Source of the DNA: Candidatus Saccharimonadota bacterium
Lineage (GTDB): Bacteria > Patescibacteriota > Saccharimonadia > Saccharimonadales > Saccharimonadaceae
Direction of reading: 5' to 3'
DNA: 64,000 nucleotides
NCBI GenBank assembly: GCA_028286365.1
Contig: JAQBRR010000001.1
Coordinates: forward strand, 186,001 to 250,000
Shown here: positions 1-64,000 of the stretch, one piece after another
How positions within the stretch are numbered: position 1 is the first letter of the stretch
How the letters are laid out: the number at the start of each line of letters is the position of its first letter
Translations under genes and position numbers: made by a program
The notes under the pieces: generated by a model
Seen by the model: the letters and a program-made list of their open reading frames with translations, nothing else
Databases searched by the model: none
What the model was told of the DNA's origin: nothing

Positions 1-4
1 GTAT

Positions 5-628
5 ATGCCTATCATTGTAAGTACTGATGAGCAGGTATTCAAAAAAACGAATATACCAAAAAAGGCGAAAGGCGATACATTTACGGTTTTTTACTATGGA
101 CTGTTCATGATGCCGCTCCAAGGCCTTGAGGTAATACTTGAAGCTATGCGTCTCGTAAAAGATCAGGATATAAAACTAGTTCTCATTGGCGGTAAACAAT
201 CAACACTTGAGAAAGTGACTAAGGCACAGGACGATGGTGCGAATATTGAATATAAGAAATATGTGCCATATGAGTCGCTACCAACCTACATGGAATCTGC
301 CGATCTGTGTCTAGGTGGACCATTCGGTGGAACGGTCCAAGCTCAGTATGTCATTGGCGGTAAGACGTTTCAGTATCTTCATATGGGTCGTCCAGTTGTC
401 GTTGGCTATAACGAAGAATCACATATCTGGACGGATAAAAAAGACGCACTCATCATCTACCAGGCAGACCCACAAGAGTTAGCAGATGCAATTATTTGGG
501 CTAAGAATCATCCAATCGAACTACATAAAATTGGCCATGCTGGTCAAAAGCTGTACGATCAAAAACTTTCTAACAAGGAACTTGTAAAAGAACTACGAAT
601 GCTTCTTGCTGGCAAACGTCTGGCGTAG
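5..628 (+). CDS. Glycosyltransferase, GT4-like C-terminal part; probably 5'-truncated by the window edge
   Basis: GT-B C-terminal pattern (VLIGG..., Y..LP.YM..ADLCLGG, GRPVVVG...); frame is open to the window start. Confidence 0.75.
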   Translation: MPIIVSTDEQVFKKTNIPKKAKGDTFTVFYYGLFMMPLQGLEVILEAMRLVKDQDIKLVLIGGKQSTLEKVTKAQDDGANIEYKKYVPYESLPTYMESADLCLGGPFGGTVQAQYVIGGKTFQYLHMGRPVVVGYNEESHIWTDKKDALIIYQADPQELADAIIWAKNHPIELHKIGHAGQKLYDQKLSNKELVKELRMLLAGKRLA

Positions 629-1558
629 GTGCAAACTACTAGAAACAACAAAAATGATTAGCAGAAAAATTATGTAGAGTGCGCGGTCAAGCACACCTGC
701 GGCAACGATCGAACTGAGTCCTATGTGATGAAGTGACTGCGAGAAGATAAGGAATGCTTCACGGATACCGATACCACCTGGAGTGAGAGAAACAAACAGG
801 GATAGATTCGCGCTGGCTGTGTAGGCAATAGTCTGTGCGATAGTGAAGTGCGCTGATGGATCAATGGCACGAAGTTCGCTCGTATAGATAATGATCATGC
901 ATATAATTTGTACGAGAGTCATAACAAAAACGAGCAATACAAATTTACTGAGTGTTGCTAGTTTTAATAAACGAGTTCCCATAACACCAAGGATGACGGC
1001 GAAGATGAGGCCAATGACTGTTAGCCACCATAGAGTATTAATAAAAAGTAGCGAGATATTAATAACTGCAAATGCTGCGTAGTAAAAGAGCATTGTATAG
1101 GCGTAGTCACGAATACGCAGTCCTATCTTTGTCTTTAAGTATACTGCTCGTACACCTGGTCCACTTTGAAGCGGCCCGAAGAAATTTACGACACTTGAGT
1201 ACATTGTAAGTAATAGTCCACTTTTCGCTGGTAGTGACTTTCCTCGTAGTTTGATAGCTGCATACATAATGGCAAAGTTTGTCAGGATAACACCAAAGTA
1301 CAGAATAAAAATAAGAATGCCAACTAACGGGTTTATATTAAGTACTGTCATAATGACCGAGGGATGCATAGCAATGTAGTATCCGAACAAGAATAAGAAC
1401 GCGAGGATGAGGACTATCCCAATAATCTGTTTGTGGGTAGCAAAAAAACGCGCGATTGGCGAGCTCTTTAGTGACTCAATGTACGCACGCTGTTTTTGAA
1501 ATCGTCTTGTATCCATAGGGTTACTTTTGTTTGTATTGAATCTCTTTAATACGTTCAA
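593..1558 (-). CDS. Multi-pass membrane protein, lysylphosphatidylglycerol synthase TM / AglD-like flippase family
   Basis: About 8 hydrophobic helices and an SLTPGGIGIREA motif typical of the LPG_synthase_TM/UPF0104 family. Confidence 0.75.
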   Translation of the reverse strand: MNVLKRFNTNKSNPMDTRRFQKQRAYIESLKSSPIARFFATHKQIIGIVLILAFLFLFGYYIAMHPSVIMTVLNINPLVGILIFILYFGVILTNFAIMYAAIKLRGKSLPAKSGLLLTMYSSVVNFFGPLQSGPGVRAVYLKTKIGLRIRDYAYTMLFYYAAFAVINISLLFINTLWWLTVIGLIFAVILGVMGTRLLKLATLSKFVLLVFVMTLVQIICMIIIYTSELRAIDPSAHFTIAQTIAYTASANLSLFVSLTPGGIGIREAFLIFSQSLHHIGLSSIVAAGVLDRALYIIFLLIIFVVSSSLHLRQTFASKKHS

Positions 1559-2465
1559 GCTCGTCTTCCGTCAGAGTTCGATTAATCCGAAGCAGGTCTG
1601 ATATACCAAGAAGTGCAAATGAAAGTAATGCTCCGACGAGCATTGACGAGCCAAAAATAAGAGACTGAATGTGGCCTCGAGAATCACCTTGAATAACATG
1701 AACGAAGTAGAAAATAAACGGAATGAGCGCAGCGACCAAGAAGATTACACCGAGTATATTGAACAGAATATACGGCTTGAACATTAGGTAACTACGGATA
1801 ATCGCTTCGCTAGATTTAAGCATGTGTTGCCAAATATTTTTAAATAAGCGGGATTCACGAGTCTTGGGGTTTGTCTCAATTTGAATACTAGCAATAGCGA
1901 GGCGCTTATTACCAGCCTGAATGATAGTCTCCATGCAATAACTAAATGACGTAATGATATTAATGCGCATGAGCGCATATCGTGAGTAAGCACGAAAACC
2001 ACTGGCCGCATCAGGTACATTAGTACCAGCTGCCATATTAACAATCCAGCTGCCGAAACGTTGCATTAGTTTTTTGAATGGTGAAAAGTGCGCAACCGTA
2101 GCAGTCTGGCGATCACCAATTACGATCTCTGCGTGTCCGGCAATAATCGGTTGTACCAAATCTCCAATGCGCTCCTGTGGGTATTGATTATCGCCATCTG
2201 TATTAACGACAATATCAGCACCATGTCTTAGGGCGTAATCAACACCATCGCGAAATGACCGAGCAAGACCCATATTACGGCTATGAAAAACGAAATGCTT
2301 CACGCCAAGTGACTGAGCGACTTCGATAGTTTTATCCGAGGACCCATCATCAATAATGAGAATTTCAATTTCATCAACATTCTTAATTTTCTTAGGAATT
2401 GATTTTAAAACTAAAGGCAGCGTAGCTTCTTCGTTTAGGCAGGGTACTTGAACGAAAACTTTCAT
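1521..2465 (-). CDS. GT2 family glycosyltransferase (dolichol-phosphate mannosyltransferase-like) with C-terminal TM helices
   Basis: VPCLNEEATLPLVL, IIDDGSSDKT, VVNTDGDNQYPQE motifs. Confidence 0.88.
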   Translation of the reverse strand: MKVFVQVPCLNEEATLPLVLKSIPKKIKNVDEIEILIIDDGSSDKTIEVAQSLGVKHFVFHSRNMGLARSFRDGVDYALRHGADIVVNTDGDNQYPQERIGDLVQPIIAGHAEIVIGDRQTATVAHFSPFKKLMQRFGSWIVNMAAGTNVPDAASGFRAYSRYALMRINIITSFSYCMETIIQAGNKRLAIASIQIETNPKTRESRLFKNIWQHMLKSSEAIIRSYLMFKPYILFNILGVIFLVAALIPFIFYFVHVIQGDSRGHIQSLIFGSSMLVGALLSFALLGISDLLRINRTLTEDELERIKEIQYKQK

Positions 2466-3826
2466 TAGCGACCCACGCCCACATATGTGAGGCCAGCTGC
2501 GCGAATGGCATCGGGCGAGAAACTATTCATACAATCGACGAAGATCTTACCACTCATGAGATCAGCATAATGTGATGGTGAGAGTGAGGTGAATTCAGGC
2601 CAATCGGTTGCAATAAAGACGGCATCTGCATTCTGGATAGCTTCGGTTAAATCGTTTATAACTGTTATGTCATCAGCAAGTGCATCGAGAGTCTGCCTGT
2701 CTTGCATCGCAACTGGATCATGAACCTTAACTTTCGCACCCGCATGTTCAACGAGTAAGTTGGCGATTTTTATAGATGGAGAACGCCTAGTATCGCTGGT
2801 ACCTGCCTTGTAGGCAAGACCAAGCACGGTCACATTCTTGCCAGTGAGTGGACCGTTCTCGTGATCAATAACTTTTTCAACAATGTAGCTAGGCATTGAT
2901 TCATTTTCCTGGGTAACTGCATGCAGGATATCAATTTCGACACCATATTCGATACCAGAGCTAATGAGACCACTGACGTCTTTAGGGAAACAGCCGCCAC
3001 CAAAGCCACGACCAGCATTTAAAAATGATCTGCCAATGCGCGGATCTGCACCGACTGCATGCATCACTTCATTAATATCTGCATGAGTTGCATCAGCTAA
3101 CTTCGCAATACTATTTGCAAAGGTAATTTTAGTTGCGAGGAATGCGTTTGCGGTGACTTTAATAAGTTCGGCGCTATTGACGCTGGTTGTGATATATTCG
3201 CCCTCTTTACTATCTCGTCCACTGGTTGAGATACCAGCACGGGCAGCAATATTACCTCGTTGACCAGTGACAAGCTTGTACAGATCGAGTACTTTATCGC
3301 TTGCGGTTTTATCGTTGCTTCCAACTACAATACGATCGAACCATAGGCTATCAATCAAGGCACTGCCTTCGCGTAGGAATTCAGGATTTGAAACGTAACT
3401 AACATTTGATCCACTGTCAGTTAGTAGTTTAATAATTTTTTCACCTGTTCCGACGGGTACAGTACTTTTCTGTACTAAGATCTTTGAACTTTCACCGATA
3501 GTATTAATGATTTTATCAACGACATCAAAAACATAGGTAAGGTTTGAACTGCCATCAGGATTGTCTGGTGTTCCGACGCAGGAGAAAATTACATCGGACT
3601 CTGCGAGTGCATCTTCATAGGATGTAGTGGGAATGAGCATGCCTGTCTTGATTGCGTTTTCAACAAGAGGGTCTAAGTTTGCTTCATAAAAGAATGATCG
3701 ACCAGATTTTATGATATCAACGCGATTTTGATCAACTTCAAGAGCGTATACCTTGAAGCCGGCGTTTGCGAAGATTGTTGCCTGCGTGAGCCCCACATAC
3801 CCCGCGCCTATAATAGTAATCACCAT
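2465..3826 (-). CDS. ugd: UDP-glucose 6-dehydrogenase
   Basis: GAGYVGL N-terminus, STVPVGT, NPEFLREGSA, GRGFGGGCFPKD catalytic Cys motif, GLAYKAGTSDTRRSPS. Confidence 0.93.
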   Translation of the reverse strand: MVITIIGAGYVGLTQATIFANAGFKVYALEVDQNRVDIIKSGRSFFYEANLDPLVENAIKTGMLIPTTSYEDALAESDVIFSCVGTPDNPDGSSNLTYVFDVVDKIINTIGESSKILVQKSTVPVGTGEKIIKLLTDSGSNVSYVSNPEFLREGSALIDSLWFDRIVVGSNDKTASDKVLDLYKLVTGQRGNIAARAGISTSGRDSKEGEYITTSVNSAELIKVTANAFLATKITFANSIAKLADATHADINEVMHAVGADPRIGRSFLNAGRGFGGGCFPKDVSGLISSGIEYGVEIDILHAVTQENESMPSYIVEKVIDHENGPLTGKNVTVLGLAYKAGTSDTRRSPSIKIANLLVEHAGAKVKVHDPVAMQDRQTLDALADDITVINDLTEAIQNADAVFIATDWPEFTSLSPSHYADLMSGKIFVDCMNSFSPDAIRAAGLTYVGVGR

Positions 3827-3923
3827 ATTGATCTATTATAAAGCACCGTAGCGATTAGATGAAATAAAGAGTAAACTTGTCATTATCTTAGATTATAGAT
3901 CTTATATGAAAATTACCTGAGAA

Positions 3924-5435
3924 TTATATTCGTATGTCATTTTGAACAACGAACGGTGCAATAGCGTTTTTAACGCTCGTATTAAAGTCATCGAGTGGTT
4001 GGTACTGCCAGTACCAAATAGGCTGGCTACGTAGTAAGTAAGTTGCAGCACCTCCACCCTGAAGTGCCAGGAGTAGAACAATGACTGCAAAAATATTAAG
4101 GAACGTGGTGGCACGTTTCTTGAAAAGAAGTTGGAATAATCGACGATAGGCAAGGCCAATAAGAACGAAGAGAATAGGAAGAATAATGACAGAGTATCGG
4201 CCATTAACAGCGACAATCGTGCGATAGTGTAGAAATTCGGTGAAGTTAACATAGAATAATCCACCGACATAGATAACCATCATCGATATCAGAAGTAGTA
4301 ATCGTTTATCAACGCGTAGTATTTTACGCCAGAAGACTAGACTAAGTATGGTGCCGATTCCACCAATAATCCACGCAGTGATGTATGGTATTGGCAGCGG
4401 CGAGTACTCAACAAAGTCATAATTAATAGTGAAATAGAGACGATATATCATATCTTTAATCCATGAAAAAGGATATATAGCGATTGCAGGATCATACGGA
4501 GGGTTTGTTAAGTGAACCTGTTGGTCGAGGTAGTAATTTCTGGCCCATGGTCCGTAGTTAAGACATTCAGATAAAGGATTTAGGTCGGCACAATCTGGTG
4601 CAAAACTATGATAGGTAACAAGGTTACCGCCGTATCTTCCAAGGAAAAGCCCACCTGAGATAACAAGCGCAACGATGAGCACAATTTGAGTTGATCGTTT
4701 AATAGTCTTAAAGGACGAGATGATGCTTTTAAGAATTTGTGACTTTTTATGACTAAATATCCAAAGAGCGAATAGGTATACAATTGCTCCGATAAAGATT
4801 GGAGCGAAGGCGTACTTGGTAAGGCTACCGATACAGCCAATCGCGATGAACCATATAAAGCTTGATGCCGGCAGTGTCTTGTTCTTTATGATCGATGTTG
4901 CACAGCTCAGGGCAAAACCTGCCAGTATTGGTACGAACAAGAAGATCATATTGTCATAGTTAATCGTGGCTGCCAGACTTGGAACAACGGGAACAATAAC
5001 GAAAAGCAGAAGCGCCACATGAATGAGTGCTGCGGATATATTGAAGCGAGCCAGTAATCGACGAAAGAAGATAACGCCTCCAACAAATAATCCAATATTA
5101 ATAAAGCGCATAAAGATGACTTGAGCAGGTAAATCGTGCACAAAAACCGCAAATAAACGATACGGAAAACTCATAAGATAGTGATACATATATGAGTCGT
5201 ATCTTGTGATATCACCAAAGCCGGACGCACCAGCAGGCTCGGTCGGAATGAAAGGAAGCCATTGGTGTGAATAGACCTGAATGATACCGAAGTGATAGCT
5301 CTCGTCGAAGGCTTGTGGGTATTGAACGGTGAGTGCTAACCATACAGCCTGTATGATCAGCAACGCGACAATAGCGTAAAAGAACTTCTTAGAAGCTAGG
5401 ACTTTATAGATTGTTTGGGCTATGTTTTGGATCAT
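3924..5435 (-). CDS. Polytopic membrane protein, GT-C-like glycosyltransferase or polymerase
   Basis: Many TM segments; N-terminal YPQAFDESYHFG acidic loop typical of GT-C enzymes. Confidence 0.6.
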   Translation of the reverse strand: MIQNIAQTIYKVLASKKFFYAIVALLIIQAVWLALTVQYPQAFDESYHFGIIQVYSHQWLPFIPTEPAGASGFGDITRYDSYMYHYLMSFPYRLFAVFVHDLPAQVIFMRFINIGLFVGGVIFFRRLLARFNISAALIHVALLLFVIVPVVPSLAATINYDNMIFLFVPILAGFALSCATSIIKNKTLPASSFIWFIAIGCIGSLTKYAFAPIFIGAIVYLFALWIFSHKKSQILKSIISSFKTIKRSTQIVLIVALVISGGLFLGRYGGNLVTYHSFAPDCADLNPLSECLNYGPWARNYYLDQQVHLTNPPYDPAIAIYPFSWIKDMIYRLYFTINYDFVEYSPLPIPYITAWIIGGIGTILSLVFWRKILRVDKRLLLLISMMVIYVGGLFYVNFTEFLHYRTIVAVNGRYSVIILPILFVLIGLAYRRLFQLLFKKRATTFLNIFAVIVLLLALQGGGAATYLLRSQPIWYWQYQPLDDFNTSVKNAIAPFVVQNDIRI

Positions 5436-5627
5436 GATACTCCAAGCAGTATGGATATAAGTGCTGAAATTTCACTGATTATCACACTAAAAATTAACTA
5501 ATCGTATTTTATTATAGCTGTCAAAATGTGAACTTGTCTAATTAGAGGCACAGGTTACGCCGTAAGGAGGGCTTAGTATCCTCTGTCGCTCTCGACCGAA
5601 AGGTGTTTGTTTGCTATTCTTCAAGGT

Positions 5628-6587
5628 ATGATATCTCAGCAAAAACCAATGCTATCGTTAGTGATTCCTGTCTACAACGAACAAGCTGGTTTAAAGGCCT
5701 TTCATAACTCACTTGTTAAAGTAATCGAGAAGCTAACGGCTTCATACGAAATTATTTACTGTGACGATGGTAGTATCGATGAATCAAGAGCAGTTTTATC
5801 TGCTATCGCTGCCAAGAATGATAAGGTCAAGACAATTGTATTCTCACGTAATTTCGGTAAGGAAAGTGCGTTATCGGCTGGCATCACGCAGGCAACAGGC
5901 GAGGCTATCATAACAATTGACGGAGATGGACAGCACCCGGTTGAGTTAATTCCGGCATTTATTGATGCCTGGAATGCTGGCGCTAGGGTGGTTGTGGGCA
6001 TTCGAAAAAGCTCTAAAAGCAATGCACTTAAGAAAATAGAATCAAAGCTTTTTTATAGTCTCTTTAACCAACTGTCGAGTCAGAAATTAATACCCGGATC
6101 AACTGATTTTAGGCTAATTGATCGATCAGTCCAGGCAGCATTTTTGAGTCTAGGCGAATCTAATCGAATTACACGCGGACTAATTGATTGGTTGGGATTT
6201 GAGCCAAGTTATATCAAGTTTGAACTTAATAGACGTCTGCAGGGAAAACCTGGTTATAGTCAGCGTAAGTTGTTGCAGCTTGCGATGAACAGTATTGTGT
6301 CACTCAGCCCACGGCCACTCTACATTCTAGGCTATTTGGGTATGATCGTGACGACTCTAGCGCTCGTACTAGGCCTAACGGTCATTGTTGAACAATTGAT
6401 GTTCGGTGATCCACTGCACTGGCGCATTACTGGTACGGCAATGCTCGGTATAGTATTATTATTCTTCGTCGGAATTCTACTCATATCACAAGGAATAGTA
6501 GCGATTTATATTTCTCACATTCATACAGAAAGTAAGCACCGACCACTTTACGTTATTGATTATCTGTATTCAAAGCGAATTGGATAA
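5628..6587 (+). CDS. GT2 glycosyltransferase, GtrB/DPM1-like, with two C-terminal TM helices
   Basis: VIPVYNEQAGL, YCDDGSIDES, TIDGDGQHPVELIP; ATG at 5628 preferred over the TTG at 5607. Confidence 0.88.
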   Translation: MISQQKPMLSLVIPVYNEQAGLKAFHNSLVKVIEKLTASYEIIYCDDGSIDESRAVLSAIAAKNDKVKTIVFSRNFGKESALSAGITQATGEAIITIDGDGQHPVELIPAFIDAWNAGARVVVGIRKSSKSNALKKIESKLFYSLFNQLSSQKLIPGSTDFRLIDRSVQAAFLSLGESNRITRGLIDWLGFEPSYIKFELNRRLQGKPGYSQRKLLQLAMNSIVSLSPRPLYILGYLGMIVTTLALVLGLTVIVEQLMFGDPLHWRITGTAMLGIVLLFFVGILLISQGIVAIYISHIHTESKHRPLYVIDYLYSKRIG

Positions 6588-6591
6588 TCTG

Positions 6592-9210
6592 ATGGCATCA
6601 CAGCGTAAAAAGAGTCTGCGAAAGCAGATAAAGAAACCACTGACACGACTTGAGCGAGTGGTCCAACATTTACATAGTTTCAAATCACCATATGTTATCT
6701 TTTCCTCGATTGTACTGCTGCTCACAAGTGCGTGGTGGTCGATACTTGGTGCTACTTTACAAAGTAAAAATGCCGATCAGATTATTAATAGTTATTTGTT
6801 CCAGGACCCCCATATCTTTCAGGCTGCAGCATTTCCAAGCGCACATAGCTTCCTCCTTAAGTGGCCACTCTTTATTATTGAACGATTGATAGGTCATAGC
6901 GACATTGGCCTCATTATTATTACAGTGCTAGTTAGTCTCGCGACCGTTACTGGTCTGGCCTATATTTTGTATCGTATTGATCGTCGACCACAGGTATTTG
7001 GTACTGTCCTGCTCGCATTGGCTGGCGTGCTTCTTTTTATTCCGTCAGAACCATATGCGGGTGCGTTACTGCCTGTTAATTTTGCAATGCTAACAACTAG
7101 GAATATTGAATACTTGGTCTATATCCTTAGCCTAGTGTTGATTATTCGTACACAGAAGTTTAGAAGTTGGAGGTTTGTTGCCAGCGTACTACTGATGGCA
7201 CTTCTGGTCAGCAGTGATAAGTTGTTTGTGTGGTTATCTCTTGGCGGTGCACTGATTATGGCTGCGCTGTATTTGATAACGCATCGAGGCCCACTGGTAA
7301 GATTAGCGGTTCGTTGGTTTGTTGTGACGGTTCTTGCAGCTGTACTTATGACTATTTTGTTGTGGGCGATCAACACCACAGGGATCACTCATATTGTAGG
7401 TGATCAGACGCCATATGGATTAGTCAGTAATCTAAAAGACTTTGGACTAGGATGTATCTTTGCTGTAATGGGGTTGCTGACGAATGCTGGTGCTAATCCA
7501 GTATTTGATATTGGTATCGCGAAGGATCTGCCAGCAATTTTCGTAAAACGCCTCGCATCACCAATTGTTATACCGTTTATTATTAATATAAGTTTATTCA
7601 TTGGTAGTATTGTTGCGACCAGTCAATTGCTACGATCGAGCTTGCATACTATAGTTCAACCAAAGCGCCGCAAGAGGGTACCCGAGTTCAGTATTGCTGG
7701 TGCTCTGTCTATTACTTTGATTACCTCATCCGTTGCCGCAATTGGTTTCTTTATTTTTACAAATCATTACTATCCAGTCGATTCACGCTACCTAACGATT
7801 AGCTTGTTCGCGCTCAGCGTAACGATCGTGACCTATCGGCGTACTCGACCTATCCCTGCACCTGTTATTCATAGGAGGGTGACCGGCTTATTACTCCTGG
7901 GAATCGTGATAGGATCTATCTGGTCATTTAGCACATTCTTACAGCAGACAGCAACGAGTAGTGCTATTGATGCACGTAATACGAAAATTGTTGATGCAAT
8001 GCAGGGCCACAAGACTCAGACTTTACTAGGTGACTATTGGCGAGTTGTTCCTATTGGTCAAATGAATAAGCAGAGTGTTGAACACGTCGTGCCAATGGCG
8101 GATTGCACGACTGTACGAACTGGACTGACGAGTGCAGCGTGGAGCCAAGACTTTGAGCACAAAAGCTTTACGTATTTATTGACACTTGAAAAGGGATCGA
8201 CGGGTTATCCTGCGTGTTCCATTGATCAGATTGTAAAAACATATGGCCGCCCAAATGCGAGTACGCTTATTGCAGGGACAAACAGTAAGCCAATTGAGCT
8301 ACTGCTGTATTTTGATAAGGGCGTTAATACAAATCGTGATGTCACAAGTCCGTCTAAGTCAGCCACCATTTTGCCTACGACAATTGAACAGGCGAAGTCA
8401 ATCAGTCAGTGTGCGGATAACGAGATTGTTATGAACATTGTCGCTCATCAAGACGATGATTTATTGTTTATGAATCCCGATTTGCAACATCAGATAGATA
8501 TGAAGCATTGTATTCGCACAGTCTACGTAACATCAGGCGATGCCGGCCAGAGCAGTCAGTATTGGCTTGGTCGTGAGCGTGCGTCCGAGGCCGCCTATGC
8601 GTATATGCTCGGAATAAATCAACAACCGGTTATATGGACTCAACGAACAGTGACGATTGGCCCTCACGAGTTTGTGACTGTCGTGAACCCTAAAGGCAAT
8701 AGGCAAGTATCGCTCATTTTTATGCGGCTTCCTGATGGTAATCTGACAGGTCACGGATTTGGCAGTTCTGGCTTTGAGAGTCTTGCCCAGTTACTCTCGG
8801 GGAGAGTTCCTGAGCTGCAAGCCGTTGATGGGCAGTCATTTTATACAACAGATGACTTAACAAAGGCACTGACTGATCTTATGAATTTATATACCCCAAC
8901 AATAATTAATACCCAGGCTGCAACGAACCTTGGCAAACAATTTAGTGACCACAGTGACCATATTAGCGTTGGACAGTTTGCTAATAAGGCCTATGATGGT
9001 TATGCAAACAAATCAAACATAACTCTGAACCACTATGTCGGCTATCCGATTCGTGGATATGCGGAGAATGTTTTTGGAGACGATCTCAGTCGCAAGACAA
9101 ATGCATTCCTTGCGTATGCTACTTTTGATGGTGGCGTCTGCCAGTCACTGACTCTTTGTGAGGAGACACCAACCTATAATGCATACCTACATAGACAATA
9201 CGCGCAGTAG
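6592..9210 (+). CDS. Membrane protein (GT-C-like N-terminus) fused to a C-terminal PIG-L/LmbE-type deacetylase domain
   Basis: Multiple TM helices, then NIVAHQDDDLLFMNPD (AHPDDD-type) and HSDHISVGQ metal motifs; ATG at 6592 preferred. Confidence 0.78.
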   Translation: MASQRKKSLRKQIKKPLTRLERVVQHLHSFKSPYVIFSSIVLLLTSAWWSILGATLQSKNADQIINSYLFQDPHIFQAAAFPSAHSFLLKWPLFIIERLIGHSDIGLIIITVLVSLATVTGLAYILYRIDRRPQVFGTVLLALAGVLLFIPSEPYAGALLPVNFAMLTTRNIEYLVYILSLVLIIRTQKFRSWRFVASVLLMALLVSSDKLFVWLSLGGALIMAALYLITHRGPLVRLAVRWFVVTVLAAVLMTILLWAINTTGITHIVGDQTPYGLVSNLKDFGLGCIFAVMGLLTNAGANPVFDIGIAKDLPAIFVKRLASPIVIPFIINISLFIGSIVATSQLLRSSLHTIVQPKRRKRVPEFSIAGALSITLITSSVAAIGFFIFTNHYYPVDSRYLTISLFALSVTIVTYRRTRPIPAPVIHRRVTGLLLLGIVIGSIWSFSTFLQQTATSSAIDARNTKIVDAMQGHKTQTLLGDYWRVVPIGQMNKQSVEHVVPMADCTTVRTGLTSAAWSQDFEHKSFTYLLTLEKGSTGYPACSIDQIVKTYGRPNASTLIAGTNSKPIELLLYFDKGVNTNRDVTSPSKSATILPTTIEQAKSISQCADNEIVMNIVAHQDDDLLFMNPDLQHQIDMKHCIRTVYVTSGDAGQSSQYWLGRERASEAAYAYMLGINQQPVIWTQRTVTIGPHEFVTVVNPKGNRQVSLIFMRLPDGNLTGHGFGSSGFESLAQLLSGRVPELQAVDGQSFYTTDDLTKALTDLMNLYTPTIINTQAATNLGKQFSDHSDHISVGQFANKAYDGYANKSNITLNHYVGYPIRGYAENVFGDDLSRKTNAFLAYATFDGGVCQSLTLCEETPTYNAYLHRQYAQ

Positions 9211-9211
9211 T

Positions 9212-10324
9212 TTAGCGCTGATTATAGACAACGTTACGGATCTTGGTAATAAATAAACTCTTATCAAAACGCTTGGCTTTACGGCGGAGCGTACCAGGTA
9301 GAAAGGTACGAGTTTCGGCTTTCTTGATTGCACCTATGAGCGACTCAACAGTTTGTTCACTAAACATTACACCACTCTCGTTATCTACAATATCAACTGC
9401 CCCACCTTTTGCATAAGCAATGATGGGGCTACCTGCAGCCAGTGCCTCGACAGCAACGATACCAAAGTCTTCCTCGGACGGAAAAATATAGCCTTTGGCG
9501 TGGTTAAGGGCTTTCGCAACAGCATTATCAGATGCATCACCAGATCGATGCGTAAAGAATTTTACGGTTGGCCCTGCCATTTTTACCAATCGTTCATGCT
9601 CGCTACCGCTACCAAAAACATGCAGTGGAATACCAAGGTTGGTTGCTGCAGCTACCGCTAGGTCGATGCGCTTGTACGGCACTTGGCGTCCTAGGGCAAC
9701 GTAGTAGTCTGCGCGCTCACGTGCTGGCTCGAAACGACTGACATCAACAGGCGGATGAATGACAGTCGATGAACGATTATAATATTTCTTGATTCGGTGT
9801 TGGGTTTCTGTACTATTGGCAACAAAAATGTCGACTTTTTGCGCCGCTTGATAGTCAAGCTTTTTTTGGTGAGGCATAAAAATAGGTATGAGGATACGAA
9901 CGAGCCAATTCATTTTGCCAAAACCCGGGTCGCGGCGATATTCATCGTAGTGACTGTAGTAGTAACGAACTGGTGTATGACAATATGATATTAATACTTG
10001 TTCGGGTCTGGTTTTGCGTACGTGTTTTGATTCGGCGATAGTGCTTGCGAGAATAATGTCGTATTCACTAAGATCAAGCGATCGAAATGCCCAGACACGA
10101 AGTACAGGGAACCATTTGTGCAGACGTCTCAGCGGTTTTGGGAACTGTTGAATCCAGGTAGTACGAATATCAAGACCTTTAAATTCTGGTAAGTTCTCTG
10201 GGGTGTACACAGACGTGTAAATCGGTGCATCTGGAAATGCTTCGTGCATTGCGAGCACGACACGTTCAGCTCCGGCCATATTAGTTAACCAGTCAGCGAC
10301 AATTGCGACTTTTGGAATGGACAT
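9212..10324 (-). CDS. GT4 family glycosyltransferase
   Basis: VADWLTNMAGAERVVLAMHEAFPDAPIYTSVY; C-terminal FPSEEDFGIVAVEALAAGSPIIAY. Confidence 0.9.
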   Translation of the reverse strand: MSIPKVAIVADWLTNMAGAERVVLAMHEAFPDAPIYTSVYTPENLPEFKGLDIRTTWIQQFPKPLRRLHKWFPVLRVWAFRSLDLSEYDIILASTIAESKHVRKTRPEQVLISYCHTPVRYYYSHYDEYRRDPGFGKMNWLVRILIPIFMPHQKKLDYQAAQKVDIFVANSTETQHRIKKYYNRSSTVIHPPVDVSRFEPARERADYYVALGRQVPYKRIDLAVAAATNLGIPLHVFGSGSEHERLVKMAGPTVKFFTHRSGDASDNAVAKALNHAKGYIFPSEEDFGIVAVEALAAGSPIIAYAKGGAVDIVDNESGVMFSEQTVESLIGAIKKAETRTFLPGTLRRKAKRFDKSLFITKIRNVVYNQR

Positions 10325-11772
10325 TATTTAGCTCCACTACGCTTTAGAACGACAAGAATTGTTTTGAATAAAATCTTGATATCAAGCCAGAATGTCCAGT
10401 TCTGGGCATAGAATAATTCAAGCTCAATTCGCTCCTCGAAGGATAGTTCGTTTCTACCTGATACTTGCCATAGACCAGTAACGCCTGACTTAACGCTATG
10501 AAGTAGTGCGGTACGACCTTTGGCAAGGCCTGCTTCCTGAGGCAAGATGGGTCGAGGACCAACTAAACTGAGATCGCCTTTTAGAACGTTGAAAATTTGC
10601 GGTAGTTCATCAATCGAGGTCGCACGAAGGAAGCGACCAAACCTGTTAACTCTTGGATCATCTGCGACCTTATGATTTTTCTCATATTCTTTGGCCAAAT
10701 CTTCACGACCCATTGCGCGGTACTCGGCTGCATCGTCAACATTATTGGAGTCCCAACCACGCAGATGTGTCATTGAACGAAACTTATATAAATAGATTTG
10801 TTTTGAAAAGCGGGATAGACGTTCATTCTTGTATAGTACCGTTCCAGGATTGAGAATTTTTTGTAGAATGATGATAACAAGCAGAAATGGCGAGAGTATA
10901 ACAACCAATATAAGGCTGACAATAAAATCAAAAATACGTTTAATAATCGCTCCCCATCCAACAAGAGGTGTTTGATAAATCGTGATCATTGGATAGCCCA
11001 GGAATACGTCGACAGTGTTCTTGCCAGAGTAAAATTCAGCTTCGCCCGGAATGAAACTATATTCGATGTGATGTGTCTGAGCAGCACTTAGGATTCGTTG
11101 ATTGCGGTCGGCCGCATCATAAAGGTCAGTCTGAATAATTGTGTTGATACCGTTCATCTCGATATCACGTAGGGCTGCCTCAACCAGTGAATAGTGATGG
11201 ACGTGAAGGTCATCTGGCATTAATTTTTTTGGTCCAGCAATAGCGACAATTTCGTATCCACTTTTCTTTGTGTCAGCCAAGTTAAGCGCGATATCGATAG
11301 TTGCACTGGACGCACCGATAATGAGTACACGCTTGACACCTTTGCCGTAGCGGAACATCAGGCTACGTACATAACGCAGTATCTCACGTTCTAGAACTAT
11401 CAAGATGAACGAAGCGACAAGTGAATAGACAGCGACCAAGCGAGCAGGAAATATGTCTTGGTTGCTGACATATTGCCAGCCAATAACGAGCAGGATACCG
11501 ATGAATGACCCGACGGCAATCTTAGCCCACTCAATGAGACGACGGTTGTAGGTACTAGGTTTGTAAAGACCAAGGATTGCAAAGATCAAGATCCAAAATG
11601 GTATGACGAGCAGAAATGCATAGAGATAGTCATAGGCATGAATGTTTGCGAGAAGTGGTCGAGGGTCATACCGTACACGAAGAACGTAGGCGAGGCTGAA
11701 GGCTGCAAGCAGGACAAAGGTGTCAATAATAATCAGGATGAGGCTATAGAATTTGCTATTTCGGCTTCGCAT
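10324..11772 (-). CDS. Undecaprenyl-phosphate sugar phosphotransferase (polyprenyl glycosylphosphotransferase, WcaJ/WbaP-like)
   Basis: N-terminal TM helices, CoA-binding-like domain, C-terminal [39 protein letters not shown]. Confidence 0.92.
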
Positions 11773-11813
11773 AACTTCCGTTATTATAACATTGTTAGTA
11801 GATTGTTATTGCG

Positions 11814-13382
11814 TCACTGATCATATCGAACATGGTCAAGAATCCTCGACGCACTATAGAATATGTCGACCGTGCTATGGTCGCTTGTCTCATCGATTTT
11901 ATTGGGCTGACCGAATTGACTGAAAATGTCATCTTGTGAACAGACATTCGGCGCATTAGTGATTGAATTTGCATCAAGGAAAATTACTACGTTCTGGCTT
12001 GGCATAGCCTCTATATGAGCATAAGCGGCTCTATCGTAGAACAAACTATCCTTGACGAGGGTACTACCACTGCAGCCAAGAGGGAGTAATTGTTTTGAGT
12101 CTGGGTAAAGGTAAGAGGCCGGTATGGATGTATCTATACTTGCATAGCCGTACGTAAAACTATGGGCATTTAAATAATTTATGATGCTTACGACATGAGA
12201 TTCACCCGGTAATTGATGGGTCGGTAAGATCGTTAGCGCGTGTCCAAGGAGGCAGATGTTAACAAAGAGACCTATAGCAATAAATCCTTTAGCGAGGTTA
12301 CGTATTTGCCCAGTGAGATACGTTGAAAAAGATAGAAGTATAACTAACGGAACGATGAGCATAACCAAATAACGTGACGTGTCACCACCCTGCAGCGCCT
12401 GCCCACTGGCAAAATAAACTAACTCAATGACAACGACAAGTACTGCGATAAATATAATTGCGTGCGTTGATAGTTTTTTGCGAAATGCTACGTAAAGGGT
12501 TGAGATAATAGCTAGGCCAATTATCATAAGGTTAATCAGTTGACTCACTCGACCTGTGTCGTATGTCGCCGATACAAAGTGAACATTGGCGAGTAGCGTC
12601 TCTTTGGCGGCCTGTAGGGGATGGCTAAGTGTTAGAATGTATTGATTGAATGTACTGATGTTAGCGAATGTGATTGAAAGTAAATGATTAATAACGAGAG
12701 TTAGTAGTGTTGCAACGCAAAAGGCTACGATAAGACTACTTAGCAATTGAGCACCATTAATCAACCTGAATCTTTTTTGGAGTATCATCACAATCGCATA
12801 AATTAAAAGGCTCGCAGCCGTCATATAGATCTGCAAAGGATCTGCAAAGAATAAGACTGTAGCAAGTATGCTAATCCCAACGAGTAGCTTCGTAGAATAT
12901 TCTTTCATAAAACGTAGGCCAAGAAGCAGTAGCCACACACCACCAACGACTTCAATATTGCGCGAATTACTAAATTGAATCCAAAAGAGCGACCCAGCAG
13001 CAGTCGCGACCCATAACATTGCGAGGTAAAAGAAGCTACTGATCTTTACATGAAGCACTGTTAAAATCTGACGTATTAGAAAGAAAAGACAAACATATGT
13101 AACGATGTTAATTATAATTGTCGTCACAATGAGAGCTATTTTGGGATCAACATGGAGCGCAGATAGTGGCATATACACAAAAAATATCTTAAGTATGTAA
13201 TTAGTAGGTGCAGTGACGGACCCACCTATGAATCCATGTAGCCACTGAGATGCAAGAACTTGCTGGCCAAGTAGGTCATAGATAATTGGCTTAGTAAAAA
13301 ACCGCAAGAAGGTCCACGCGGTAATAATGCTACTCCCCAAGATGAGAGTTAAGAAACTCGCATGTACTCTAATCCACTGCAT
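11814..13382 (-). CDS. Polytopic membrane protein, hypothetical (glycan cluster)
   Basis: Long ORF with about 10 hydrophobic segments; sits in the glycan cluster. Confidence 0.7.
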   Translation of the reverse strand: MQWIRVHASFLTLILGSSIITAWTFLRFFTKPIIYDLLGQQVLASQWLHGFIGGSVTAPTNYILKIFFVYMPLSALHVDPKIALIVTTIIINIVTYVCLFFLIRQILTVLHVKISSFFYLAMLWVATAAGSLFWIQFSNSRNIEVVGGVWLLLLGLRFMKEYSTKLLVGISILATVLFFADPLQIYMTAASLLIYAIVMILQKRFRLINGAQLLSSLIVAFCVATLLTLVINHLLSITFANISTFNQYILTLSHPLQAAKETLLANVHFVSATYDTGRVSQLINLMIIGLAIISTLYVAFRKKLSTHAIIFIAVLVVVIELVYFASGQALQGGDTSRYLVMLIVPLVILLSFSTYLTGQIRNLAKGFIAIGLFVNICLLGHALTILPTHQLPGESHVVSIINYLNAHSFTYGYASIDTSIPASYLYPDSKQLLPLGCSGSTLVKDSLFYDRAAYAHIEAMPSQNVVIFLDANSITNAPNVCSQDDIFSQFGQPNKIDETSDHSTVDIFYSASRILDHVRYDQ

Positions 13383-13418
13383 TACGGTTAGTATATCATC
13401 GGCTTTGGGGTAAAATGA

Positions 13419-14702
13419 ATGCAGATGAAAAAGATCGATACAGTATATCTCTTTATCCTACTCGTTATCTTTGGCGGGATTGTTCTCCAGGCACCCATTA
13501 GCGTCGGTCTCGGTACGGTTCTCCCTCACTACGACCTATTGATTAAATCATGGGCCGAGATTCTCATGCTAGTTGCAGCGATCCTTGCGGTGATTATTCT
13601 TAAGCGCACGCATCGGTTAGCTATTTTGAAAGAGCCACTGATGATTGGCATCGGTATTTACGTGGCAATCTATGCGCTTTCGTTAGTGTTGTTTGGCGGT
13701 GAAATATCATCGGTCGCAGCGGGTCTGGCAATTGATTTACGCTACATTTTATTCTTTGTACTTGTCTATATTGCACTGCGCCTATTTCCTCATTACAGAC
13801 TCTGGTTTATAAAGATTGGCATTGCCGGTGCGCTTGTTGTGATGATTTTCGCATTGCTACAAGTCTTTGTCCTACCTGCGGACATATTGAAATATATTGG
13901 CTATAACACTAATACAATTGCGCCGTATCTGACGGTTGATCAGAATCATGATTTTATTCGCATCAATAGCACACTTCGTGGTCCCAACCCATTGGGCGCT
14001 TATGCGGGGATTGTCATTGCTTTATTATTGGCATTTTGGCTTCGCGCTAAACATGCGATGTTCAAAATTCCGTTGTTGCCGGCCTTGGTGCTGTTGATTG
14101 GTGGTTTGGTTGCACTTTGGGTAAGCTACTCCAGGAGTGCATTAATTGGTGCTGCGCTCGCTGTGGTCATTGTTCTTGCTGTATCACTGTCTCGAAAGCT
14201 GAATCGACGTGCCTGGATTATTGGTGCAGTTATTATTTTCGCGGTGATTGGGGGTCTATTTGCTGCGACTAATAGTACCTTTGTCTCGAACGTATTCCTA
14301 CACGAAAACCCTCTAACAGGTAGTAGTACCAATTCAAACCAAGGACATATTAGCTCCTTGCAGGATGGTATTTTGCGGTTTGTTGTTCAGCCATTCGGGG
14401 CAGGGGTCGGCAGCACGGGATCGGCGTCACTACATACTAATGCGCCGCTTATCATTGAGAATCAGTATCTGTTTACGGCACATGAGGCAGGTTGGCTGGG
14501 GCTTGCGTTCTTCTTGATGATCTTTATTGGAATTATGAGTCGTCTGTGGCAACGTCGGTCTGATTGGCTGGCACTTGGCGTATTTGCAAGCGGCATCGGA
14601 CTTGCGGCTATTGGGTTACTTCTACCTGTATGGGTCGATGATACGGTTGCAATTGTATGGTGGGGGCTAGCAGCAATCGCAATAGGTGGTAGGCATGAGT
14701 GA
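13419..14702 (+). CDS. O-antigen ligase/polymerase-like membrane protein (Wzy_C superfamily)
   Basis: Polytopic; periplasmic loop LRGPNPLGAYAGIVIALLL ... WVSYSRSALIGAALA characteristic of Wzy_C. Confidence 0.78.
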   Translation: MQMKKIDTVYLFILLVIFGGIVLQAPISVGLGTVLPHYDLLIKSWAEILMLVAAILAVIILKRTHRLAILKEPLMIGIGIYVAIYALSLVLFGGEISSVAAGLAIDLRYILFFVLVYIALRLFPHYRLWFIKIGIAGALVVMIFALLQVFVLPADILKYIGYNTNTIAPYLTVDQNHDFIRINSTLRGPNPLGAYAGIVIALLLAFWLRAKHAMFKIPLLPALVLLIGGLVALWVSYSRSALIGAALAVVIVLAVSLSRKLNRRAWIIGAVIIFAVIGGLFAATNSTFVSNVFLHENPLTGSSTNSNQGHISSLQDGILRFVVQPFGAGVGSTGSASLHTNAPLIIENQYLFTAHEAGWLGLAFFLMIFIGIMSRLWQRRSDWLALGVFASGIGLAAIGLLLPVWVDDTVAIVWWGLAAIAIGGRHE

Positions 14703-15129
14703 TCAGCGCTCGACGAAACGACAACGAGAATTACTTAACTTTGTTGATGGATTTATTCAAGGACATGGCTACGGTCCTAGTTATCGTGAAATTATGCGAG
14801 CACTCGGTTATAAATCTGTCTCAACCGTTGCGATTCATATTGATGGCCTGATTACCAAGGGCTATGTGCGCAAACGCGACAATTCAGCTAGGTCACTCGA
14901 AGTTATTACGACCCATCTCGATGATGCACCTGTTCATAAAGCAGCTACGGCAACACAGGAGAAGTGGATTATCAATGCAATCACTGAACGGTTTGATAGT
15001 TTAGAGCAGCAGCATAATGGTTCGGTACTCGACGAACTATACGTTTTGATTGGTGCCCTTAAGATCCTCGGACTCGATGATGCTCATCTGGCTATGAAGG
15101 CACGACTGAGTAATTTTATAACCAGATAG
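14686..15129 (+). CDS. LexA-type winged-HTH protein lacking the S24 autopeptidase domain
   Basis: RQRELLNFVDGFIQGHGYGPSYREIMRALGYKSVSTVAIHIDGLITKGYVRKRDNSARSLEV matches the LexA DNA-binding domain; no AXG/Ser-Lys peptidase region. Confidence 0.8.
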   Translation: MVGMSDQRSTKRQRELLNFVDGFIQGHGYGPSYREIMRALGYKSVSTVAIHIDGLITKGYVRKRDNSARSLEVITTHLDDAPVHKAATATQEKWIINAITERFDSLEQQHNGSVLDELYVLIGALKILGLDDAHLAMKARLSNFITR

Positions 15130-15485
15130 CCCCAGGCTAAGCACGAGACCTGCAGGCAGCGTTATAAGAGATTATTGGCGATTATTGTGAAACTAAGAAT
15201 TAGCTGAGCAAAGGTCCGTCCTCTGCAAAGTGGAATAGGCGAATATTACATCAGATGCTTGTTGACTTAAGCGATATAGGAGTAGTACGATATCAACAGA
15301 GCGTAAGCAAAAACACACATAATTTAAAAAATAAAAGTTCAAGTAAAATCGTACTCAGTGTATTTTGTACCATCCACCACCGCTTATGTATAAAAACTTA
15401 CCAAATTAAAGACATTGATGTCTTTGAAGCTCGTCACAGTTTGACGGCCACTTTTCGGTAAAACAAACAGAAAGAAATAAACCTT

Positions 15486-16673
15486 ATGGATGGTACAACG
15501 GCTGATCGCCTGGGATTAACTCCTCCAGCGCCACGACCTTCAACACCTGCAAGCGGCCTTATGCTGAGCATTGATCATACAATGTCTGCCCCAGAGCCGC
15601 AGCCTGTTGTCGTACCCGCGCCACTGCCGCCTCCTTTACCACCGCCTGTATCTGTTCAACCACCCGTGCCGCAATTTTCTCAACTGACACCGGTTTACGT
15701 ACCGGGGCCGACAAATACGTTAGCCGACATACCTCAGCCAGCTGTTAAGGGCATTGAATTTGTTCAAGCACCAACCCCGATATCTCCTCCACCTCTTCCT
15801 GTCGTTGCTCCTGCTGTACCTGAGCCTGTGATTCCTATGCCACCAGTACCGGTTGTATCGCCATCTCCATCACAATTGATTCAGCCAATTTTACCGCCAG
15901 CTGTGCCACCGCCAACATTACCCCCAGTATCGGTTGCCGCAACTCCTTCATCAGATACTTTGCTATCATCTGGGCAAAATATTGGATCTATGTCGGGGGC
16001 TACGAATTATTCCGCTATAGAAAATCAATTAGAGGACTTAGACTTGGATCAAGTTGTTGGTGCTGTACCGCCAACACCTAGTCTTGCGACACCGGCATCT
16101 GTATATGTGCCAACTATGGCACCCGTGCCAGTTTCACCTATACCTGCACCAGTGACGCCAACAACAACAGTCGCTGCAGACGTAGAACCAGCCACAGTTA
16201 CTCGCCAAGACCCTGGAAAAAGTTATTTTGAGAATGCCTATCAGGCAGTCGCTGCTGCGCCTGCAACCTCGTCTAAGCCTCATCTAAGCCTTAATCCTGC
16301 GCTTATCCGCCGTGTAGGAATCATCGCTGGAATTGTTATAGTACTTGGCGTTGGAGGTTACTTTGGCGTTAACGCAATTCTTGGCAAGCAACAAGCAAAG
16401 ACAACGCAGCCAACGAGCGCAACCTCACAGACAAGTACATCAGCCTCTAGTTCTAGTGCGTCCAGTGCGGACAGCAGTACTTCGAGTGGAACTAGCACGA
16501 CCACAACAACTGATCCATCGACGACAACGAGTAGCGCTCCAGCAACTACCGCTCCTGCTACGACGACTACCGATACACCTGCTGTGACGACGCCAGCCAC
16601 AACACCAGCTACCACGACAACTACGACTCCAGCTGACACCGTGCCGACCGTCGCAAACACAGGTATTCAATAA
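15486..16673 (+). CDS. Pro-rich N-terminus, single TM, Ser/Thr-rich C-terminal stalk membrane protein
   Basis: Pro-rich cytoplasmic part, TM IIAGIVIVLGVGGYFGV, low-complexity Ser/Thr/Ala tail ending VPTVANTGIQ. Confidence 0.75.
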   Translation: MDGTTADRLGLTPPAPRPSTPASGLMLSIDHTMSAPEPQPVVVPAPLPPPLPPPVSVQPPVPQFSQLTPVYVPGPTNTLADIPQPAVKGIEFVQAPTPISPPPLPVVAPAVPEPVIPMPPVPVVSPSPSQLIQPILPPAVPPPTLPPVSVAATPSSDTLLSSGQNIGSMSGATNYSAIENQLEDLDLDQVVGAVPPTPSLATPASVYVPTMAPVPVSPIPAPVTPTTTVAADVEPATVTRQDPGKSYFENAYQAVAAAPATSSKPHLSLNPALIRRVGIIAGIVIVLGVGGYFGVNAILGKQQAKTTQPTSATSQTSTSASSSSASSADSSTSSGTSTTTTTDPSTTTSSAPATTAPATTTTDTPAVTTPATTPATTTTTTPADTVPTVANTGIQ

Positions 16674-16688
16674 ACAGGAAAAAAGCAT

Positions 16689-17801
16689 ATGGAAGGAACA
16701 CTCGACAATCGATTGACACCAGGGCGACCATCGTTTCGACCAATCATGCCTTCACGCAGTAGCAATGTTCAGCCTAAAGATGTTGATAAGACCACTAATA
16801 AAGAGGTAATAGTCGAATCAGTTGAGCCGCGCCAGCGATTTTCACAGTTAACTCCTATATACGCGCCTAGTACAGCAGGCAGCTCTCTACCGACTAAATC
16901 GATACGACGAATGGGTATAGAATTTATAAAGACTCAAAAGAATACTCCGAAACGACCCATAGTACAACTTGCTACGGATAAGATAGATTTTGTCGAGGCC
17001 AACCTGGATACGATAGACCTCGATTTGACTATTGAAGTTGGGCAGCCTTTGACACCGTTTGGCGTGCAAGAATCACGTTCATCAAAAGGTTTGGATACAA
17101 ATTTCATTGAGCAGTATTTTCAGCAGCAGCCAACCGTACGACACAAACAACGTAGTCTTAAGAAGTCCGCTCACCATATACACATACGACCACGACACGT
17201 TGTTCGATTACTGGTTATTTTACTCATCGTGAGCGTCATTAGCCTGTGGGTATATGACAATAACGGCGTATCGTATCGACAGGCACATGCAGTTTCGTCG
17301 CAAGCACCTGTTGTAGCTCCATCTATTTCTGCAAACAATAGCGTTATCGATAACACCAACTACATTCCTAAAACACTGACGATAACGAAACTCGGAATCA
17401 ATGCATCAATAGAGTCTGTTGCAACGACGACAAGTGGGGCAATGGGCGTACCGAGTAATATATGGAACGCAGCATGGTACAACAAGAGCGCTAAACCAGG
17501 TCAACCCGGTGCCGTCTTTGTAGACGGACATTCGAGCAGTACTGATGGTGTGCTTTTTGGAAAGCTCAATACGTTAGCCAAGGGTGACATTATTAATGTC
17601 ACAAGAAATGATGACATCGTTATTAACTATAAGGTAGTGTCTATTAACGTCGTCAATCGTAATGACGTCAACATGTCATCTATGTTAAAGCCATATGGAT
17701 CAGCTAAGAATGGGCTCAATATTCTCTCTTGTGAGGGTAAGTGGATTCCATCAGAAGAAACATTAGAAAATAGGGTGTTGGTATATGCTGTACAAATATA
17801 A
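16689..17801 (+). CDS. Sortase family protein (sortase 1)
   Basis: N-terminal TM, FVDGHSS catalytic His, NILSCEG catalytic Cys, ENRVLVYA Arg. Confidence 0.85.
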   Translation: MEGTLDNRLTPGRPSFRPIMPSRSSNVQPKDVDKTTNKEVIVESVEPRQRFSQLTPIYAPSTAGSSLPTKSIRRMGIEFIKTQKNTPKRPIVQLATDKIDFVEANLDTIDLDLTIEVGQPLTPFGVQESRSSKGLDTNFIEQYFQQQPTVRHKQRSLKKSAHHIHIRPRHVVRLLVILLIVSVISLWVYDNNGVSYRQAHAVSSQAPVVAPSISANNSVIDNTNYIPKTLTITKLGINASIESVATTTSGAMGVPSNIWNAAWYNKSAKPGQPGAVFVDGHSSSTDGVLFGKLNTLAKGDIINVTRNDDIVINYKVVSINVVNRNDVNMSSMLKPYGSAKNGLNILSCEGKWIPSEETLENRVLVYAVQI

Positions 17802-17812
17802 GAAAAAGAGGC

Positions 17813-17842
17813 TTGACAACAGCTGAGCTTAAGCAGTACGAT
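17813..17842 (+). promoter_or_regulatory. Putative sigma-70-type promoter for the surface protein gene
   Basis: TTGACA (17813-17818), 18-nt spacer, TACGAT (17837-17842). Confidence 0.4.
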
Positions 17843-17886
17843 ACAACCATAACATCTAAAACAAACAACTAAAGGAAATCAAAAAA

Positions 17887-19752
17887 ATGATCAAGAAGGC
17901 TCACACGTTACGCCGAGTTGCAGGGACCTTTGTATTTATCGCAGCAATTGTAGTATCACAATTCAGTGGTGTTCAGTTTGCACACGCAGTTAGCACCGAT
18001 GTGTGGACAGGTACTGCAGGGGACAATAATTTGGCTACTGCTAATAACTGGGCTGGTAACGCCGTTCCAGTCTCAGGCGATACTCTTAGCTTCTCAGCAA
18101 TAAGTGGTGGAGCAACGAAGACTCTGACAAATAATCTTGGCGCTGGTGTATCTCTTGCTGGAATTATTATAAATGGTGGTGCTACTGCCAGCATTACGTC
18201 ATACACAATTAACACCCTTAAGTTTGCAACTGGTGCAACGATTGTTTCAACAGGAACCGACACGACTTTGACAGTGAGCGGTGCAGTCACTTCAGCTGGT
18301 AGTCTCAGTATCTCTGATGTTACGGGCGGTGCTCTGACATTCTCTAGTACGATTAATACAGTAGGCGACTTCACAGTTGACGGTACCAACATTACCTTGG
18401 CTGGTACAGTAACTATTGGCGGAAACGGACTATTGACGGGCGAATATGTTAACGGTAAATCATTCAGTATTGGTGGTGCGCTCAATGTTACAGGTAACCT
18501 GACTATTGCAGGAATAAATGTTAATGTCACTAATACGGTAACGGTTACAGGAAACCTAACTGTTACACTTGGTCTCTACAATTCAGAAGTTTATACAGTA
18601 GGGGGCACGCTAACCCTTGGAACAGCTAGCTTCTACGGAACTATTTATCTCGCGAACGGTAGTGCTATAACGGGGATTGCAACAGTTGTTAACGGAACAT
18701 TTAACCAAACAGCAGCCGCAGCCATTACGCTCGGTGGGCTTGTCGTAGACAACGGTGCATCTGCACAGCTATCCACTGCACCATCGTACCCAATGACATT
18801 TGGTAGTGGAGCAAGTACTGCGTATCCATCACTTGTGTACAACACGTATACTTACAACTCTCAAACGCAAACTTCTGTGTACGAAAACTTGGCAATTAGT
18901 AGTGCTGTAACACTTCTTAATAACCTGAGCGTTAGTGCGAGTGGTGATGCAACCTCTGGATCTGTGAGCTTTACAGGGGCAATTACTTACAACGGATTCA
19001 CAATTTCTAAGAGCCTAGGATCATCAGGTAAGTTGCTGGTCGGTGGTACTGAGATTAAGAATGCTGCAATTGCCACTACCTACACAGGTAACTTGCCACA
19101 AACGAACTTCAGCGTCGCTGAAAGTGAAACTGCCACTCTTACGGGTACTCGTGGTCAAGCGCAAGTCTACACAGGAGGAATTCTAAAAGGAACTGGGACG
19201 CTTGCTAGCAGTCTATATGTTTCATACGGTGGAACAGTTAGTCCTGGAAACAGCCCTGGTACACTAACAGTACTTCAAACTCTAAGCATGAACGCTGGAT
19301 CTATCTACCAAGCAGAACTACTCAACGCCGCTAGCTACGACCAGCTACAAGTTGGTGCGCAGTACACTGGGTCGGGTCATGCAGTTAGCCTTGGCTTTAC
19401 TACTAGCCTTCCTACCCTAAATCTTGTCCTATATCCTGGATACTCTATCAAGAAGGGTGATGCATTCACGATCATTGACAACAAGAGCACAACTGCTGTC
19501 AGTGGTACGTTCGCAGGACTTGCTGAAGGTACACAGTTCGTCGTCGGTGGTATAACATTCAACATTACCTATGTTGGTGGTGACGGTAACGACGTGATCG
19601 TCACAGCCCTCAGTGCTGGTACAGATCCAAAGGGTCCTAACACAAGTGTTGCCGAGACTATCATGGCTAACCCTGCAACTATCCTTGTCCTTGGTATTGC
19701 AACTGCTGGATTCCTTGGCTTCATCGCCACTCGCCGCCGCGCAAACCGATAA
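17887..19752 (+). CDS. Secreted beta-helix/autotransporter-repeat-like surface protein with C-terminal TM and basic tail (sortase substrate-like)
   Basis: Signal peptide; VWTGTAGDNNLATANNWAGNAVPVSGDTLSF repeat; C-terminus GPNTSVAETIMANPATILVLGIATAGFLGFIATRRRANR. Confidence 0.8.
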   Translation: MIKKAHTLRRVAGTFVFIAAIVVSQFSGVQFAHAVSTDVWTGTAGDNNLATANNWAGNAVPVSGDTLSFSAISGGATKTLTNNLGAGVSLAGIIINGGATASITSYTINTLKFATGATIVSTGTDTTLTVSGAVTSAGSLSISDVTGGALTFSSTINTVGDFTVDGTNITLAGTVTIGGNGLLTGEYVNGKSFSIGGALNVTGNLTIAGINVNVTNTVTVTGNLTVTLGLYNSEVYTVGGTLTLGTASFYGTIYLANGSAITGIATVVNGTFNQTAAAAITLGGLVVDNGASAQLSTAPSYPMTFGSGASTAYPSLVYNTYTYNSQTQTSVYENLAISSAVTLLNNLSVSASGDATSGSVSFTGAITYNGFTISKSLGSSGKLLVGGTEIKNAAIATTYTGNLPQTNFSVAESETATLTGTRGQAQVYTGGILKGTGTLASSLYVSYGGTVSPGNSPGTLTVLQTLSMNAGSIYQAELLNAASYDQLQVGAQYTGSGHAVSLGFTTSLPTLNLVLYPGYSIKKGDAFTIIDNKSTTAVSGTFAGLAEGTQFVVGGITFNITYVGGDGNDVIVTALSAGTDPKGPNTSVAETIMANPATILVLGIATAGFLGFIATRRRANR

Positions 19753-19778
19753 ATAAAAACATTAACAATTGGATAAAA

Positions 19779-19807
19779 ACGAGCGAAGCTACCATAGCTT
19801 CGCTCGT
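19779..19807. other. 13-bp perfect inverted repeat (intercistronic hairpin/terminator-like)
   Basis: ACGAGCGAAGCTA-CCA-TAGCTTCGCTCGT between the surface protein and sortase 2. Confidence 0.7.
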
Positions 19808-19832
19808 TACAAATCGAAAATAAATAAAAAAG

Positions 19833-20885
19833 ATGCAAGATATAATTCCCAACAATCGTCGTTCACGCGGCAATATCAAGCCAGTTGATCGACAACAGCC
19901 TATTCACCTACACTCCGACAGGGACTATCGTACGGTGTATATTGAGCGTTCTCGGATTATCAATATACAGACTACCCAGTCAATGCCACCTACGGTTGTC
20001 ACAGAACAGGTGAGTATTACGGTTGAGACACCAGTAGAAGCAGTGCAGGAAGCACCAGTTGCACTACAGTCAGTTATGTCGACACCATCAGAGATACAGG
20101 CAGCTATGATTCGTGAGCTATCTGCGGAGCAAAAAGTTCACGCTATGGCGCATGCACTTGAAAAGGTACGACATGAACTCGATCGGGAGCAGCGTAAAAA
20201 ATCATTCCTCAAACGTCTCAGTCTGTCGCTAACAGCAATTGTTCTTCTTCTTTCAACGGGCTATGTGGGCATTAATACGTGGCTGACGAATAACCAAGTA
20301 AAGGCACAATCTGCAACTGAGAGTGCGGCAATTGCAAGTGTTGCGACCGGTGCTAATACATCAAATATCGATACAAAGGCAGTTGAGGGGACCGACAAAA
20401 CTCCACTTCCTAAGAATGCAGTTACTGCCTATCAAGCCGCACCAGACTTACCCAAGACACTCACCATTAGTAAGATTAAGGTAAACGCCCGAGTACTACA
20501 AATGGGACTTAACAAAGATAATACTATCCAGGCGCCAATCAATATATTCGATGCTGGTTGGTACACCGGAAGCGTTAAGCCGGGCGAGATTGGCGCAGTT
20601 TTAATCGATGGTCACTCGTCGGCAGATCATCAGGCACTATTCGGTAATCTCGATAAGCTTGTCGTTGGTGACCAGATTCAACTAACCAAGGGCGATGGTA
20701 CGAAGCTCACTTACAAGGTAGTCCACACTGAAATCGATGATAAGGATAAAGTTAACATGCATTCATTGCTCTTGCCATACGGTAAGGCAGTACGGGCGCT
20801 TAATATCATCACATGTGCTGGTGACTGGATACCTTCACAGGATACGTTGACCAAGCGCGTGCTTGTCTATACAGAACAAATCTAG
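19833..20885 (+). CDS. Sortase family protein (sortase 2)
   Basis: TM segment, LIDGHSS His, NIITCAG Cys, TKRVLVYTEQI Arg; paralog of sortase 1. Confidence 0.87.
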   Translation: MQDIIPNNRRSRGNIKPVDRQQPIHLHSDRDYRTVYIERSRIINIQTTQSMPPTVVTEQVSITVETPVEAVQEAPVALQSVMSTPSEIQAAMIRELSAEQKVHAMAHALEKVRHELDREQRKKSFLKRLSLSLTAIVLLLSTGYVGINTWLTNNQVKAQSATESAAIASVATGANTSNIDTKAVEGTDKTPLPKNAVTAYQAAPDLPKTLTISKIKVNARVLQMGLNKDNTIQAPINIFDAGWYTGSVKPGEIGAVLIDGHSSADHQALFGNLDKLVVGDQIQLTKGDGTKLTYKVVHTEIDDKDKVNMHSLLLPYGKAVRALNIITCAGDWIPSQDTLTKRVLVYTEQI

Positions 20886-20939
20886 CATCCAGTTTGCATT
20901 GACTGACCGACCGAGGTAAGGGTATAATACGGTTTGTAT

Positions 20940-21014
20940 TCCGACGTAGCTCAATGGTGGAGCAAGAAGCTGTTAACTTCGAGGTTGCTGGTTCGAGTCC
21001 AGCCGTCGGAGCCA
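20940..21014 (+). tRNA. tRNA-Asn (anticodon GTT), CCA encoded
   Basis: Acceptor TCCGACG/CGTCGGA, D-arm GCTC..GAGC, anticodon loop CTGTTAA, T-arm GCTGG-TTCGAGT-CCAGC, 3' GCCA. Confidence 0.95.
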
Positions 21015-21028
21015 AAATGATTATGCTT

Positions 21029-21056
21029 AAAGACTTCTTATAGAAGTCTTTTTGTT
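21029..21056 (+). terminator. Rho-independent-type terminator downstream of the tRNA
   Basis: AAAGACTTCT-TAT-AGAAGTCTTT followed by a T-rich stretch. Confidence 0.75.
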
Positions 21057-21063
21057 ATATCAT

Positions 21064-21717
21064 AAACATATTATGGAAGAAAAAAATAACATAGAACTAC
21101 TAGAGTCACCCAAGAAAAAGAGAAATTATAAAGCTCTAAAAATATTTTCCCTTATTGTTTTGTTGCTTATTGCTGTAGCCGGCGTAGGCTATTCTGTTTA
21201 CTCGTGGCAACAAGACAATAACTTACGATCAACTATCAAGGATAGGGACGTTCAGATTCACGCACTAGATAAGAAAATCAGCTCTTTAGAATCGCAACCC
21301 TCTTCTTTACTAATACAAGCAACACTTCCTAATGGCAAAGTCGCTAGTTTCCCAGATACTGACAGCAATAGAAATATTCTCTGGTGGGCTAGTGGTTCTA
21401 GTGCCGATGAACTCTCGAGTAAGTACATATTTATATCTGATAAGCTTTATCAGCAATATATGGCCGAGCTTGATGACACTATTAAGGTGACTTACTGTGG
21501 TACTAACAATGACTTAAAGGCATTGCAGTCTGATCTCGTCTTTGGGCTACTGAATACTGACAATAAACAAATCACTCATCCGCAAAACGGTAATTGTCTT
21601 CAAGCGGTAGCTTCGAATGATAATGCCGATTTGACGACACGAGCATCTGCACAGAAAGTCTTATCAGAAATTAATAATGACATGCAGGCATTCATAGCAT
21701 CAGTATCAATTAAATAA
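21064..21717 (+). CDS. Single-TM protein with coiled-coil-like segment, hypothetical; lies between the tRNA repeats
   Basis: ORF with TM LKIFSLIVLLLIAVAGVGYSVYSW and heptad-like KDRDVQIHALDKKISSLES; start assigned by eye. Confidence 0.65.
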   Translation, partial: KHIMEEKNNIELLESPKKKRNYKALKIFSLIVLLLIAVAGVGYSVYSWQQDNNLRSTIKDRDVQIHALDKKISSLESQPSSLLIQATLPNGKVASFPDTDSNRNILWWASGSSADELSSKYIFISDKLYQQYMAELDDTIKVTYCGTNNDLKALQSDLVFGLLNTDNKQITHPQNGNCLQAVASNDNADLTTRASAQKVLSEINNDMQAFIASVSIK

Positions 21718-21754
21718 TTAATTTTACGAAGTACGTCCACTAGTGGGAGCCATG

Positions 21755-21790
21755 AAAAAAGCTGAAATCCTTATGGATCTCAGCTTTTTT
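21755..21790 (+). terminator. Terminator hairpin following the degenerate tRNA-end copy
   Basis: AAAAAAGCTGAAATCC-TTAT-GGATCTCAGCTTTTTT. Confidence 0.75.
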
Positions 21791-21816
21791 CTATGTCTTT
21801 GATTGTTTGGTTCGGA

Positions 21817-21853
21817 CCAGCAACTCGCCAGCCTGCTGGCGATAAGTTGCTGG
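21817..21853. repeat. Long imperfect inverted repeat
   Basis: CCAGCAACTCGCCAG-CCTG-CTGGCG(ata)AGTTGCTGG: 15 paired positions with a 3-nt bulge. Confidence 0.75.
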
Positions 21854-21952
21854 CGGCGCAGTGAATGAAGCGAAAGAAAGCACGAAGTATTTTCTTGAGC
21901 GAATGAACGAAGGAGGCAAAGCCGATGTCCAGCCGTCGGAGCCAAGCATAGG

Positions 21953-21977
21953 CACTTTCTGAAAGGAAAGTGTTTTT
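21953..21977 (+). terminator. Terminator-like hairpin downstream of the exact tRNA-end copy
   Basis: CACTTTC-TGAAAG-GAAAGTG-TTTTT. Confidence 0.7.
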
Positions 21978-22081
21978 ATTTGGTGTGATTTAGGCATGTT
22001 GACCACAAAGATCTTGAATTCGTGAAAATGCTAATTGTGCGTTTCGTAAGATACTCTCGATAGTGAGCGTATACTAGTTGT

Positions 22082-22276
22082 ATGAACAACTTCTTACAAC
22101 ATACGCTGCTCGGCGTACCGATCTATACATGGATCTTGCAGCTATTATATGTTGCTGTTGCCCTATTGATACTATTTGCCTTTGCGACCGTGCATAAAAG
22201 AACAACTCTGGAGATCGCACTATTTGTAGCTGTTGTTATTGTTGTAGATGTTATTTGGCGACTCGCCATTAAGTGA
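22082..22276 (+). CDS. Small two-TM membrane protein, hypothetical
   Basis: 64-aa hydrophobic ORF. Confidence 0.5.
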   Translation: MNNFLQHTLLGVPIYTWILQLLYVAVALLILFAFATVHKRTTLEIALFVAVVIVVDVIWRLAIK

Positions 22277-22420
22277 AAGAATTTATCATCTCAGTGACCA
22301 GATAAGTTTCTTGATAAAGCTAACGTACTAACTAGCACTTTACAAGCTAGCACTTCTCTACTATTATAGGGAGTATACATATGCTATACAAAATATAGTA
22401 TTAACGAAATAGGTAAAGAA

Positions 22421-23473
22421 ATGACAACACAACAAAACTCGTCAGTACTATTTGGACTCGATACATTCGGAGACGTACCGGTTGACGACAATAAAAATCT
22501 TATGACCTACGGGGGTGCAATCAGGCAGGTTGTTAAGGAAGCAGTTCTTGCCGACAAGCTTGGTATTGATGCGATTGCACTTGGCGAACATCATCGAATG
22601 GAGTATGCAATATCTAGCCCCGAGACCGTATTAGCAGGAATCGCTACGCAGACTAAACGCATTAAACTTGCATCAGGTGTAACTGTACTTAGTTCGGATG
22701 ATCCTGTTCGAGTCTTTGAACGATTCTCGACACTTGATGCACTGTCTAACGGTCGTGCGCAAGTTATTCTCGGGAGAGGTTCGTTTACTGAATCATTCCC
22801 GCTGTTTGGCTATGACCTTCGTGATTATGAGGAACTATTTGAAGAGAAAGTTGAACTTTTCGCAGAGCTTCTTAATGAGAAACCGGTTTCTTGGACAGGG
22901 ACAGTACGGGCTGCGCTTGATAATGCTGATGTGTTCCCGAAGACAGATTCAGGACGAATCGAGACGATGATTGGCGTAGGCGGATCGCCACAATCGGTCG
23001 TTCGAGCAGCCCGCTACAATTTTCCATTAATGCTCGCAATAATTGGCGGCTCGCCAGATCGTTTTGTACCATACGTTGATCTGTATCATCAGGCGACCAA
23101 AGAATTTGGGACAACGGCTTATCCGATTGGGATGCATTCACCTGGCTTTATTGCTGACAGTGACGAAGAGGCAAGACGTACCGCGTGGCCACCTTACAAA
23201 AAGAGTCATGATCGAATTGGAAAAACACGAGGGTGGCCACCGCTAACTCGTGAGCAGTTCAACTACGAAATTGATAACGGCTCACTTTATATCGGATCAC
23301 CCGAGACGGTTGCTAAAAAAATAGCACGCTCAATTAAAGTCCTCGGTGTTGGTCGATTCGATTTAGTCTATGGCCAGGGTCCGCTCGCAGCAAGTGCACG
23401 ATTACACATGATTGAACTGTACGGTACAAAGGTTATTCCAATGGTGAGGGAACTCCTCGCAAAGAAGAAATAA
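22421..23473 (+). CDS. LLM-class (luciferase-like) flavin-dependent oxidoreductase
   Basis: LGEHHRMEYAISSPETVLAGIATQTKRIKLASGVTVLSSDDPVRVFERFSTLDALSNGRA. Confidence 0.9.
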   Translation: MTTQQNSSVLFGLDTFGDVPVDDNKNLMTYGGAIRQVVKEAVLADKLGIDAIALGEHHRMEYAISSPETVLAGIATQTKRIKLASGVTVLSSDDPVRVFERFSTLDALSNGRAQVILGRGSFTESFPLFGYDLRDYEELFEEKVELFAELLNEKPVSWTGTVRAALDNADVFPKTDSGRIETMIGVGGSPQSVVRAARYNFPLMLAIIGGSPDRFVPYVDLYHQATKEFGTTAYPIGMHSPGFIADSDEEARRTAWPPYKKSHDRIGKTRGWPPLTREQFNYEIDNGSLYIGSPETVAKKIARSIKVLGVGRFDLVYGQGPLAASARLHMIELYGTKVIPMVRELLAKKK

Positions 23474-25192
23474 ATGACTTCACAAGTAAAAACAATTGGC
23501 ATCCTTGGAGCAGGCAAAGTAGGTATTGTCCTCGCTCAACTAGCACTCAAAGCAGGCTATAACGTTACTATAGCTGGTTCCGGTAATCCTAAGAAAATTG
23601 CTTTGACTGTAAAGATTTTAACACCAGGCGCGATCGCGAAGACGGCCGAAGAGGTCGCGCGTGAGTCCGACATTGTTATCCTCGCATTACCACTTGGCAA
23701 GCATCAGAACATTCCTAAAGATGAGCTAGGAGGTAAGCTGGTTATCGATGCAATGAATTATTGGTGGGAAGTCGACGGTATTCGCGACGACCTGACCGAT
23801 CCACGAACGTCATCAAGTGAAATAGTTCAGGCATTTTTGCCAAACTCTCACATTGTTAAGGCACTCAACCATATGGGATATCACAATCTATATGACGAGA
23901 CAAAGCCGGAAGGTTCAGAACATAGAAAAGCCATTGCTGTAGCTGGAGATAAAGAATCAGATATCAAAGTCGTATCAAAAATAGTAAGTGACTTTGGTTT
24001 TGATCCAGTCGTTATTGGGCCACTATCAAGTGGTATTCGCCTCGAACCTGGCAGTGATGCATTTGGAGCGAATGTTGAAGCCGATGCACTTCGAGAGCTT
24101 ATCCAGAACTTTCCAAAAACGAAACGAGGTAGAGAAGTAGAGGCTACCCGGAATAGCGTCATAGAGGCACAGCATTCACTAAGACCCATAGCTTATAATA
24201 GAAGTATGAACTATCGAAAATTTGGTAAAACGAACAAGACTGTATCAGAAATCGGGTTAGGTACTTGGCAGCTAGGCGGATCGTGGGGTGATGTATCCGA
24301 CGAGGAAGCAATTGATATTTTGCATACGGCGGCAGACAATGGTGTCACGTTTTTCGATACTGCCGATGTATATGGTGATGGGAAAAGTGAACGATTAATC
24401 GCGCAGTTTATGAAAAGTCGAAAAGCTAAAGACATCTTTATTGCAACCAAGATTGGACGATTTAGTGATCCAGGTTGGCCAGATAATTTTACACTCGATG
24501 CCATGCGCATGCATGTGCAAGCATCACTGAAGCGTCTGGAGGTTGACGTACTCGATCTCGTTCAGCTGCATTGTATTCCAACCGATGTACTGAGGGATGG
24601 CGCAGTATTTGAACACCTTCGCACTTTGAAAAATGAAGGTCTCATTAAGGAGTTTGGTGTCAGTGTCGAAACAATGGAAGAAGCACTGATATGTCTAGAG
24701 CATGAGGACGTCGCGTCATTGCAGGTAATTTTCAATATTTTCAGACAAAAGGCAATACACACAATCTTTGATGAGGCGCTAAAAAAAGACACAGCAATTA
24801 TTGTTCGCCTTCCACTTGCGAGTGGATTACTCTCAGGCAAGATGACCAAGACAACGCATTTTGATGCTACCGACCATCGTAACTTTAATCGAAACGGCGA
24901 GTCATTTAATGTTGGTGAAACATTTGCAGGACTACCATATGAAAAAGGTGTTGAGTTAGCCGATGAGTTAAAACACTTGGTGCCTGAAGGTATGACAATG
25001 GCACAGATGGCACTTCGGTGGATCTTGGACTTCCCGGCAGTTAGTACAGTTATTCCAGGTGCTAGTAGCGCCACGCAGATTGAATCGAACGTATCGACAA
25101 GCTCGCTTAAACCATTGAGCAAAGAACTACATCAGAAGTTGACTGATTTTTATGAGCAACAAGTGCAAATGAATATTAGGGGTCCGTACTAA
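23474..25192 (+). CDS. Fusion: F420:NADP-oxidoreductase-like Rossmann protein (N-term) + aldo/keto reductase (C-term)
   Basis: [30 protein letters not shown] at the N-terminus; [25 protein letters not shown]...[17 protein letters not shown] motif from about 24207; one uninterrupted frame. Confidence 0.85.
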
Positions 25193-25665
25193 ACAAGACT
25201 CAGTAGTTTAGAAAACTCTGCAAGAGTTTGTTTGATAGTAGGTAATGCTGGATGGTTAGATTTTGGCCATACAACCGAAGGACTGTAAATCTCGGTAATA
25301 TGACAATAGTGAATTAAATTTGGTCCGACTAATATATCAACATCGATGATTGTCGCTTGGCCAACTTGATCGAATGTTGCTTGAATATTTGAGGGAATAA
25401 TCTCGTGGTTTATAAAGTGAATATCACGGACGAAGTTTACATCTGCGTCTTTGAAAGTTTTGCCCATTGAATCACCACCTAGGATCTTCTGATGAATCAC
25501 AGCAAACGTATTCACATTTGACTGATCAAACGTGACGAGCGACAATTCCAAAACTTTATGATTTTGCTTGGTGATTGTCTGTATGATTCTATGTTTAAAG
25601 TCTTGAAAAACAATCACTAGTTTAGTCGGTCCGAATTGTTGTTCCAGGATGTCACTCGATAGCAT
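25189..25665 (-). CDS. Hypothetical protein
   Basis: 158-aa ORF between convergent/divergent neighbours; no motif recognised. Confidence 0.55.
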
Positions 25666-25750
25666 AATAGTTTAGAGTATGTCACATAAATGATGCTTTT
25701 TCTAAATAGCCTTGCATAATTGAAGAGTCTTTCCCATACTATACAGCGAT

Positions 25751-26323
25751 ATGCAGGATAATTCTAAACCAGCGCTATATAAAGAAATGCTTTTCACAGC
25801 TGACGTAGTTGATGCACGTATTAACGAAATGGCTGCTGATATTATCAAGATGTACAGCTCAGCAAATACGGTCTTTGTAAGTTTGTTAAATGGCGCCCAA
25901 CCATTTAGTTCAAAGCTAATGCGAGCGATTCAGCTAGAAGATTCTTACTTTCATCCAAACGTTCAATCGATGATCGTCAGTCGCTATGGCCCCAACCGTG
26001 AGCCAGGACCACTCACACTCGTCACTGACGTTCCACCAAGTTATAGGAATCTGAAAGGCAAACGTGTTGTATTACTCGATGATCTGATTGATGAGGGTGA
26101 CACGCTAGATTTTGCAAAAGCGCATTTACTAAACTATGGTGCCGAACAAGTTGATAGTATTGTCCTGGTGAAGAAACATAAGGACACACCAATCAAAGAG
26201 GGCATTGTGCTATTTGGTTTTGAAGCACCAAATGTTTGGTTAACTGGTATGGGCATGGACGACGAGCGATTAGGCTCCGAAGGTAACCGTTGGGCCGGCT
26301 GGATTGCGGTCGCAAACAGCTAG
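25751..26323 (+). CDS. hpt: Hypoxanthine phosphoribosyltransferase-like protein
   Basis: VFVSLLNGAQPF and PRPP motif VVLLDDLIDEGDTL. Confidence 0.8.
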   Translation: MQDNSKPALYKEMLFTADVVDARINEMAADIIKMYSSANTVFVSLLNGAQPFSSKLMRAIQLEDSYFHPNVQSMIVSRYGPNREPGPLTLVTDVPPSYRNLKGKRVVLLDDLIDEGDTLDFAKAHLLNYGAEQVDSIVLVKKHKDTPIKEGIVLFGFEAPNVWLTGMGMDDERLGSEGNRWAGWIAVANS

Positions 26324-26871
26324 TTAGTTTGATTCTTTCTAATATGCGTAGATGCTAAGTGACCATGCTCAGTGTAGATGAGTGTGTAGTCGATTTTTAT
26401 ATGATACGTTTTCTCTAAATCAGTCAGTATAGTTACAATCTCATTAGCCTTTTCATTATTTCTCATGCCGATTGCAAGTGTTACTGAACTAAGTAATATA
26501 TCAAGGTCTTGCCAGCGATAGGTGAAAGTCCGAACAACGTCTGATCCCAGCAGTAGGGTAAAGGAAGCATCTGGAAACATGGTCTTTAATTCTGGAAGCG
26601 TATCTTTGGTCGTAAATTGTTCTGATGATAGTCTTACGACTGACAGCTTTGGTATGGTATGAATTGCCTGCTTTAAAGTCGTGATACGATGACTAATGTC
26701 TGATACTGAACTTTTTTCTCGTGGGCGTCGTTCGGGCAAGAAGACAACTTCATCTAGATTCCGGTTTTTAATGGCTTCGAGTGCAAACGAAATATGCCCC
26801 TTATGGACGGGGTCGAATGTACCGGAATAGATGCCAATATGTCGCTTCACTCCTCTTACTATATCGTACAT
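26320..26871 (-). CDS. nadD: Nicotinate-nucleotide adenylyltransferase-like nucleotidyltransferase
   Basis: IGIYSGTFDPVHKGHISFALEA; C-terminal STHIRKN (ISST.IR equivalent); start trimmed to MYDIVRG. Confidence 0.78.
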   Translation of the reverse strand: MYDIVRGVKRHIGIYSGTFDPVHKGHISFALEAIKNRNLDEVVFLPERRPREKSSVSDISHRITTLKQAIHTIPKLSVVRLSSEQFTTKDTLPELKTMFPDASFTLLLGSDVVRTFTYRWQDLDILLSSVTLAIGMRNNEKANEIVTILTDLEKTYHIKIDYTLIYTEHGHLASTHIRKNQTN

Positions 26872-26912
26872 GGCAAAACGGACTACAATAGATATATAAG
26901 GAGGGATACAAA

Positions 26913-27251
26913 ATGCCAAAATATATGATTTTACATAATGCACCTGAACCTGCTAGTGAGCTCATAGCGCGGACAAAGCCGGAGGATCAACAGGCTGCAA
27001 TGGAGGCGTGGATAGCCTGGAAGGAAGAGGCTGATAAGAAGGTCAAGTTTGAATTTGGTATGCCTCTTCAGGCTGTCGGGCGAGTGACTCCTGAGGGAGT
27101 TACCGAGAGTGATAGTCAGGCATCCGGCTACTCGATGATCGAAGCTGATTCAAGCGAGACAGTCATTGATGTACTTCGTAACCATCCACATCTCGCACGT
27201 CCAGGCGCAACGATGGACATACTCGAAATTATACCGATGCCAGGTATGTAA
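26913..27251 (+). CDS. YCII-related domain protein
   Basis: GYSMIEADSSETVIDVLRNHPHLARPGATMDILEIIPM. Confidence 0.75.
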   Translation: MPKYMILHNAPEPASELIARTKPEDQQAAMEAWIAWKEEADKKVKFEFGMPLQAVGRVTPEGVTESDSQASGYSMIEADSSETVIDVLRNHPHLARPGATMDILEIIPMPGM

Positions 27252-27338
27252 CCTAGGTGCCTACTAGCGTTGATAATCGATAACCCTCATGCTATTATTG
27301 ATCTAACGAGATGATAATACTGCGGGGAGAAATTATTC

Positions 27339-27842
27339 ATGGATAACGTACCAGTTCACGTCAACCACGGCGCTACGGCACATGCCGAAGAGCCGGTAAA
27401 CTCAAGTCGTAAGAGTAAACGAGGCAAAGGTCGCAAGAAACTTGTTGCAATTTCAATCAGCGTCATTGTGCTTGCTGCAATTATTGTCCTTGCAGCTCTC
27501 ATGGTTTATCGTTCGAGTGTCGGATCACTGATTGATAGCAGTAAGTATCAAGCGGTATTCTTGACTAATGGCCAGAGCTATTTCGGAAAATTGCAACCAG
27601 CCGGCGGCTCATATATGCGTTTGACTGATATCTTTTATCTTCAAACCAAGCCAACTGATTCAACAGCTCCACAGCAAGCAACACCTGATACAACAGCACA
27701 GGTTCAACTGATTAAACTTGGTGATGAGATACATGGGCCTAGTGACGAGATGATTATTGATAAGTCACAAATCTTGTTCTTTGAGAACCTCAAGTCTGAC
27801 GGCAAAGTTGCGCAGTCTATTGCGGCCTACCAAAAGAAATAG
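27339..27842 (+). CDS. Single-TM hypothetical membrane protein
   Basis: Basic N-terminus then TM VAISISVIVLAAIIVLAALMVY; extracytoplasmic TNGQSYFGKL region. Confidence 0.7.
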   Translation: MDNVPVHVNHGATAHAEEPVNSSRKSKRGKGRKKLVAISISVIVLAAIIVLAALMVYRSSVGSLIDSSKYQAVFLTNGQSYFGKLQPAGGSYMRLTDIFYLQTKPTDSTAPQQATPDTTAQVQLIKLGDEIHGPSDEMIIDKSQILFFENLKSDGKVAQSIAAYQKK

Positions 27843-27851
27843 CGTAACGCT

Positions 27852-28355
27852 ATGGTAACTAAAAAACGCATCATACGATCTATACGTAATACAGTAATTA
27901 GCATTCTTGCGTTACTAATATTATTCGTCGGTACGGGGCTAATTTATACATGGGTTATGGGTCGTAGCACGCCAACCACACCAGCAGTAGCAACGACGTC
28001 GACTACTGTTCCTGTCGTAAAGCATGTCGAGCCAGGAGCCAACGTTCAGGAAAGCGCATCAGTTCAATCGATCACAAGCCCTATCGTGCCGGGTGATAAC
28101 GCATCAATAATTGTAAAAACGAATCCCGGGTCGTGGTGTACGATTACTGTGGTATATGACAAAACACCGAGTAAGGATAGTGGACTTGGTGGTAAGACAT
28201 CAGATGATTTTGGGAGTGTCACGTGGACATGGACCGTTGAGTCGACGGTGCCCCTTGGTAAATGGCCAGTCACGGTCACGTGTCTCCGTAATAAATTGTC
28301 AGCTGTTGTCGTCGGAGACTTGGTTGTTAGTAAAGACGTACAGGCTACTAATTAA
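27852..28355 (+). CDS. Single-TM hypothetical membrane protein with Ig-like extracytoplasmic part
   Basis: ORF with N-terminal TM and GSWCTITVVYDKTPSKDSGLG...GSVTWTWTVESTVPLGKWPVTVTC. Confidence 0.7.
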   Translation: MVTKKRIIRSIRNTVISILALLILFVGTGLIYTWVMGRSTPTTPAVATTSTTVPVVKHVEPGANVQESASVQSITSPIVPGDNASIIVKTNPGSWCTITVVYDKTPSKDSGLGGKTSDDFGSVTWTWTVESTVPLGKWPVTVTCLRNKLSAVVVGDLVVSKDVQATN

Positions 28356-29019
28356 GGGTGTTAATGTAGGTAGCCCAGTCATTGTTGGAGATGGTGCTGG
28401 CCGAAGTAATAAGGAGTAAGAGATTATTTTTACTGAAAATAGCTCGTTGCGTACCTTTATCATATGTGCCAATGTGGACGGTAATTGCGCCGACGGTTAT
28501 TTTTTCACTTGCGCCCTCTGCTTCTGCAATTTGCTGAACTTGTGCCTCGATGTTATTTTTAAACCCATCAGGTAGGGGCTGCTCACTGACATCTACTTGA
28601 ACTTTTCCAATTTTATCGACGTAAGCATACACAGCATTAGATGTTGGTGGGCTCACGCGTGTCCAGCCTCCAAGCTCACTACTTGATTTTCCGTCAGGTA
28701 GAATTGTCGTGTAGTTAGGGGTACCTTTTGTTAGCGTTATTTTAGCGCTAGGGATATATTTTGGTGCATGATTGCGCTCAAATAGAAAATACCATGACAG
28801 GACGGCAGCAAAAATTAAAGCAAGGATAATGACTGCAACAATTCTACGACGACGTGTGTTAAGTCTGGCTTTTATTTTCTTTGGAATCTTTATTTTTGGT
28901 AGAGAAGGTAGAACGAACACAATCTGTCGTCTTTTTTTTGTGTTAGGGTTTTTGGCAACAACGGATGGTCTGACATCTTGCCATACCATACCTTTAGGAC
29001 GATTTTTCTCACCTGCCAT
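28348..29019 (-). CDS. Single-TM hypothetical membrane protein
   Basis: 223-aa ORF, TM IVAVIILALIFAAVLSWYFLF. Confidence 0.7.
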   Translation of the reverse strand: MAGEKNRPKGMVWQDVRPSVVAKNPNTKKRRQIVFVLPSLPKIKIPKKIKARLNTRRRRIVAVIILALIFAAVLSWYFLFERNHAPKYIPSAKITLTKGTPNYTTILPDGKSSSELGGWTRVSPPTSNAVYAYVDKIGKVQVDVSEQPLPDGFKNNIEAQVQQIAEAEGASEKITVGAITVHIGTYDKGTQRAIFSKNNLLLLITSASTISNNDWATYINTLN

Positions 29020-29048
29020 ATGGTTATAGTATACCAGAGGGAATCATC

Positions 29049-32000
29049 CTAATGTGTGTAGTAAGGTGTATCAAGTGGTTGTTGCAAGCCACCTGTAAAC
29101 GTACGGCCATGCTGCAAACGTTTACTAGGGTCTGCAGTAAATTGTAGGGTAAGGTCAGTGATGGTCGGCCCACGCGTGACGTCATCTGGATAGCCAAATG
29201 CCTGCGAGCTATCAATCGCAACGTTGAAGTAATAGAAGCGAGCACAGTTAGTATTCGCACCACTACCATCGAGCGGCGTATAGGCGCCTGGCAGACCAAG
29301 CGTAACATTGCCAAAATTAGTGACAGAACCCCAAGTTGTCATAGCAGGTGACGTACATGATGTAGTTGTATTGGTCATTGACTGATATTTTAATTGCCAA
29401 CTAGCTCCAATGGAGTTATCCAGGCCATTTAGTAGCCAATTCGTTGGATAAACATCTGAGTCGGTGTCGATCATAATCGAGTACTGAGCAATTTGAGGTT
29501 GCGACAGGAGTGGCGTTTGCTGAGTCACCGGACTTGCGTAGGTAAGTGCTGTGCCACATGCGCCCCCTAGTACGTAGGCTTTACCGCCACTATAGGCAAC
29601 GCCTGCACCATAACGGTTACCACCATAACGTTGGTTCGTTATAAACCATGCACCAATACCTGTTGGGTTATTGCCAGATGCAACTGTAGTATTAGCGCTA
29701 ATCGGCGCAACCAATGTGACTGGTGTACATGTTGTTGCAGACGACCTGCCGCCGATTAGATAAATATATCCGTTTGCAGCAAATCCCTCAGCTTGGGATA
29801 GTGGCCCAGGCAAGCTCTCAGAATAACTCCATGTTCCTGCATTGCCTGTACCGGCATTAATTTGTGAATACTGTGAGTCACTGAGATAGTTAGTGCCGTC
29901 GTATCCTCCAAGTATATATAAGTTGTTGGCATAGGCGACCGCAGTGAGGCCTGTACGCGCAACGTTGAATGATGTACTGCTGGTTGACCAAGCAGATGCG
30001 ATGTTGCCGCCACTGTTCAGTTGAGGGCTGACATACACAGTAGCTTGAGGCGTGTAACTTCCATAAGTAATTTCAAGTAAGCCATTTTGACCAGATGTAC
30101 TGGTTGTACCTGTTGAGCCGTTTCCACCTTTACCAGCTGTTGCTACATTCGCCACATCAGCATTATTTGCCGCAGCTCCACCAGCACCTGCAGCTCCAGC
30201 GCTACCGGCTGTTTCAGTCGTGGTTGCGCCAGTCACGAGGTCGCTACCTCCACCTCCACCGCCACCACCACGAACAGCGGCGTTGCTACCACTACCACCT
30301 CCACCTCCACCGAATCGGCCTCCACCACCACCACCACCGTTGACACAAGTCGCTGAGATACCACCCTTACCACCTGCGCCTGTACCACCGTTACCGCCGC
30401 GTCCAGTAACTGTCGTTGTACAGCTCGTCAGTGAACCACCACCGTCACCACCGTTATTTGCTGCACCAGCAATACCAGCGACACCACCTGTACCACCTGC
30501 ACCTGCCGCACCTCCAGCCCCATTTGTACCTGCACTACCAGCGCCACCGACAGTTGCAGTACCACCACCAACCGTACCAGCAGTACCGCTAGCGCCACCA
30601 CCGGCACCACCTTGTCCACCAGTTGTAGTGCTCGTCGTACCGCCTCCACCTCCACCTCCTCCAGCCTGGAGAAGGTAGGTCGCGCCATTAAGGAGCGCCG
30701 TAAATCCACCACCGTTACCACCGTAACTAGCAGTTGTATTAGCGGCACCGGCCGTACCAACATTATAGGTGAGAGATGTTCCTGCAGTGACGGTCAGGGT
30801 TGCTTGACTGAAGCCTCCACCTCCTCCACCACCACCAATACCGGTACTACCACTACCATTTCCGCCCGCACCACCAGCACCCCAGGCTTTTACTGTGAGG
30901 GAGGTAACACCAGTAGGAACAACAAATGTACCGGTTCCAGCAGTGTTATAAACTACGGTATTCTGTGTACCGCTACCTCCACCAACGACATATAGGCGGT
31001 TATTCCATACAGTTGCACCGAATTGAGTCCTTGCCCCTGGCAGACCATTTGAGGCTGTACTCCAACTACTAATATCGCCCGAAGAAGGTGTCGCGTAATA
31101 GACGGTTGATTGTGCGACTCCATCTGAATCTTGACCACCGACATAATAAAGCGAACCGCCGGTCGCTAACAATTTACCCCAAGCACGTGCAGACGGGAGG
31201 GCTGCAGTAGTATTTGACCAAGTACCGACATTCCCACTTGTATCAATCGGTGCATACGACACTGTCGTAGTCGGATTCATACAATCAGATGTGCCGGTAC
31301 AGCCCCCAGCCGCGTAGATGTAGCCATTGTATATAGCACTTGCACCGCCAATACGGTTTGGATTTGTGCCGTAGGTATTAGCCGACGTCGTATAGTTTGC
31401 CGGCGCACCACTGTCGTTGTTATATATTTGGAAAGTTTGAACCACATCTGTTGTTGCGGTACAACTACCTGGGCTGGCACCGGTCGTACAGCCCCCAATC
31501 ACATAAGCAAATGAGTTAGATATCGGGACACTCAGCCCCCAGCGTTGATTAATCGTAACTGATGATACACTAAAGCCACTTCCTGCTGTGCCAAGACTAC
31601 CGTCACTGGTATTTACTTTGATAAATTCAATATCCGGCAGGACTGACCCTGACGTACCATTATATCCTCCAAGTGCATATATATAGCCGTTATAACCAAA
31701 AGCTGCTGCGCGACGACGTCCGACGGCCATTTCATTGGGGGATTGTACCCACCCTGTACTTGAAAGGGTCGAGCCGCTCGGATAACTAGTAACAGCGACT
31801 ACGTTATTATTCACATCGATTTTAGCGTAAACGACACTCGTAAGGTCAACTTGATTAGGCGAGACACCGCCAATCAGGTAAACGTAATTAGCGTAAACTG
31901 TCCCACTCATAATACCTAGCCCCGTAGCGGTATCACCAGGCATAATGCCAATTTGAAGTTGTCCAGTTGTTGTACAACCAGCGATTGCTCCACTTGTTTG

Positions 32001-35000
32001 AATATTACACTTATCGACTGCCGTACCATATGCTGTACAACCAGCGGCCGAGCTCGTCGAACATCCGCCAAAGATATATAAGTTACCAGGATTAGTCCCT
32101 GCAGATGACGGATTGGCGCGTCCATAGGCAAATAAATACGACTCAGACGTCGCACCAACTCCTGTCATTGACTGTGAAGTCCAGGCCGATGTACTTCCAT
32201 TGGCTGCAACGGTTGTTCGTACGATAGTATTCGTATTAGCCGTACCATTCAGCCCTCCAACCAAGTAGATAGTATTGTTAAAGACGACTGGACTAGCCGC
32301 AGCAAGACCACCTGAAATTCCAAAGGTACCAACTGTTTCGACACACCAAATGCTGCCAGTAATAGTTCCATTCGGGCAGGTAGCAGGTGCGCTCATATTT
32401 CCAGTTGATGAGATCGCTACATATGCGACACCAGAACTTGTCGTCGAACATGTAACATTAGTACACCCACCTATAACATATAAATACCCATTAGTAATAA
32501 CTGCCTGTGCTAGCATGTTGCCAACAGAGCCAGTACCCGGTAGGTCACAGTCTGTAGGTGCACCACCATTACATGGAGAGGTTCCACTAGTGACAGATTG
32601 AGCTACAGTCGAAGCGTCACCCTCATCATCAATTGTGCCGTAGAGAATATTAGCTGTCATACTGGCACTGCAATCTCCGGTTGAAGTCACCTCAGCCGAA
32701 CATCCGCCTATGGCGTAGATATTATTTCGCCAAGCGAGTAGCGTCGAGCCTTCAACTTGGTTGGTGACGCCTCCTATTGTGTTCCATCCGTCTAGAGACC
32801 CGTCGGCATTAATACTTGCCACCTGGGTATCCGAATCTACGAGCGTACAATGGCCATTTCCGTTGACTGTCGAACAACCTCCCGAAATATATATATAGCC
32901 TCCCCATAGTGTAGAGAAGTTACCGCCACCGCTAATGCGTCCACTCGTGAAACTGCTCGTTGCGTTCCAGCTGTTGAGAGATCCGTCGCTGTTAATGCTG
33001 TTATAGTACACAGAACTTAGCGGTGTTCCTGTTAAGGTCGAATCTCCTCCTAAAACGTACAGGTGATTATTATAGACCTGGGCACTGTCACCATAGGCTG
33101 CAACAGGTAGGGCAGTAGAGGTTGTCCAACTTCCTAGCGTCCCAGTCGGATTTATATTGGCATATTCAACCGTGCTGATTGGTGCGGTGGCATTTCTGCC
33201 GCCAACCAGATACATGTGATTATTATAGGCGACGGCCGAGAAGTCAGAGCGCACATCACTCAGCCCCGTATCCGTGTACCAATAGGTCCACGTCGTTTTA
33301 TCACTACTTGTTGGATTCCAAAGTTGTGGCTCTCCGTTAGCGCCAAGCTTAGCAATGTAAACTGTGCTTTGGCGTGTTCCGCTACCATCGGTTCCTCCCA
33401 TTACATAGAGATATCCATTGTAGGCAACAAGACTAAAGTTGGTTCGTGCGGCCGGAAGGTTATAGGCGGAAGTTGTACACCATCCACTACAGGTACCACT
33501 TCCAGGGTTAGCACTGTCAATGTCTCCAGTGGTTGTGTCAAATTGAGCCCAACTGACGGATTGACCAACGACTGTTCCGCCGCTTCCAAAGCTAACGGCG
33601 ATGATACCATCTATACCAGCTTTTCCAGAAGACACTGCAAGTCCACCTGCTCCGCCTGTTCCGCCGCCATTGCGGAATGGGTCGGTTGAGTTAGCTGGCG
33701 TTACACCACTACCAGTTGAATTTGTAACTCCTGTATCTGTGGCGGCAGTAAAGCTGGAGCCACCACCACCACCACCACCACCGGTTGCGGTTGTAGATGA
33801 GCCAGAACCACCACCACCACCGAAGTAGCCACCACCACCTCCGCCACCACCTGCGTAACTTGTGGTTATAATTCCACCACCGTTACCACCCGTAGCAAGT
33901 CCACCAGTAGGGCCACTTCCTTTTGTTGCGGTCGAGTTTCTACCATCTCCACCGAGCCCACCAGTTAAGGAGGATCCCGCCGTACCTGGATCTGTACCAC
34001 CACTGCTCGCATTTCCTCCGGTCGATGCGGTTCCTCCACCACCACCACCAGCTACACCAGATGCTGTGCCACCAACGCCGCTCACGCCACCACCAGCACC
34101 CGCGGCACCACCAGCAGTTGTACTTGTCGCACGGGCACCACCTCCACCACCGCCTCCAGCGGCTATAACTAAGGGTGTAGACCCTCTATAAATACTTGAA
34201 TAACCACCACCTCCACCACCAGCACCGCCGGCAACGCGTGTACCTGCAGAACCACCACCACCAACGTAGACGTTGAGCGTTTCACCAGCTGTAACAGGTA
34301 TTGTTGCAGTCACGTATCCACCGGCGCCACCGGCACCACCTACCGCAGTTCCTCCACCTCCACCGCCACCTCCACCACCGCCGCCCCACACCTTGGTAGT
34401 AATACTTGTTACCCCCGTTGGAATAGTGACCGTATCAGACCCTTGGGTATTGTAGATTTGCCCATTTAATGCTGTGCCCCCAATAGAGTAGATGAAGCCA
34501 CCAGATGCGACTGAACTACCGCCCCAGGTTGCGGTGGGTAAGTTTGTTGAGGCGGTATTCCAGGTATTGAAGCGAGCACCTGTTGCAGGAGTTTTTTCAA
34601 TCAGTTTGTCCGCAACATCAAAGTCAATGTTTGATTCGTTGTTTCCCTGCATAAATTGTTGCGCGGTTACAACATAAATACTTGGGTCGATTGAAAGCGG
34701 GTAGTGCCCAGTTTTAAGTCCAGTAACATTAACCTTTAGATTATTCCCATCAAGTGAATAGCTGACTGCTACCGTAGACTTTTTCTTATCTGCCTGCAAA
34801 ATTACTGGCTTTGGAATACTAAACAAATGTGTGGTTTTTGGAGCGTTTTGACGGGCTTTCTGTAAGAGTGCAGCATCCGCATCAGTACCTGTCGTTATAT
34901 TTGAGCTCAGCAGAGTATTACCGTATATACCAATACTACCGTCTGATTCGAGGCGAGCTGCGAGGTTATCACCAAGGCCAAGAGTGTAGCCAAGTGTCAT

Positions 35001-35543
35001 GGTATCACCACTTGAATGATCCAGTAATACATCTTCTTTAACACCGGTAGTGTGCATTGTGTAGACCACCCATCCAGTGCCATCAGCTATTGGGTACACG
35101 ATACGGTTACCGTCTTGTTTACCTGTCTGAAGTTGGTACGTAGGTGTCATAGTGAAATCTATTTTGTTAACGGGGTCGCTCACTATGAGTCCTTTGGAGG
35201 CGTCTTGATAGGCGGTGGCGGTTATCTGTTGGGCTCCACTACTGATCGTATTGGAAGTTGGCAATGCCTGGCCGTTATTAAAATTGTAGGCGTGTTGGTT
35301 ACTGCTTAGTTGTACCTCGTTTGCTAATGTCTGGTCGATGGGGCTAAGGACGGACGCATCAGCTCCTAACGCATAACTGTCCTCAGTCAAAAATGGCTGA
35401 AGAACAGTTGCTAGTTCAGAACCAACGATAATCAATAAACAAATCATAACTCCAAAGCGTATCCGGCGAATTTGGATAGGTGAGAAACGCTTAAGAAACT
35501 TGATAACGAACCGGCGTGTACGATGTAAAATACGCTTTATCAT
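29049..35543 (-). CDS. Giant secreted Kelch-repeat protein with two poly-glycine domains
   Basis: 2164-aa ORF; N-terminal hydrophobic segment; many YNGYLYVMGG/IYAIGGC Kelch-type blades; two G-rich blocks each preceded by F/TxPTGVTSxTxKxWGxGG. Confidence 0.9.
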   Translation of the reverse strand: MIKRILHRTRRFVIKFLKRFSPIQIRRIRFGVMICLLIIVGSELATVLQPFLTEDSYALGADASVLSPIDQTLANEVQLSSNQHAYNFNNGQALPTSNTISSGAQQITATAYQDASKGLIVSDPVNKIDFTMTPTYQLQTGKQDGNRIVYPIADGTGWVVYTMHTTGVKEDVLLDHSSGDTMTLGYTLGLGDNLAARLESDGSIGIYGNTLLSSNITTGTDADAALLQKARQNAPKTTHLFSIPKPVILQADKKKSTVAVSYSLDGNNLKVNVTGLKTGHYPLSIDPSIYVVTAQQFMQGNNESNIDFDVADKLIEKTPATGARFNTWNTASTNLPTATWGGSSVASGGFIYSIGGTALNGQIYNTQGSDTVTIPTGVTSITTKVWGGGGGGGGGGGGTAVGGAGGAGGYVTATIPVTAGETLNVYVGGGGSAGTRVAGGAGGGGGGYSSIYRGSTPLVIAAGGGGGGGARATSTTAGGAAGAGGGVSGVGGTASGVAGGGGGGTASTGGNASSGGTDPGTAGSSLTGGLGGDGRNSTATKGSGPTGGLATGGNGGGIITTSYAGGGGGGGGYFGGGGGSGSSTTATGGGGGGGGSSFTAATDTGVTNSTGSGVTPANSTDPFRNGGGTGGAGGLAVSSGKAGIDGIIAVSFGSGGTVVGQSVSWAQFDTTTGDIDSANPGSGTCSGWCTTSAYNLPAARTNFSLVAYNGYLYVMGGTDGSGTRQSTVYIAKLGANGEPQLWNPTSSDKTTWTYWYTDTGLSDVRSDFSAVAYNNHMYLVGGRNATAPISTVEYANINPTGTLGSWTTSTALPVAAYGDSAQVYNNHLYVLGGDSTLTGTPLSSVYYNSINSDGSLNSWNATSSFTSGRISGGGNFSTLWGGYIYISGGCSTVNGNGHCTLVDSDTQVASINADGSLDGWNTIGGVTNQVEGSTLLAWRNNIYAIGGCSAEVTSTGDCSASMTANILYGTIDDEGDASTVAQSVTSGTSPCNGGAPTDCDLPGTGSVGNMLAQAVITNGYLYVIGGCTNVTCSTTSSGVAYVAISSTGNMSAPATCPNGTITGSIWCVETVGTFGISGGLAAASPVVFNNTIYLVGGLNGTANTNTIVRTTVAANGSTSAWTSQSMTGVGATSESYLFAYGRANPSSAGTNPGNLYIFGGCSTSSAAGCTAYGTAVDKCNIQTSGAIAGCTTTGQLQIGIMPGDTATGLGIMSGTVYANYVYLIGGVSPNQVDLTSVVYAKIDVNNNVVAVTSYPSGSTLSSTGWVQSPNEMAVGRRRAAAFGYNGYIYALGGYNGTSGSVLPDIEFIKVNTSDGSLGTAGSGFSVSSVTINQRWGLSVPISNSFAYVIGGCTTGASPGSCTATTDVVQTFQIYNNDSGAPANYTTSANTYGTNPNRIGGASAIYNGYIYAAGGCTGTSDCMNPTTTVSYAPIDTSGNVGTWSNTTAALPSARAWGKLLATGGSLYYVGGQDSDGVAQSTVYYATPSSGDISSWSTASNGLPGARTQFGATVWNNRLYVVGGGSGTQNTVVYNTAGTGTFVVPTGVTSLTVKAWGAGGAGGNGSGSTGIGGGGGGGGFSQATLTVTAGTSLTYNVGTAGAANTTASYGGNGGGFTALLNGATYLLQAGGGGGGGGTTSTTTGGQGGAGGGASGTAGTVGGGTATVGGAGSAGTNGAGGAAGAGGTGGVAGIAGAANNGGDGGGSLTSCTTTVTGRGGNGGTGAGGKGGISATCVNGGGGGGGRFGGGGGGSGSNAAVRGGGGGGGGSDLVTGATTTETAGSAGAAGAGGAAANNADVANVATAGKGGNGSTGTTSTSGQNGLLEITYGSYTPQATVYVSPQLNSGGNIASAWSTSSTSFNVARTGLTAVAYANNLYILGGYDGTNYLSDSQYSQINAGTGNAGTWSYSESLPGPLSQAEGFAANGYIYLIGGRSSATTCTPVTLVAPISANTTVASGNNPTGIGAWFITNQRYGGNRYGAGVAYSGGKAYVLGGACGTALTYASPVTQQTPLLSQPQIAQYSIMIDTDSDVYPTNWLLNGLDNSIGASWQLKYQSMTNTTTSCTSPAMTTWGSVTNFGNVTLGLPGAYTPLDGSGANTNCARFYYFNVAIDSSQAFGYPDDVTRGPTITDLTLQFTADPSKRLQHGRTFTGGLQQPLDTPYYTH

Positions 35544-38500
35544 TTATTGATTACTAAAGATAAAGTTAAGGTTTCCAACATAGGCATTAGCATTCAAACT
35601 AGCAGTCACACTAATCTTGAATACAATGCTATCGCCCCCGATGAAGCTACATGTTGATGGATCGGCTGCGCCTGTAGCCACACCTACTTGCCACCCACCA
35701 ACAGAGCCTGTTGAAACCGAGACGGATGAACCACAGGTTAAGAGCCCTAGTGTTGGATCACTACGATAGATTTGGTATTGGACAGTCGAGTTTGTGCTGT
35801 CAGTTCGACCTGCGATTGAAGTTTGACCTGACTCAAATACCTTGAAAGTGCTTGGTAGCTGGTAAGTAACATATATGCTGTACGTCTGGGCGCTGGCTTG
35901 CGGGGATGTCCATTTGTAGAAGTTGTATGTATCATTTGTACCACAGATTGTTGGTTGGCTTGAACTACCATCATTTATGCCTAGTGCCCCTGAACAAATG
36001 TCAGATGTCATAGTACCGATACCTGTGCCATGTAGTACGGCATTGGTAAATTCTGGCGATATCGTGACAACTGTATTTGGCGAGGAACCACAGGCACCCC
36101 ATCCACTTAGCTCGTAACATTGGATCGATCCGAGTGTTGTGTCGTAGTACATCGATCCCAGAAGCGCCGTGTTGTTATTCGCAATTGGCGCAGAAGATCC
36201 TTGGTCAAGAGTCAACAGTGTTACTGGGCCACCATTAACACCACCACCAATCTGAACATTTGGCGTGGTGTTAGTACTTTGGTTCATTGAGAAGGTGTCC
36301 ACGTAGAATGTTCTGGCCGTTGCGGCAGTCTGCGTAAAGTAAACGTAAGGACTGGTGGCTACTGTTGCATCGGTTGTGATATAGCAAGTAACCTCCGTGA
36401 AAGCAGTTAATGATGACGATACCGTTTGGGTATTGTAGTCGACACATGGTACGAAGCTGGTGCCACCATTTCGTGAATACTGAACCGTGAATGTGCTAAA
36501 ACCAGTTGTACTACTGGCGACGTAAGCTGTGACGAGGTACGTTGTATTAGGAAGAGGATTAACTGATAAGAGGTTGCGAACACCTTGGTTGGCTGTTGCG
36601 GTGGTCGTAACTTGGGCGCTATCACTGGCATCATTACCAACCGACGTACTGCGAGTAACGGTTGCAGCAGCTACGGTAGTCCAGTTAGTTGTGAAGTTAG
36701 CTGCGTTATCAACACTTCCGTCAGTTGCGTAGTTAAAGTTTGCGGCAACGGTGACGCTCAAGTTATCAACATAGAAAGTACGTACAACACCAGTTGCTTG
36801 CCTAATGAGGATGGCGTTACTTGAAGTAATACCTGAGGCAGGTGCAGTGAACGAACAGGTCTCTTTGGTCCAGGCACTGATGAGAGAAAGCCCAGTATTA
36901 TCACAAGCAACTGAGGCTGTCGTACCGTCTACCGAGTAATAAACAGTCATATTGTTGAAGGTTCCACTGGTAAGGCGAGAGGTAAATGATATGTTGTAGT
37001 GAGTATTGGCAGTCAAAGTAGTGCTAAGCGTATTCTTGACGCCATCATTTGCTGCAGCCGTCGTAAGCACTGATACTGACCCTTGTCCCGTTGCAATGTT
37101 GTTCCCCGCGGTCGTATAACGAGTGGCTGTGGCTGAACCAACTGCAGCCCACGTACTTGCTGGGAACGTACTACTTGTACCACCTGCTACTTCGGCACCA
37201 CTATCGGATGAGTATTCGGTTACGTTACCGTTAACCGAGAGAAGTCCTGCAGCTGAAGCGGTTTGAACGCTGAAAAGTGTACCATTGACTGGGTTAGTTG
37301 AGCTATCACGAATTGTGAGTCCATTAGTGTTACCCGTATGGCTAACAATTAATTCGGCGCCACCGGCACTTTGCAAGGTATTATCATAGGCAGATTGCAG
37401 TGTTGTTGAACTCGATGCACCAGCTGCAGTCCAGTCGGCACCGTTCCAGATCATTGTTGCGGTTGTGTTCTGGCGCATAGCGATTGTATTGTTTGCACCA
37501 CCACCATTAACTGAAAGGGTAAAATCGCTTGATGTATTGGCGGCGGTCACATAGACGACGCGACCCGCAGTGAGCGTTGTAGGGTCGGGGAGCGTTGCCG
37601 TGAACCCAGTTGCAGTAAAGCCTACAATAACAGCGGACGAGTTATTAACGGATGCGGCGGTAATGGTACAACTTGCAGAAACTCGAGCACCACCTGTGAA
37701 ACAGTTTGCATCAGTTGCACTTGTTGAAAAGGTTGGTGTTGCCAGGACAACGAGTCCATTTACTCCAGATCCTATGCCTGTTCCACCACTGATCGTAACG
37801 TTACCACCATTGGCACTACCGACCGTTGCATTACCACCTTGAATGGTGAGGGCGCCCCCAGATACGGCAGTAGTCGTACTGCCCGTTCCGCTAATTGCAA
37901 AGTTATTTGGTGCTGCTGCGGTCACACCATTACCAAGGTAGAGGCCATTTGCATTATCGAAGGTTCCCCGAACTACACCATTGACTGTTATGCCTACGCT
38001 TGCCTTAGCCTGTAGTGTGGTTGTACCACCAGTAGCGGAAGAGCTGCTTCCAACCGTTACGTTAGTCGTACCTGATGTCACCGTGCCGATATTGATAGTA
38101 CTCGCAAGGCTCGTCCCAATGCTGATTGTACCTGCAGCCCCTGCTCCATTACCTGCACCAGCGTCAATCGATACGTTACCACCCGCGCCACCGGTACCAC
38201 CACCTGTGCCACCTTGTAGTACCAAGTTACCACCAGCAAGTGCAGCCGCACCAGTACCGGCTCCGCCACCCGTGAAGGTAAGTGATTTACCAGCGACATT
38301 TATCGCCGCCGTTGCGACCGATAGTGTATGGTTGGCGTTTGCTCCGTAGGTAATATCGCCAGCGTTGGCAACTGTTATGACATCAACACCAGCTGATTGA
38401 AAATCTAAAAAGTTACCAGTACTTGTCTTGTTGATGTAGATGCTATTGGTGTTGGTTGATGCATCAGTTTGAACGCCTTGGGCAAGTTGTAGGAAATTGG

Positions 38501-39038
38501 TGCTGGCGAGGCCACCGAGTAGTCCAGAGTTTAGTGCGTAAGGGCTAGAAGACATTCGTTTCATTGGCACCATTTCGCCGTCAGGTGTACAAGAGGTGAA
38601 TGGGGTACATGTTGCGTTGGTACTACCGATATTCATTGACAGCCACAATGTACTTTGGTTCCAGTCAATACTTGCACCAAAAGGTGTGATTGAGCCAAGT
38701 TGAACAGACATGAAGCCATTTATGACTTGCACACCCTGTGTGTTGTTGTTGAGATAACTTTCAGTCCATTTCAGTGCACCAGCTGGGGAGCCTGTGGTGT
38801 CACCAACGCTTACGCCATCACCATCTTGATAGATCTTGAACTGAATATTATAAAAACCGTCAGGGACGGTTGCGCCAGAGCTTGTCAGAAGTCGACCCTG
38901 GAAGTTGATTTGTTGGTTGATCCCAGTTGCCGCGTGAGCTGGCGTAGGGGACTTCAGAAAAATGAGTACAAGAAGGACACCTAACAGTAGTAGAAATGGC
39001 AAAAATTTGCGCGATCTATGTAACACACCTAAGTACAT
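35544..39038 (-). CDS. Large secreted surface/tail-fiber-like protein
   Basis: 1164-aa ORF; signal peptide; INFQGRLLTSSGATVPDGFYNIQFKIYQ and SSPYALNSGLLGG; stop abuts the start of the Kelch gene. Confidence 0.88.
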   Translation of the reverse strand: MYLGVLHRSRKFLPFLLLLGVLLVLIFLKSPTPAHAATGINQQINFQGRLLTSSGATVPDGFYNIQFKIYQDGDGVSVGDTTGSPAGALKWTESYLNNNTQGVQVINGFMSVQLGSITPFGASIDWNQSTLWLSMNIGSTNATCTPFTSCTPDGEMVPMKRMSSSPYALNSGLLGGLASTNFLQLAQGVQTDASTNTNSIYINKTSTGNFLDFQSAGVDVITVANAGDITYGANANHTLSVATAAINVAGKSLTFTGGGAGTGAAALAGGNLVLQGGTGGGTGGAGGNVSIDAGAGNGAGAAGTISIGTSLASTINIGTVTSGTTNVTVGSSSSATGGTTTLQAKASVGITVNGVVRGTFDNANGLYLGNGVTAAAPNNFAISGTGSTTTAVSGGALTIQGGNATVGSANGGNVTISGGTGIGSGVNGLVVLATPTFSTSATDANCFTGGARVSASCTITAASVNNSSAVIVGFTATGFTATLPDPTTLTAGRVVYVTAANTSSDFTLSVNGGGANNTIAMRQNTTATMIWNGADWTAAGASSSTTLQSAYDNTLQSAGGAELIVSHTGNTNGLTIRDSSTNPVNGTLFSVQTASAAGLLSVNGNVTEYSSDSGAEVAGGTSSTFPASTWAAVGSATATRYTTAGNNIATGQGSVSVLTTAAANDGVKNTLSTTLTANTHYNISFTSRLTSGTFNNMTVYYSVDGTTASVACDNTGLSLISAWTKETCSFTAPASGITSSNAILIRQATGVVRTFYVDNLSVTVAANFNYATDGSVDNAANFTTNWTTVAAATVTRSTSVGNDASDSAQVTTTATANQGVRNLLSVNPLPNTTYLVTAYVASSTTGFSTFTVQYSRNGGTSFVPCVDYNTQTVSSSLTAFTEVTCYITTDATVATSPYVYFTQTAATARTFYVDTFSMNQSTNTTPNVQIGGGVNGGPVTLLTLDQGSSAPIANNNTALLGSMYYDTTLGSIQCYELSGWGACGSSPNTVVTISPEFTNAVLHGTGIGTMTSDICSGALGINDGSSSQPTICGTNDTYNFYKWTSPQASAQTYSIYVTYQLPSTFKVFESGQTSIAGRTDSTNSTVQYQIYRSDPTLGLLTCGSSVSVSTGSVGGWQVGVATGAADPSTCSFIGGDSIVFKISVTASLNANAYVGNLNFIFSNQ

Positions 39039-39167
39039 TTTTGTCTAATGGTTTCCCTTATTAGATAAAAGCTACTGGCGCCCTCACGCATCAGCTTATT
39101 ATCTTCTTTAAGCATAATCGTCTAGAGGCATTTTTACAAGGGTTAAACGGCTACAAAATCACTAGTT

Positions 39168-40133
39168 TTAGGCAGTGTTTGTGGGTAGCAAAAGTCCACG
39201 TTTGCGTAGGATTTGTTTTTCCCTGCGTTCACCAAGCCAAAAGCTGCCTAAAATACCAATCGCGCTGGTGTAAAGTGGCCATAAAACGAGGAGTTCGTTA
39301 GTCGTTGAGGCTGGTGAACTGGTTGAGCCAGCGCCTGCTGTAGATGGTTGTCCATTAATAATTGATGCAACCGTGATAAAGGCGACTCGACCGGCCGCGT
39401 CGGTTGCTTGGATCGAGATTTGATACGTACCCGGCTTGGAGTAAGAGTGAATAGCGTTAAAGGTATCATTACTATTTCTCGGAACAACCTTGTTATTACT
39501 ATCACCCCATTGGATATTAATAGCGTATGGTGGTGTACCTCCTAGGACATCAATCGGTACTGACAAGTCTTGACCAGGGAATGACCCACGAAATACAGCG
39601 TCAGTGTTAAGGAGTAACTGTGAACCACCAAAATCAAGCGGGCTTAACGCACCAGACTGAGCAGGCAACACATCATAGAAGTTCGTAATGGCTACTGAAT
39701 CTGGTCCAGCTTGATTAAGTACGTCATATACTCTCGCAATAATTTTGTTCTCGCCGAACAGAAGGTCAATATCAACTGAAAATGTGCCTTTAGTAGTACA
39801 GGTCGCTGAGCCTGCAAAAATATCATTTTTGTACATTTCAACGAGAGTATTTGCAGGACAGGTACCCGTATAAGTAACGGGAGAGGTATTAAAGTGTTGC
39901 TGATCCTTAGGACTGGTAATGACGGCTGCTACTGTAGGGGGTGCAGCTGGTACGGTACCAGTGAGGCCAATTGAGCCTGCTTCGGGGCCAGGACTTGAAG
40001 CAGCCGCAGTATACGCAATCAGCGACAGTCCTGCAACAAGTAACAGGATGCCTAGCGGAACGTATGAAGTATGCTCATGCGGTCTTAAGCGCGCAGTGTG
40101 GGCCACGTGACTCAGTTTAAGCCATTTTAACAT
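39168..40133 (-). CDS. PKD/Ig-like membrane-anchored protein (module A)
   Basis: N- and C-terminal TM; GENKIIARVYDVLNQAGPDSVAITNFYD, IQWGDSNNKVVP...IHSYSKPGTYQISIQATDAAGR PKD motif. Confidence 0.82.
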   Translation of the reverse strand: MLKWLKLSHVAHTARLRPHEHTSYVPLGILLLVAGLSLIAYTAAASSPGPEAGSIGLTGTVPAAPPTVAAVITSPKDQQHFNTSPVTYTGTCPANTLVEMYKNDIFAGSATCTTKGTFSVDIDLLFGENKIIARVYDVLNQAGPDSVAITNFYDVLPAQSGALSPLDFGGSQLLLNTDAVFRGSFPGQDLSVPIDVLGGTPPYAINIQWGDSNNKVVPRNSNDTFNAIHSYSKPGTYQISIQATDAAGRVAFITVASIINGQPSTAGAGSTSSPASTTNELLVLWPLYTSAIGILGSFWLGERREKQILRKRGLLLPTNTA

Positions 40134-40192
40134 GAGCGTATTATATCATGTGTGATACGTTTATGCAGGTCATGAAAGGTGTTAGCTGGTAA

Positions 40193-41188
40193 CTATTTAT
40201 TGTTCTTCTTGGCTTGGGCAAGGATGTACTTGTTGTAGCGTCGGATCAATGTTCGTAGTGCGAAGAAGGCAACGATCAGAGCACCGATAATGATTGCAAT
40301 CAATGTGTACGGAATAACCCAGAAGGTAAGACTCGAGGTGATTGTTTGTTTATTAGCACCGTATGTCACGCTCAAATCAGCGTGGTACAGGCCAAACAAG
40401 ATCTTATTACCGATATTTGAGCTATCGAGTGATGACTCAAATTTACGGATGCTGTTGGGCAGAATATCACGGGTTGGTTGGTTAACGCCAAGTGTTGCAA
40501 CAACGTTACCAAACATATCCTTCACTGTTACGACACCTGCTGGCTCCTCGTGAATGTTACCGCTATTTCTGAGTCGTTCCGTGAATACAATTGGTGCGGT
40601 CTCAAATAACGTTCCTGTTTTACTATTGTGTGATGCCGAAAACTCTACGACTGACAAATTTTCCTTAGCTTGTCCATTAACAGTCAGTAGTATGAGTGAA
40701 CCGAGACTGGCTGCAAGCGATACACCGGTACCGTTAAGGTCTGGAGGTGTACCTGTGAATCTAACGACACCATAATAACCACCAGGCGAGGCAGTCTTCG
40801 GCACGTTAATTGTGACCGTAAGATTTTTAATTTCTTTGGGTTTTAATGTCAATGAAGTCAGAGGCGTTGCCCAGCTCTTGAATGAATAGGCACTGACTGT
40901 ATCATCGAGGATAATTTTCGGTGTACCATCTTCACCACCAGCGACGAAGTCATTGATTTGTCCAATGACGAGCAGACTTGTCGGTGAGATATCACGAAGG
41001 CTTATAACCGTTTTGACACTTGTACCTGGGTCCGCGAATAGATTAATAACAGGGGGGCCGATCTCAAGTGCTTGGCCGCTTGAGTTTGTTGCCGCGGTCA
41101 CGGCGTTAACATGCGTTGTTGTAAGTAGCCCAATGACTAGGGCTGATAAAGTGATTCCGGTAAGGGCTAGGGTGGTGGATTTTTTCAT
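40193..41188 (-). CDS. DUF916/WxLIP-like surface protein with C-terminal TM (module A)
   Basis: Signal peptide, LEIGPPVINLFADPGTSVKTVISLRD, LKPKEIKNLTVTINVPKTASPGGYYGVVRF, C-terminal TM and basic tail. Confidence 0.78.
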   Translation of the reverse strand: MKKSTTLALTGITLSALVIGLLTTTHVNAVTAATNSSGQALEIGPPVINLFADPGTSVKTVISLRDISPTSLLVIGQINDFVAGGEDGTPKIILDDTVSAYSFKSWATPLTSLTLKPKEIKNLTVTINVPKTASPGGYYGVVRFTGTPPDLNGTGVSLAASLGSLILLTVNGQAKENLSVVEFSASHNSKTGTLFETAPIVFTERLRNSGNIHEEPAGVVTVKDMFGNVVATLGVNQPTRDILPNSIRKFESSLDSSNIGNKILFGLYHADLSVTYGANKQTITSSLTFWVIPYTLIAIIIGALIVAFFALRTLIRRYNKYILAQAKKNNK

Positions 41189-41204
41189 TGGTGGAAATTC
41201 CTAA

Positions 41205-42347
41205 TTAGTAGGTTGCTGTACAGATATACGTCAGTGTTGTTGTGTAGGTACCAGATGCCTGGTTACCAGCCACGTTGACTATATATGATGCGGTGAATAT
41301 CTGGGAATTAGTCGGTCCGGCAGTACCGTTGGCGCTATTGGCTACAGTCTCACCACTGACATATCTAAAGTGATCAACTGAATTATAGCCTGTAGTAGCT
41401 TGACCACGCAAGCTTGTGCCGTTTGCAGCAGCGGCAACTTCAGCTCCAACTGCAACTGTGGAGGTTAGTGTTGTGTTGAGCTTGAGGTTCATACCGAACT
41501 GACCTGTACCACGTACACCTAAGTCACCGGTCGAAAGAGTAGCCATTGTTGGGATCGTATTTGCACCAGATGTGAGTGTTGTACCGTTCACCGTAATGAC
41601 ATAACCAGATGCTGCGTTAGTTGAGGCAGCCATCTGTGAAGTAGCAGTTGCGGTATCTGTTGGAGAGAATAATTGATTAAAGCTTACTGCACCTGAGGTT
41701 GCTGTTGTGCAGTCTGGAATACTCGCAGTTGTACTGATTGTTGCACCTGCACAAAAGATAAGTGACTCAGGCATAGTACCCGTTAGGACGATTTGCGCTG
41801 CAGTACTTGCTGCGACTGAGCCAGTATCAGTTGCTGTTCCACCAAGTGCTGCTGCTGTGAAGATCGTAATACGTACGAAGAAAGTCACACCACCTGCAGT
41901 TGTTGGGTTGGTAATTGTATTTAATTGATACGAAAGAGCCGGAGCACCTGTAATTGCAGCTGCGGTACGAGTCAGATACGGTGCACCGTTAGTGGTATTG
42001 ACTAACGTAAAACCATTTGCCCCTGCTGATTGGCTAAAGATTGTTGCTGATGTTGTAACAAGTCCTGTTGGTAAGACACAGGCAGCAACACTTGCGGTCG
42101 TACAGTACAAGAACTGAATTGATCCAATTGTTTGGCCTGACGTACCTGGAGTAAACGTAAACAAGTGATTTACGACACCACCAATTTTTGAACCGCCATC
42201 TGATGCACCTGCAACGAGTGTCAAACTACGTGTCGTAATTTGAGCTGCCGATGCCTGGCCGGTCTGGAATGTTGCAACTACTGTTGCTAAAACCAACATT
42301 AACGATACTAATACACGCTTACTTAGGGTACCCCAGCTCAACTTCAT
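41205..42347 (-). CDS. Secreted surface protein, family S (module A)
   Basis: Signal peptide, AAQITTRSLTLVAG, FRYVSGETVA...YTTTLTYICTATY C-terminal domain. Confidence 0.85.
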   Translation of the reverse strand: MKLSWGTLSKRVLVSLMLVLATVVATFQTGQASAAQITTRSLTLVAGASDGGSKIGGVVNHLFTFTPGTSGQTIGSIQFLYCTTASVAACVLPTGLVTTSATIFSQSAGANGFTLVNTTNGAPYLTRTAAAITGAPALSYQLNTITNPTTAGGVTFFVRITIFTAAALGGTATDTGSVAASTAAQIVLTGTMPESLIFCAGATISTTASIPDCTTATSGAVSFNQLFSPTDTATATSQMAASTNAASGYVITVNGTTLTSGANTIPTMATLSTGDLGVRGTGQFGMNLKLNTTLTSTVAVGAEVAAAANGTSLRGQATTGYNSVDHFRYVSGETVANSANGTAGPTNSQIFTASYIVNVAGNQASGTYTTTLTYICTATY

Positions 42348-42404
42348 GTCGGAATTGTAGCATGAGCGTTAATTGTCCGTCAACAAAACTGTTATGTTTT
42401 GTGA

Positions 42405-43541
42405 CTAGAATGTAGGAGTACAGATATAGGTCAGAGTGGTCGTGTAGGTACCAGCTGGTTGGCTACCAGGTACGTTCACGATGTAACTAGCCGTAAAGAT
42501 CTGGGCATCTGATCCGCCTGCTCCACCGTTGGCACTATCGGCAACTGTATTACCAGACGCGAATTTGAAGTTATCTACGGTGTTGTATCCTGCTGCAGCT
42601 TCTCCGCGGTAGTTCGTACCGTTAGATGCAACCGCAACTTCTGATCCTATAGCTACAGTAGATGTCAATGTTGTGTTGGCCTTGAGGTTAAGTCCGAACT
42701 GACTAATACCGTGTGAACCGAGTCCTGACGCAGCCATACCAGTTACAGTGTTTGATCCAGATGTCAGCGTTGGACCGTTGACTGTGATTGCATACCCAGA
42801 GCCAGCATTGGTAGAGGCGGCCATCTGTGAGGTGGCAGTTGCAGTGTCGGTTGGTGAGAAGAGTTGGCTAAAGGCAACGGCACCAGTAGTAACGGTTGAA
42901 CAGTCAGGCACACTGGATGTTGTTCCAACAGTTGCACCAGCACAGAAGACGAGTGATTCAGGCATAGTACCAGTAAGGTCAATACCACGGTTCGTTGCAG
43001 CTGCAACCGTACCGCTATCAATTGGACTTCCTGTTGCGTTTAGGGATGCATAGCTTGTGATACGTACGAAGAACGTCTCACCATTAACAGATGTTGGGTT
43101 GGTGATCGAGTTAAACTGATAGGTTACAGCTGTATTTGAAGATACGAGTGTAGCACTGCCTCGGGCTAGATAAGGCGCACCGTTTGTCGTGTTAACCATG
43201 CTAAATCCAGTTGCACCGTTTTGACTGCTGAGGGTCGCAGAGGTCGTGACAAGGCCTGTCGGTGTTATACAGGTTAATGCACCTGTATCAGCAGCAGTTG
43301 TACAGTACTTGAACTGAATTGAACCAACGTTGCTACCCGCGGGTAGTGTAAAGGCGAATGCATGGTTAACAACACCACCTGGAGTAGAGCCACCAGTCGT
43401 ACCATTTGCAACAAGCGTCAAACTGCGGGTTGTAATCTGTGAGGCACCAGCGAAAACAGGGAAAATTGCTTGCACTAAAAGAGCCGTGAGCAATATAAAG
43501 GGACTTAATAGTCTTAAGAGGGATTTGTGGTGTTTTTGCAT
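42405..43541 (-). CDS. Secreted surface protein, family S, tandem paralog (module A)
   Basis: Near-colinear paralog of 41205-42347 (ITTRSLTLVAN..., QFGLNLKANTTLTSTVAIGSEVA, TYTTTLTYICTPTF). Confidence 0.85.
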   Translation of the reverse strand: MQKHHKSLLRLLSPFILLTALLVQAIFPVFAGASQITTRSLTLVANGTTGGSTPGGVVNHAFAFTLPAGSNVGSIQFKYCTTAADTGALTCITPTGLVTTSATLSSQNGATGFSMVNTTNGAPYLARGSATLVSSNTAVTYQFNSITNPTSVNGETFFVRITSYASLNATGSPIDSGTVAAATNRGIDLTGTMPESLVFCAGATVGTTSSVPDCSTVTTGAVAFSQLFSPTDTATATSQMAASTNAGSGYAITVNGPTLTSGSNTVTGMAASGLGSHGISQFGLNLKANTTLTSTVAIGSEVAVASNGTNYRGEAAAGYNTVDNFKFASGNTVADSANGGAGGSDAQIFTASYIVNVPGSQPAGTYTTTLTYICTPTF

Positions 43542-43659
43542 TGTTTATTTTTCGCTTTTTTGTTTGTTTAATTAGCTTGTTGAGGGAATAATAGCACGAG
43601 CGATATGGTGTGTCAACACTATTTGGCTAGATTTTTTATAGTGGTGGATAAGTTGTCGG

Positions 43660-44433
43660 TTAGTAGGTACCTGTAACGATGAGTGTTTGATTACTCGTAT
43701 AGATACCACCGGGGGTGAGAGCGGGCACATTGACAACGTAGGTAATAGTATAGGTAGTGATACCGGAGTTCTTAGCGGCCTGCGCGATTGTTTCACCACT
43801 GACATAACGATATACATTGGAGGTGTTGTAGTTGGCGGCTACCGATCCATAACCAAACTGGCCGTTATTGAGGTTTGCACCAATCGAGATAGGTGAAGTA
43901 TTGGCTACTAAGTTGATTCCGAACTGTGAAGTACCGATGGCTGAAGCTGCTGGTGTGGTTGTACCCATCGCTGCAATAGTCGTCGTGCCGTTGCTTGGTG
44001 TGCTGCCGTAGATTTGAGCAACATATCCGTACGTTGTGTAGTTGCTAACCGTGAAGCTTGTTGTCGCCGTAGTAGGTGTTGCCGCTGAGAAGGCTGTCGC
44101 AAAGTTAACAGTACCGTTAATTGAAACGGATAGAGCTGGATCAAATGGCGTTATTGAACCTGATGCTACTTGGAAATTGCTAGAGGATGACGTACCGACA
44201 CCAATACTACCAAGTGAATCGAAGCCCTGATAGCTCGCCGAGCTTGAGTTATTGAGTCCACCTGCGCCAATCGAACTCTCATTAAATACGTAGTGTGATG
44301 AAGCTTGAGGGGCAGCGTAGATTGGTGACGATCCTAGAGCGAGGCATAAAGACAACGCAAAAAGTACGTAAATCTCTCTTTTTAACCTCTTTAACATATG
44401 CACCATTGTCACTGATGTGAACGCATTTTGCAA
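43660..44433 (-). CDS. Secreted surface protein carrying the family S C-terminal domain
   Basis: TSQFGINLVANTSP...VYRYVSGETIAQAA...TYTITYVVNVP...IYTSNQTLIVTGTY. Confidence 0.78.
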   Translation of the reverse strand: MQNAFTSVTMVHMLKRLKREIYVLFALSLCLALGSSPIYAAPQASSHYVFNESSIGAGGLNNSSSASYQGFDSLGSIGVGTSSSSNFQVASGSITPFDPALSVSINGTVNFATAFSAATPTTATTSFTVSNYTTYGYVAQIYGSTPSNGTTTIAAMGTTTPAASAIGTSQFGINLVANTSPISIGANLNNGQFGYGSVAANYNTSNVYRYVSGETIAQAAKNSGITTYTITYVVNVPALTPGGIYTSNQTLIVTGTY

Positions 44434-44521
44434 GCAAGCCTAGCGTCTGTAGGGAGCCTGAGGTTGCTCCCTACAGACGTAAGCGGTATAATGCATCCAA
44501 GAACTAATTTAGTATATAAAA

Positions 44522-45568
44522 ATGAAAAAAGAACCATCTACAGAAATAAAGGACGAGGTAAAACCATCTTCATCGGAACCACCAGCTCCGGAGGTTTTGA
44601 AAGCGCAGAGTGATGATCCGCAAACGGAATCAACATCCGCCGAGCCTACAGATGCAGTTACCCATCGCGCTCATCCTTTACTGCATCGTGTGACATACCG
44701 CCCGAGCCACAAAGCTACCTTTATTGGTCTTGCCGTTGTGGTCGCGATTCTGGCGATCAACGCCGTCATTATTGCCTTTGTTGTTCAGGGTCAAGCCACG
44801 GCTAATGCACAAAGCTCACAGTCTGATGTGACAATTAGTCCAGCGGTTCTCGATACACTTGGTGTGAGTCGCAACTCAGTCGGAGACCTCGGTACGCAAC
44901 TAGTTGTCAGCCCTAACGCAAAATTCAATGGCACCGTCACAATTGGTAGCGACGTTAGTATTGGTGGCGCTCTAAAACTAAACGGCACGTTATCTGTGTC
45001 TAACGCAGCACTGACAACCCTGCAGGCAGGCAACACATCTCTTAGTAAATTGGATGTTAACGGTGACGTTAATGCTTCAAATCTAACACTGAGGCAAAAT
45101 CTTGCAATTGCTGGAACATCGACGCTACAGGGCGCTGTTACGGCTGGTCAGTCTATGACTGTAGCGGGTAATCTAACGGTCGGTGGAGCCTTGTCGGTAC
45201 GATTATTTCAGGCAAGTAGCCTGACATCCGAAACGACACTAACCATTGGTGGTCATGTGATTACCAAGGGGCTTGCACCTGGTCTTGTGGCCGGCGGTGC
45301 ACTTGGATCGAACGGAACTGCATCAATTAGTGGCAATGATGCCTCGGGTACAGTCGCAGCTAATGTCGGTGTCGGTGCGGTGAGTGGGATTTTAGCATCG
45401 GTGTCATTCAATACACAATATAGCTCAACGCCACACATTGTTATTAGCCCAGTTGGCCGCAGTCCCGGAGATTTTTACATTAACCGAACAAGCACTGGAT
45501 TTAGTATTGTCGTGACAAGCGGACTTGCGCCTGGTGGCTACGCCTTCGACTATATCGTTGAGCAATAA
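44522..45568 (+). CDS. Membrane-anchored beta-repeat protein with CPR-type C-terminal domain
   Basis: N-terminal TM; bactofilin/beta-solenoid-like VTIGSDVSIGGALKLNGTLSV repeats; C-terminal TPHIVISPVGRSPGDFYINRTSTGFSIVV. Confidence 0.75.
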   Translation: MKKEPSTEIKDEVKPSSSEPPAPEVLKAQSDDPQTESTSAEPTDAVTHRAHPLLHRVTYRPSHKATFIGLAVVVAILAINAVIIAFVVQGQATANAQSSQSDVTISPAVLDTLGVSRNSVGDLGTQLVVSPNAKFNGTVTIGSDVSIGGALKLNGTLSVSNAALTTLQAGNTSLSKLDVNGDVNASNLTLRQNLAIAGTSTLQGAVTAGQSMTVAGNLTVGGALSVRLFQASSLTSETTLTIGGHVITKGLAPGLVAGGALGSNGTASISGNDASGTVAANVGVGAVSGILASVSFNTQYSSTPHIVISPVGRSPGDFYINRTSTGFSIVVTSGLAPGGYAFDYIVEQ

Positions 45569-45625
45569 AATGTATAAATTTTGCCTTGGGTGACAGGACC
45601 CATGGAAGTTTATACTCAGTTTTCT

Positions 45626-45892
45626 TTACATATTAACGAAGAGCATAACTTCATTATCACGAACGGTGATAATGCCGTTGTGGATCGTGAATACAACCTG
45701 GTCTGTATTAGTGCCAATTACGACTTCACCAGGATCGAGCATCGAGAAAAAGTCCGCATGTCCAGGTAGGATATCAAACTTACCGATTTTATTCACTGCG
45801 GTAACGGATTCGGCTGGACCTTCGTAGTACAAATGAAACGGCGCGCGTGCAATGACGGTCATCTGATTTGATACAGATTCCTTATCCGCCAT
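45626..45892 (-). CDS. atpC: F1 ATPase epsilon subunit, short (beta-sandwich only)
   Basis: ESVTAVNKIGKFDILPGHADFFSMLDPGEVVI; 88 aa, no C-terminal helices; distal gene of the operon. Confidence 0.82.
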   Translation of the reverse strand: MADKESVSNQMTVIARAPFHLYYEGPAESVTAVNKIGKFDILPGHADFFSMLDPGEVVIGTNTDQVVFTIHNGIITVRDNEVMLFVNM

Positions 45893-47286
45893 TACTTACT
45901 CGCGGTCGATGTTTCGGCCGGCTCTTTTTCTTCCTTAGGCTCAGCTGTTTTCTCGGCAGGTTTACCCTCAAGGATTTCTTCGATACCTTTGAGGGTCTGT
46001 TCAAGTGTAAAGTACTGACCTGGCTTACCAGATAAGTGCTCGGCAACCGTGAAGTCCTGTGAGAAGAACTGCACTAACTTCTGTGCATTCTGATAATCAG
46101 CGCGATCGGCAGGGGAGAGTTCATTTTCACCAACGATTGCAATAATATTCTTTAACGAATCGTACTTTTGCATAATTGCCTGGACACGTCCGGCTAGTTT
46201 GTAATGACGATCACCGACAATTTGAGGGGTGAGTAGGGACGAAGTAGTTTTAAGTAGGTCAACTGCAGGGCGGATGCCACTTTCGGCCACACTACGTGAT
46301 AGCACTAGGACTGAATCCATCTGTTGTGAAATTGCCTGCACAGCAGGGTCTGAAAGGTCATCTGCAGGAATATAGACAGCCTGGACGGAGGTAATTGTTC
46401 CCTTATCAGTTGAACTTAGACGATCCTCAAGACGACGGAGCTCAGCAAAAATCTTTGGCGAGTAACCGCCTTCGGATGGAATCAGACCGAGGTTAGTTGA
46501 TAACTCCGTCAGGGCCTGGATATGTCGATAGATGTTGTCCACGAAAAACAGAATGTCGCGACCCTCAACGTCGCGGAAATACTCTGCAGCCGTTGCAGCG
46601 GCTGGGCCAACCATTGACCTAATCGCAGGTGTCGAGTCCATTTGCCCAAAGAACATGACGGTATTCTTGAGTACGCCCGTTTCCTTGAGCGTCTCGTATA
46701 GCTCGTTACCTTCACGAATACGCTCACCAACACCACAATAGATAGAGAGGCTTTTGGCATTACGCGTGACGTTATTAATCATTTCCATAGTTAGGACGGT
46801 CTTACCAACACCAGCACCACCGACAATACCAATCTTGCGACCTTTCACAAATGGCGTCAGGAAGTCGATGACCTTTAGGCCGGTCTCGAGTAGTTCGAGT
46901 TTCTGGCTACCACGATAACTCTTAGTTCCAGATGGTTCGCTAATAGGTAGACGTTTCTCATTAATAACTGGTCCTTCATCAAGGGGTTCACCTAGGGCAC
47001 TAAAAACGCGGCCCATTGTGGCAGGTCCGACAGGAACGGAAACTTTATTGTGCGTCCTGGATACTATTTGGCCACAACGAAGTACTTGTGCATTCGTCAG
47101 GTTAATACACACAACTCTATCAGCGCGAAAGAAACTAACTTCGAGGAAGACTTCAGGATAACCTTCGACGCTCAGTAGTTCTTTTTCTTCTGGACGTTCA
47201 CCAGTAACTTCAACCTCGACCATCAGACCGCGAAGTGACTGAATAACACCGACTTTTTCGTCCATAATTTTAGGTTTAGTCGCCAT
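45892..47286 (-). CDS. atpD: F1 ATPase beta subunit
   Basis: GGAGVGKTVLTMEMINN Walker A, GVGERIREGNELY, ILFFVDNIYR Walker B, VQAVYIPADDLSDPA. Confidence 0.93.
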   Translation of the reverse strand: MATKPKIMDEKVGVIQSLRGLMVEVEVTGERPEEKELLSVEGYPEVFLEVSFFRADRVVCINLTNAQVLRCGQIVSRTHNKVSVPVGPATMGRVFSALGEPLDEGPVINEKRLPISEPSGTKSYRGSQKLELLETGLKVIDFLTPFVKGRKIGIVGGAGVGKTVLTMEMINNVTRNAKSLSIYCGVGERIREGNELYETLKETGVLKNTVMFFGQMDSTPAIRSMVGPAAATAAEYFRDVEGRDILFFVDNIYRHIQALTELSTNLGLIPSEGGYSPKIFAELRRLEDRLSSTDKGTITSVQAVYIPADDLSDPAVQAISQQMDSVLVLSRSVAESGIRPAVDLLKTTSSLLTPQIVGDRHYKLAGRVQAIMQKYDSLKNIIAIVGENELSPADRADYQNAQKLVQFFSQDFTVAEHLSGKPGQYFTLEQTLKGIEEILEGKPAEKTAEPKEEKEPAETSTASK

Positions 47287-48152
47287 TAATGTATTCCCTT
47301 GGCATGTGCCTTTTTCTTTTTAATGCTGATCATCACTTCACGCAGCCGACGGTCACTTTCGCTTCGTTTGGCACGGTGAAACTCTAATTGGTAGTCAGTC
47401 AGTAGTTCAGTCGCGCGCTTTTTGGCAACGGCCATCGAGTTAAATCGACTGGCAGCCTGGGCGAGGTTTGACTCGAGGATTGCCTGACTAAGTGCGATGG
47501 TCATCATCGTCATTTCCATTCTATCGGCAATTTCATCAAGAGATGGCTCAAAGATCGTATCTTCGGCTGTCATAATTTCTTCACTGCTATCGTCAGTTTC
47601 ACCGAGCGTTTTCATGCGCGAAATCAGGTCAATACTTTTAATCTCCTGAACGCCAAGTGAGATATATTCCTCGTAGTAGACGATGATTTGTGAGTAGGGC
47701 ATAACGGCTTCAATAACAGGATCCACGTTAATATATTTGTCAGTTTCGGGTACTTGGAAAAAACGCTCAAAATGAATACCGCGCTGTGTCAGCTGATTGG
47801 CACCGTGGCTACCTAAAACGATAATGTCGGTTGTCTTGGGGTCATAGTTTTGCATCATTGTTTCAATGAGGCGAAGGTCGATGTCACCACTTAGTCCTGC
47901 TTCGGCAGAGATAATGACATAGACTTTCCTCGCTTTTTCGTCACCAAGAGCACGTGCCGTAATTCGGCTAGCTGGATCAATACGTATTGAGCGGTAGCGG
48001 TCCCACAGTAACTGGAAGAATTCACCGGAAAGATCTACCTTATTCTTGACCTTTGCAACCTGGGTACTTGCAATGCTTTCAAATACTCCAGTTAGGTCCT
48101 GAATGGTGCTAATCTGGACGGACTCTTTTTCAATAGCACTAGCGCGACTCAT
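47286..48152 (-). CDS. atpG: F1 ATPase gamma subunit
   Basis: N- and C-terminal coiled-coil pattern, IISAEAGLSGDIDLRLI, AAASRFNSM...KKRATELLTDYQLEFHRAKRS. Confidence 0.82.
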   Translation of the reverse strand: MSRASAIEKESVQISTIQDLTGVFESIASTQVAKVKNKVDLSGEFFQLLWDRYRSIRIDPASRITARALGDEKARKVYVIISAEAGLSGDIDLRLIETMMQNYDPKTTDIIVLGSHGANQLTQRGIHFERFFQVPETDKYINVDPVIEAVMPYSQIIVYYEEYISLGVQEIKSIDLISRMKTLGETDDSSEEIMTAEDTIFEPSLDEIADRMEMTMMTIALSQAILESNLAQAASRFNSMAVAKKRATELLTDYQLEFHRAKRSESDRRLREVMISIKKKKAHAKGIH

Positions 48153-49624
48153 TATTTTTTTTCCTCTTCAGGTCCGGCAGTAACAGGTATAACGACTTTC
48201 TCAACCTTTGGCTTGATGGTGTGAGCCTTCAATAGGGCAGCCTCAACGGCATCGAAGTCTTTTTCATCCTTTATCTTTGAAGCTTCTTTAAGTGCCGCGG
48301 CTTTAAGGGCAGGTACATCGATATCGACGGTCCCGCCACCGAGTAGGATTGTCTCCAGCATCAATTGCTGCTCATTAAGGGTACAGAGTGTCTCTGGAGG
48401 TTGTTGCAACGCTGCATAAATCTGTTTACCAAGCGTTAGGTCAATTTGGGCATCCTTCGAAAGGTTTGAGCCGAAGTGGGAGAACTCTTCAGCCTGTTTA
48501 TACTTAGAAAGCAATTTAAAGAGTGTTCCAGACAGACGCTTTTGGCGAACCGTTTGGGCTTGTCCACCGACACGAGAGACGGACAGACCAGCATTAACGG
48601 CCGGGCGAATACCTTGTCGAAAAACGTTAAGATCCAGGATAATCTGGCCATCGGTAATAGACATAATACTTGTTGATAGGTATGCGGTAATGTCATCATT
48701 TGGAGTCAGCACAACAGGTAGGGAAGTCAGCGTTTTGCCATTTTTGAGTAGTTTACCGGCACGCTCAAGCAGGCTTGAGTGCGCATAGAACATATCGCCT
48801 GGATATGAATCACGGCCTGGATCAACCTCCTGTAGTAAGGATAGTTGTCGGTAGGCTTCAGCGTGACTTGTCAGATCATCATAGATAATTACCACGTCTT
48901 CACCGCCGTACCATAATTCCTCTGCCATGGCACATGCGGCATAGGGCGCCATGTATGACTGAGTGAGTGAGTCGAAGATATCAGCCAGTACGACGATGGT
49001 GTGATCCATAGCTCCAGATTCGCGTAGGCCCGCTAGCAGCTGTTCGATATCGACTTTACGTTTACCGATCAGGACATAGACGACAATTCGTTTTGTACCT
49101 TTTTGACTGGCGCTCAGTTGTGACAAGAAGGTACTTTTACCAGACTTACTATCACCGAGTATGGCAATACGCTGACCAAGTACAACAGGGAAGAACATAT
49201 CAACTGCCGTGACACCACTTGCGAGCTGCTCATTTAACATGGAACGAGCCATAATACCGGGTGCAGCGTTGAAAATACCGGATGTCTTGGTTGTACGAAG
49301 TGCACCTTTACCATCTATTGGCTTGCCCATTGGACTAATCACGCGTCCAATCAGGTTTTTGCCGACAGGCACACTCAAGACGTCATTTTCTACCACAGCA
49401 AGTGTTCCCGGTGCCATTTTCTCTGAATCGACGTTGAACAAGATAACCTTGTCGCCGTAGGCTTCACGGACGAGTCCGCGTTGACCATCTTCGAATAGTA
49501 CCTGTGCGCCGAGTCGAACGCCCTCGAGGCCTTTGACTTCAATAATAAAGCTGTTAACTGCCACAACTTCGCCGGTTAGTCCATCGGCTTCGACCAGTTT
49601 TTGAAAGGTTGCGTTATTAAACAC
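48152..49624 (-). CDS. atpA: F1 ATPase alpha subunit
   Basis: RIAILGDSKSGKST P-loop, VGLI/RPAVNAGLSVSRVGGQAQTVRQKRLSGTL arginine-finger region, SYPGDMFYAHSSLLERAGKL. Confidence 0.93.
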   Translation of the reverse strand: MFNNATFQKLVEADGLTGEVVAVNSFIIEVKGLEGVRLGAQVLFEDGQRGLVREAYGDKVILFNVDSEKMAPGTLAVVENDVLSVPVGKNLIGRVISPMGKPIDGKGALRTTKTSGIFNAAPGIMARSMLNEQLASGVTAVDMFFPVVLGQRIAILGDSKSGKSTFLSQLSASQKGTKRIVVYVLIGKRKVDIEQLLAGLRESGAMDHTIVVLADIFDSLTQSYMAPYAACAMAEELWYGGEDVVIIYDDLTSHAEAYRQLSLLQEVDPGRDSYPGDMFYAHSSLLERAGKLLKNGKTLTSLPVVLTPNDDITAYLSTSIMSITDGQIILDLNVFRQGIRPAVNAGLSVSRVGGQAQTVRQKRLSGTLFKLLSKYKQAEEFSHFGSNLSKDAQIDLTLGKQIYAALQQPPETLCTLNEQQLMLETILLGGGTVDIDVPALKAAALKEASKIKDEKDFDAVEAALLKAHTIKPKVEKVVIPVTAGPEEEKK

Positions 49625-50108
49625 GGCGTAGTACCTCTGCGAAATTTTCGCGTGCAGCTAAGATCTGCCTGCGAAATGACCAGTCGAATATGCGACTACC
49701 GTGGTGGACTACCATTCCACCTAGGAGTGTCGCATTGAAACCAAATGTCACCATTACATTAGGCGCGACATTTGCTCGACACCAATTAATAAGTGTTTGT
49801 TTGATGTCATTGGTCACGGGCGCTGCCAGGGTAATAGACAAGGTCGGCGCAGTATTTTTGTACAGATTAAGCGTGTCGAGTAGCTCATCGAGGCTACGTG
49901 TTGTGAGCGGCTGTAGCTTTTCCCAGTTCTGCAAAAGCTTCGTTGCGCTAGGAGACAATGCAATTGGCTTGACTGTTCGTTTTTTACTGACACGCTCTAG
50001 GATTGCGTTATGCGAGAACCACTTCACATACTCACGAACTTCTAATATCAAGACAGTTAGGTCCTGAATCGAAGCGACCTCGTCCGGTAGGCTCAGTCTA
50101 TTCTTCAT
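49617..50108 (-). CDS. atpH: F1 ATPase delta subunit (C-terminal-like)
   Basis: ATLLGGMVVHHGSRIFDWSFRRQI; operon position. Confidence 0.75.
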   Translation of the reverse strand: MKNRLSLPDEVASIQDLTVLILEVREYVKWFSHNAILERVSKKRTVKPIALSPSATKLLQNWEKLQPLTTRSLDELLDTLNLYKNTAPTLSITLAAPVTNDIKQTLINWCRANVAPNVMVTFGFNATLLGGMVVHHGSRIFDWSFRRQILAARENFAEVLRRV

Positions 50109-50709
50109 CTGAAATACCCTTAATGAGTTCGGCTTTATGCTCTTCGAGGTTTGCGAGCATATAAGGTATCTGTGCGCCGAGGTCGACGTTATGTTGCAAG
50201 GTTTCCGTCAGGAACGAGGTCACAGCATCGGCGAGCTTTGTATCGATTTGAGTAATTAAACGCTGTTTTTCAGCGGTGACGTTTTCATCTAGCTTGCTCT
50301 TTATGTCCGTTTGGTGATCTTTGATATCAGTCTGAGCAGTCGTAATGACAGTCTCGGCTTGGGTGCGAAGAGCCTCGAGCATCGTGTGATAGCGTTCAGT
50401 TTCACTCTTTACAACGTCATCACCCAGTCTTGCTAACTCTTTATTAAGGCCTTCGGTTGTTCCTTCTAGATCCTTCTGTAGCTCGCTCGTTGATTTCTCT
50501 AAAACGGTCCTAAAGTCAGCCTCGGCCTTAGCGAGCATCTGCTCTTTTACCTCTGGTGGCAGGTGCGTTGGTTGAACGACTGGCTTAGCCGGCTTTTCGG
50601 GGCGGGGACGAAAGTGCGCCCAGGCGTGACGAACGGCAGTAGCTGAGAGAATGCCAATAATAAAGACATTCACAAGCAAAAATATTTGTAAAAATATAAC
50701 CCCACCCAT
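50098..50709 (-). CDS. atpF: ATPase b-type stator subunit
   Basis: N-terminal TM then a long charged coiled coil; operon position. Confidence 0.75.
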   Translation of the reverse strand: MGGVIFLQIFLLVNVFIIGILSATAVRHAWAHFRPRPEKPAKPVVQPTHLPPEVKEQMLAKAEADFRTVLEKSTSELQKDLEGTTEGLNKELARLGDDVVKSETERYHTMLEALRTQAETVITTAQTDIKDHQTDIKSKLDENVTAEKQRLITQIDTKLADAVTSFLTETLQHNVDLGAQIPYMLANLEEHKAELIKGISDEE

Positions 50710-50713
50710 ACCG

Positions 50714-51556
50714 TTAAAACCTCGTCAAAATAACATAAATTGCGATGACTGCAACCGCTAGGATCCCTAGTACGAGAGCAGACAACTGTATAACATCACG
50801 ATACACGGCTGACTGTGCCATAGGGTTGCGTCCTACAGAGATAATACTACTACGAATCATAGAGTAAATGATACTAACAACGATAATAATTGTAATAATA
50901 AAGATCACACCACTAATAATGATAGGGAGTGAGTTGACTGTTTTTCCAGCGAGAGCATTCGCAAGGTTTTGAATAGCTGCCGGGATCAGCGTTTTGTCTG
51001 GCTGTGCATAGAAGTAAGTGACATTGACAACGATTGGTACTTCGCCTAAAGTCACTTTTTGTTTTTTGCCCTCGTTATCAGTATAAGTTTGAGTACTATT
51101 ACTATTGGCTGGGCCATCTTGAGCGATACCGACAACCTTGGCATTATTGGTCGCTTTCATGCCGACGCCCTTTATCGGCGAGGCGGTGATTTGATCACCT
51201 TTAACGATTGCACCATTCATGTCTGACACGAGTACTGAGGCAACACCGTTCGTGGCAACTTGTACTTGGTTAGCTGAACCATTCGATACAGTCAGTAAGG
51301 AGCTATCACTGTTAATAATGACTCCTAGGAGACTATTAACATTACTCGAAGATGTGCCAACAACCTGGTCAGATGTACCGTCCTTGAGGCTGACGAGGGA
51401 CCCAACAGATAACGTATCGCTGGTTGAGTAACCCTGAGAGATTGTTGTCTGTGCACTTGTCGCGACTGGTAGAAGTATCGCCAGACTAACAACACCAACG
51501 ACTAGTATTGCACTGTGTCGTGTCCGTGCTCCTACTAGCTTGACTATATTTAGCAT
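50714..51556 (-). CDS. Secreted/membrane protein with C-terminal two-TM c-subunit-like hairpin, at the atpE position
   Basis: Signal peptide, extracytoplasmic domain (GAIVKGDQITASPIKGVGMKATNNAKVVGIAQDG), then TM-loop(ISVGRNPMAQSAVYRD)-TM; 4 nt from the atpF-like start. Confidence 0.7.
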   Translation of the reverse strand: MLNIVKLVGARTRHSAILVVGVVSLAILLPVATSAQTTISQGYSTSDTLSVGSLVSLKDGTSDQVVGTSSSNVNSLLGVIINSDSSLLTVSNGSANQVQVATNGVASVLVSDMNGAIVKGDQITASPIKGVGMKATNNAKVVGIAQDGPANSNSTQTYTDNEGKKQKVTLGEVPIVVNVTYFYAQPDKTLIPAAIQNLANALAGKTVNSLPIIISGVIFIITIIIVVSIIYSMIRSSIISVGRNPMAQSAVYRDVIQLSALVLGILAVAVIAIYVILTRF

Positions 51557-51664
51557 GATTCTCCTATGATGATCACTAATGGTATTAGTATAACAAAAAA
51601 GTGCGAAGGCATAAGCACCTTACGTATTGTGCTAAAATGTAAGTACAAAGGACGGGACGAGTAG

Positions 51665-51772
51665 GTGAAAAAATTACCTGGAACCGAGGAAGGCTTCACA
51701 CTTCTAGAACTCATCATTGTCATGATAGCGGTCGTTATTTTAGTGGCCGTTGTATTCTACTTCTACGGATAA
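51665..51772 (+). CDS. 35-aa type IV prepilin N-terminus-like micro-ORF
   Basis: GTG start; MKKLPGTEEG|FTLLELIIVMIAVVILVAVVFYFYG*; prepilin cleavage motif with Glu+5. Not in the supplied ORF list. Confidence 0.6.
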   Translation: MKKLPGTEEGFTLLELIIVMIAVVILVAVVFYFYG

Positions 51773-51882
51773 GCATCTGTACAAAACCTATAGTACTAAG
51801 CAATTACTAAGCTGTTGCGTTATTGCATAATTTAGCTTATGATTATGGCAGTTAATGCGAGTAAAGTGGAGAGTGCTGTAGA

Positions 51883-52086
51883 GTGATCAACAGATCTATA
51901 ATCCAAAAACTTGGCGACAAAGAGATGGATCGCAAAGCCTTCTTGAAATACAGTGGCTTGGCTCTTATTGGCGTTATTGGGTTGCAGGGAATTCTATCAC
52001 TTATCTCGAAAATTGATAAACCACCAGTTGCCGTGCAGCCTGAACAAACATCACGCGGCTTCGGCAGCGGAAAGTATGGAGCATAA
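51883..52086 (+). CDS. Small single-TM hypothetical protein
   Basis: 67-aa ORF just upstream of and nearly contiguous with the next ORF; MDRKAFLKYSGLALIGVIGLQGILSLIS. Confidence 0.6.
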   Translation: MINRSIIQKLGDKEMDRKAFLKYSGLALIGVIGLQGILSLISKIDKPPVAVQPEQTSRGFGSGKYGA

Positions 52087-52088
52087 TA

Positions 52089-52586
52089 ATGGCTATTGAA
52101 CAACGGCTTCCCGTAGTAAACAGCGATGATGGTGTATGGGGTGACGACCTCAACGCTTTTTTGAGTAAAGAGCACTACAATGCTGACGCAACTTTAACAC
52201 CTGGAACGTCAACAAACGGTGGTCACAAGACAGTCACAATTCAGGCAGGTACTGGAACAGCTGCACCACTTACATTTACCTCGTCTGCCGGTACATTGTT
52301 ATCGACGGCTGCTCCTGGTGCTGTCGAGTTTAGTACGAACAAATTGTATTACACAACAACAACACCGACACGCATGACCGTTGCAGCTTTCCCTGCAGGT
52401 ACCACTGTTGCCGGAGGTGATTTACATTATGCAGACGGTACTGGCACGCTTGTAACGTTACCAATTGGCGGTACCAATGCAGTATTGACCGTTATAGGTG
52501 GACTTCCGTCGTGGGTGATACCGGCTGGTTCAACATACAATTATGGTCTGACAGGGGCAATTGCCGCAGGAATTGTAAATTATTAA
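52089..52586 (+). CDS. Phage tail/spike N-terminal-like protein
   Basis: RLPVVNSDDGVWGDDLNAFLSKEHYN pattern; beta/Gly/Thr-rich remainder. Confidence 0.65.
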   Translation: MAIEQRLPVVNSDDGVWGDDLNAFLSKEHYNADATLTPGTSTNGGHKTVTIQAGTGTAAPLTFTSSAGTLLSTAAPGAVEFSTNKLYYTTTTPTRMTVAAFPAGTTVAGGDLHYADGTGTLVTLPIGGTNAVLTVIGGLPSWVIPAGSTYNYGLTGAIAAGIVNY

Positions 52587-52603
52587 GATGAGAATGTAGA
52601 TAG

Positions 52604-53047
52604 ATGACAGCAAATACTGCACCACGATATACAGTTGTTGGCGATAACGCCAGCAATGCTGCTACCGGTATGGCTCCGACACTTACGACAGCGGCGGCTG
52701 ACTTTACGGGTATATCGACCAATAACCAACTCGTTTTTACGGCCGGCACCAACGGTAGTCGTCTTATTGGTATACACTTTGAGGCGATTGGTACAAACGC
52801 AGCGTCAGTCGCCCGTGTCTATATTAACAACGGGTCTGCAAATACGACAGCAGCTAACAACTCTTTGATTGGCCAGCTCACCTTACCCGCTACAACAACA
52901 TCGGCAGTTGCAGCTGTTGGTTCGGCTGATTTTTACTTTCCAAACGGTGCGCTTGATCTGGATATAAGCTATAGAATTTATGTTGGCCTTGGCACGACTG
53001 TTGCTGCTGGATGGGTACCGACACCAACCCAGGGTGGTGACTTCTAG
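52604..53047 (+). CDS. Hypothetical virion-like/beta-sandwich protein
   Basis: 147-aa ORF colinear with its neighbours; SRLIGIHFEAIGTNAASVARVYINNGS. Confidence 0.6.
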   Translation: MTANTAPRYTVVGDNASNAATGMAPTLTTAAADFTGISTNNQLVFTAGTNGSRLIGIHFEAIGTNAASVARVYINNGSANTTAANNSLIGQLTLPATTTSAVAAVGSADFYFPNGALDLDISYRIYVGLGTTVAAGWVPTPTQGGDF

Positions 53048-53983
53048 ATGGACCAGTTCGGTTTACCGACATCCGGATTATTCGAACAATACACATTTAA
53101 CGCAAACTCTGCGAGCAGTGGTGGAAACTGGCATACTTGGACTAAACCACTCGGTAAAAGTATGGCGAGTATTGTGCTTATAGGTGCTGGTGGTGGTGGT
53201 GGCACTGGTGCTATCGGATCCAACTCTACAGCAGCAGGCGGCGGTGGTGGTGGATCGGGCGGCATGACAATTCTTGAAATACCACTTTTTTTCTTACCCC
53301 CTCGTTTATATATATCTGTTGGACAAGGTAAATCAGGTATTGCAATTAATTCGCTTAATACCTATGTATCAACTCAACCTAATACAGTAGCTAACCATGT
53401 ACTCGCAATTGCTAACTCAGGTGGTGCTGGTGGTAACGCTTCTGGTGCAACAGCTGGTGCAGCAGGAACAGGTGCAACTGGTGCGCTAGTAAGCTCAATG
53501 CCACTTGGATGGGCATGGTCTAAAGCTACTTTAGGAGGACAGGGTGGTATTGTTGGTGGAGCGACCGTTGCTGGTGCTGCGTTATCAGTTCCTATTAGTG
53601 GCCTTCGTGTAATGGGCGGCACTGGTGGGGGTGGTCTTCCTGCTGCGGCAACCACAGGGACAGCGGGTGGTCTGATTAGTCCTGTTGGGTCACCAAGTTA
53701 CTTTCTAGGTTCAGTCGGTGGCGTCGGCCCAACGACGGCAACGGTCCCAGCAGGATTAGGTGTAACAGGAACCACAGTACCTGAAACAGGTTTTTTCTAT
53801 TATGGTGGTACTGGTGGATCATCAACGCATGGTTCTGCAACCGGCACAGGACTCGTCCAGGCGGCAGGCGGTAACGGTGGTATTGGATCAGGTGGTGGTG
53901 GCATGGGCGGTGCGCTGACTGGATCAACTGCCGCCGTCGTGGCGTTAGGTGGTCCAGGACTTGTTGTTATTACCTGCTATTAG
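53048..53983 (+). CDS. Glycine-rich protein, adhesin/tail-fiber-like
   Basis: SIVLIGAGGGGGTGAIGSNSTAAGGGGGGSGG and repeated Gly-rich tracts; ATG directly after the preceding stop. Confidence 0.72.
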   Translation: MDQFGLPTSGLFEQYTFNANSASSGGNWHTWTKPLGKSMASIVLIGAGGGGGTGAIGSNSTAAGGGGGGSGGMTILEIPLFFLPPRLYISVGQGKSGIAINSLNTYVSTQPNTVANHVLAIANSGGAGGNASGATAGAAGTGATGALVSSMPLGWAWSKATLGGQGGIVGGATVAGAALSVPISGLRVMGGTGGGGLPAAATTGTAGGLISPVGSPSYFLGSVGGVGPTTATVPAGLGVTGTTVPETGFFYYGGTGGSSTHGSATGTGLVQAAGGNGGIGSGGGGMGGALTGSTAAVVALGGPGLVVITCY

Positions 53984-54016
53984 CATATTGTCTATACTTT
54001 CAAGTACCATATAGAT

Positions 54017-54916
54017 ATGAAGTTGTTGGTTCGTTTTTTGTTAGGAAGCAGTCTGGTGCTATGCTTAGCTATTTTTTCGATAGGCACTCATGTGTACGCG
54101 TTAACCGTGCCCACTGGTTTGACTATTGCACCAGTCCGAACTGAACTTCAGATCGTCCCAGGTACTGTACAGACGGGGCAGTTAACAATTTACAATATGA
54201 CGACTAATGATATGAATGTCACGATGGACTCCGAGGTATTCAACGTTATTAATGAGCAGTATGACTATTCATTTAATGCTACATCGCCCGTAGCCGGTTG
54301 GGTGCAGTTTGATCCGACAACTACTATTTTAGCTGCAGGTAAGAGCAAGACTATTAACTATTCGGTCAATGTCCCGGCTGGAGCTGAACCAGGAGGTAAA
54401 TATATAAGTCTATTTGCCTCGACGTCTATAAAGAGCAACAATACAGCAGTTAATTCTAGCGAGCGTGTTGGCTCTTTACTGTATATAACAGTCAGCGGCA
54501 ATGTATCGCGCACAGGATATGTGCTGAGCTTATTTACACCATGGACAATGATTAACACGAGTATGTGGAGTGCAACACTACATGATGGCGGTACAGCACA
54601 TTTTGCCAGTAACTATAGTATGAGCGTCAAGACGCTCTGGAACACAGATGTCTCGTCGTATTCGAACAGCTCACTTATTTTGCCAAAGACAATTCGTCTC
54701 ATTCAGGGAACGATAGCTGAGCCGAAGGTCCCAGGCATATACAAGCTTGTATTTATAGCCAGCCTTGGCGATTCATCTGACGCAAAGCTTGAACGCTACA
54801 TTCTCTATATGCCAATATACGGCTGGATAATTATCTCAATTGCCGTACTTTTTATCGTCAATAGGGTAATAAGAATTGTTCAAAGAAGGCGTGAGAAAAC
54901 TAAAAAAACTACGTAG
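54017..54916 (+). CDS. DUF916/WxLIP-like surface protein with C-terminal TM
   Basis: GLTIAPVRTELQIVPGTVQTGQLTIYNMTTNDMNVT...VNVPAGAEPGGKYISLFAS, C-terminal TM and basic tail. Confidence 0.75.
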   Translation: MKLLVRFLLGSSLVLCLAIFSIGTHVYALTVPTGLTIAPVRTELQIVPGTVQTGQLTIYNMTTNDMNVTMDSEVFNVINEQYDYSFNATSPVAGWVQFDPTTTILAAGKSKTINYSVNVPAGAEPGGKYISLFASTSIKSNNTAVNSSERVGSLLYITVSGNVSRTGYVLSLFTPWTMINTSMWSATLHDGGTAHFASNYSMSVKTLWNTDVSSYSNSSLILPKTIRLIQGTIAEPKVPGIYKLVFIASLGDSSDAKLERYILYMPIYGWIIISIAVLFIVNRVIRIVQRRREKTKKTT

Positions 54917-55469
54917 TCTGGGGCACAGCCGTATAGAGTATGTTTGTCGAATAACTGCCAGCAGATTTCGAAAAGTCTAATTTAACTCCGTAGGTAACCG
55001 TTGTCACATCACCACCGACACTTGGAGCAGCAGGACCAACAAAGTTTTTAATTAACGCTGGAGTTGTTGTCATACCAATGAAATTAGTCGACGCATCGGT
55101 ATTATAACCCCACGTATTAGTTGCTAATGCGGCTGCTGCGACATTACTCGAGGCCGTTATTGTGCCTAGTGTCCCTGTAAGGTTGGCCGTCGTTAGCGCA
55201 TTAAGATACAGCTTGTAGCCCGTGACGTCAGTTGAATTAACGGTTACGACATTATTTGATGTACTGAGCTGTCCGCTATTGGCTGGTACGGCCGATATAA
55301 CAACACTCGACACGTTAATTGTTAGTGAGGTCTGACCACCGTAGGGAACGACGGCGTTATAAATACCAACGCCATATGGCGAGGCAGAAACTGGACGTGC
55401 AATGACCAGAACGGCCGCCGTAATAGAGATGAAGAAAAATGCAATAAAAATATTGTTTACTTTTTTCAC
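54909..55469 (-). CDS. Secreted surface protein, beta-rich
   Basis: Signal peptide; VTGYKLYLNALTTANLTG...NTWGYNTDASTNFIGM...VKLDFSKSAGSYSTNILYTAVPQTT. Confidence 0.72.
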   Translation of the reverse strand: MKKVNNIFIAFFFISITAAVLVIARPVSASPYGVGIYNAVVPYGGQTSLTINVSSVVISAVPANSGQLSTSNNVVTVNSTDVTGYKLYLNALTTANLTGTLGTITASSNVAAAALATNTWGYNTDASTNFIGMTTTPALIKNFVGPAAPSVGGDVTTVTYGVKLDFSKSAGSYSTNILYTAVPQTT

Positions 55470-55566
55470 GTTCGTGCTACTACTTTCTTCATGCTTGTGC
55501 TATTATAGCATTCAGATAATATTCAGATCGAATTTAGATATAAACAAAAACATAAAGGATATAATA

Positions 55567-56601
55567 ATGTCTAAAAGAAACGTTCGCTCATTTTTCAATA
55601 AAATAGTCAGTTTTGTAGCTATAGCGGCACTTGTTGCCGTATATGTGCCAAACTTAGCGTCAGCTGCGGCAATTACTAACCGTAAAGTAGTGATTGGTAG
55701 TTCTCAGCTTAGCGCTTTAACTACATACGTTTTTACATTCAATGTTCCATCTGGAACTTCAGTTGGTTCTGCTGACTTCCAGGCATGTACGACTGCCAGT
55801 GGTACATGTACTCCAGCACCTGGATTCTCATCTAGCGCAGGACCTGCAACGCTGACGTCTCAGCCGACAACATTGGGATCAGCATCAGGATGGACAATCA
55901 ATACTGGAACCGCAAATGACCTCAAGATCTCTGCGACTGCGGCTGCTGCTCCTGGAGGTACTTCTACAGTGAGCTTTACTAATGTTACGAACCCAAGTTC
56001 AGCTAACGCTACATTCTTCATGCGTATCACAACTTATACTGGTACAACCGGTAGCTCACCATGGACTGGAGTGATTGATACTGGTGTCGTTGCAGCTGCA
56101 ACTGCTGGTCAAATCACTGTTACGGCTAATGTAGATGAGTCCTTGACCTTTACACTGTCTGCTGCAACGGTAGCACTCGGGACACTAACGACGGGCACGA
56201 CTGGTAAAGACGGAACAACGACAATGGTTGCTGCAACAAACGGTGGTACAGGATACTCAATTACTTATACCGGTAACTCTCTGACGTCACCTAGTGGTGC
56301 ACTGCCAGCTTACGCAAGCTCAGCATCAGCTGCTGGTACTGCAGGGTTTGGCTTTAACCTTATGTCTAATACGACCCCTTCTGTAGGTACTGGTGTCTCT
56401 GGTTCTGGCTCAGGAACTGCGTTTACTGGATACGGCACAGCTAATGCCTTCACCTTTAACTCTGGTGACAAGATTGCATCTGCATCAGCTGCAACCAACA
56501 GTAATACTTATACAGTAAGTTATGTTGCCAACGTCGCTGGTGCAACACCAGCAGGTAGCTACACCACAACGCTGAACTACGTCGCAACTCCTAACTTTTA
56601 A
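55567..56601 (+). CDS. Secreted surface protein, family S (module B)
   Basis: ITNRKVVIGSSQLSALTTYVFTFNVPSGTSVGSADFQACTTA...TPAGSYTTTLNYVATPNF; ATG at 55567 preferred. Confidence 0.82.
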   Translation: MSKRNVRSFFNKIVSFVAIAALVAVYVPNLASAAAITNRKVVIGSSQLSALTTYVFTFNVPSGTSVGSADFQACTTASGTCTPAPGFSSSAGPATLTSQPTTLGSASGWTINTGTANDLKISATAAAAPGGTSTVSFTNVTNPSSANATFFMRITTYTGTTGSSPWTGVIDTGVVAAATAGQITVTANVDESLTFTLSAATVALGTLTTGTTGKDGTTTMVAATNGGTGYSITYTGNSLTSPSGALPAYASSASAAGTAGFGFNLMSNTTPSVGTGVSGSGSGTAFTGYGTANAFTFNSGDKIASASAATNSNTYTVSYVANVAGATPAGSYTTTLNYVATPNF

Positions 56602-57620
56602 TGGCTAGCCGAGCGAAATATATATCCGTTTTCTTAATGAGCGTTGTCTTTACGGCAGCGCTCATTGTCATACATACAAGTTCAGCATCTGCTCTCACAA
56701 CTACTCAGGCAGCAAAGCAAGGCATACAGATTAGTCCATCGATCATTAATCTCAATGGTACAAAAGGCGGTAGCTACACTGTCACAGTCAAGATAACTAA
56801 TGTAACAGTTCAAAATCAAACCTACTATAGCTCGGTTAAAGATTTTACGAACAAGGATGAGTCGGGTACGCCAAATATTTTGCTTACGAGTACATTACCT
56901 GACATAGCCTCAATACGTACATGGGTATCAACAAATGCAAAAATTACACTCAAGCCAGATGAAAGTAAGACGCTAGCGGTTAATATTAGTATACCAAGTA
57001 ATGCTGAGGCTGGTGGCCACTATGGGGCTCTATTGTTTTCTGGTACTGCACCAACGCCTTCAAGTGCTGGCGTGGCACTCGAAGCCAGTGCTGCGGCACT
57101 ATTCCTTGTAAGAGTCGACGGTAATATTATCGAAAACGCGACGGTTGCTTCATTTTATACAGCACCGACGAGCAGTGATAACCAGTCCTCGTTCTTTGAA
57201 AAAGCGCCAATTACGTTCGTAACACGCATAAAGGATGACGGCAATATTCATCTTCAACCAAACGGCCATATACTTGTTCACGATATGTTTGGTAATGTAA
57301 CATCAACTATCGCGGTGAACAGCGACAAGGCCAATGTACTACCTAACAGTATTCGTCGATTTGACACGACGCTAAGCAGCTCGTGGATGTTTGGCTACTA
57401 TACGGCCGATCTACAACTTGGTTACGGCACGCACGGTCAGGTGCTTACTGATACAATCAGCTTCTGGGTGATTCCATACAAGATCGTTCTCGTTGCACTA
57501 CTCGTCGTGATAAGCGTTATATTCGTTCTCGTTCGCATGGTAAAAGTGTATAATAAACGTATCATTGCAAAAGCAATACAAAAACATGAAAAAACTACGT
57601 CAAACCACAGTAAAAAGTAG
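56601..57620 (+). CDS. DUF916/WxLIP-like surface protein with C-terminal TM (module B)
   Basis: GIQISPSIINLNGTKGGSYTVTVKITN, LKPDESKTLAVNISIPSNAEAGGHYGALLFSG; paralog of 40193-41188. Confidence 0.8.
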   Translation: MASRAKYISVFLMSVVFTAALIVIHTSSASALTTTQAAKQGIQISPSIINLNGTKGGSYTVTVKITNVTVQNQTYYSSVKDFTNKDESGTPNILLTSTLPDIASIRTWVSTNAKITLKPDESKTLAVNISIPSNAEAGGHYGALLFSGTAPTPSSAGVALEASAAALFLVRVDGNIIENATVASFYTAPTSSDNQSSFFEKAPITFVTRIKDDGNIHLQPNGHILVHDMFGNVTSTIAVNSDKANVLPNSIRRFDTTLSSSWMFGYYTADLQLGYGTHGQVLTDTISFWVIPYKIVLVALLVVISVIFVLVRMVKVYNKRIIAKAIQKHEKTTSNHSKK

Positions 57621-58707
57621 CACGAAAAATCGATCTAAGGTCGTCAAACTTGCTCATGCCAAGCGCCCTTTACTGCGTCATTTAAGGCTTGTTGAACACA
57701 AACACACAGGCAAGTTAGTCAAAGTCCACCACAGCTCATACGTAGCCTTAGCAGGCATACTTGTGATTGTTGGATTCTTTCTAGTTCTTAGTCAAAATAT
57801 TACCAAAGCAGCCGATAATTCAATCGCAATCAACGCTGTTGTGAAGGGGCCAGCGCCAACGGTCGGTGCAACAATCACCGCACCAGTTAACGGTATTAGT
57901 ATTCTTAATCTCAATCCTAGTCAAGTAGAGGGGACATGTGTGGCAGACTCATTCGTTGTTGTCTATGATGACGGCGCACTTGTCGGTTCAACGATATGTA
58001 CGGCTGCGGGACTATTTAGTCTTAATGTTCAACTTCATGAAGGCACGAATATTCTGTCAGCTCGAAACTTTGACGATCTGAATCAGGCGGGTCCGGATAC
58101 CCCTACGGTGACTGTGACGTTCACTCCTGAGACAGTAACTCAAGCTATAGTTCAGCCAAATCTACCTAAAACTCCGGTAATAATTCCCGGAGTGACTCCA
58201 GGAATTTCAGATTGTGATAATTACGTTCCAACTGGTACACTTAACACTGGTGGTGAGCCTCACGTGGCTGTTGTTTGTGTGCCGCAGACCGTTCGGGTCA
58301 ACGAAAGTAATAGTATTGGTGTACTCGTATGGGGAGGAGCACCTCCGTACGCACTTAACTTCAAATGGGGAAGTGGCGATGAAACGCTTATAAGTATGGA
58401 CGCTCCCGGCTACAAGAGTGTTAAGGTACATTATGCAAGTTCTGGCACATACAATATTAATGTTCAAGTAACTGATCGTGGATCAGCTGCTGCAACTGGC
58501 CAGTCGGCGGTTCATGTAACGAGCCCTACTCAACCGCAGACCCTCACACAAATTATCAATAGTATCGCTTCAACCTCATGGTTTGAAACACCAGTACCAC
58601 TCTACATAATTGCAGTCGGTCTGACACTAGGATTTTGGGGCGGAGATATATTTAATCGTAATTTTGGCGCAAGACGTCTTCGCAAGAGGACAAGGAGGGC
58701 ATCATAA
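57586..58707 (+). CDS. PKD/Ig-like membrane-anchored protein (module B)
   Basis: GTNILSARNFDDLNQAGPDTPTVTV; KWGSGDETLISMDAPGYKSVKVHYASSGTYNINVQVTDRG PKD motif; paralog of 39168-40133. Confidence 0.8.
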   Translation: MKKLRQTTVKSSTKNRSKVVKLAHAKRPLLRHLRLVEHKHTGKLVKVHHSSYVALAGILVIVGFFLVLSQNITKAADNSIAINAVVKGPAPTVGATITAPVNGISILNLNPSQVEGTCVADSFVVVYDDGALVGSTICTAAGLFSLNVQLHEGTNILSARNFDDLNQAGPDTPTVTVTFTPETVTQAIVQPNLPKTPVIIPGVTPGISDCDNYVPTGTLNTGGEPHVAVVCVPQTVRVNESNSIGVLVWGGAPPYALNFKWGSGDETLISMDAPGYKSVKVHYASSGTYNINVQVTDRGSAAATGQSAVHVTSPTQPQTLTQIINSIASTSWFETPVPLYIIAVGLTLGFWGGDIFNRNFGARRLRKRTRRAS

Positions 58708-60071
58708 TGGTACAACTTCCTGATGAACAAATCGCGGACATTGAGCGTACAATTGTCGATCGTTTTCGCGGAGTCTTTAGACGGCAATCTAAGAAAAAAG
58801 GTTTTGGTCGAATCCTTCGTATCCTTGGCCCTGGGGTGATTACGGGTGCCGCTGATGATGACCCGTCTGGTATTGCGACCTATTCTCAGGCTGGTGCACA
58901 GTTTGGTTTTAATATGCCATGGACGATGCTCCTAACCTTCCCTTTGATGGTTTCTGTTCAAGAAGCAGTGATGCGTATCGGTGCAGTTACGGGCAAAGGC
59001 CTCGCAGCGGTTGTCCGTGAGAATTACTCTCGTAAGATTCTATACCCAATTGTCCTTCTGGTCGTCCTCGCAAACACATTTAATATTGGATCAGATATCG
59101 GTGCAATGGCAGCGAGTGCGCAGTTATTACTACCAAAAGTTCCGTTTTCACTCTTAGCAGTTAGTTTTGCCGTTGTTATTTTAATCCTAGAAGTATTCTT
59201 GTCATATCGAACGTACGTTCGAATTTTAAAGTGGCTGGCGATTGCACTATTTGCCTATATTATTACCGCATTCTTAGTCGACGTTCCATGGTTAGACGCG
59301 CTGAAGGCAACGGTTATTCCACATATCGAACTCAATAAAGATTTCATATTTATGATCGTGGCGATATTTGGTACGACCATTTCGCCGTACTTGTTTTTCT
59401 GGCAGACAAGCAATGTTGTCGAGGATGAGATTGCTGAGCACCGTCTACCTCAAAAGGGCGGTATCCCACGCCTAAGTCGCTCGTATCTGAGGCGTCTGCG
59501 TATTGATACTATTGTTGGTATGCTTTTTTCAAATGTGACGGCATGGTTCATCATTGTGGTTGGTGCGGTTGTACTAAATCATGCTGGTATCACTAATATC
59601 GTGACGGCGGCTGATGCGGCGAGTGCTCTTGTACCACTTGTTCATACATTCCCTAATGCAGGCTTTCTTGCTCAGCTCATTTTTGCCATCGGGGTGATTG
59701 GTATTGGACTCATGAGTATTCCAGTGCTGGCTGGCTCATCTTCATATGCAATTTCTGAGACATTCAGCTGGCGCGAGGGACTATTTCGCAAATTCAAACA
59801 GGCACGTGAATTTTACCTGGTTATTATTATCGGAACACTCGTCGGATTACTATTTAACTTTATCGGACTTGATCCGATAAAAGCGCTTGTCATGACTGCA
59901 GTGTTCAATGGTATCGTGGCAGTACCACTCATCTTCTTGATTGCACGTGTATCAAGTCGTCAAAATGTGATGGGTGAGCATAGGAGTAAGTTCTGGTCTA
60001 AATTAGGCCTATGGATTACGTTCGCGATCATGGGCGCGGCTGCAGTAGCACTACTTATATCACTATTCTAG
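58707..60071 (+). CDS. NRAMP-family divalent metal transporter
   Basis: LGPGVITGAADDDPSGIATYSQAGAQFG; polytopic. Confidence 0.88.
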   Translation: MVQLPDEQIADIERTIVDRFRGVFRRQSKKKGFGRILRILGPGVITGAADDDPSGIATYSQAGAQFGFNMPWTMLLTFPLMVSVQEAVMRIGAVTGKGLAAVVRENYSRKILYPIVLLVVLANTFNIGSDIGAMAASAQLLLPKVPFSLLAVSFAVVILILEVFLSYRTYVRILKWLAIALFAYIITAFLVDVPWLDALKATVIPHIELNKDFIFMIVAIFGTTISPYLFFWQTSNVVEDEIAEHRLPQKGGIPRLSRSYLRRLRIDTIVGMLFSNVTAWFIIVVGAVVLNHAGITNIVTAADAASALVPLVHTFPNAGFLAQLIFAIGVIGIGLMSIPVLAGSSSYAISETFSWREGLFRKFKQAREFYLVIIIGTLVGLLFNFIGLDPIKALVMTAVFNGIVAVPLIFLIARVSSRQNVMGEHRSKFWSKLGLWITFAIMGAAAVALLISLF

Positions 60072-60116
60072 ATATGCGTTTCGACAGCATAGGCTATGTT
60101 GTATACTGAGAATATT

Positions 60117-60521
60117 ATGATTTATAACTGGCATCGACAACACAAAGAATCATTAACAACAGGGGACAAAGCAGCAGACGTCGTTCGTAACGGCATGGGT
60201 AGCTGGCGCTTCGTATTTCTCTTTGTCCTATTTATGTTAATTTGGGCAGCACTGAATGCGATTGGCCCGATGCTACACTGGGATCCCTATCCATTCATTC
60301 TTTTGAACCTGTTCCTATCAACGCTTGCTGCTCTTCAGGGGGCGATTCTATTGATTGCTGCTAAGCGCCAGGATGCTATTAGTTCGGCAATGGCGAAGCA
60401 TGATTACGAAACGAATATTCGTGCCAAAAAAGAGATTGAAGAATTGATGACTATTCATCAGAACCAAATGCGAATGATTCAGACGATTCATGACGAGATC
60501 ATCAAAAAAAAGACTGAATAG
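60117..60521 (+). CDS. DUF1003 membrane protein
   Basis: GSWRFVFLFVLFMLIWAALNAI...WDPYPFILLNLFLSTLAALQGAILL..KRQDA. Confidence 0.85.
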   Translation: MIYNWHRQHKESLTTGDKAADVVRNGMGSWRFVFLFVLFMLIWAALNAIGPMLHWDPYPFILLNLFLSTLAALQGAILLIAAKRQDAISSAMAKHDYETNIRAKKEIEELMTIHQNQMRMIQTIHDEIIKKKTE

Positions 60522-60533
60522 TAACGTTATACT

Positions 60534-60563
60534 TGACATACTTTTCATACATCATGTATACTA
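60534..60563 (+). promoter_or_regulatory. Promoter with overlapping palindrome upstream of the AbrB-like gene
   Basis: TTGACA (60534-60539), 18-nt spacer, TATACT (60558-60563); ATACAT-C-ATGTAT at 60548-60560. Confidence 0.6.
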
Positions 60564-60569
60564 AAGAAT

Positions 60570-60809
60570 ATGCACGATAAAAAACTCTATGGTACCGCTA
60601 CAGTTGGTACAAAAGGTCAGATAGTGATCCCTGCTGATGCACGCGAAGAGCTCGGTATTAAAACTGGTGATCGTCTGTATGTTATCGGCACACCAAAGGC
60701 AGGTGCTCTAGGGCTACTTAAAGAAGACATGCTAGAGGAAGTTATCAAAAAAATGAATCTACAAGTTGAGAATCTCCGCGCAATAAAAGATATAAAAGGA
60801 AAGAAATAA
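60570..60809 (+). CDS. AbrB/MazE-type (SpoVT-AbrB) DNA-binding protein
   Basis: GTATVGTKGQIVIPADAREELGIKTGDRLYVIG. Confidence 0.9.
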   Translation: MHDKKLYGTATVGTKGQIVIPADAREELGIKTGDRLYVIGTPKAGALGLLKEDMLEEVIKKMNLQVENLRAIKDIKGKK

Positions 60810-60812
60810 CAC

Positions 60813-62504
60813 ATGAATCACCACTTAGCACTACGTAGCAAAATTATTATTATGGTCTCGGTTATGGCCGCGATGTTTCTTGTCGCCCTTGACCAGACAA
60901 TCATTGCCACCGCACTTGGTAAAATCGTTGAACAATTCAACGCTTTTGACTCACTCAGTTGGATCGTGACTGCGTATCTGCTGACAACAACCATTACCGT
61001 ACCAATTGCTGGTAAGTTCTCTGACCTATTCGGTCGTCGCAAGATTCTGCTAATCGGTGTCGCAGTGTTTGTGATTGGATCAATGCTTTCAGGAATTGCC
61101 GGTGGAGTTGTCCAGCTGATTGCGTCGAGGGCCTTGCAAGGTATCGGTGGTGGTATCATCACTGCCAATGCCTTTACAATTGTCGGTGACCTTTTTGCAG
61201 CCCGCGAACGTGGTCGTTGGCAAGGACTGATTGGTGCAGTCTTTGGACTTAGCTCAGTCATTGGTCCGCTGCTTGGTGGTTGGCTAACAGATGGTCAACA
61301 CATTTTTGGGCTCGTCACAGACTGGCGTTGGACGTTCTTCATTAACGTCCCTGTAGGTATTGCGGCCTTTGTCTTTATTAGTATCTTTTGTCCACCCCTC
61401 AAGCACGATAATAAACCTCGTGTTGACTACGCAGGTGCGACGCTTCTAGCGGTACTACTTGGTGTTTTGATCCTGGCCGTTGATAATACGGGCACTATCT
61501 TCTCAGGGCTGCTCAACTCTACTGGTTGGACACTAACTGGTCTGAGAATTGGTATGTATAGCATTGTGGCCTTAGCTACATTAGGATTCGTTCTTGTCGA
61601 GAGGCGAGCACCCGAGCCGATCATTCCACTGCGTTTCTTCAAGAACCGTAACTATGTTCTGTTGATCATCACAGCCATGATGTTTGGTGCTGCATTCCTT
61701 GGTTCGATTCTGTACCTAACACAGTTTAACCAACAAGTCTTTGGGGCATCACCAACTAAATCTGGTCTGATGTTACTACCTATGATTGGTGGATTGATGC
61801 TCACGAGTATTGGCTCTGGTCAATTGATTTCACGCTTTGGACGCTACAAGATCTTTATGCAGGTTGGTTTCGTTCTCGCAACTGCTGGTATGTTTGCGCT
61901 TAGTATGTTGAATGTCGATTCAGGCTATGCCTACGAAGCAGTTGTCATGGTATTCCTCGGTATGGGAATGGGGGTTGCTATGCCAACTTTGAACCTTGCT
62001 ATTCAGAATGAGTTTGAACAACATGATCTCGGTATTGCTACCAGTTCAAACCAATTGTTCCGAAGTCTCGGTTCGACAATTGGTACAGCGGTCTTTGGTG
62101 CAGTTCTCACGACTGGTATTATTGCTAATCTTGGTAATATTCAGGACACATCACCATACCTTCAAATGATTCAAAAGAGTCCAGAAGTCTCAAAGATTGG
62201 TAGCCTTAGTGATGCCAATACACTCCTGAATCTCAATATGCCCGACATTAAAGGTCAGGTAAGTAGTGCGGCTGAGTCTAGCTTTGCCAAGCTACCTGCT
62301 ATACAAGCAACAGTTGCTAAACAAACATTTGAAAAGACTCAATCTGACTTTTCGAGCAAAGTTACTCATGCATTCTCAGATAGCTTGCATCACATCTTTG
62401 TTGTTGCGACCTTCCTTGTCGCAGGTGCGACTGTACTTGTCTTCCTACTAAAGGAACGGGTGCTGAAGTCTGCAAAGCCCCAAGACACACCAGGTGAAAT
62501 GTAG
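60813..62504 (+). CDS. MFS transporter, DHA2/EmrB-QacA family
   Basis: FLVALDQTIIATALGKIVEQF, GKFSDLFGRRK, ALQGIGGGII; about 14 TM. Confidence 0.92.
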   Translation: MNHHLALRSKIIIMVSVMAAMFLVALDQTIIATALGKIVEQFNAFDSLSWIVTAYLLTTTITVPIAGKFSDLFGRRKILLIGVAVFVIGSMLSGIAGGVVQLIASRALQGIGGGIITANAFTIVGDLFAARERGRWQGLIGAVFGLSSVIGPLLGGWLTDGQHIFGLVTDWRWTFFINVPVGIAAFVFISIFCPPLKHDNKPRVDYAGATLLAVLLGVLILAVDNTGTIFSGLLNSTGWTLTGLRIGMYSIVALATLGFVLVERRAPEPIIPLRFFKNRNYVLLIITAMMFGAAFLGSILYLTQFNQQVFGASPTKSGLMLLPMIGGLMLTSIGSGQLISRFGRYKIFMQVGFVLATAGMFALSMLNVDSGYAYEAVVMVFLGMGMGVAMPTLNLAIQNEFEQHDLGIATSSNQLFRSLGSTIGTAVFGAVLTTGIIANLGNIQDTSPYLQMIQKSPEVSKIGSLSDANTLLNLNMPDIKGQVSSAAESSFAKLPAIQATVAKQTFEKTQSDFSSKVTHAFSDSLHHIFVVATFLVAGATVLVFLLKERVLKSAKPQDTPGEM

Positions 62505-62746
62505 CAAATAAAACGTTTGTGCTTTAAAAATTAATAGGGTACAATATAACTATTAGCGCTATTGCCTGCAGTGCCACTCTTGACGTGTGACTTTATAATT
62601 GATACTATTAATCCTGTCCCTTGCGCCAAAACATTTAATTTAAAGGTCGAAGCGCGCGAGGTAAGTACATTGGGAGAGTAGCCAGAACGTCCGAATTTTT
62701 CGGCGTAATGCGTGAAACGTCAACCAGTACAAGGAGTAAAAATCAC

Positions 62747-62839
62747 ATGCCAATAGCCATCGAATTTGTGCCTTCAAGGCGCAAAAAGATAGCCGTGGAT
62801 GTGGTGCCTGCCGAATGGCAACTGTATATTGCACAGTAG
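62747..62839 (+). CDS. 30-aa micro-ORF, hypothetical
   Basis: AAGGAG 11-16 nt upstream; MPIAIEFVPSRRKKIAVDVVPAEWQLYIAQ*. Confidence 0.35.
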   Translation: MPIAIEFVPSRRKKIAVDVVPAEWQLYIAQ

Positions 62840-62898
62840 AATCATTCTAGTTAATGATTCAAATCCGTCTTACTCATCTGAGTGAGATACCAAAAAAA

Positions 62899-62935
62899 GA
62901 AAACACCCCAAGGCACCGGGGTGTTTTCGCTTTTT
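62899..62935. terminator. Bidirectional terminator
   Basis: AAAACACCCC-AAGGCA-CCGGGGTGTTTT with A/T-rich flanks. Confidence 0.8.
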
Positions 62936-62942
62936 AGAAGGA

Positions 62943-63662
62943 TTAACTACCAGCAGGAGGTGTAACGCCTACTTTCTTAAGGTCAGCGTTAATCAACGCA
63001 CGGAGTTGATCACCATTGTTCTGTTGAACGTCGCTAATAACATCACTGCTGAGTTGTACGCCGTTTAGGTAAATGGTTGGTGTTGAGTTAATATTTAACT
63101 TGTTACCAATCGCTTGGTCGAACGAAATCTTTTTATTGACATTATCAGCTGCAAGATCTGTCGTAAATTTGGCTGTATCAAGTCCAAGAGTTTTTGCATA
63201 ACTAACGAGCGTAGATGTCACAGCAGTGCCTGTAAGGTCTACCCAGTCGCTCTGGTGTTCATAAAGGTAATTATTCATATCCCAGTACTTGCCTTGAAGC
63301 CCAGCGGCTTCGGCTGCAGCTGCACCAGAACGAGCGTTCGGGTGAATGGTCGAAAGCGGGAAGTTACGGAAGACAAAGGCAAGCTGGTCTTTATACTGCT
63401 CGGTGATTTTACGAATATTTGGGTGAGCACTTCCACAGGCAGGACACTGCAAATCACCGTATTCGATTAATATAACTTTGCTGCTCGCATTGCCATACAC
63501 TTCGTCGGCAATATTACCACTAGCAGGCGTAGCGGGTAAGATCGTGTCCTGCTTCACGCTAGAAACGTCGACGATCGGGTTGGCGTTACGCGACGTGATA
63601 ACCAGGGCTGTCAGTAAGCCCACAACAATAACGGCAAAAATAATCCAGGCTTTCTTACTCAC
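62943..63662 (-). CDS. DsbA-family thioredoxin-fold protein, membrane-anchored
   Basis: N-terminal TM, YGDLQCPACGSAHPNI CXXC motif, INSTPTIYLNG cis-Pro region. Confidence 0.9.
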   Translation of the reverse strand: MSKKAWIIFAVIVVGLLTALVITSRNANPIVDVSSVKQDTILPATPASGNIADEVYGNASSKVILIEYGDLQCPACGSAHPNIRKITEQYKDQLAFVFRNFPLSTIHPNARSGAAAAEAAGLQGKYWDMNNYLYEHQSDWVDLTGTAVTSTLVSYAKTLGLDTAKFTTDLAADNVNKKISFDQAIGNKLNINSTPTIYLNGVQLSSDVISDVQQNNGDQLRALINADLKKVGVTPPAGS

Positions 63663-63736
63663 AACATACTCTCCTTATAACTAGTCCTACTATTATAGCA
63701 AATTGGTAGTGTGGTCTGTTGTACAATAAGCATATA

Positions 63737-64000
63737 ATGTTCACGTTTTTACTAATTTTGACAATTTTCTGCTTTATACTGCTCGTTCTCGTAGCTGGTA
63801 TGCATCCCACGATGTCTTCATTGAGTACCTATGAACTCCGTAGGAGGGCAGAGAATAGTGATCACCATGCGGCTGAGTTAGTAGGTAAGCAGCTTCTGCT
63901 GCAAGACGTGATATCTAATCTAAAGATCAAAGTAGCATTTCTACTCGTGGCACTGTCGTTTCTACTTGTTGCAACCTTTGGGGCTTTTATTGGAACGATC
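63737..64000 (+). CDS. Membrane protein, CNNM/CorC(HlyC)-like N-terminus, truncated by the window end
   Basis: MFTFLLILTIFCFILLVLVAGMHPTMSSLSTYELRRRAENSDHHAAELVGKQ..; open frame to 64000. Confidence 0.5.
   Translation, partial: MFTFLLILTIFCFILLVLVAGMHPTMSSLSTYELRRRAENSDHHAAELVGKQLLLQDVISNLKIKVAFLLVALSFLLVATFGAFIGTI

Follow-up and report, generated by a model that had tools for sequence, protein, structure and literature searches.

A membrane protein with a c-subunit-like hairpin heads a second, F1-like ATPase operon in Saccharibacteria and is a candidate surface-directed rotor

F1-like ATPases with a membrane part that is not an Fo have been described from mycoplasmas only, and were reported to have no counterpart known from other bacteria (PMC3369863). 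The Type 2 and Type 3 mycoplasma clusters encode a protein with a signal peptide, a surface domain and two C-terminal transmembrane (TM) helices with a short loop between them (PMC3369863), a plan represented by MMOB1650 of M. mobile and by MSC_0620/MMCAP2_0577 (PMC3369863, PMC12994834). For M. mobile, which has a Type 2 enzyme (G1-ATPase), rotation has been proposed to pass to the surface (PMC11864180), and the Type 3 ATPase is required for MIB-MIP antibody cleavage (PMC12994834). In a cultivated Saccharibacterium, every component of the predicted F-type ATP synthase is dispensable (PMC10633639). Protein 5 of the mycoplasma cluster has been reported as non-homologous to Fo subunits. N-ATPases, the alternate F1Fo enzymes, likewise form a second ATPase operon in addition to the canonical one, and they possess a and c subunits. 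In the papers that we searched, no account of an F1-like system of the mycoplasma kind in Patescibacteria was found.

A second, F1-like operon in a small genome

The window analyzed here is a 64,000-nucleotide stretch of DNA from a near-complete, 850 kb genome of a Candidatus Saccharimonadota bacterium. It contains an operon of seven tightly packed genes in the order X, b, delta, alpha, gamma, beta, epsilon (Table 1), where X, the first gene, encodes a membrane protein. Adjacent genes are separated by 4-base gaps or overlap by 1–11 bases, and are therefore probably translated as a unit. The canonical operon of the same genomes (a-c-b-delta-alpha-gamma-beta-epsilon) has a parallel layout, with X standing in place of a-c, so that X occupies the position of the c subunit relative to b-delta-alpha-gamma-beta-epsilon. 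PF00119 and PF00137 are each represented by exactly one gene in the window genome, both in the separate canonical operon. Subunit a is absent from the X operon and its surroundings, and no membrane proteins other than X and b are shared among X operons.

Table 1 Features of the F1-like operon and its surroundings in the window
Feature	Coordinates	Strand	Description
X	50714..51556	-	signal peptide ~1-35, ectodomain ~36-190, c-like TM hairpin ~205-280, GRNP loop 242-245
b-like subunit, 203 aa	50098..50709	-	one N-terminal TM and coiled coil; assigned by weak ATP-synt_B match, weak b/b' models and position
delta/OSCP-like subunit, 163 aa	49617..50108	-	PF00213, E = 3e-6, above cut-off
alpha-like subunit, 490 aa	48152..49624	-	P-loop and arginine finger retained
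gamma-like subunit, 288 aa	47286..48152	-	PF00231, E = 4.5e-27
beta-like subunit, 464 aa	45892..47286	-	Walker A GGAGVGKT, GER and ELS motif retained
epsilon-like subunit, 88 aa	45626..45892	-	beta-sandwich domain alone, without C-terminal helical domain
Y, fibre-like partner	44522..45568	+	cytoplasmic N-tail of ~65 aa, single TM, beta stalk resembling bactofilin, conserved tip domain at the C-terminus
Pilin-like ORF, 35 residues	51666-51773	+	upstream of X, opposite strand
WxL-like, WxL-interacting/DUF916-type genes	39168-43541 and 54017-58707		on both sides of the operon
Two very large surface proteins	29049-39038		2164 and 1164 aa

Across homologous operons, the F1-like beta subunits contain GGAGVGKT (31/31) and GER (31/31) and retain Walker B DN together with the ELS motif of the DELSEED region, and the alpha subunits carry the arginine finger in 31 of 32 cases. 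From these intact catalytic motifs we infer that the complex would be an active ATPase. The C-terminal helices of epsilon are the usual inhibitory element, and their loss from the protein encoded here fits a hydrolyzing machine.

The mycoplasma X0 ATPases provide the closest parallel, in that they too are encoded by an additional F1-like cluster that lacks a canonical Fo and, by the papers' descriptions, share with X the plan of signal peptide, ectodomain and two C-terminal TM helices. However, the mycoplasma clusters have no recognized b or delta and include a 12-TM protein, whereas in Patescibacteria b and delta are usual and a 12-TM protein is missing. The Patescibacterial alpha and beta proteins scored far below the cut-offs of the NCBIfam models for MSC_0618/0619 and MMOB1660/1670, and the canonical models gave them higher scores than the mycoplasma models did. 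We would thus regard the system as one that may work like the mycoplasma X0 ATPases, by analogy, without filing it with them. It likewise differs from the N-ATPases, as the X operon lacks a and its products score far below the N-ATPase model cut-offs.

The X hairpin compared with the F-type c subunit

X is a 280-residue protein in which a signal peptide and an ectodomain of ~150 aa precede a C-terminal hairpin at residues ~209-279; its N-terminus, MLNIVKLVGARTRHSAILVVGVVSLAILLPVATSA followed by Q, resembles a signal peptide as judged by eye. The original prediction had described this protein as a TM helix, an R-N-P loop and a second TM helix placed behind a signal peptide and an extracytoplasmic domain, and the confirmed ORF reads in this way throughout. 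An AlphaFold2 model of X placed two long helices at residues 209-241 and 245-279 with the turn at GRNP, and the hairpin modeled alone reached pLDDT 80, with helices at 9-41 and 45-79 of the fragment. Given the signal peptide, the ectodomain is expected to lie outside the cell and the GRNP loop on the cytoplasmic side, matching the topology of the c subunit.

In an alignment of homologues, the G-R-N-P loop was present in all 50 X proteins, compared with 2 occurrences per 320,634 residues in adjacent non-X ORFs. The ion-binding position, 20 residues past the loop Arg (R+20), is Leu in the window protein and L/V/I/G/A in 50/50 X proteins, with D/E in none, so that the loss of the helix 2 carboxylate noted for the single protein extends across the family. 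The same holds for helix 1, said earlier to be devoid of GxGxGxG: a Gly-repeat packing motif of this type is absent family-wide (columns -32 to -8), and ring packing would therefore have to differ. A polar residue is found at R+14 of helix 2 (Q in 32/50, E in 7/50). Mean pairwise identity within X was 56% for the loop, 41% for the hairpin and 37% for the ectodomain; the loop is thus the most conserved part, consistent with the F1-facing side being under the strongest constraint and the ion side having been lost.

To compare the families directly, we aligned the X hairpin profile with a profile of 28 canonical Saccharibacterial c sequences using hhalign, which returned an ungapped match with GRNP in register, at a probability of 87% and E = 4e-6 for this single comparison. 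The observed score was reached by 0/200 full column shuffles and by 0/200 shuffles within segments (best probability 24%). With GRNP held fixed, 3/200 column shuffles attained it, indicating that GRNP accounts for most, though not all, of the signal and that the remaining hairpin adds modestly. A Foldseek search of the hairpin model against 350,542 PDB chains gave six matches at E ≤ 10, five of which were c subunits (from Yarrowia, Acinetobacter, Tetrahymena, E. coli and Toxoplasma), at individual E-values of 4–9, none significant alone. PF00137 did not match the window protein up to E = 10 or any of 25 family members (0/25) up to E = 0.1, and a c subunit was absent among the Pfam, NCBIfam and PDB sequence-search matches of X. 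The failure of all 25 to match PF00137 at the HMMER level identifies X as c-like and probably c-derived, not as a c subunit.

Together, the comparisons of sequence suggest that the X hairpin probably descends from an F-type c subunit, and the proposed resemblance to the c hairpin is borne out by the profile similarity and, at weak E-values, by the Foldseek matches. The two share a two-helix hairpin with helices of ~33-35 residues, an R-N-P polar loop and the same inferred topology. X differs from the c subunit in the signal peptide and ectodomain added in front, in its lack of a Pfam match, and in having neither the helix 2 carboxylate, nor the helix 1 glycine motif, nor a subunit a as partner.

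Distribution, age and the fibre partner

Named homologues of X belong to Candidatus Saccharibacteria/Saccharimonadia. The X profile matched 129 of the 295 genomes from the class and, phylum-wide, 145/384 genomes, where the matches were either to full-length X or to the ectodomain by itself. The original prediction had pointed to the homologues' locus as informative, and we found that most homologues head F1-like operons instead of lying away from ATPase genes. Of 39 Saccharibacterial loci, extracted with at least ~7 kb of flanking sequence where the contig reached that far, 31 have F1-like genes adjoining X, and the other 8 are orphan X genes. Such an operon also accompanies full-length X at 17/20 loci from other Patescibacteria classes, in many of which a divergent b-like gene takes the usual b position, and at 13/13 named loci found by a single-protein scan, some of them cut by contig ends. 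A few of the Saccharibacterial F1-like loci are truncated or without detectable b/delta. At two loci (L052, L076), b and delta are missing and alpha directly follows X, and in one genome (G001) an operon with neither gene coexists with one that has both. X lies at the operon end at L056, and the operon is rearranged at L145. The operons at three loci (L129-L131) carry an X gene at either end, with additional 1-TM or 2-TM proteins next to b. At L077 (G052), X, b and delta are accompanied by an alpha cut short to 286 aa and a tip gene is lacking, so that the operon there looks to be in decay.

Both a and c are missing from ten X-bearing genomes, yet alpha/beta are present in all ten, which implies that the system exists independently of a canonical Fo. 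In eight of the ten, the alpha/beta pairs are close to X, with one half of a pair on its own contig in G029; in G022 a contig end separates X from the F1 genes, and in G007 X and the fibre gene are on a different contig from them. In the beta tree, canonical beta sequences of the same class and all F1-like beta sequences phylum-wide are divided by a branch with support of 83/100, arguing for an old split; the root of the alpha tree is too long for ordering deep nodes. A recent duplication of the canonical operon was considered and rejected, with identities of 44% for beta, 38% for alpha and 18% for gamma.

In the window, the gene for Y is convergent with the X operon at a distance of 57 bp, and its stalk gave a weak bactofilin match. 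Many Saccharibacterial loci have a Y-like gene just past epsilon on the opposite strand, encoding a hydrophilic N-tail, a TM helix, a repetitive beta stalk and a tip. We searched 99 genomes with a profile of the tip (A4) and detected it in 43 of 56 X-positive genomes and in none of 43 X-negative ones (Fisher p = 9e-17, a value that ignores shared ancestry). Within genera 1, 10 and 14, some species have both X and the tip and others have neither, and in most tip-bearing genomes the tip gene is less than 10 kb from X. The link between X and the fibre is solely genetic, by gene adjacency as well as by co-occurrence. All eight orphan Saccharibacterial X genes adjoin a gene for a large surface protein of type-II membrane plan, 615 to 3,574 aa long, with the N-tail and single TM seen in the Y-like proteins, and at two of these loci (L046, L074) the large neighbor carries the tip itself. 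One genome (G208) has three X genes and one F1-like operon, suggesting that X-fibre pairs may be interchangeable on one motor.

A candidate surface-directed rotor, its alternatives and its setting

We consider it reasonably probable that X is the c-derived membrane rotor of a second, non-ion-pumping F1-like rotary ATPase with motion carried to surface structures. This reading builds on the observed gene content, conservation, intact catalytic motifs, missing a, lost carboxylate and fibre co-occurrence, and adds homology of the hairpin with c, ring formation, rotation and transmission to the fibre as its putative elements. The putative non-ion-translocating ring raised in the original prediction agrees with all of these observations. 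The retained F1-facing GRNP loop would allow gamma and epsilon to dock, and with both the ion site and subunit a gone, the customary way of coupling rotation to ions would be closed. With alpha3beta3 held by b-delta, its ATP hydrolysis would turn gamma-epsilon and, with them, a c-like oligomer (ring) of X, whose ectodomains would move outside the cell. The likely load would be the surface, foremost the single-TM fibre proteins encoded beside X. We advance more tentatively, as a possibility somewhat short of even, the wider proposal of an ion-free, ATP-driven rotary motor throughout Patescibacteria, in which a site-less c-derived ring with an external crown works or turns a fibre, possibly swapping rotor-fibre pairs per F1.

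Alternatively, X may be a static membrane anchor whose hairpin binds gamma/epsilon or b with no rotating ring, conformational cycling of the F1-like part then producing push-pull at the surface. The missing glycine packing motif of helix 1 and the absence of a, the classical stator subunit, would agree with this, but the GRNP loop is invariant and most operons keep rotor (gamma, epsilon N-domain) as well as stator (b, delta) parts, which suggests rotation against a stator, and we hold an anchor to be unlikely. Since X operons and orphan X genes adjoin very large surface proteins, and F1 alpha/beta are related to FliI/SctN, an export machine is also conceivable, with an F1/FliI-like ATPase pushing fibres or large adhesins out and X at the exit site. 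We judge this improbable: gamma would occupy the center of the hexamer, the operon has no channel protein, and Sec is usable both by the fibre partners, through their TM anchors, and by other X-neighbors, through their signal peptides.

Very little speaks to us for an ordinary ion-translocating ATPase, in which the ion site is displaced or diverged and subunit a is borrowed from the canonical operon. Such a subunit does exist in the window genome, and R+14 is polar; however, R+14 is not a conserved carboxylate, acidic residues at R+20 are absent from the whole alignment, and the ten X-bearing genomes described above are without any subunit a. Equally hard to credit is the view that X is an unspecialized surface protein whose c-like loop arose by chance and whose gene only happens to be transcribed together with ATPase genes. 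The ectodomain does repeat without the hairpin in giant surface proteins, but throughout the phylum full-length X retains GRNP and stands at the head of one and the same operon, it is one of two membrane proteins in that operon, and both the column shuffles and the PDB search favor c.

If the rotor reading is true, a rotary ATPase has turned into a surface-acting machine, and the two-TM X0 protein of mycoplasmas becomes explicable as a diverged c-derived rotor, which offers a testable origin. Patescibacteria are mostly epibiotic, and the complex would be a candidate machine by which some of them act on their surroundings. Many tiny Patescibacteria have this second, ATP synthase-like machine, and the apparent loss of the ion site from its membrane rotor, together with the apparent gain of an external domain, suggests ATP-burning mechanical work at the surface, not ion pumping. 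For annotation, alpha/beta genes alone in Patescibacterial genomes are not proof of ATP synthesis, because at least ten genomes carry the F1-like form only.

The X ectodomain matched PF23982 (phage minor capsid) in 9/25 members, at best with E = 4e-6, and PF22758 (phage cement) in 2/25. In the full-length AlphaFold2 model the ectodomain was poor (pLDDT ~40-70, pTM 0.32), so that its weak Foldseek matches to phage decoration proteins are a hint only. The Pfam matches and this model suggest a phage-decoration-like beta fold, likely shared with the phage cement and decoration proteins of PF23982 and PF22758, from which the X version differs in being membrane-displayed in bacteria, outside any capsid. 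The domain also occurs without the hairpin, sometimes in multiple copies, in giant Patescibacterial proteins of 1000-4400 aa (e.g. G582:C5, G530:C7), and seems to be a widespread surface domain without a name, its fold resembling that of phage cement proteins.

Further surface-related genes surround the operon in the window. The short ORF just upstream of X resembles an isolated type IV pilin N-terminus (VKKLPGTEEGFTLLELIIVMIAVVILVAVVFYFYG). PKD/Ig-like proteins accompany the flanking WxL-like and DUF916-type genes, and related families recur near X in other genomes. The two very large surface proteins are rich in glycine and carry either kelch-like repeats or a carbohydrate-binding domain.
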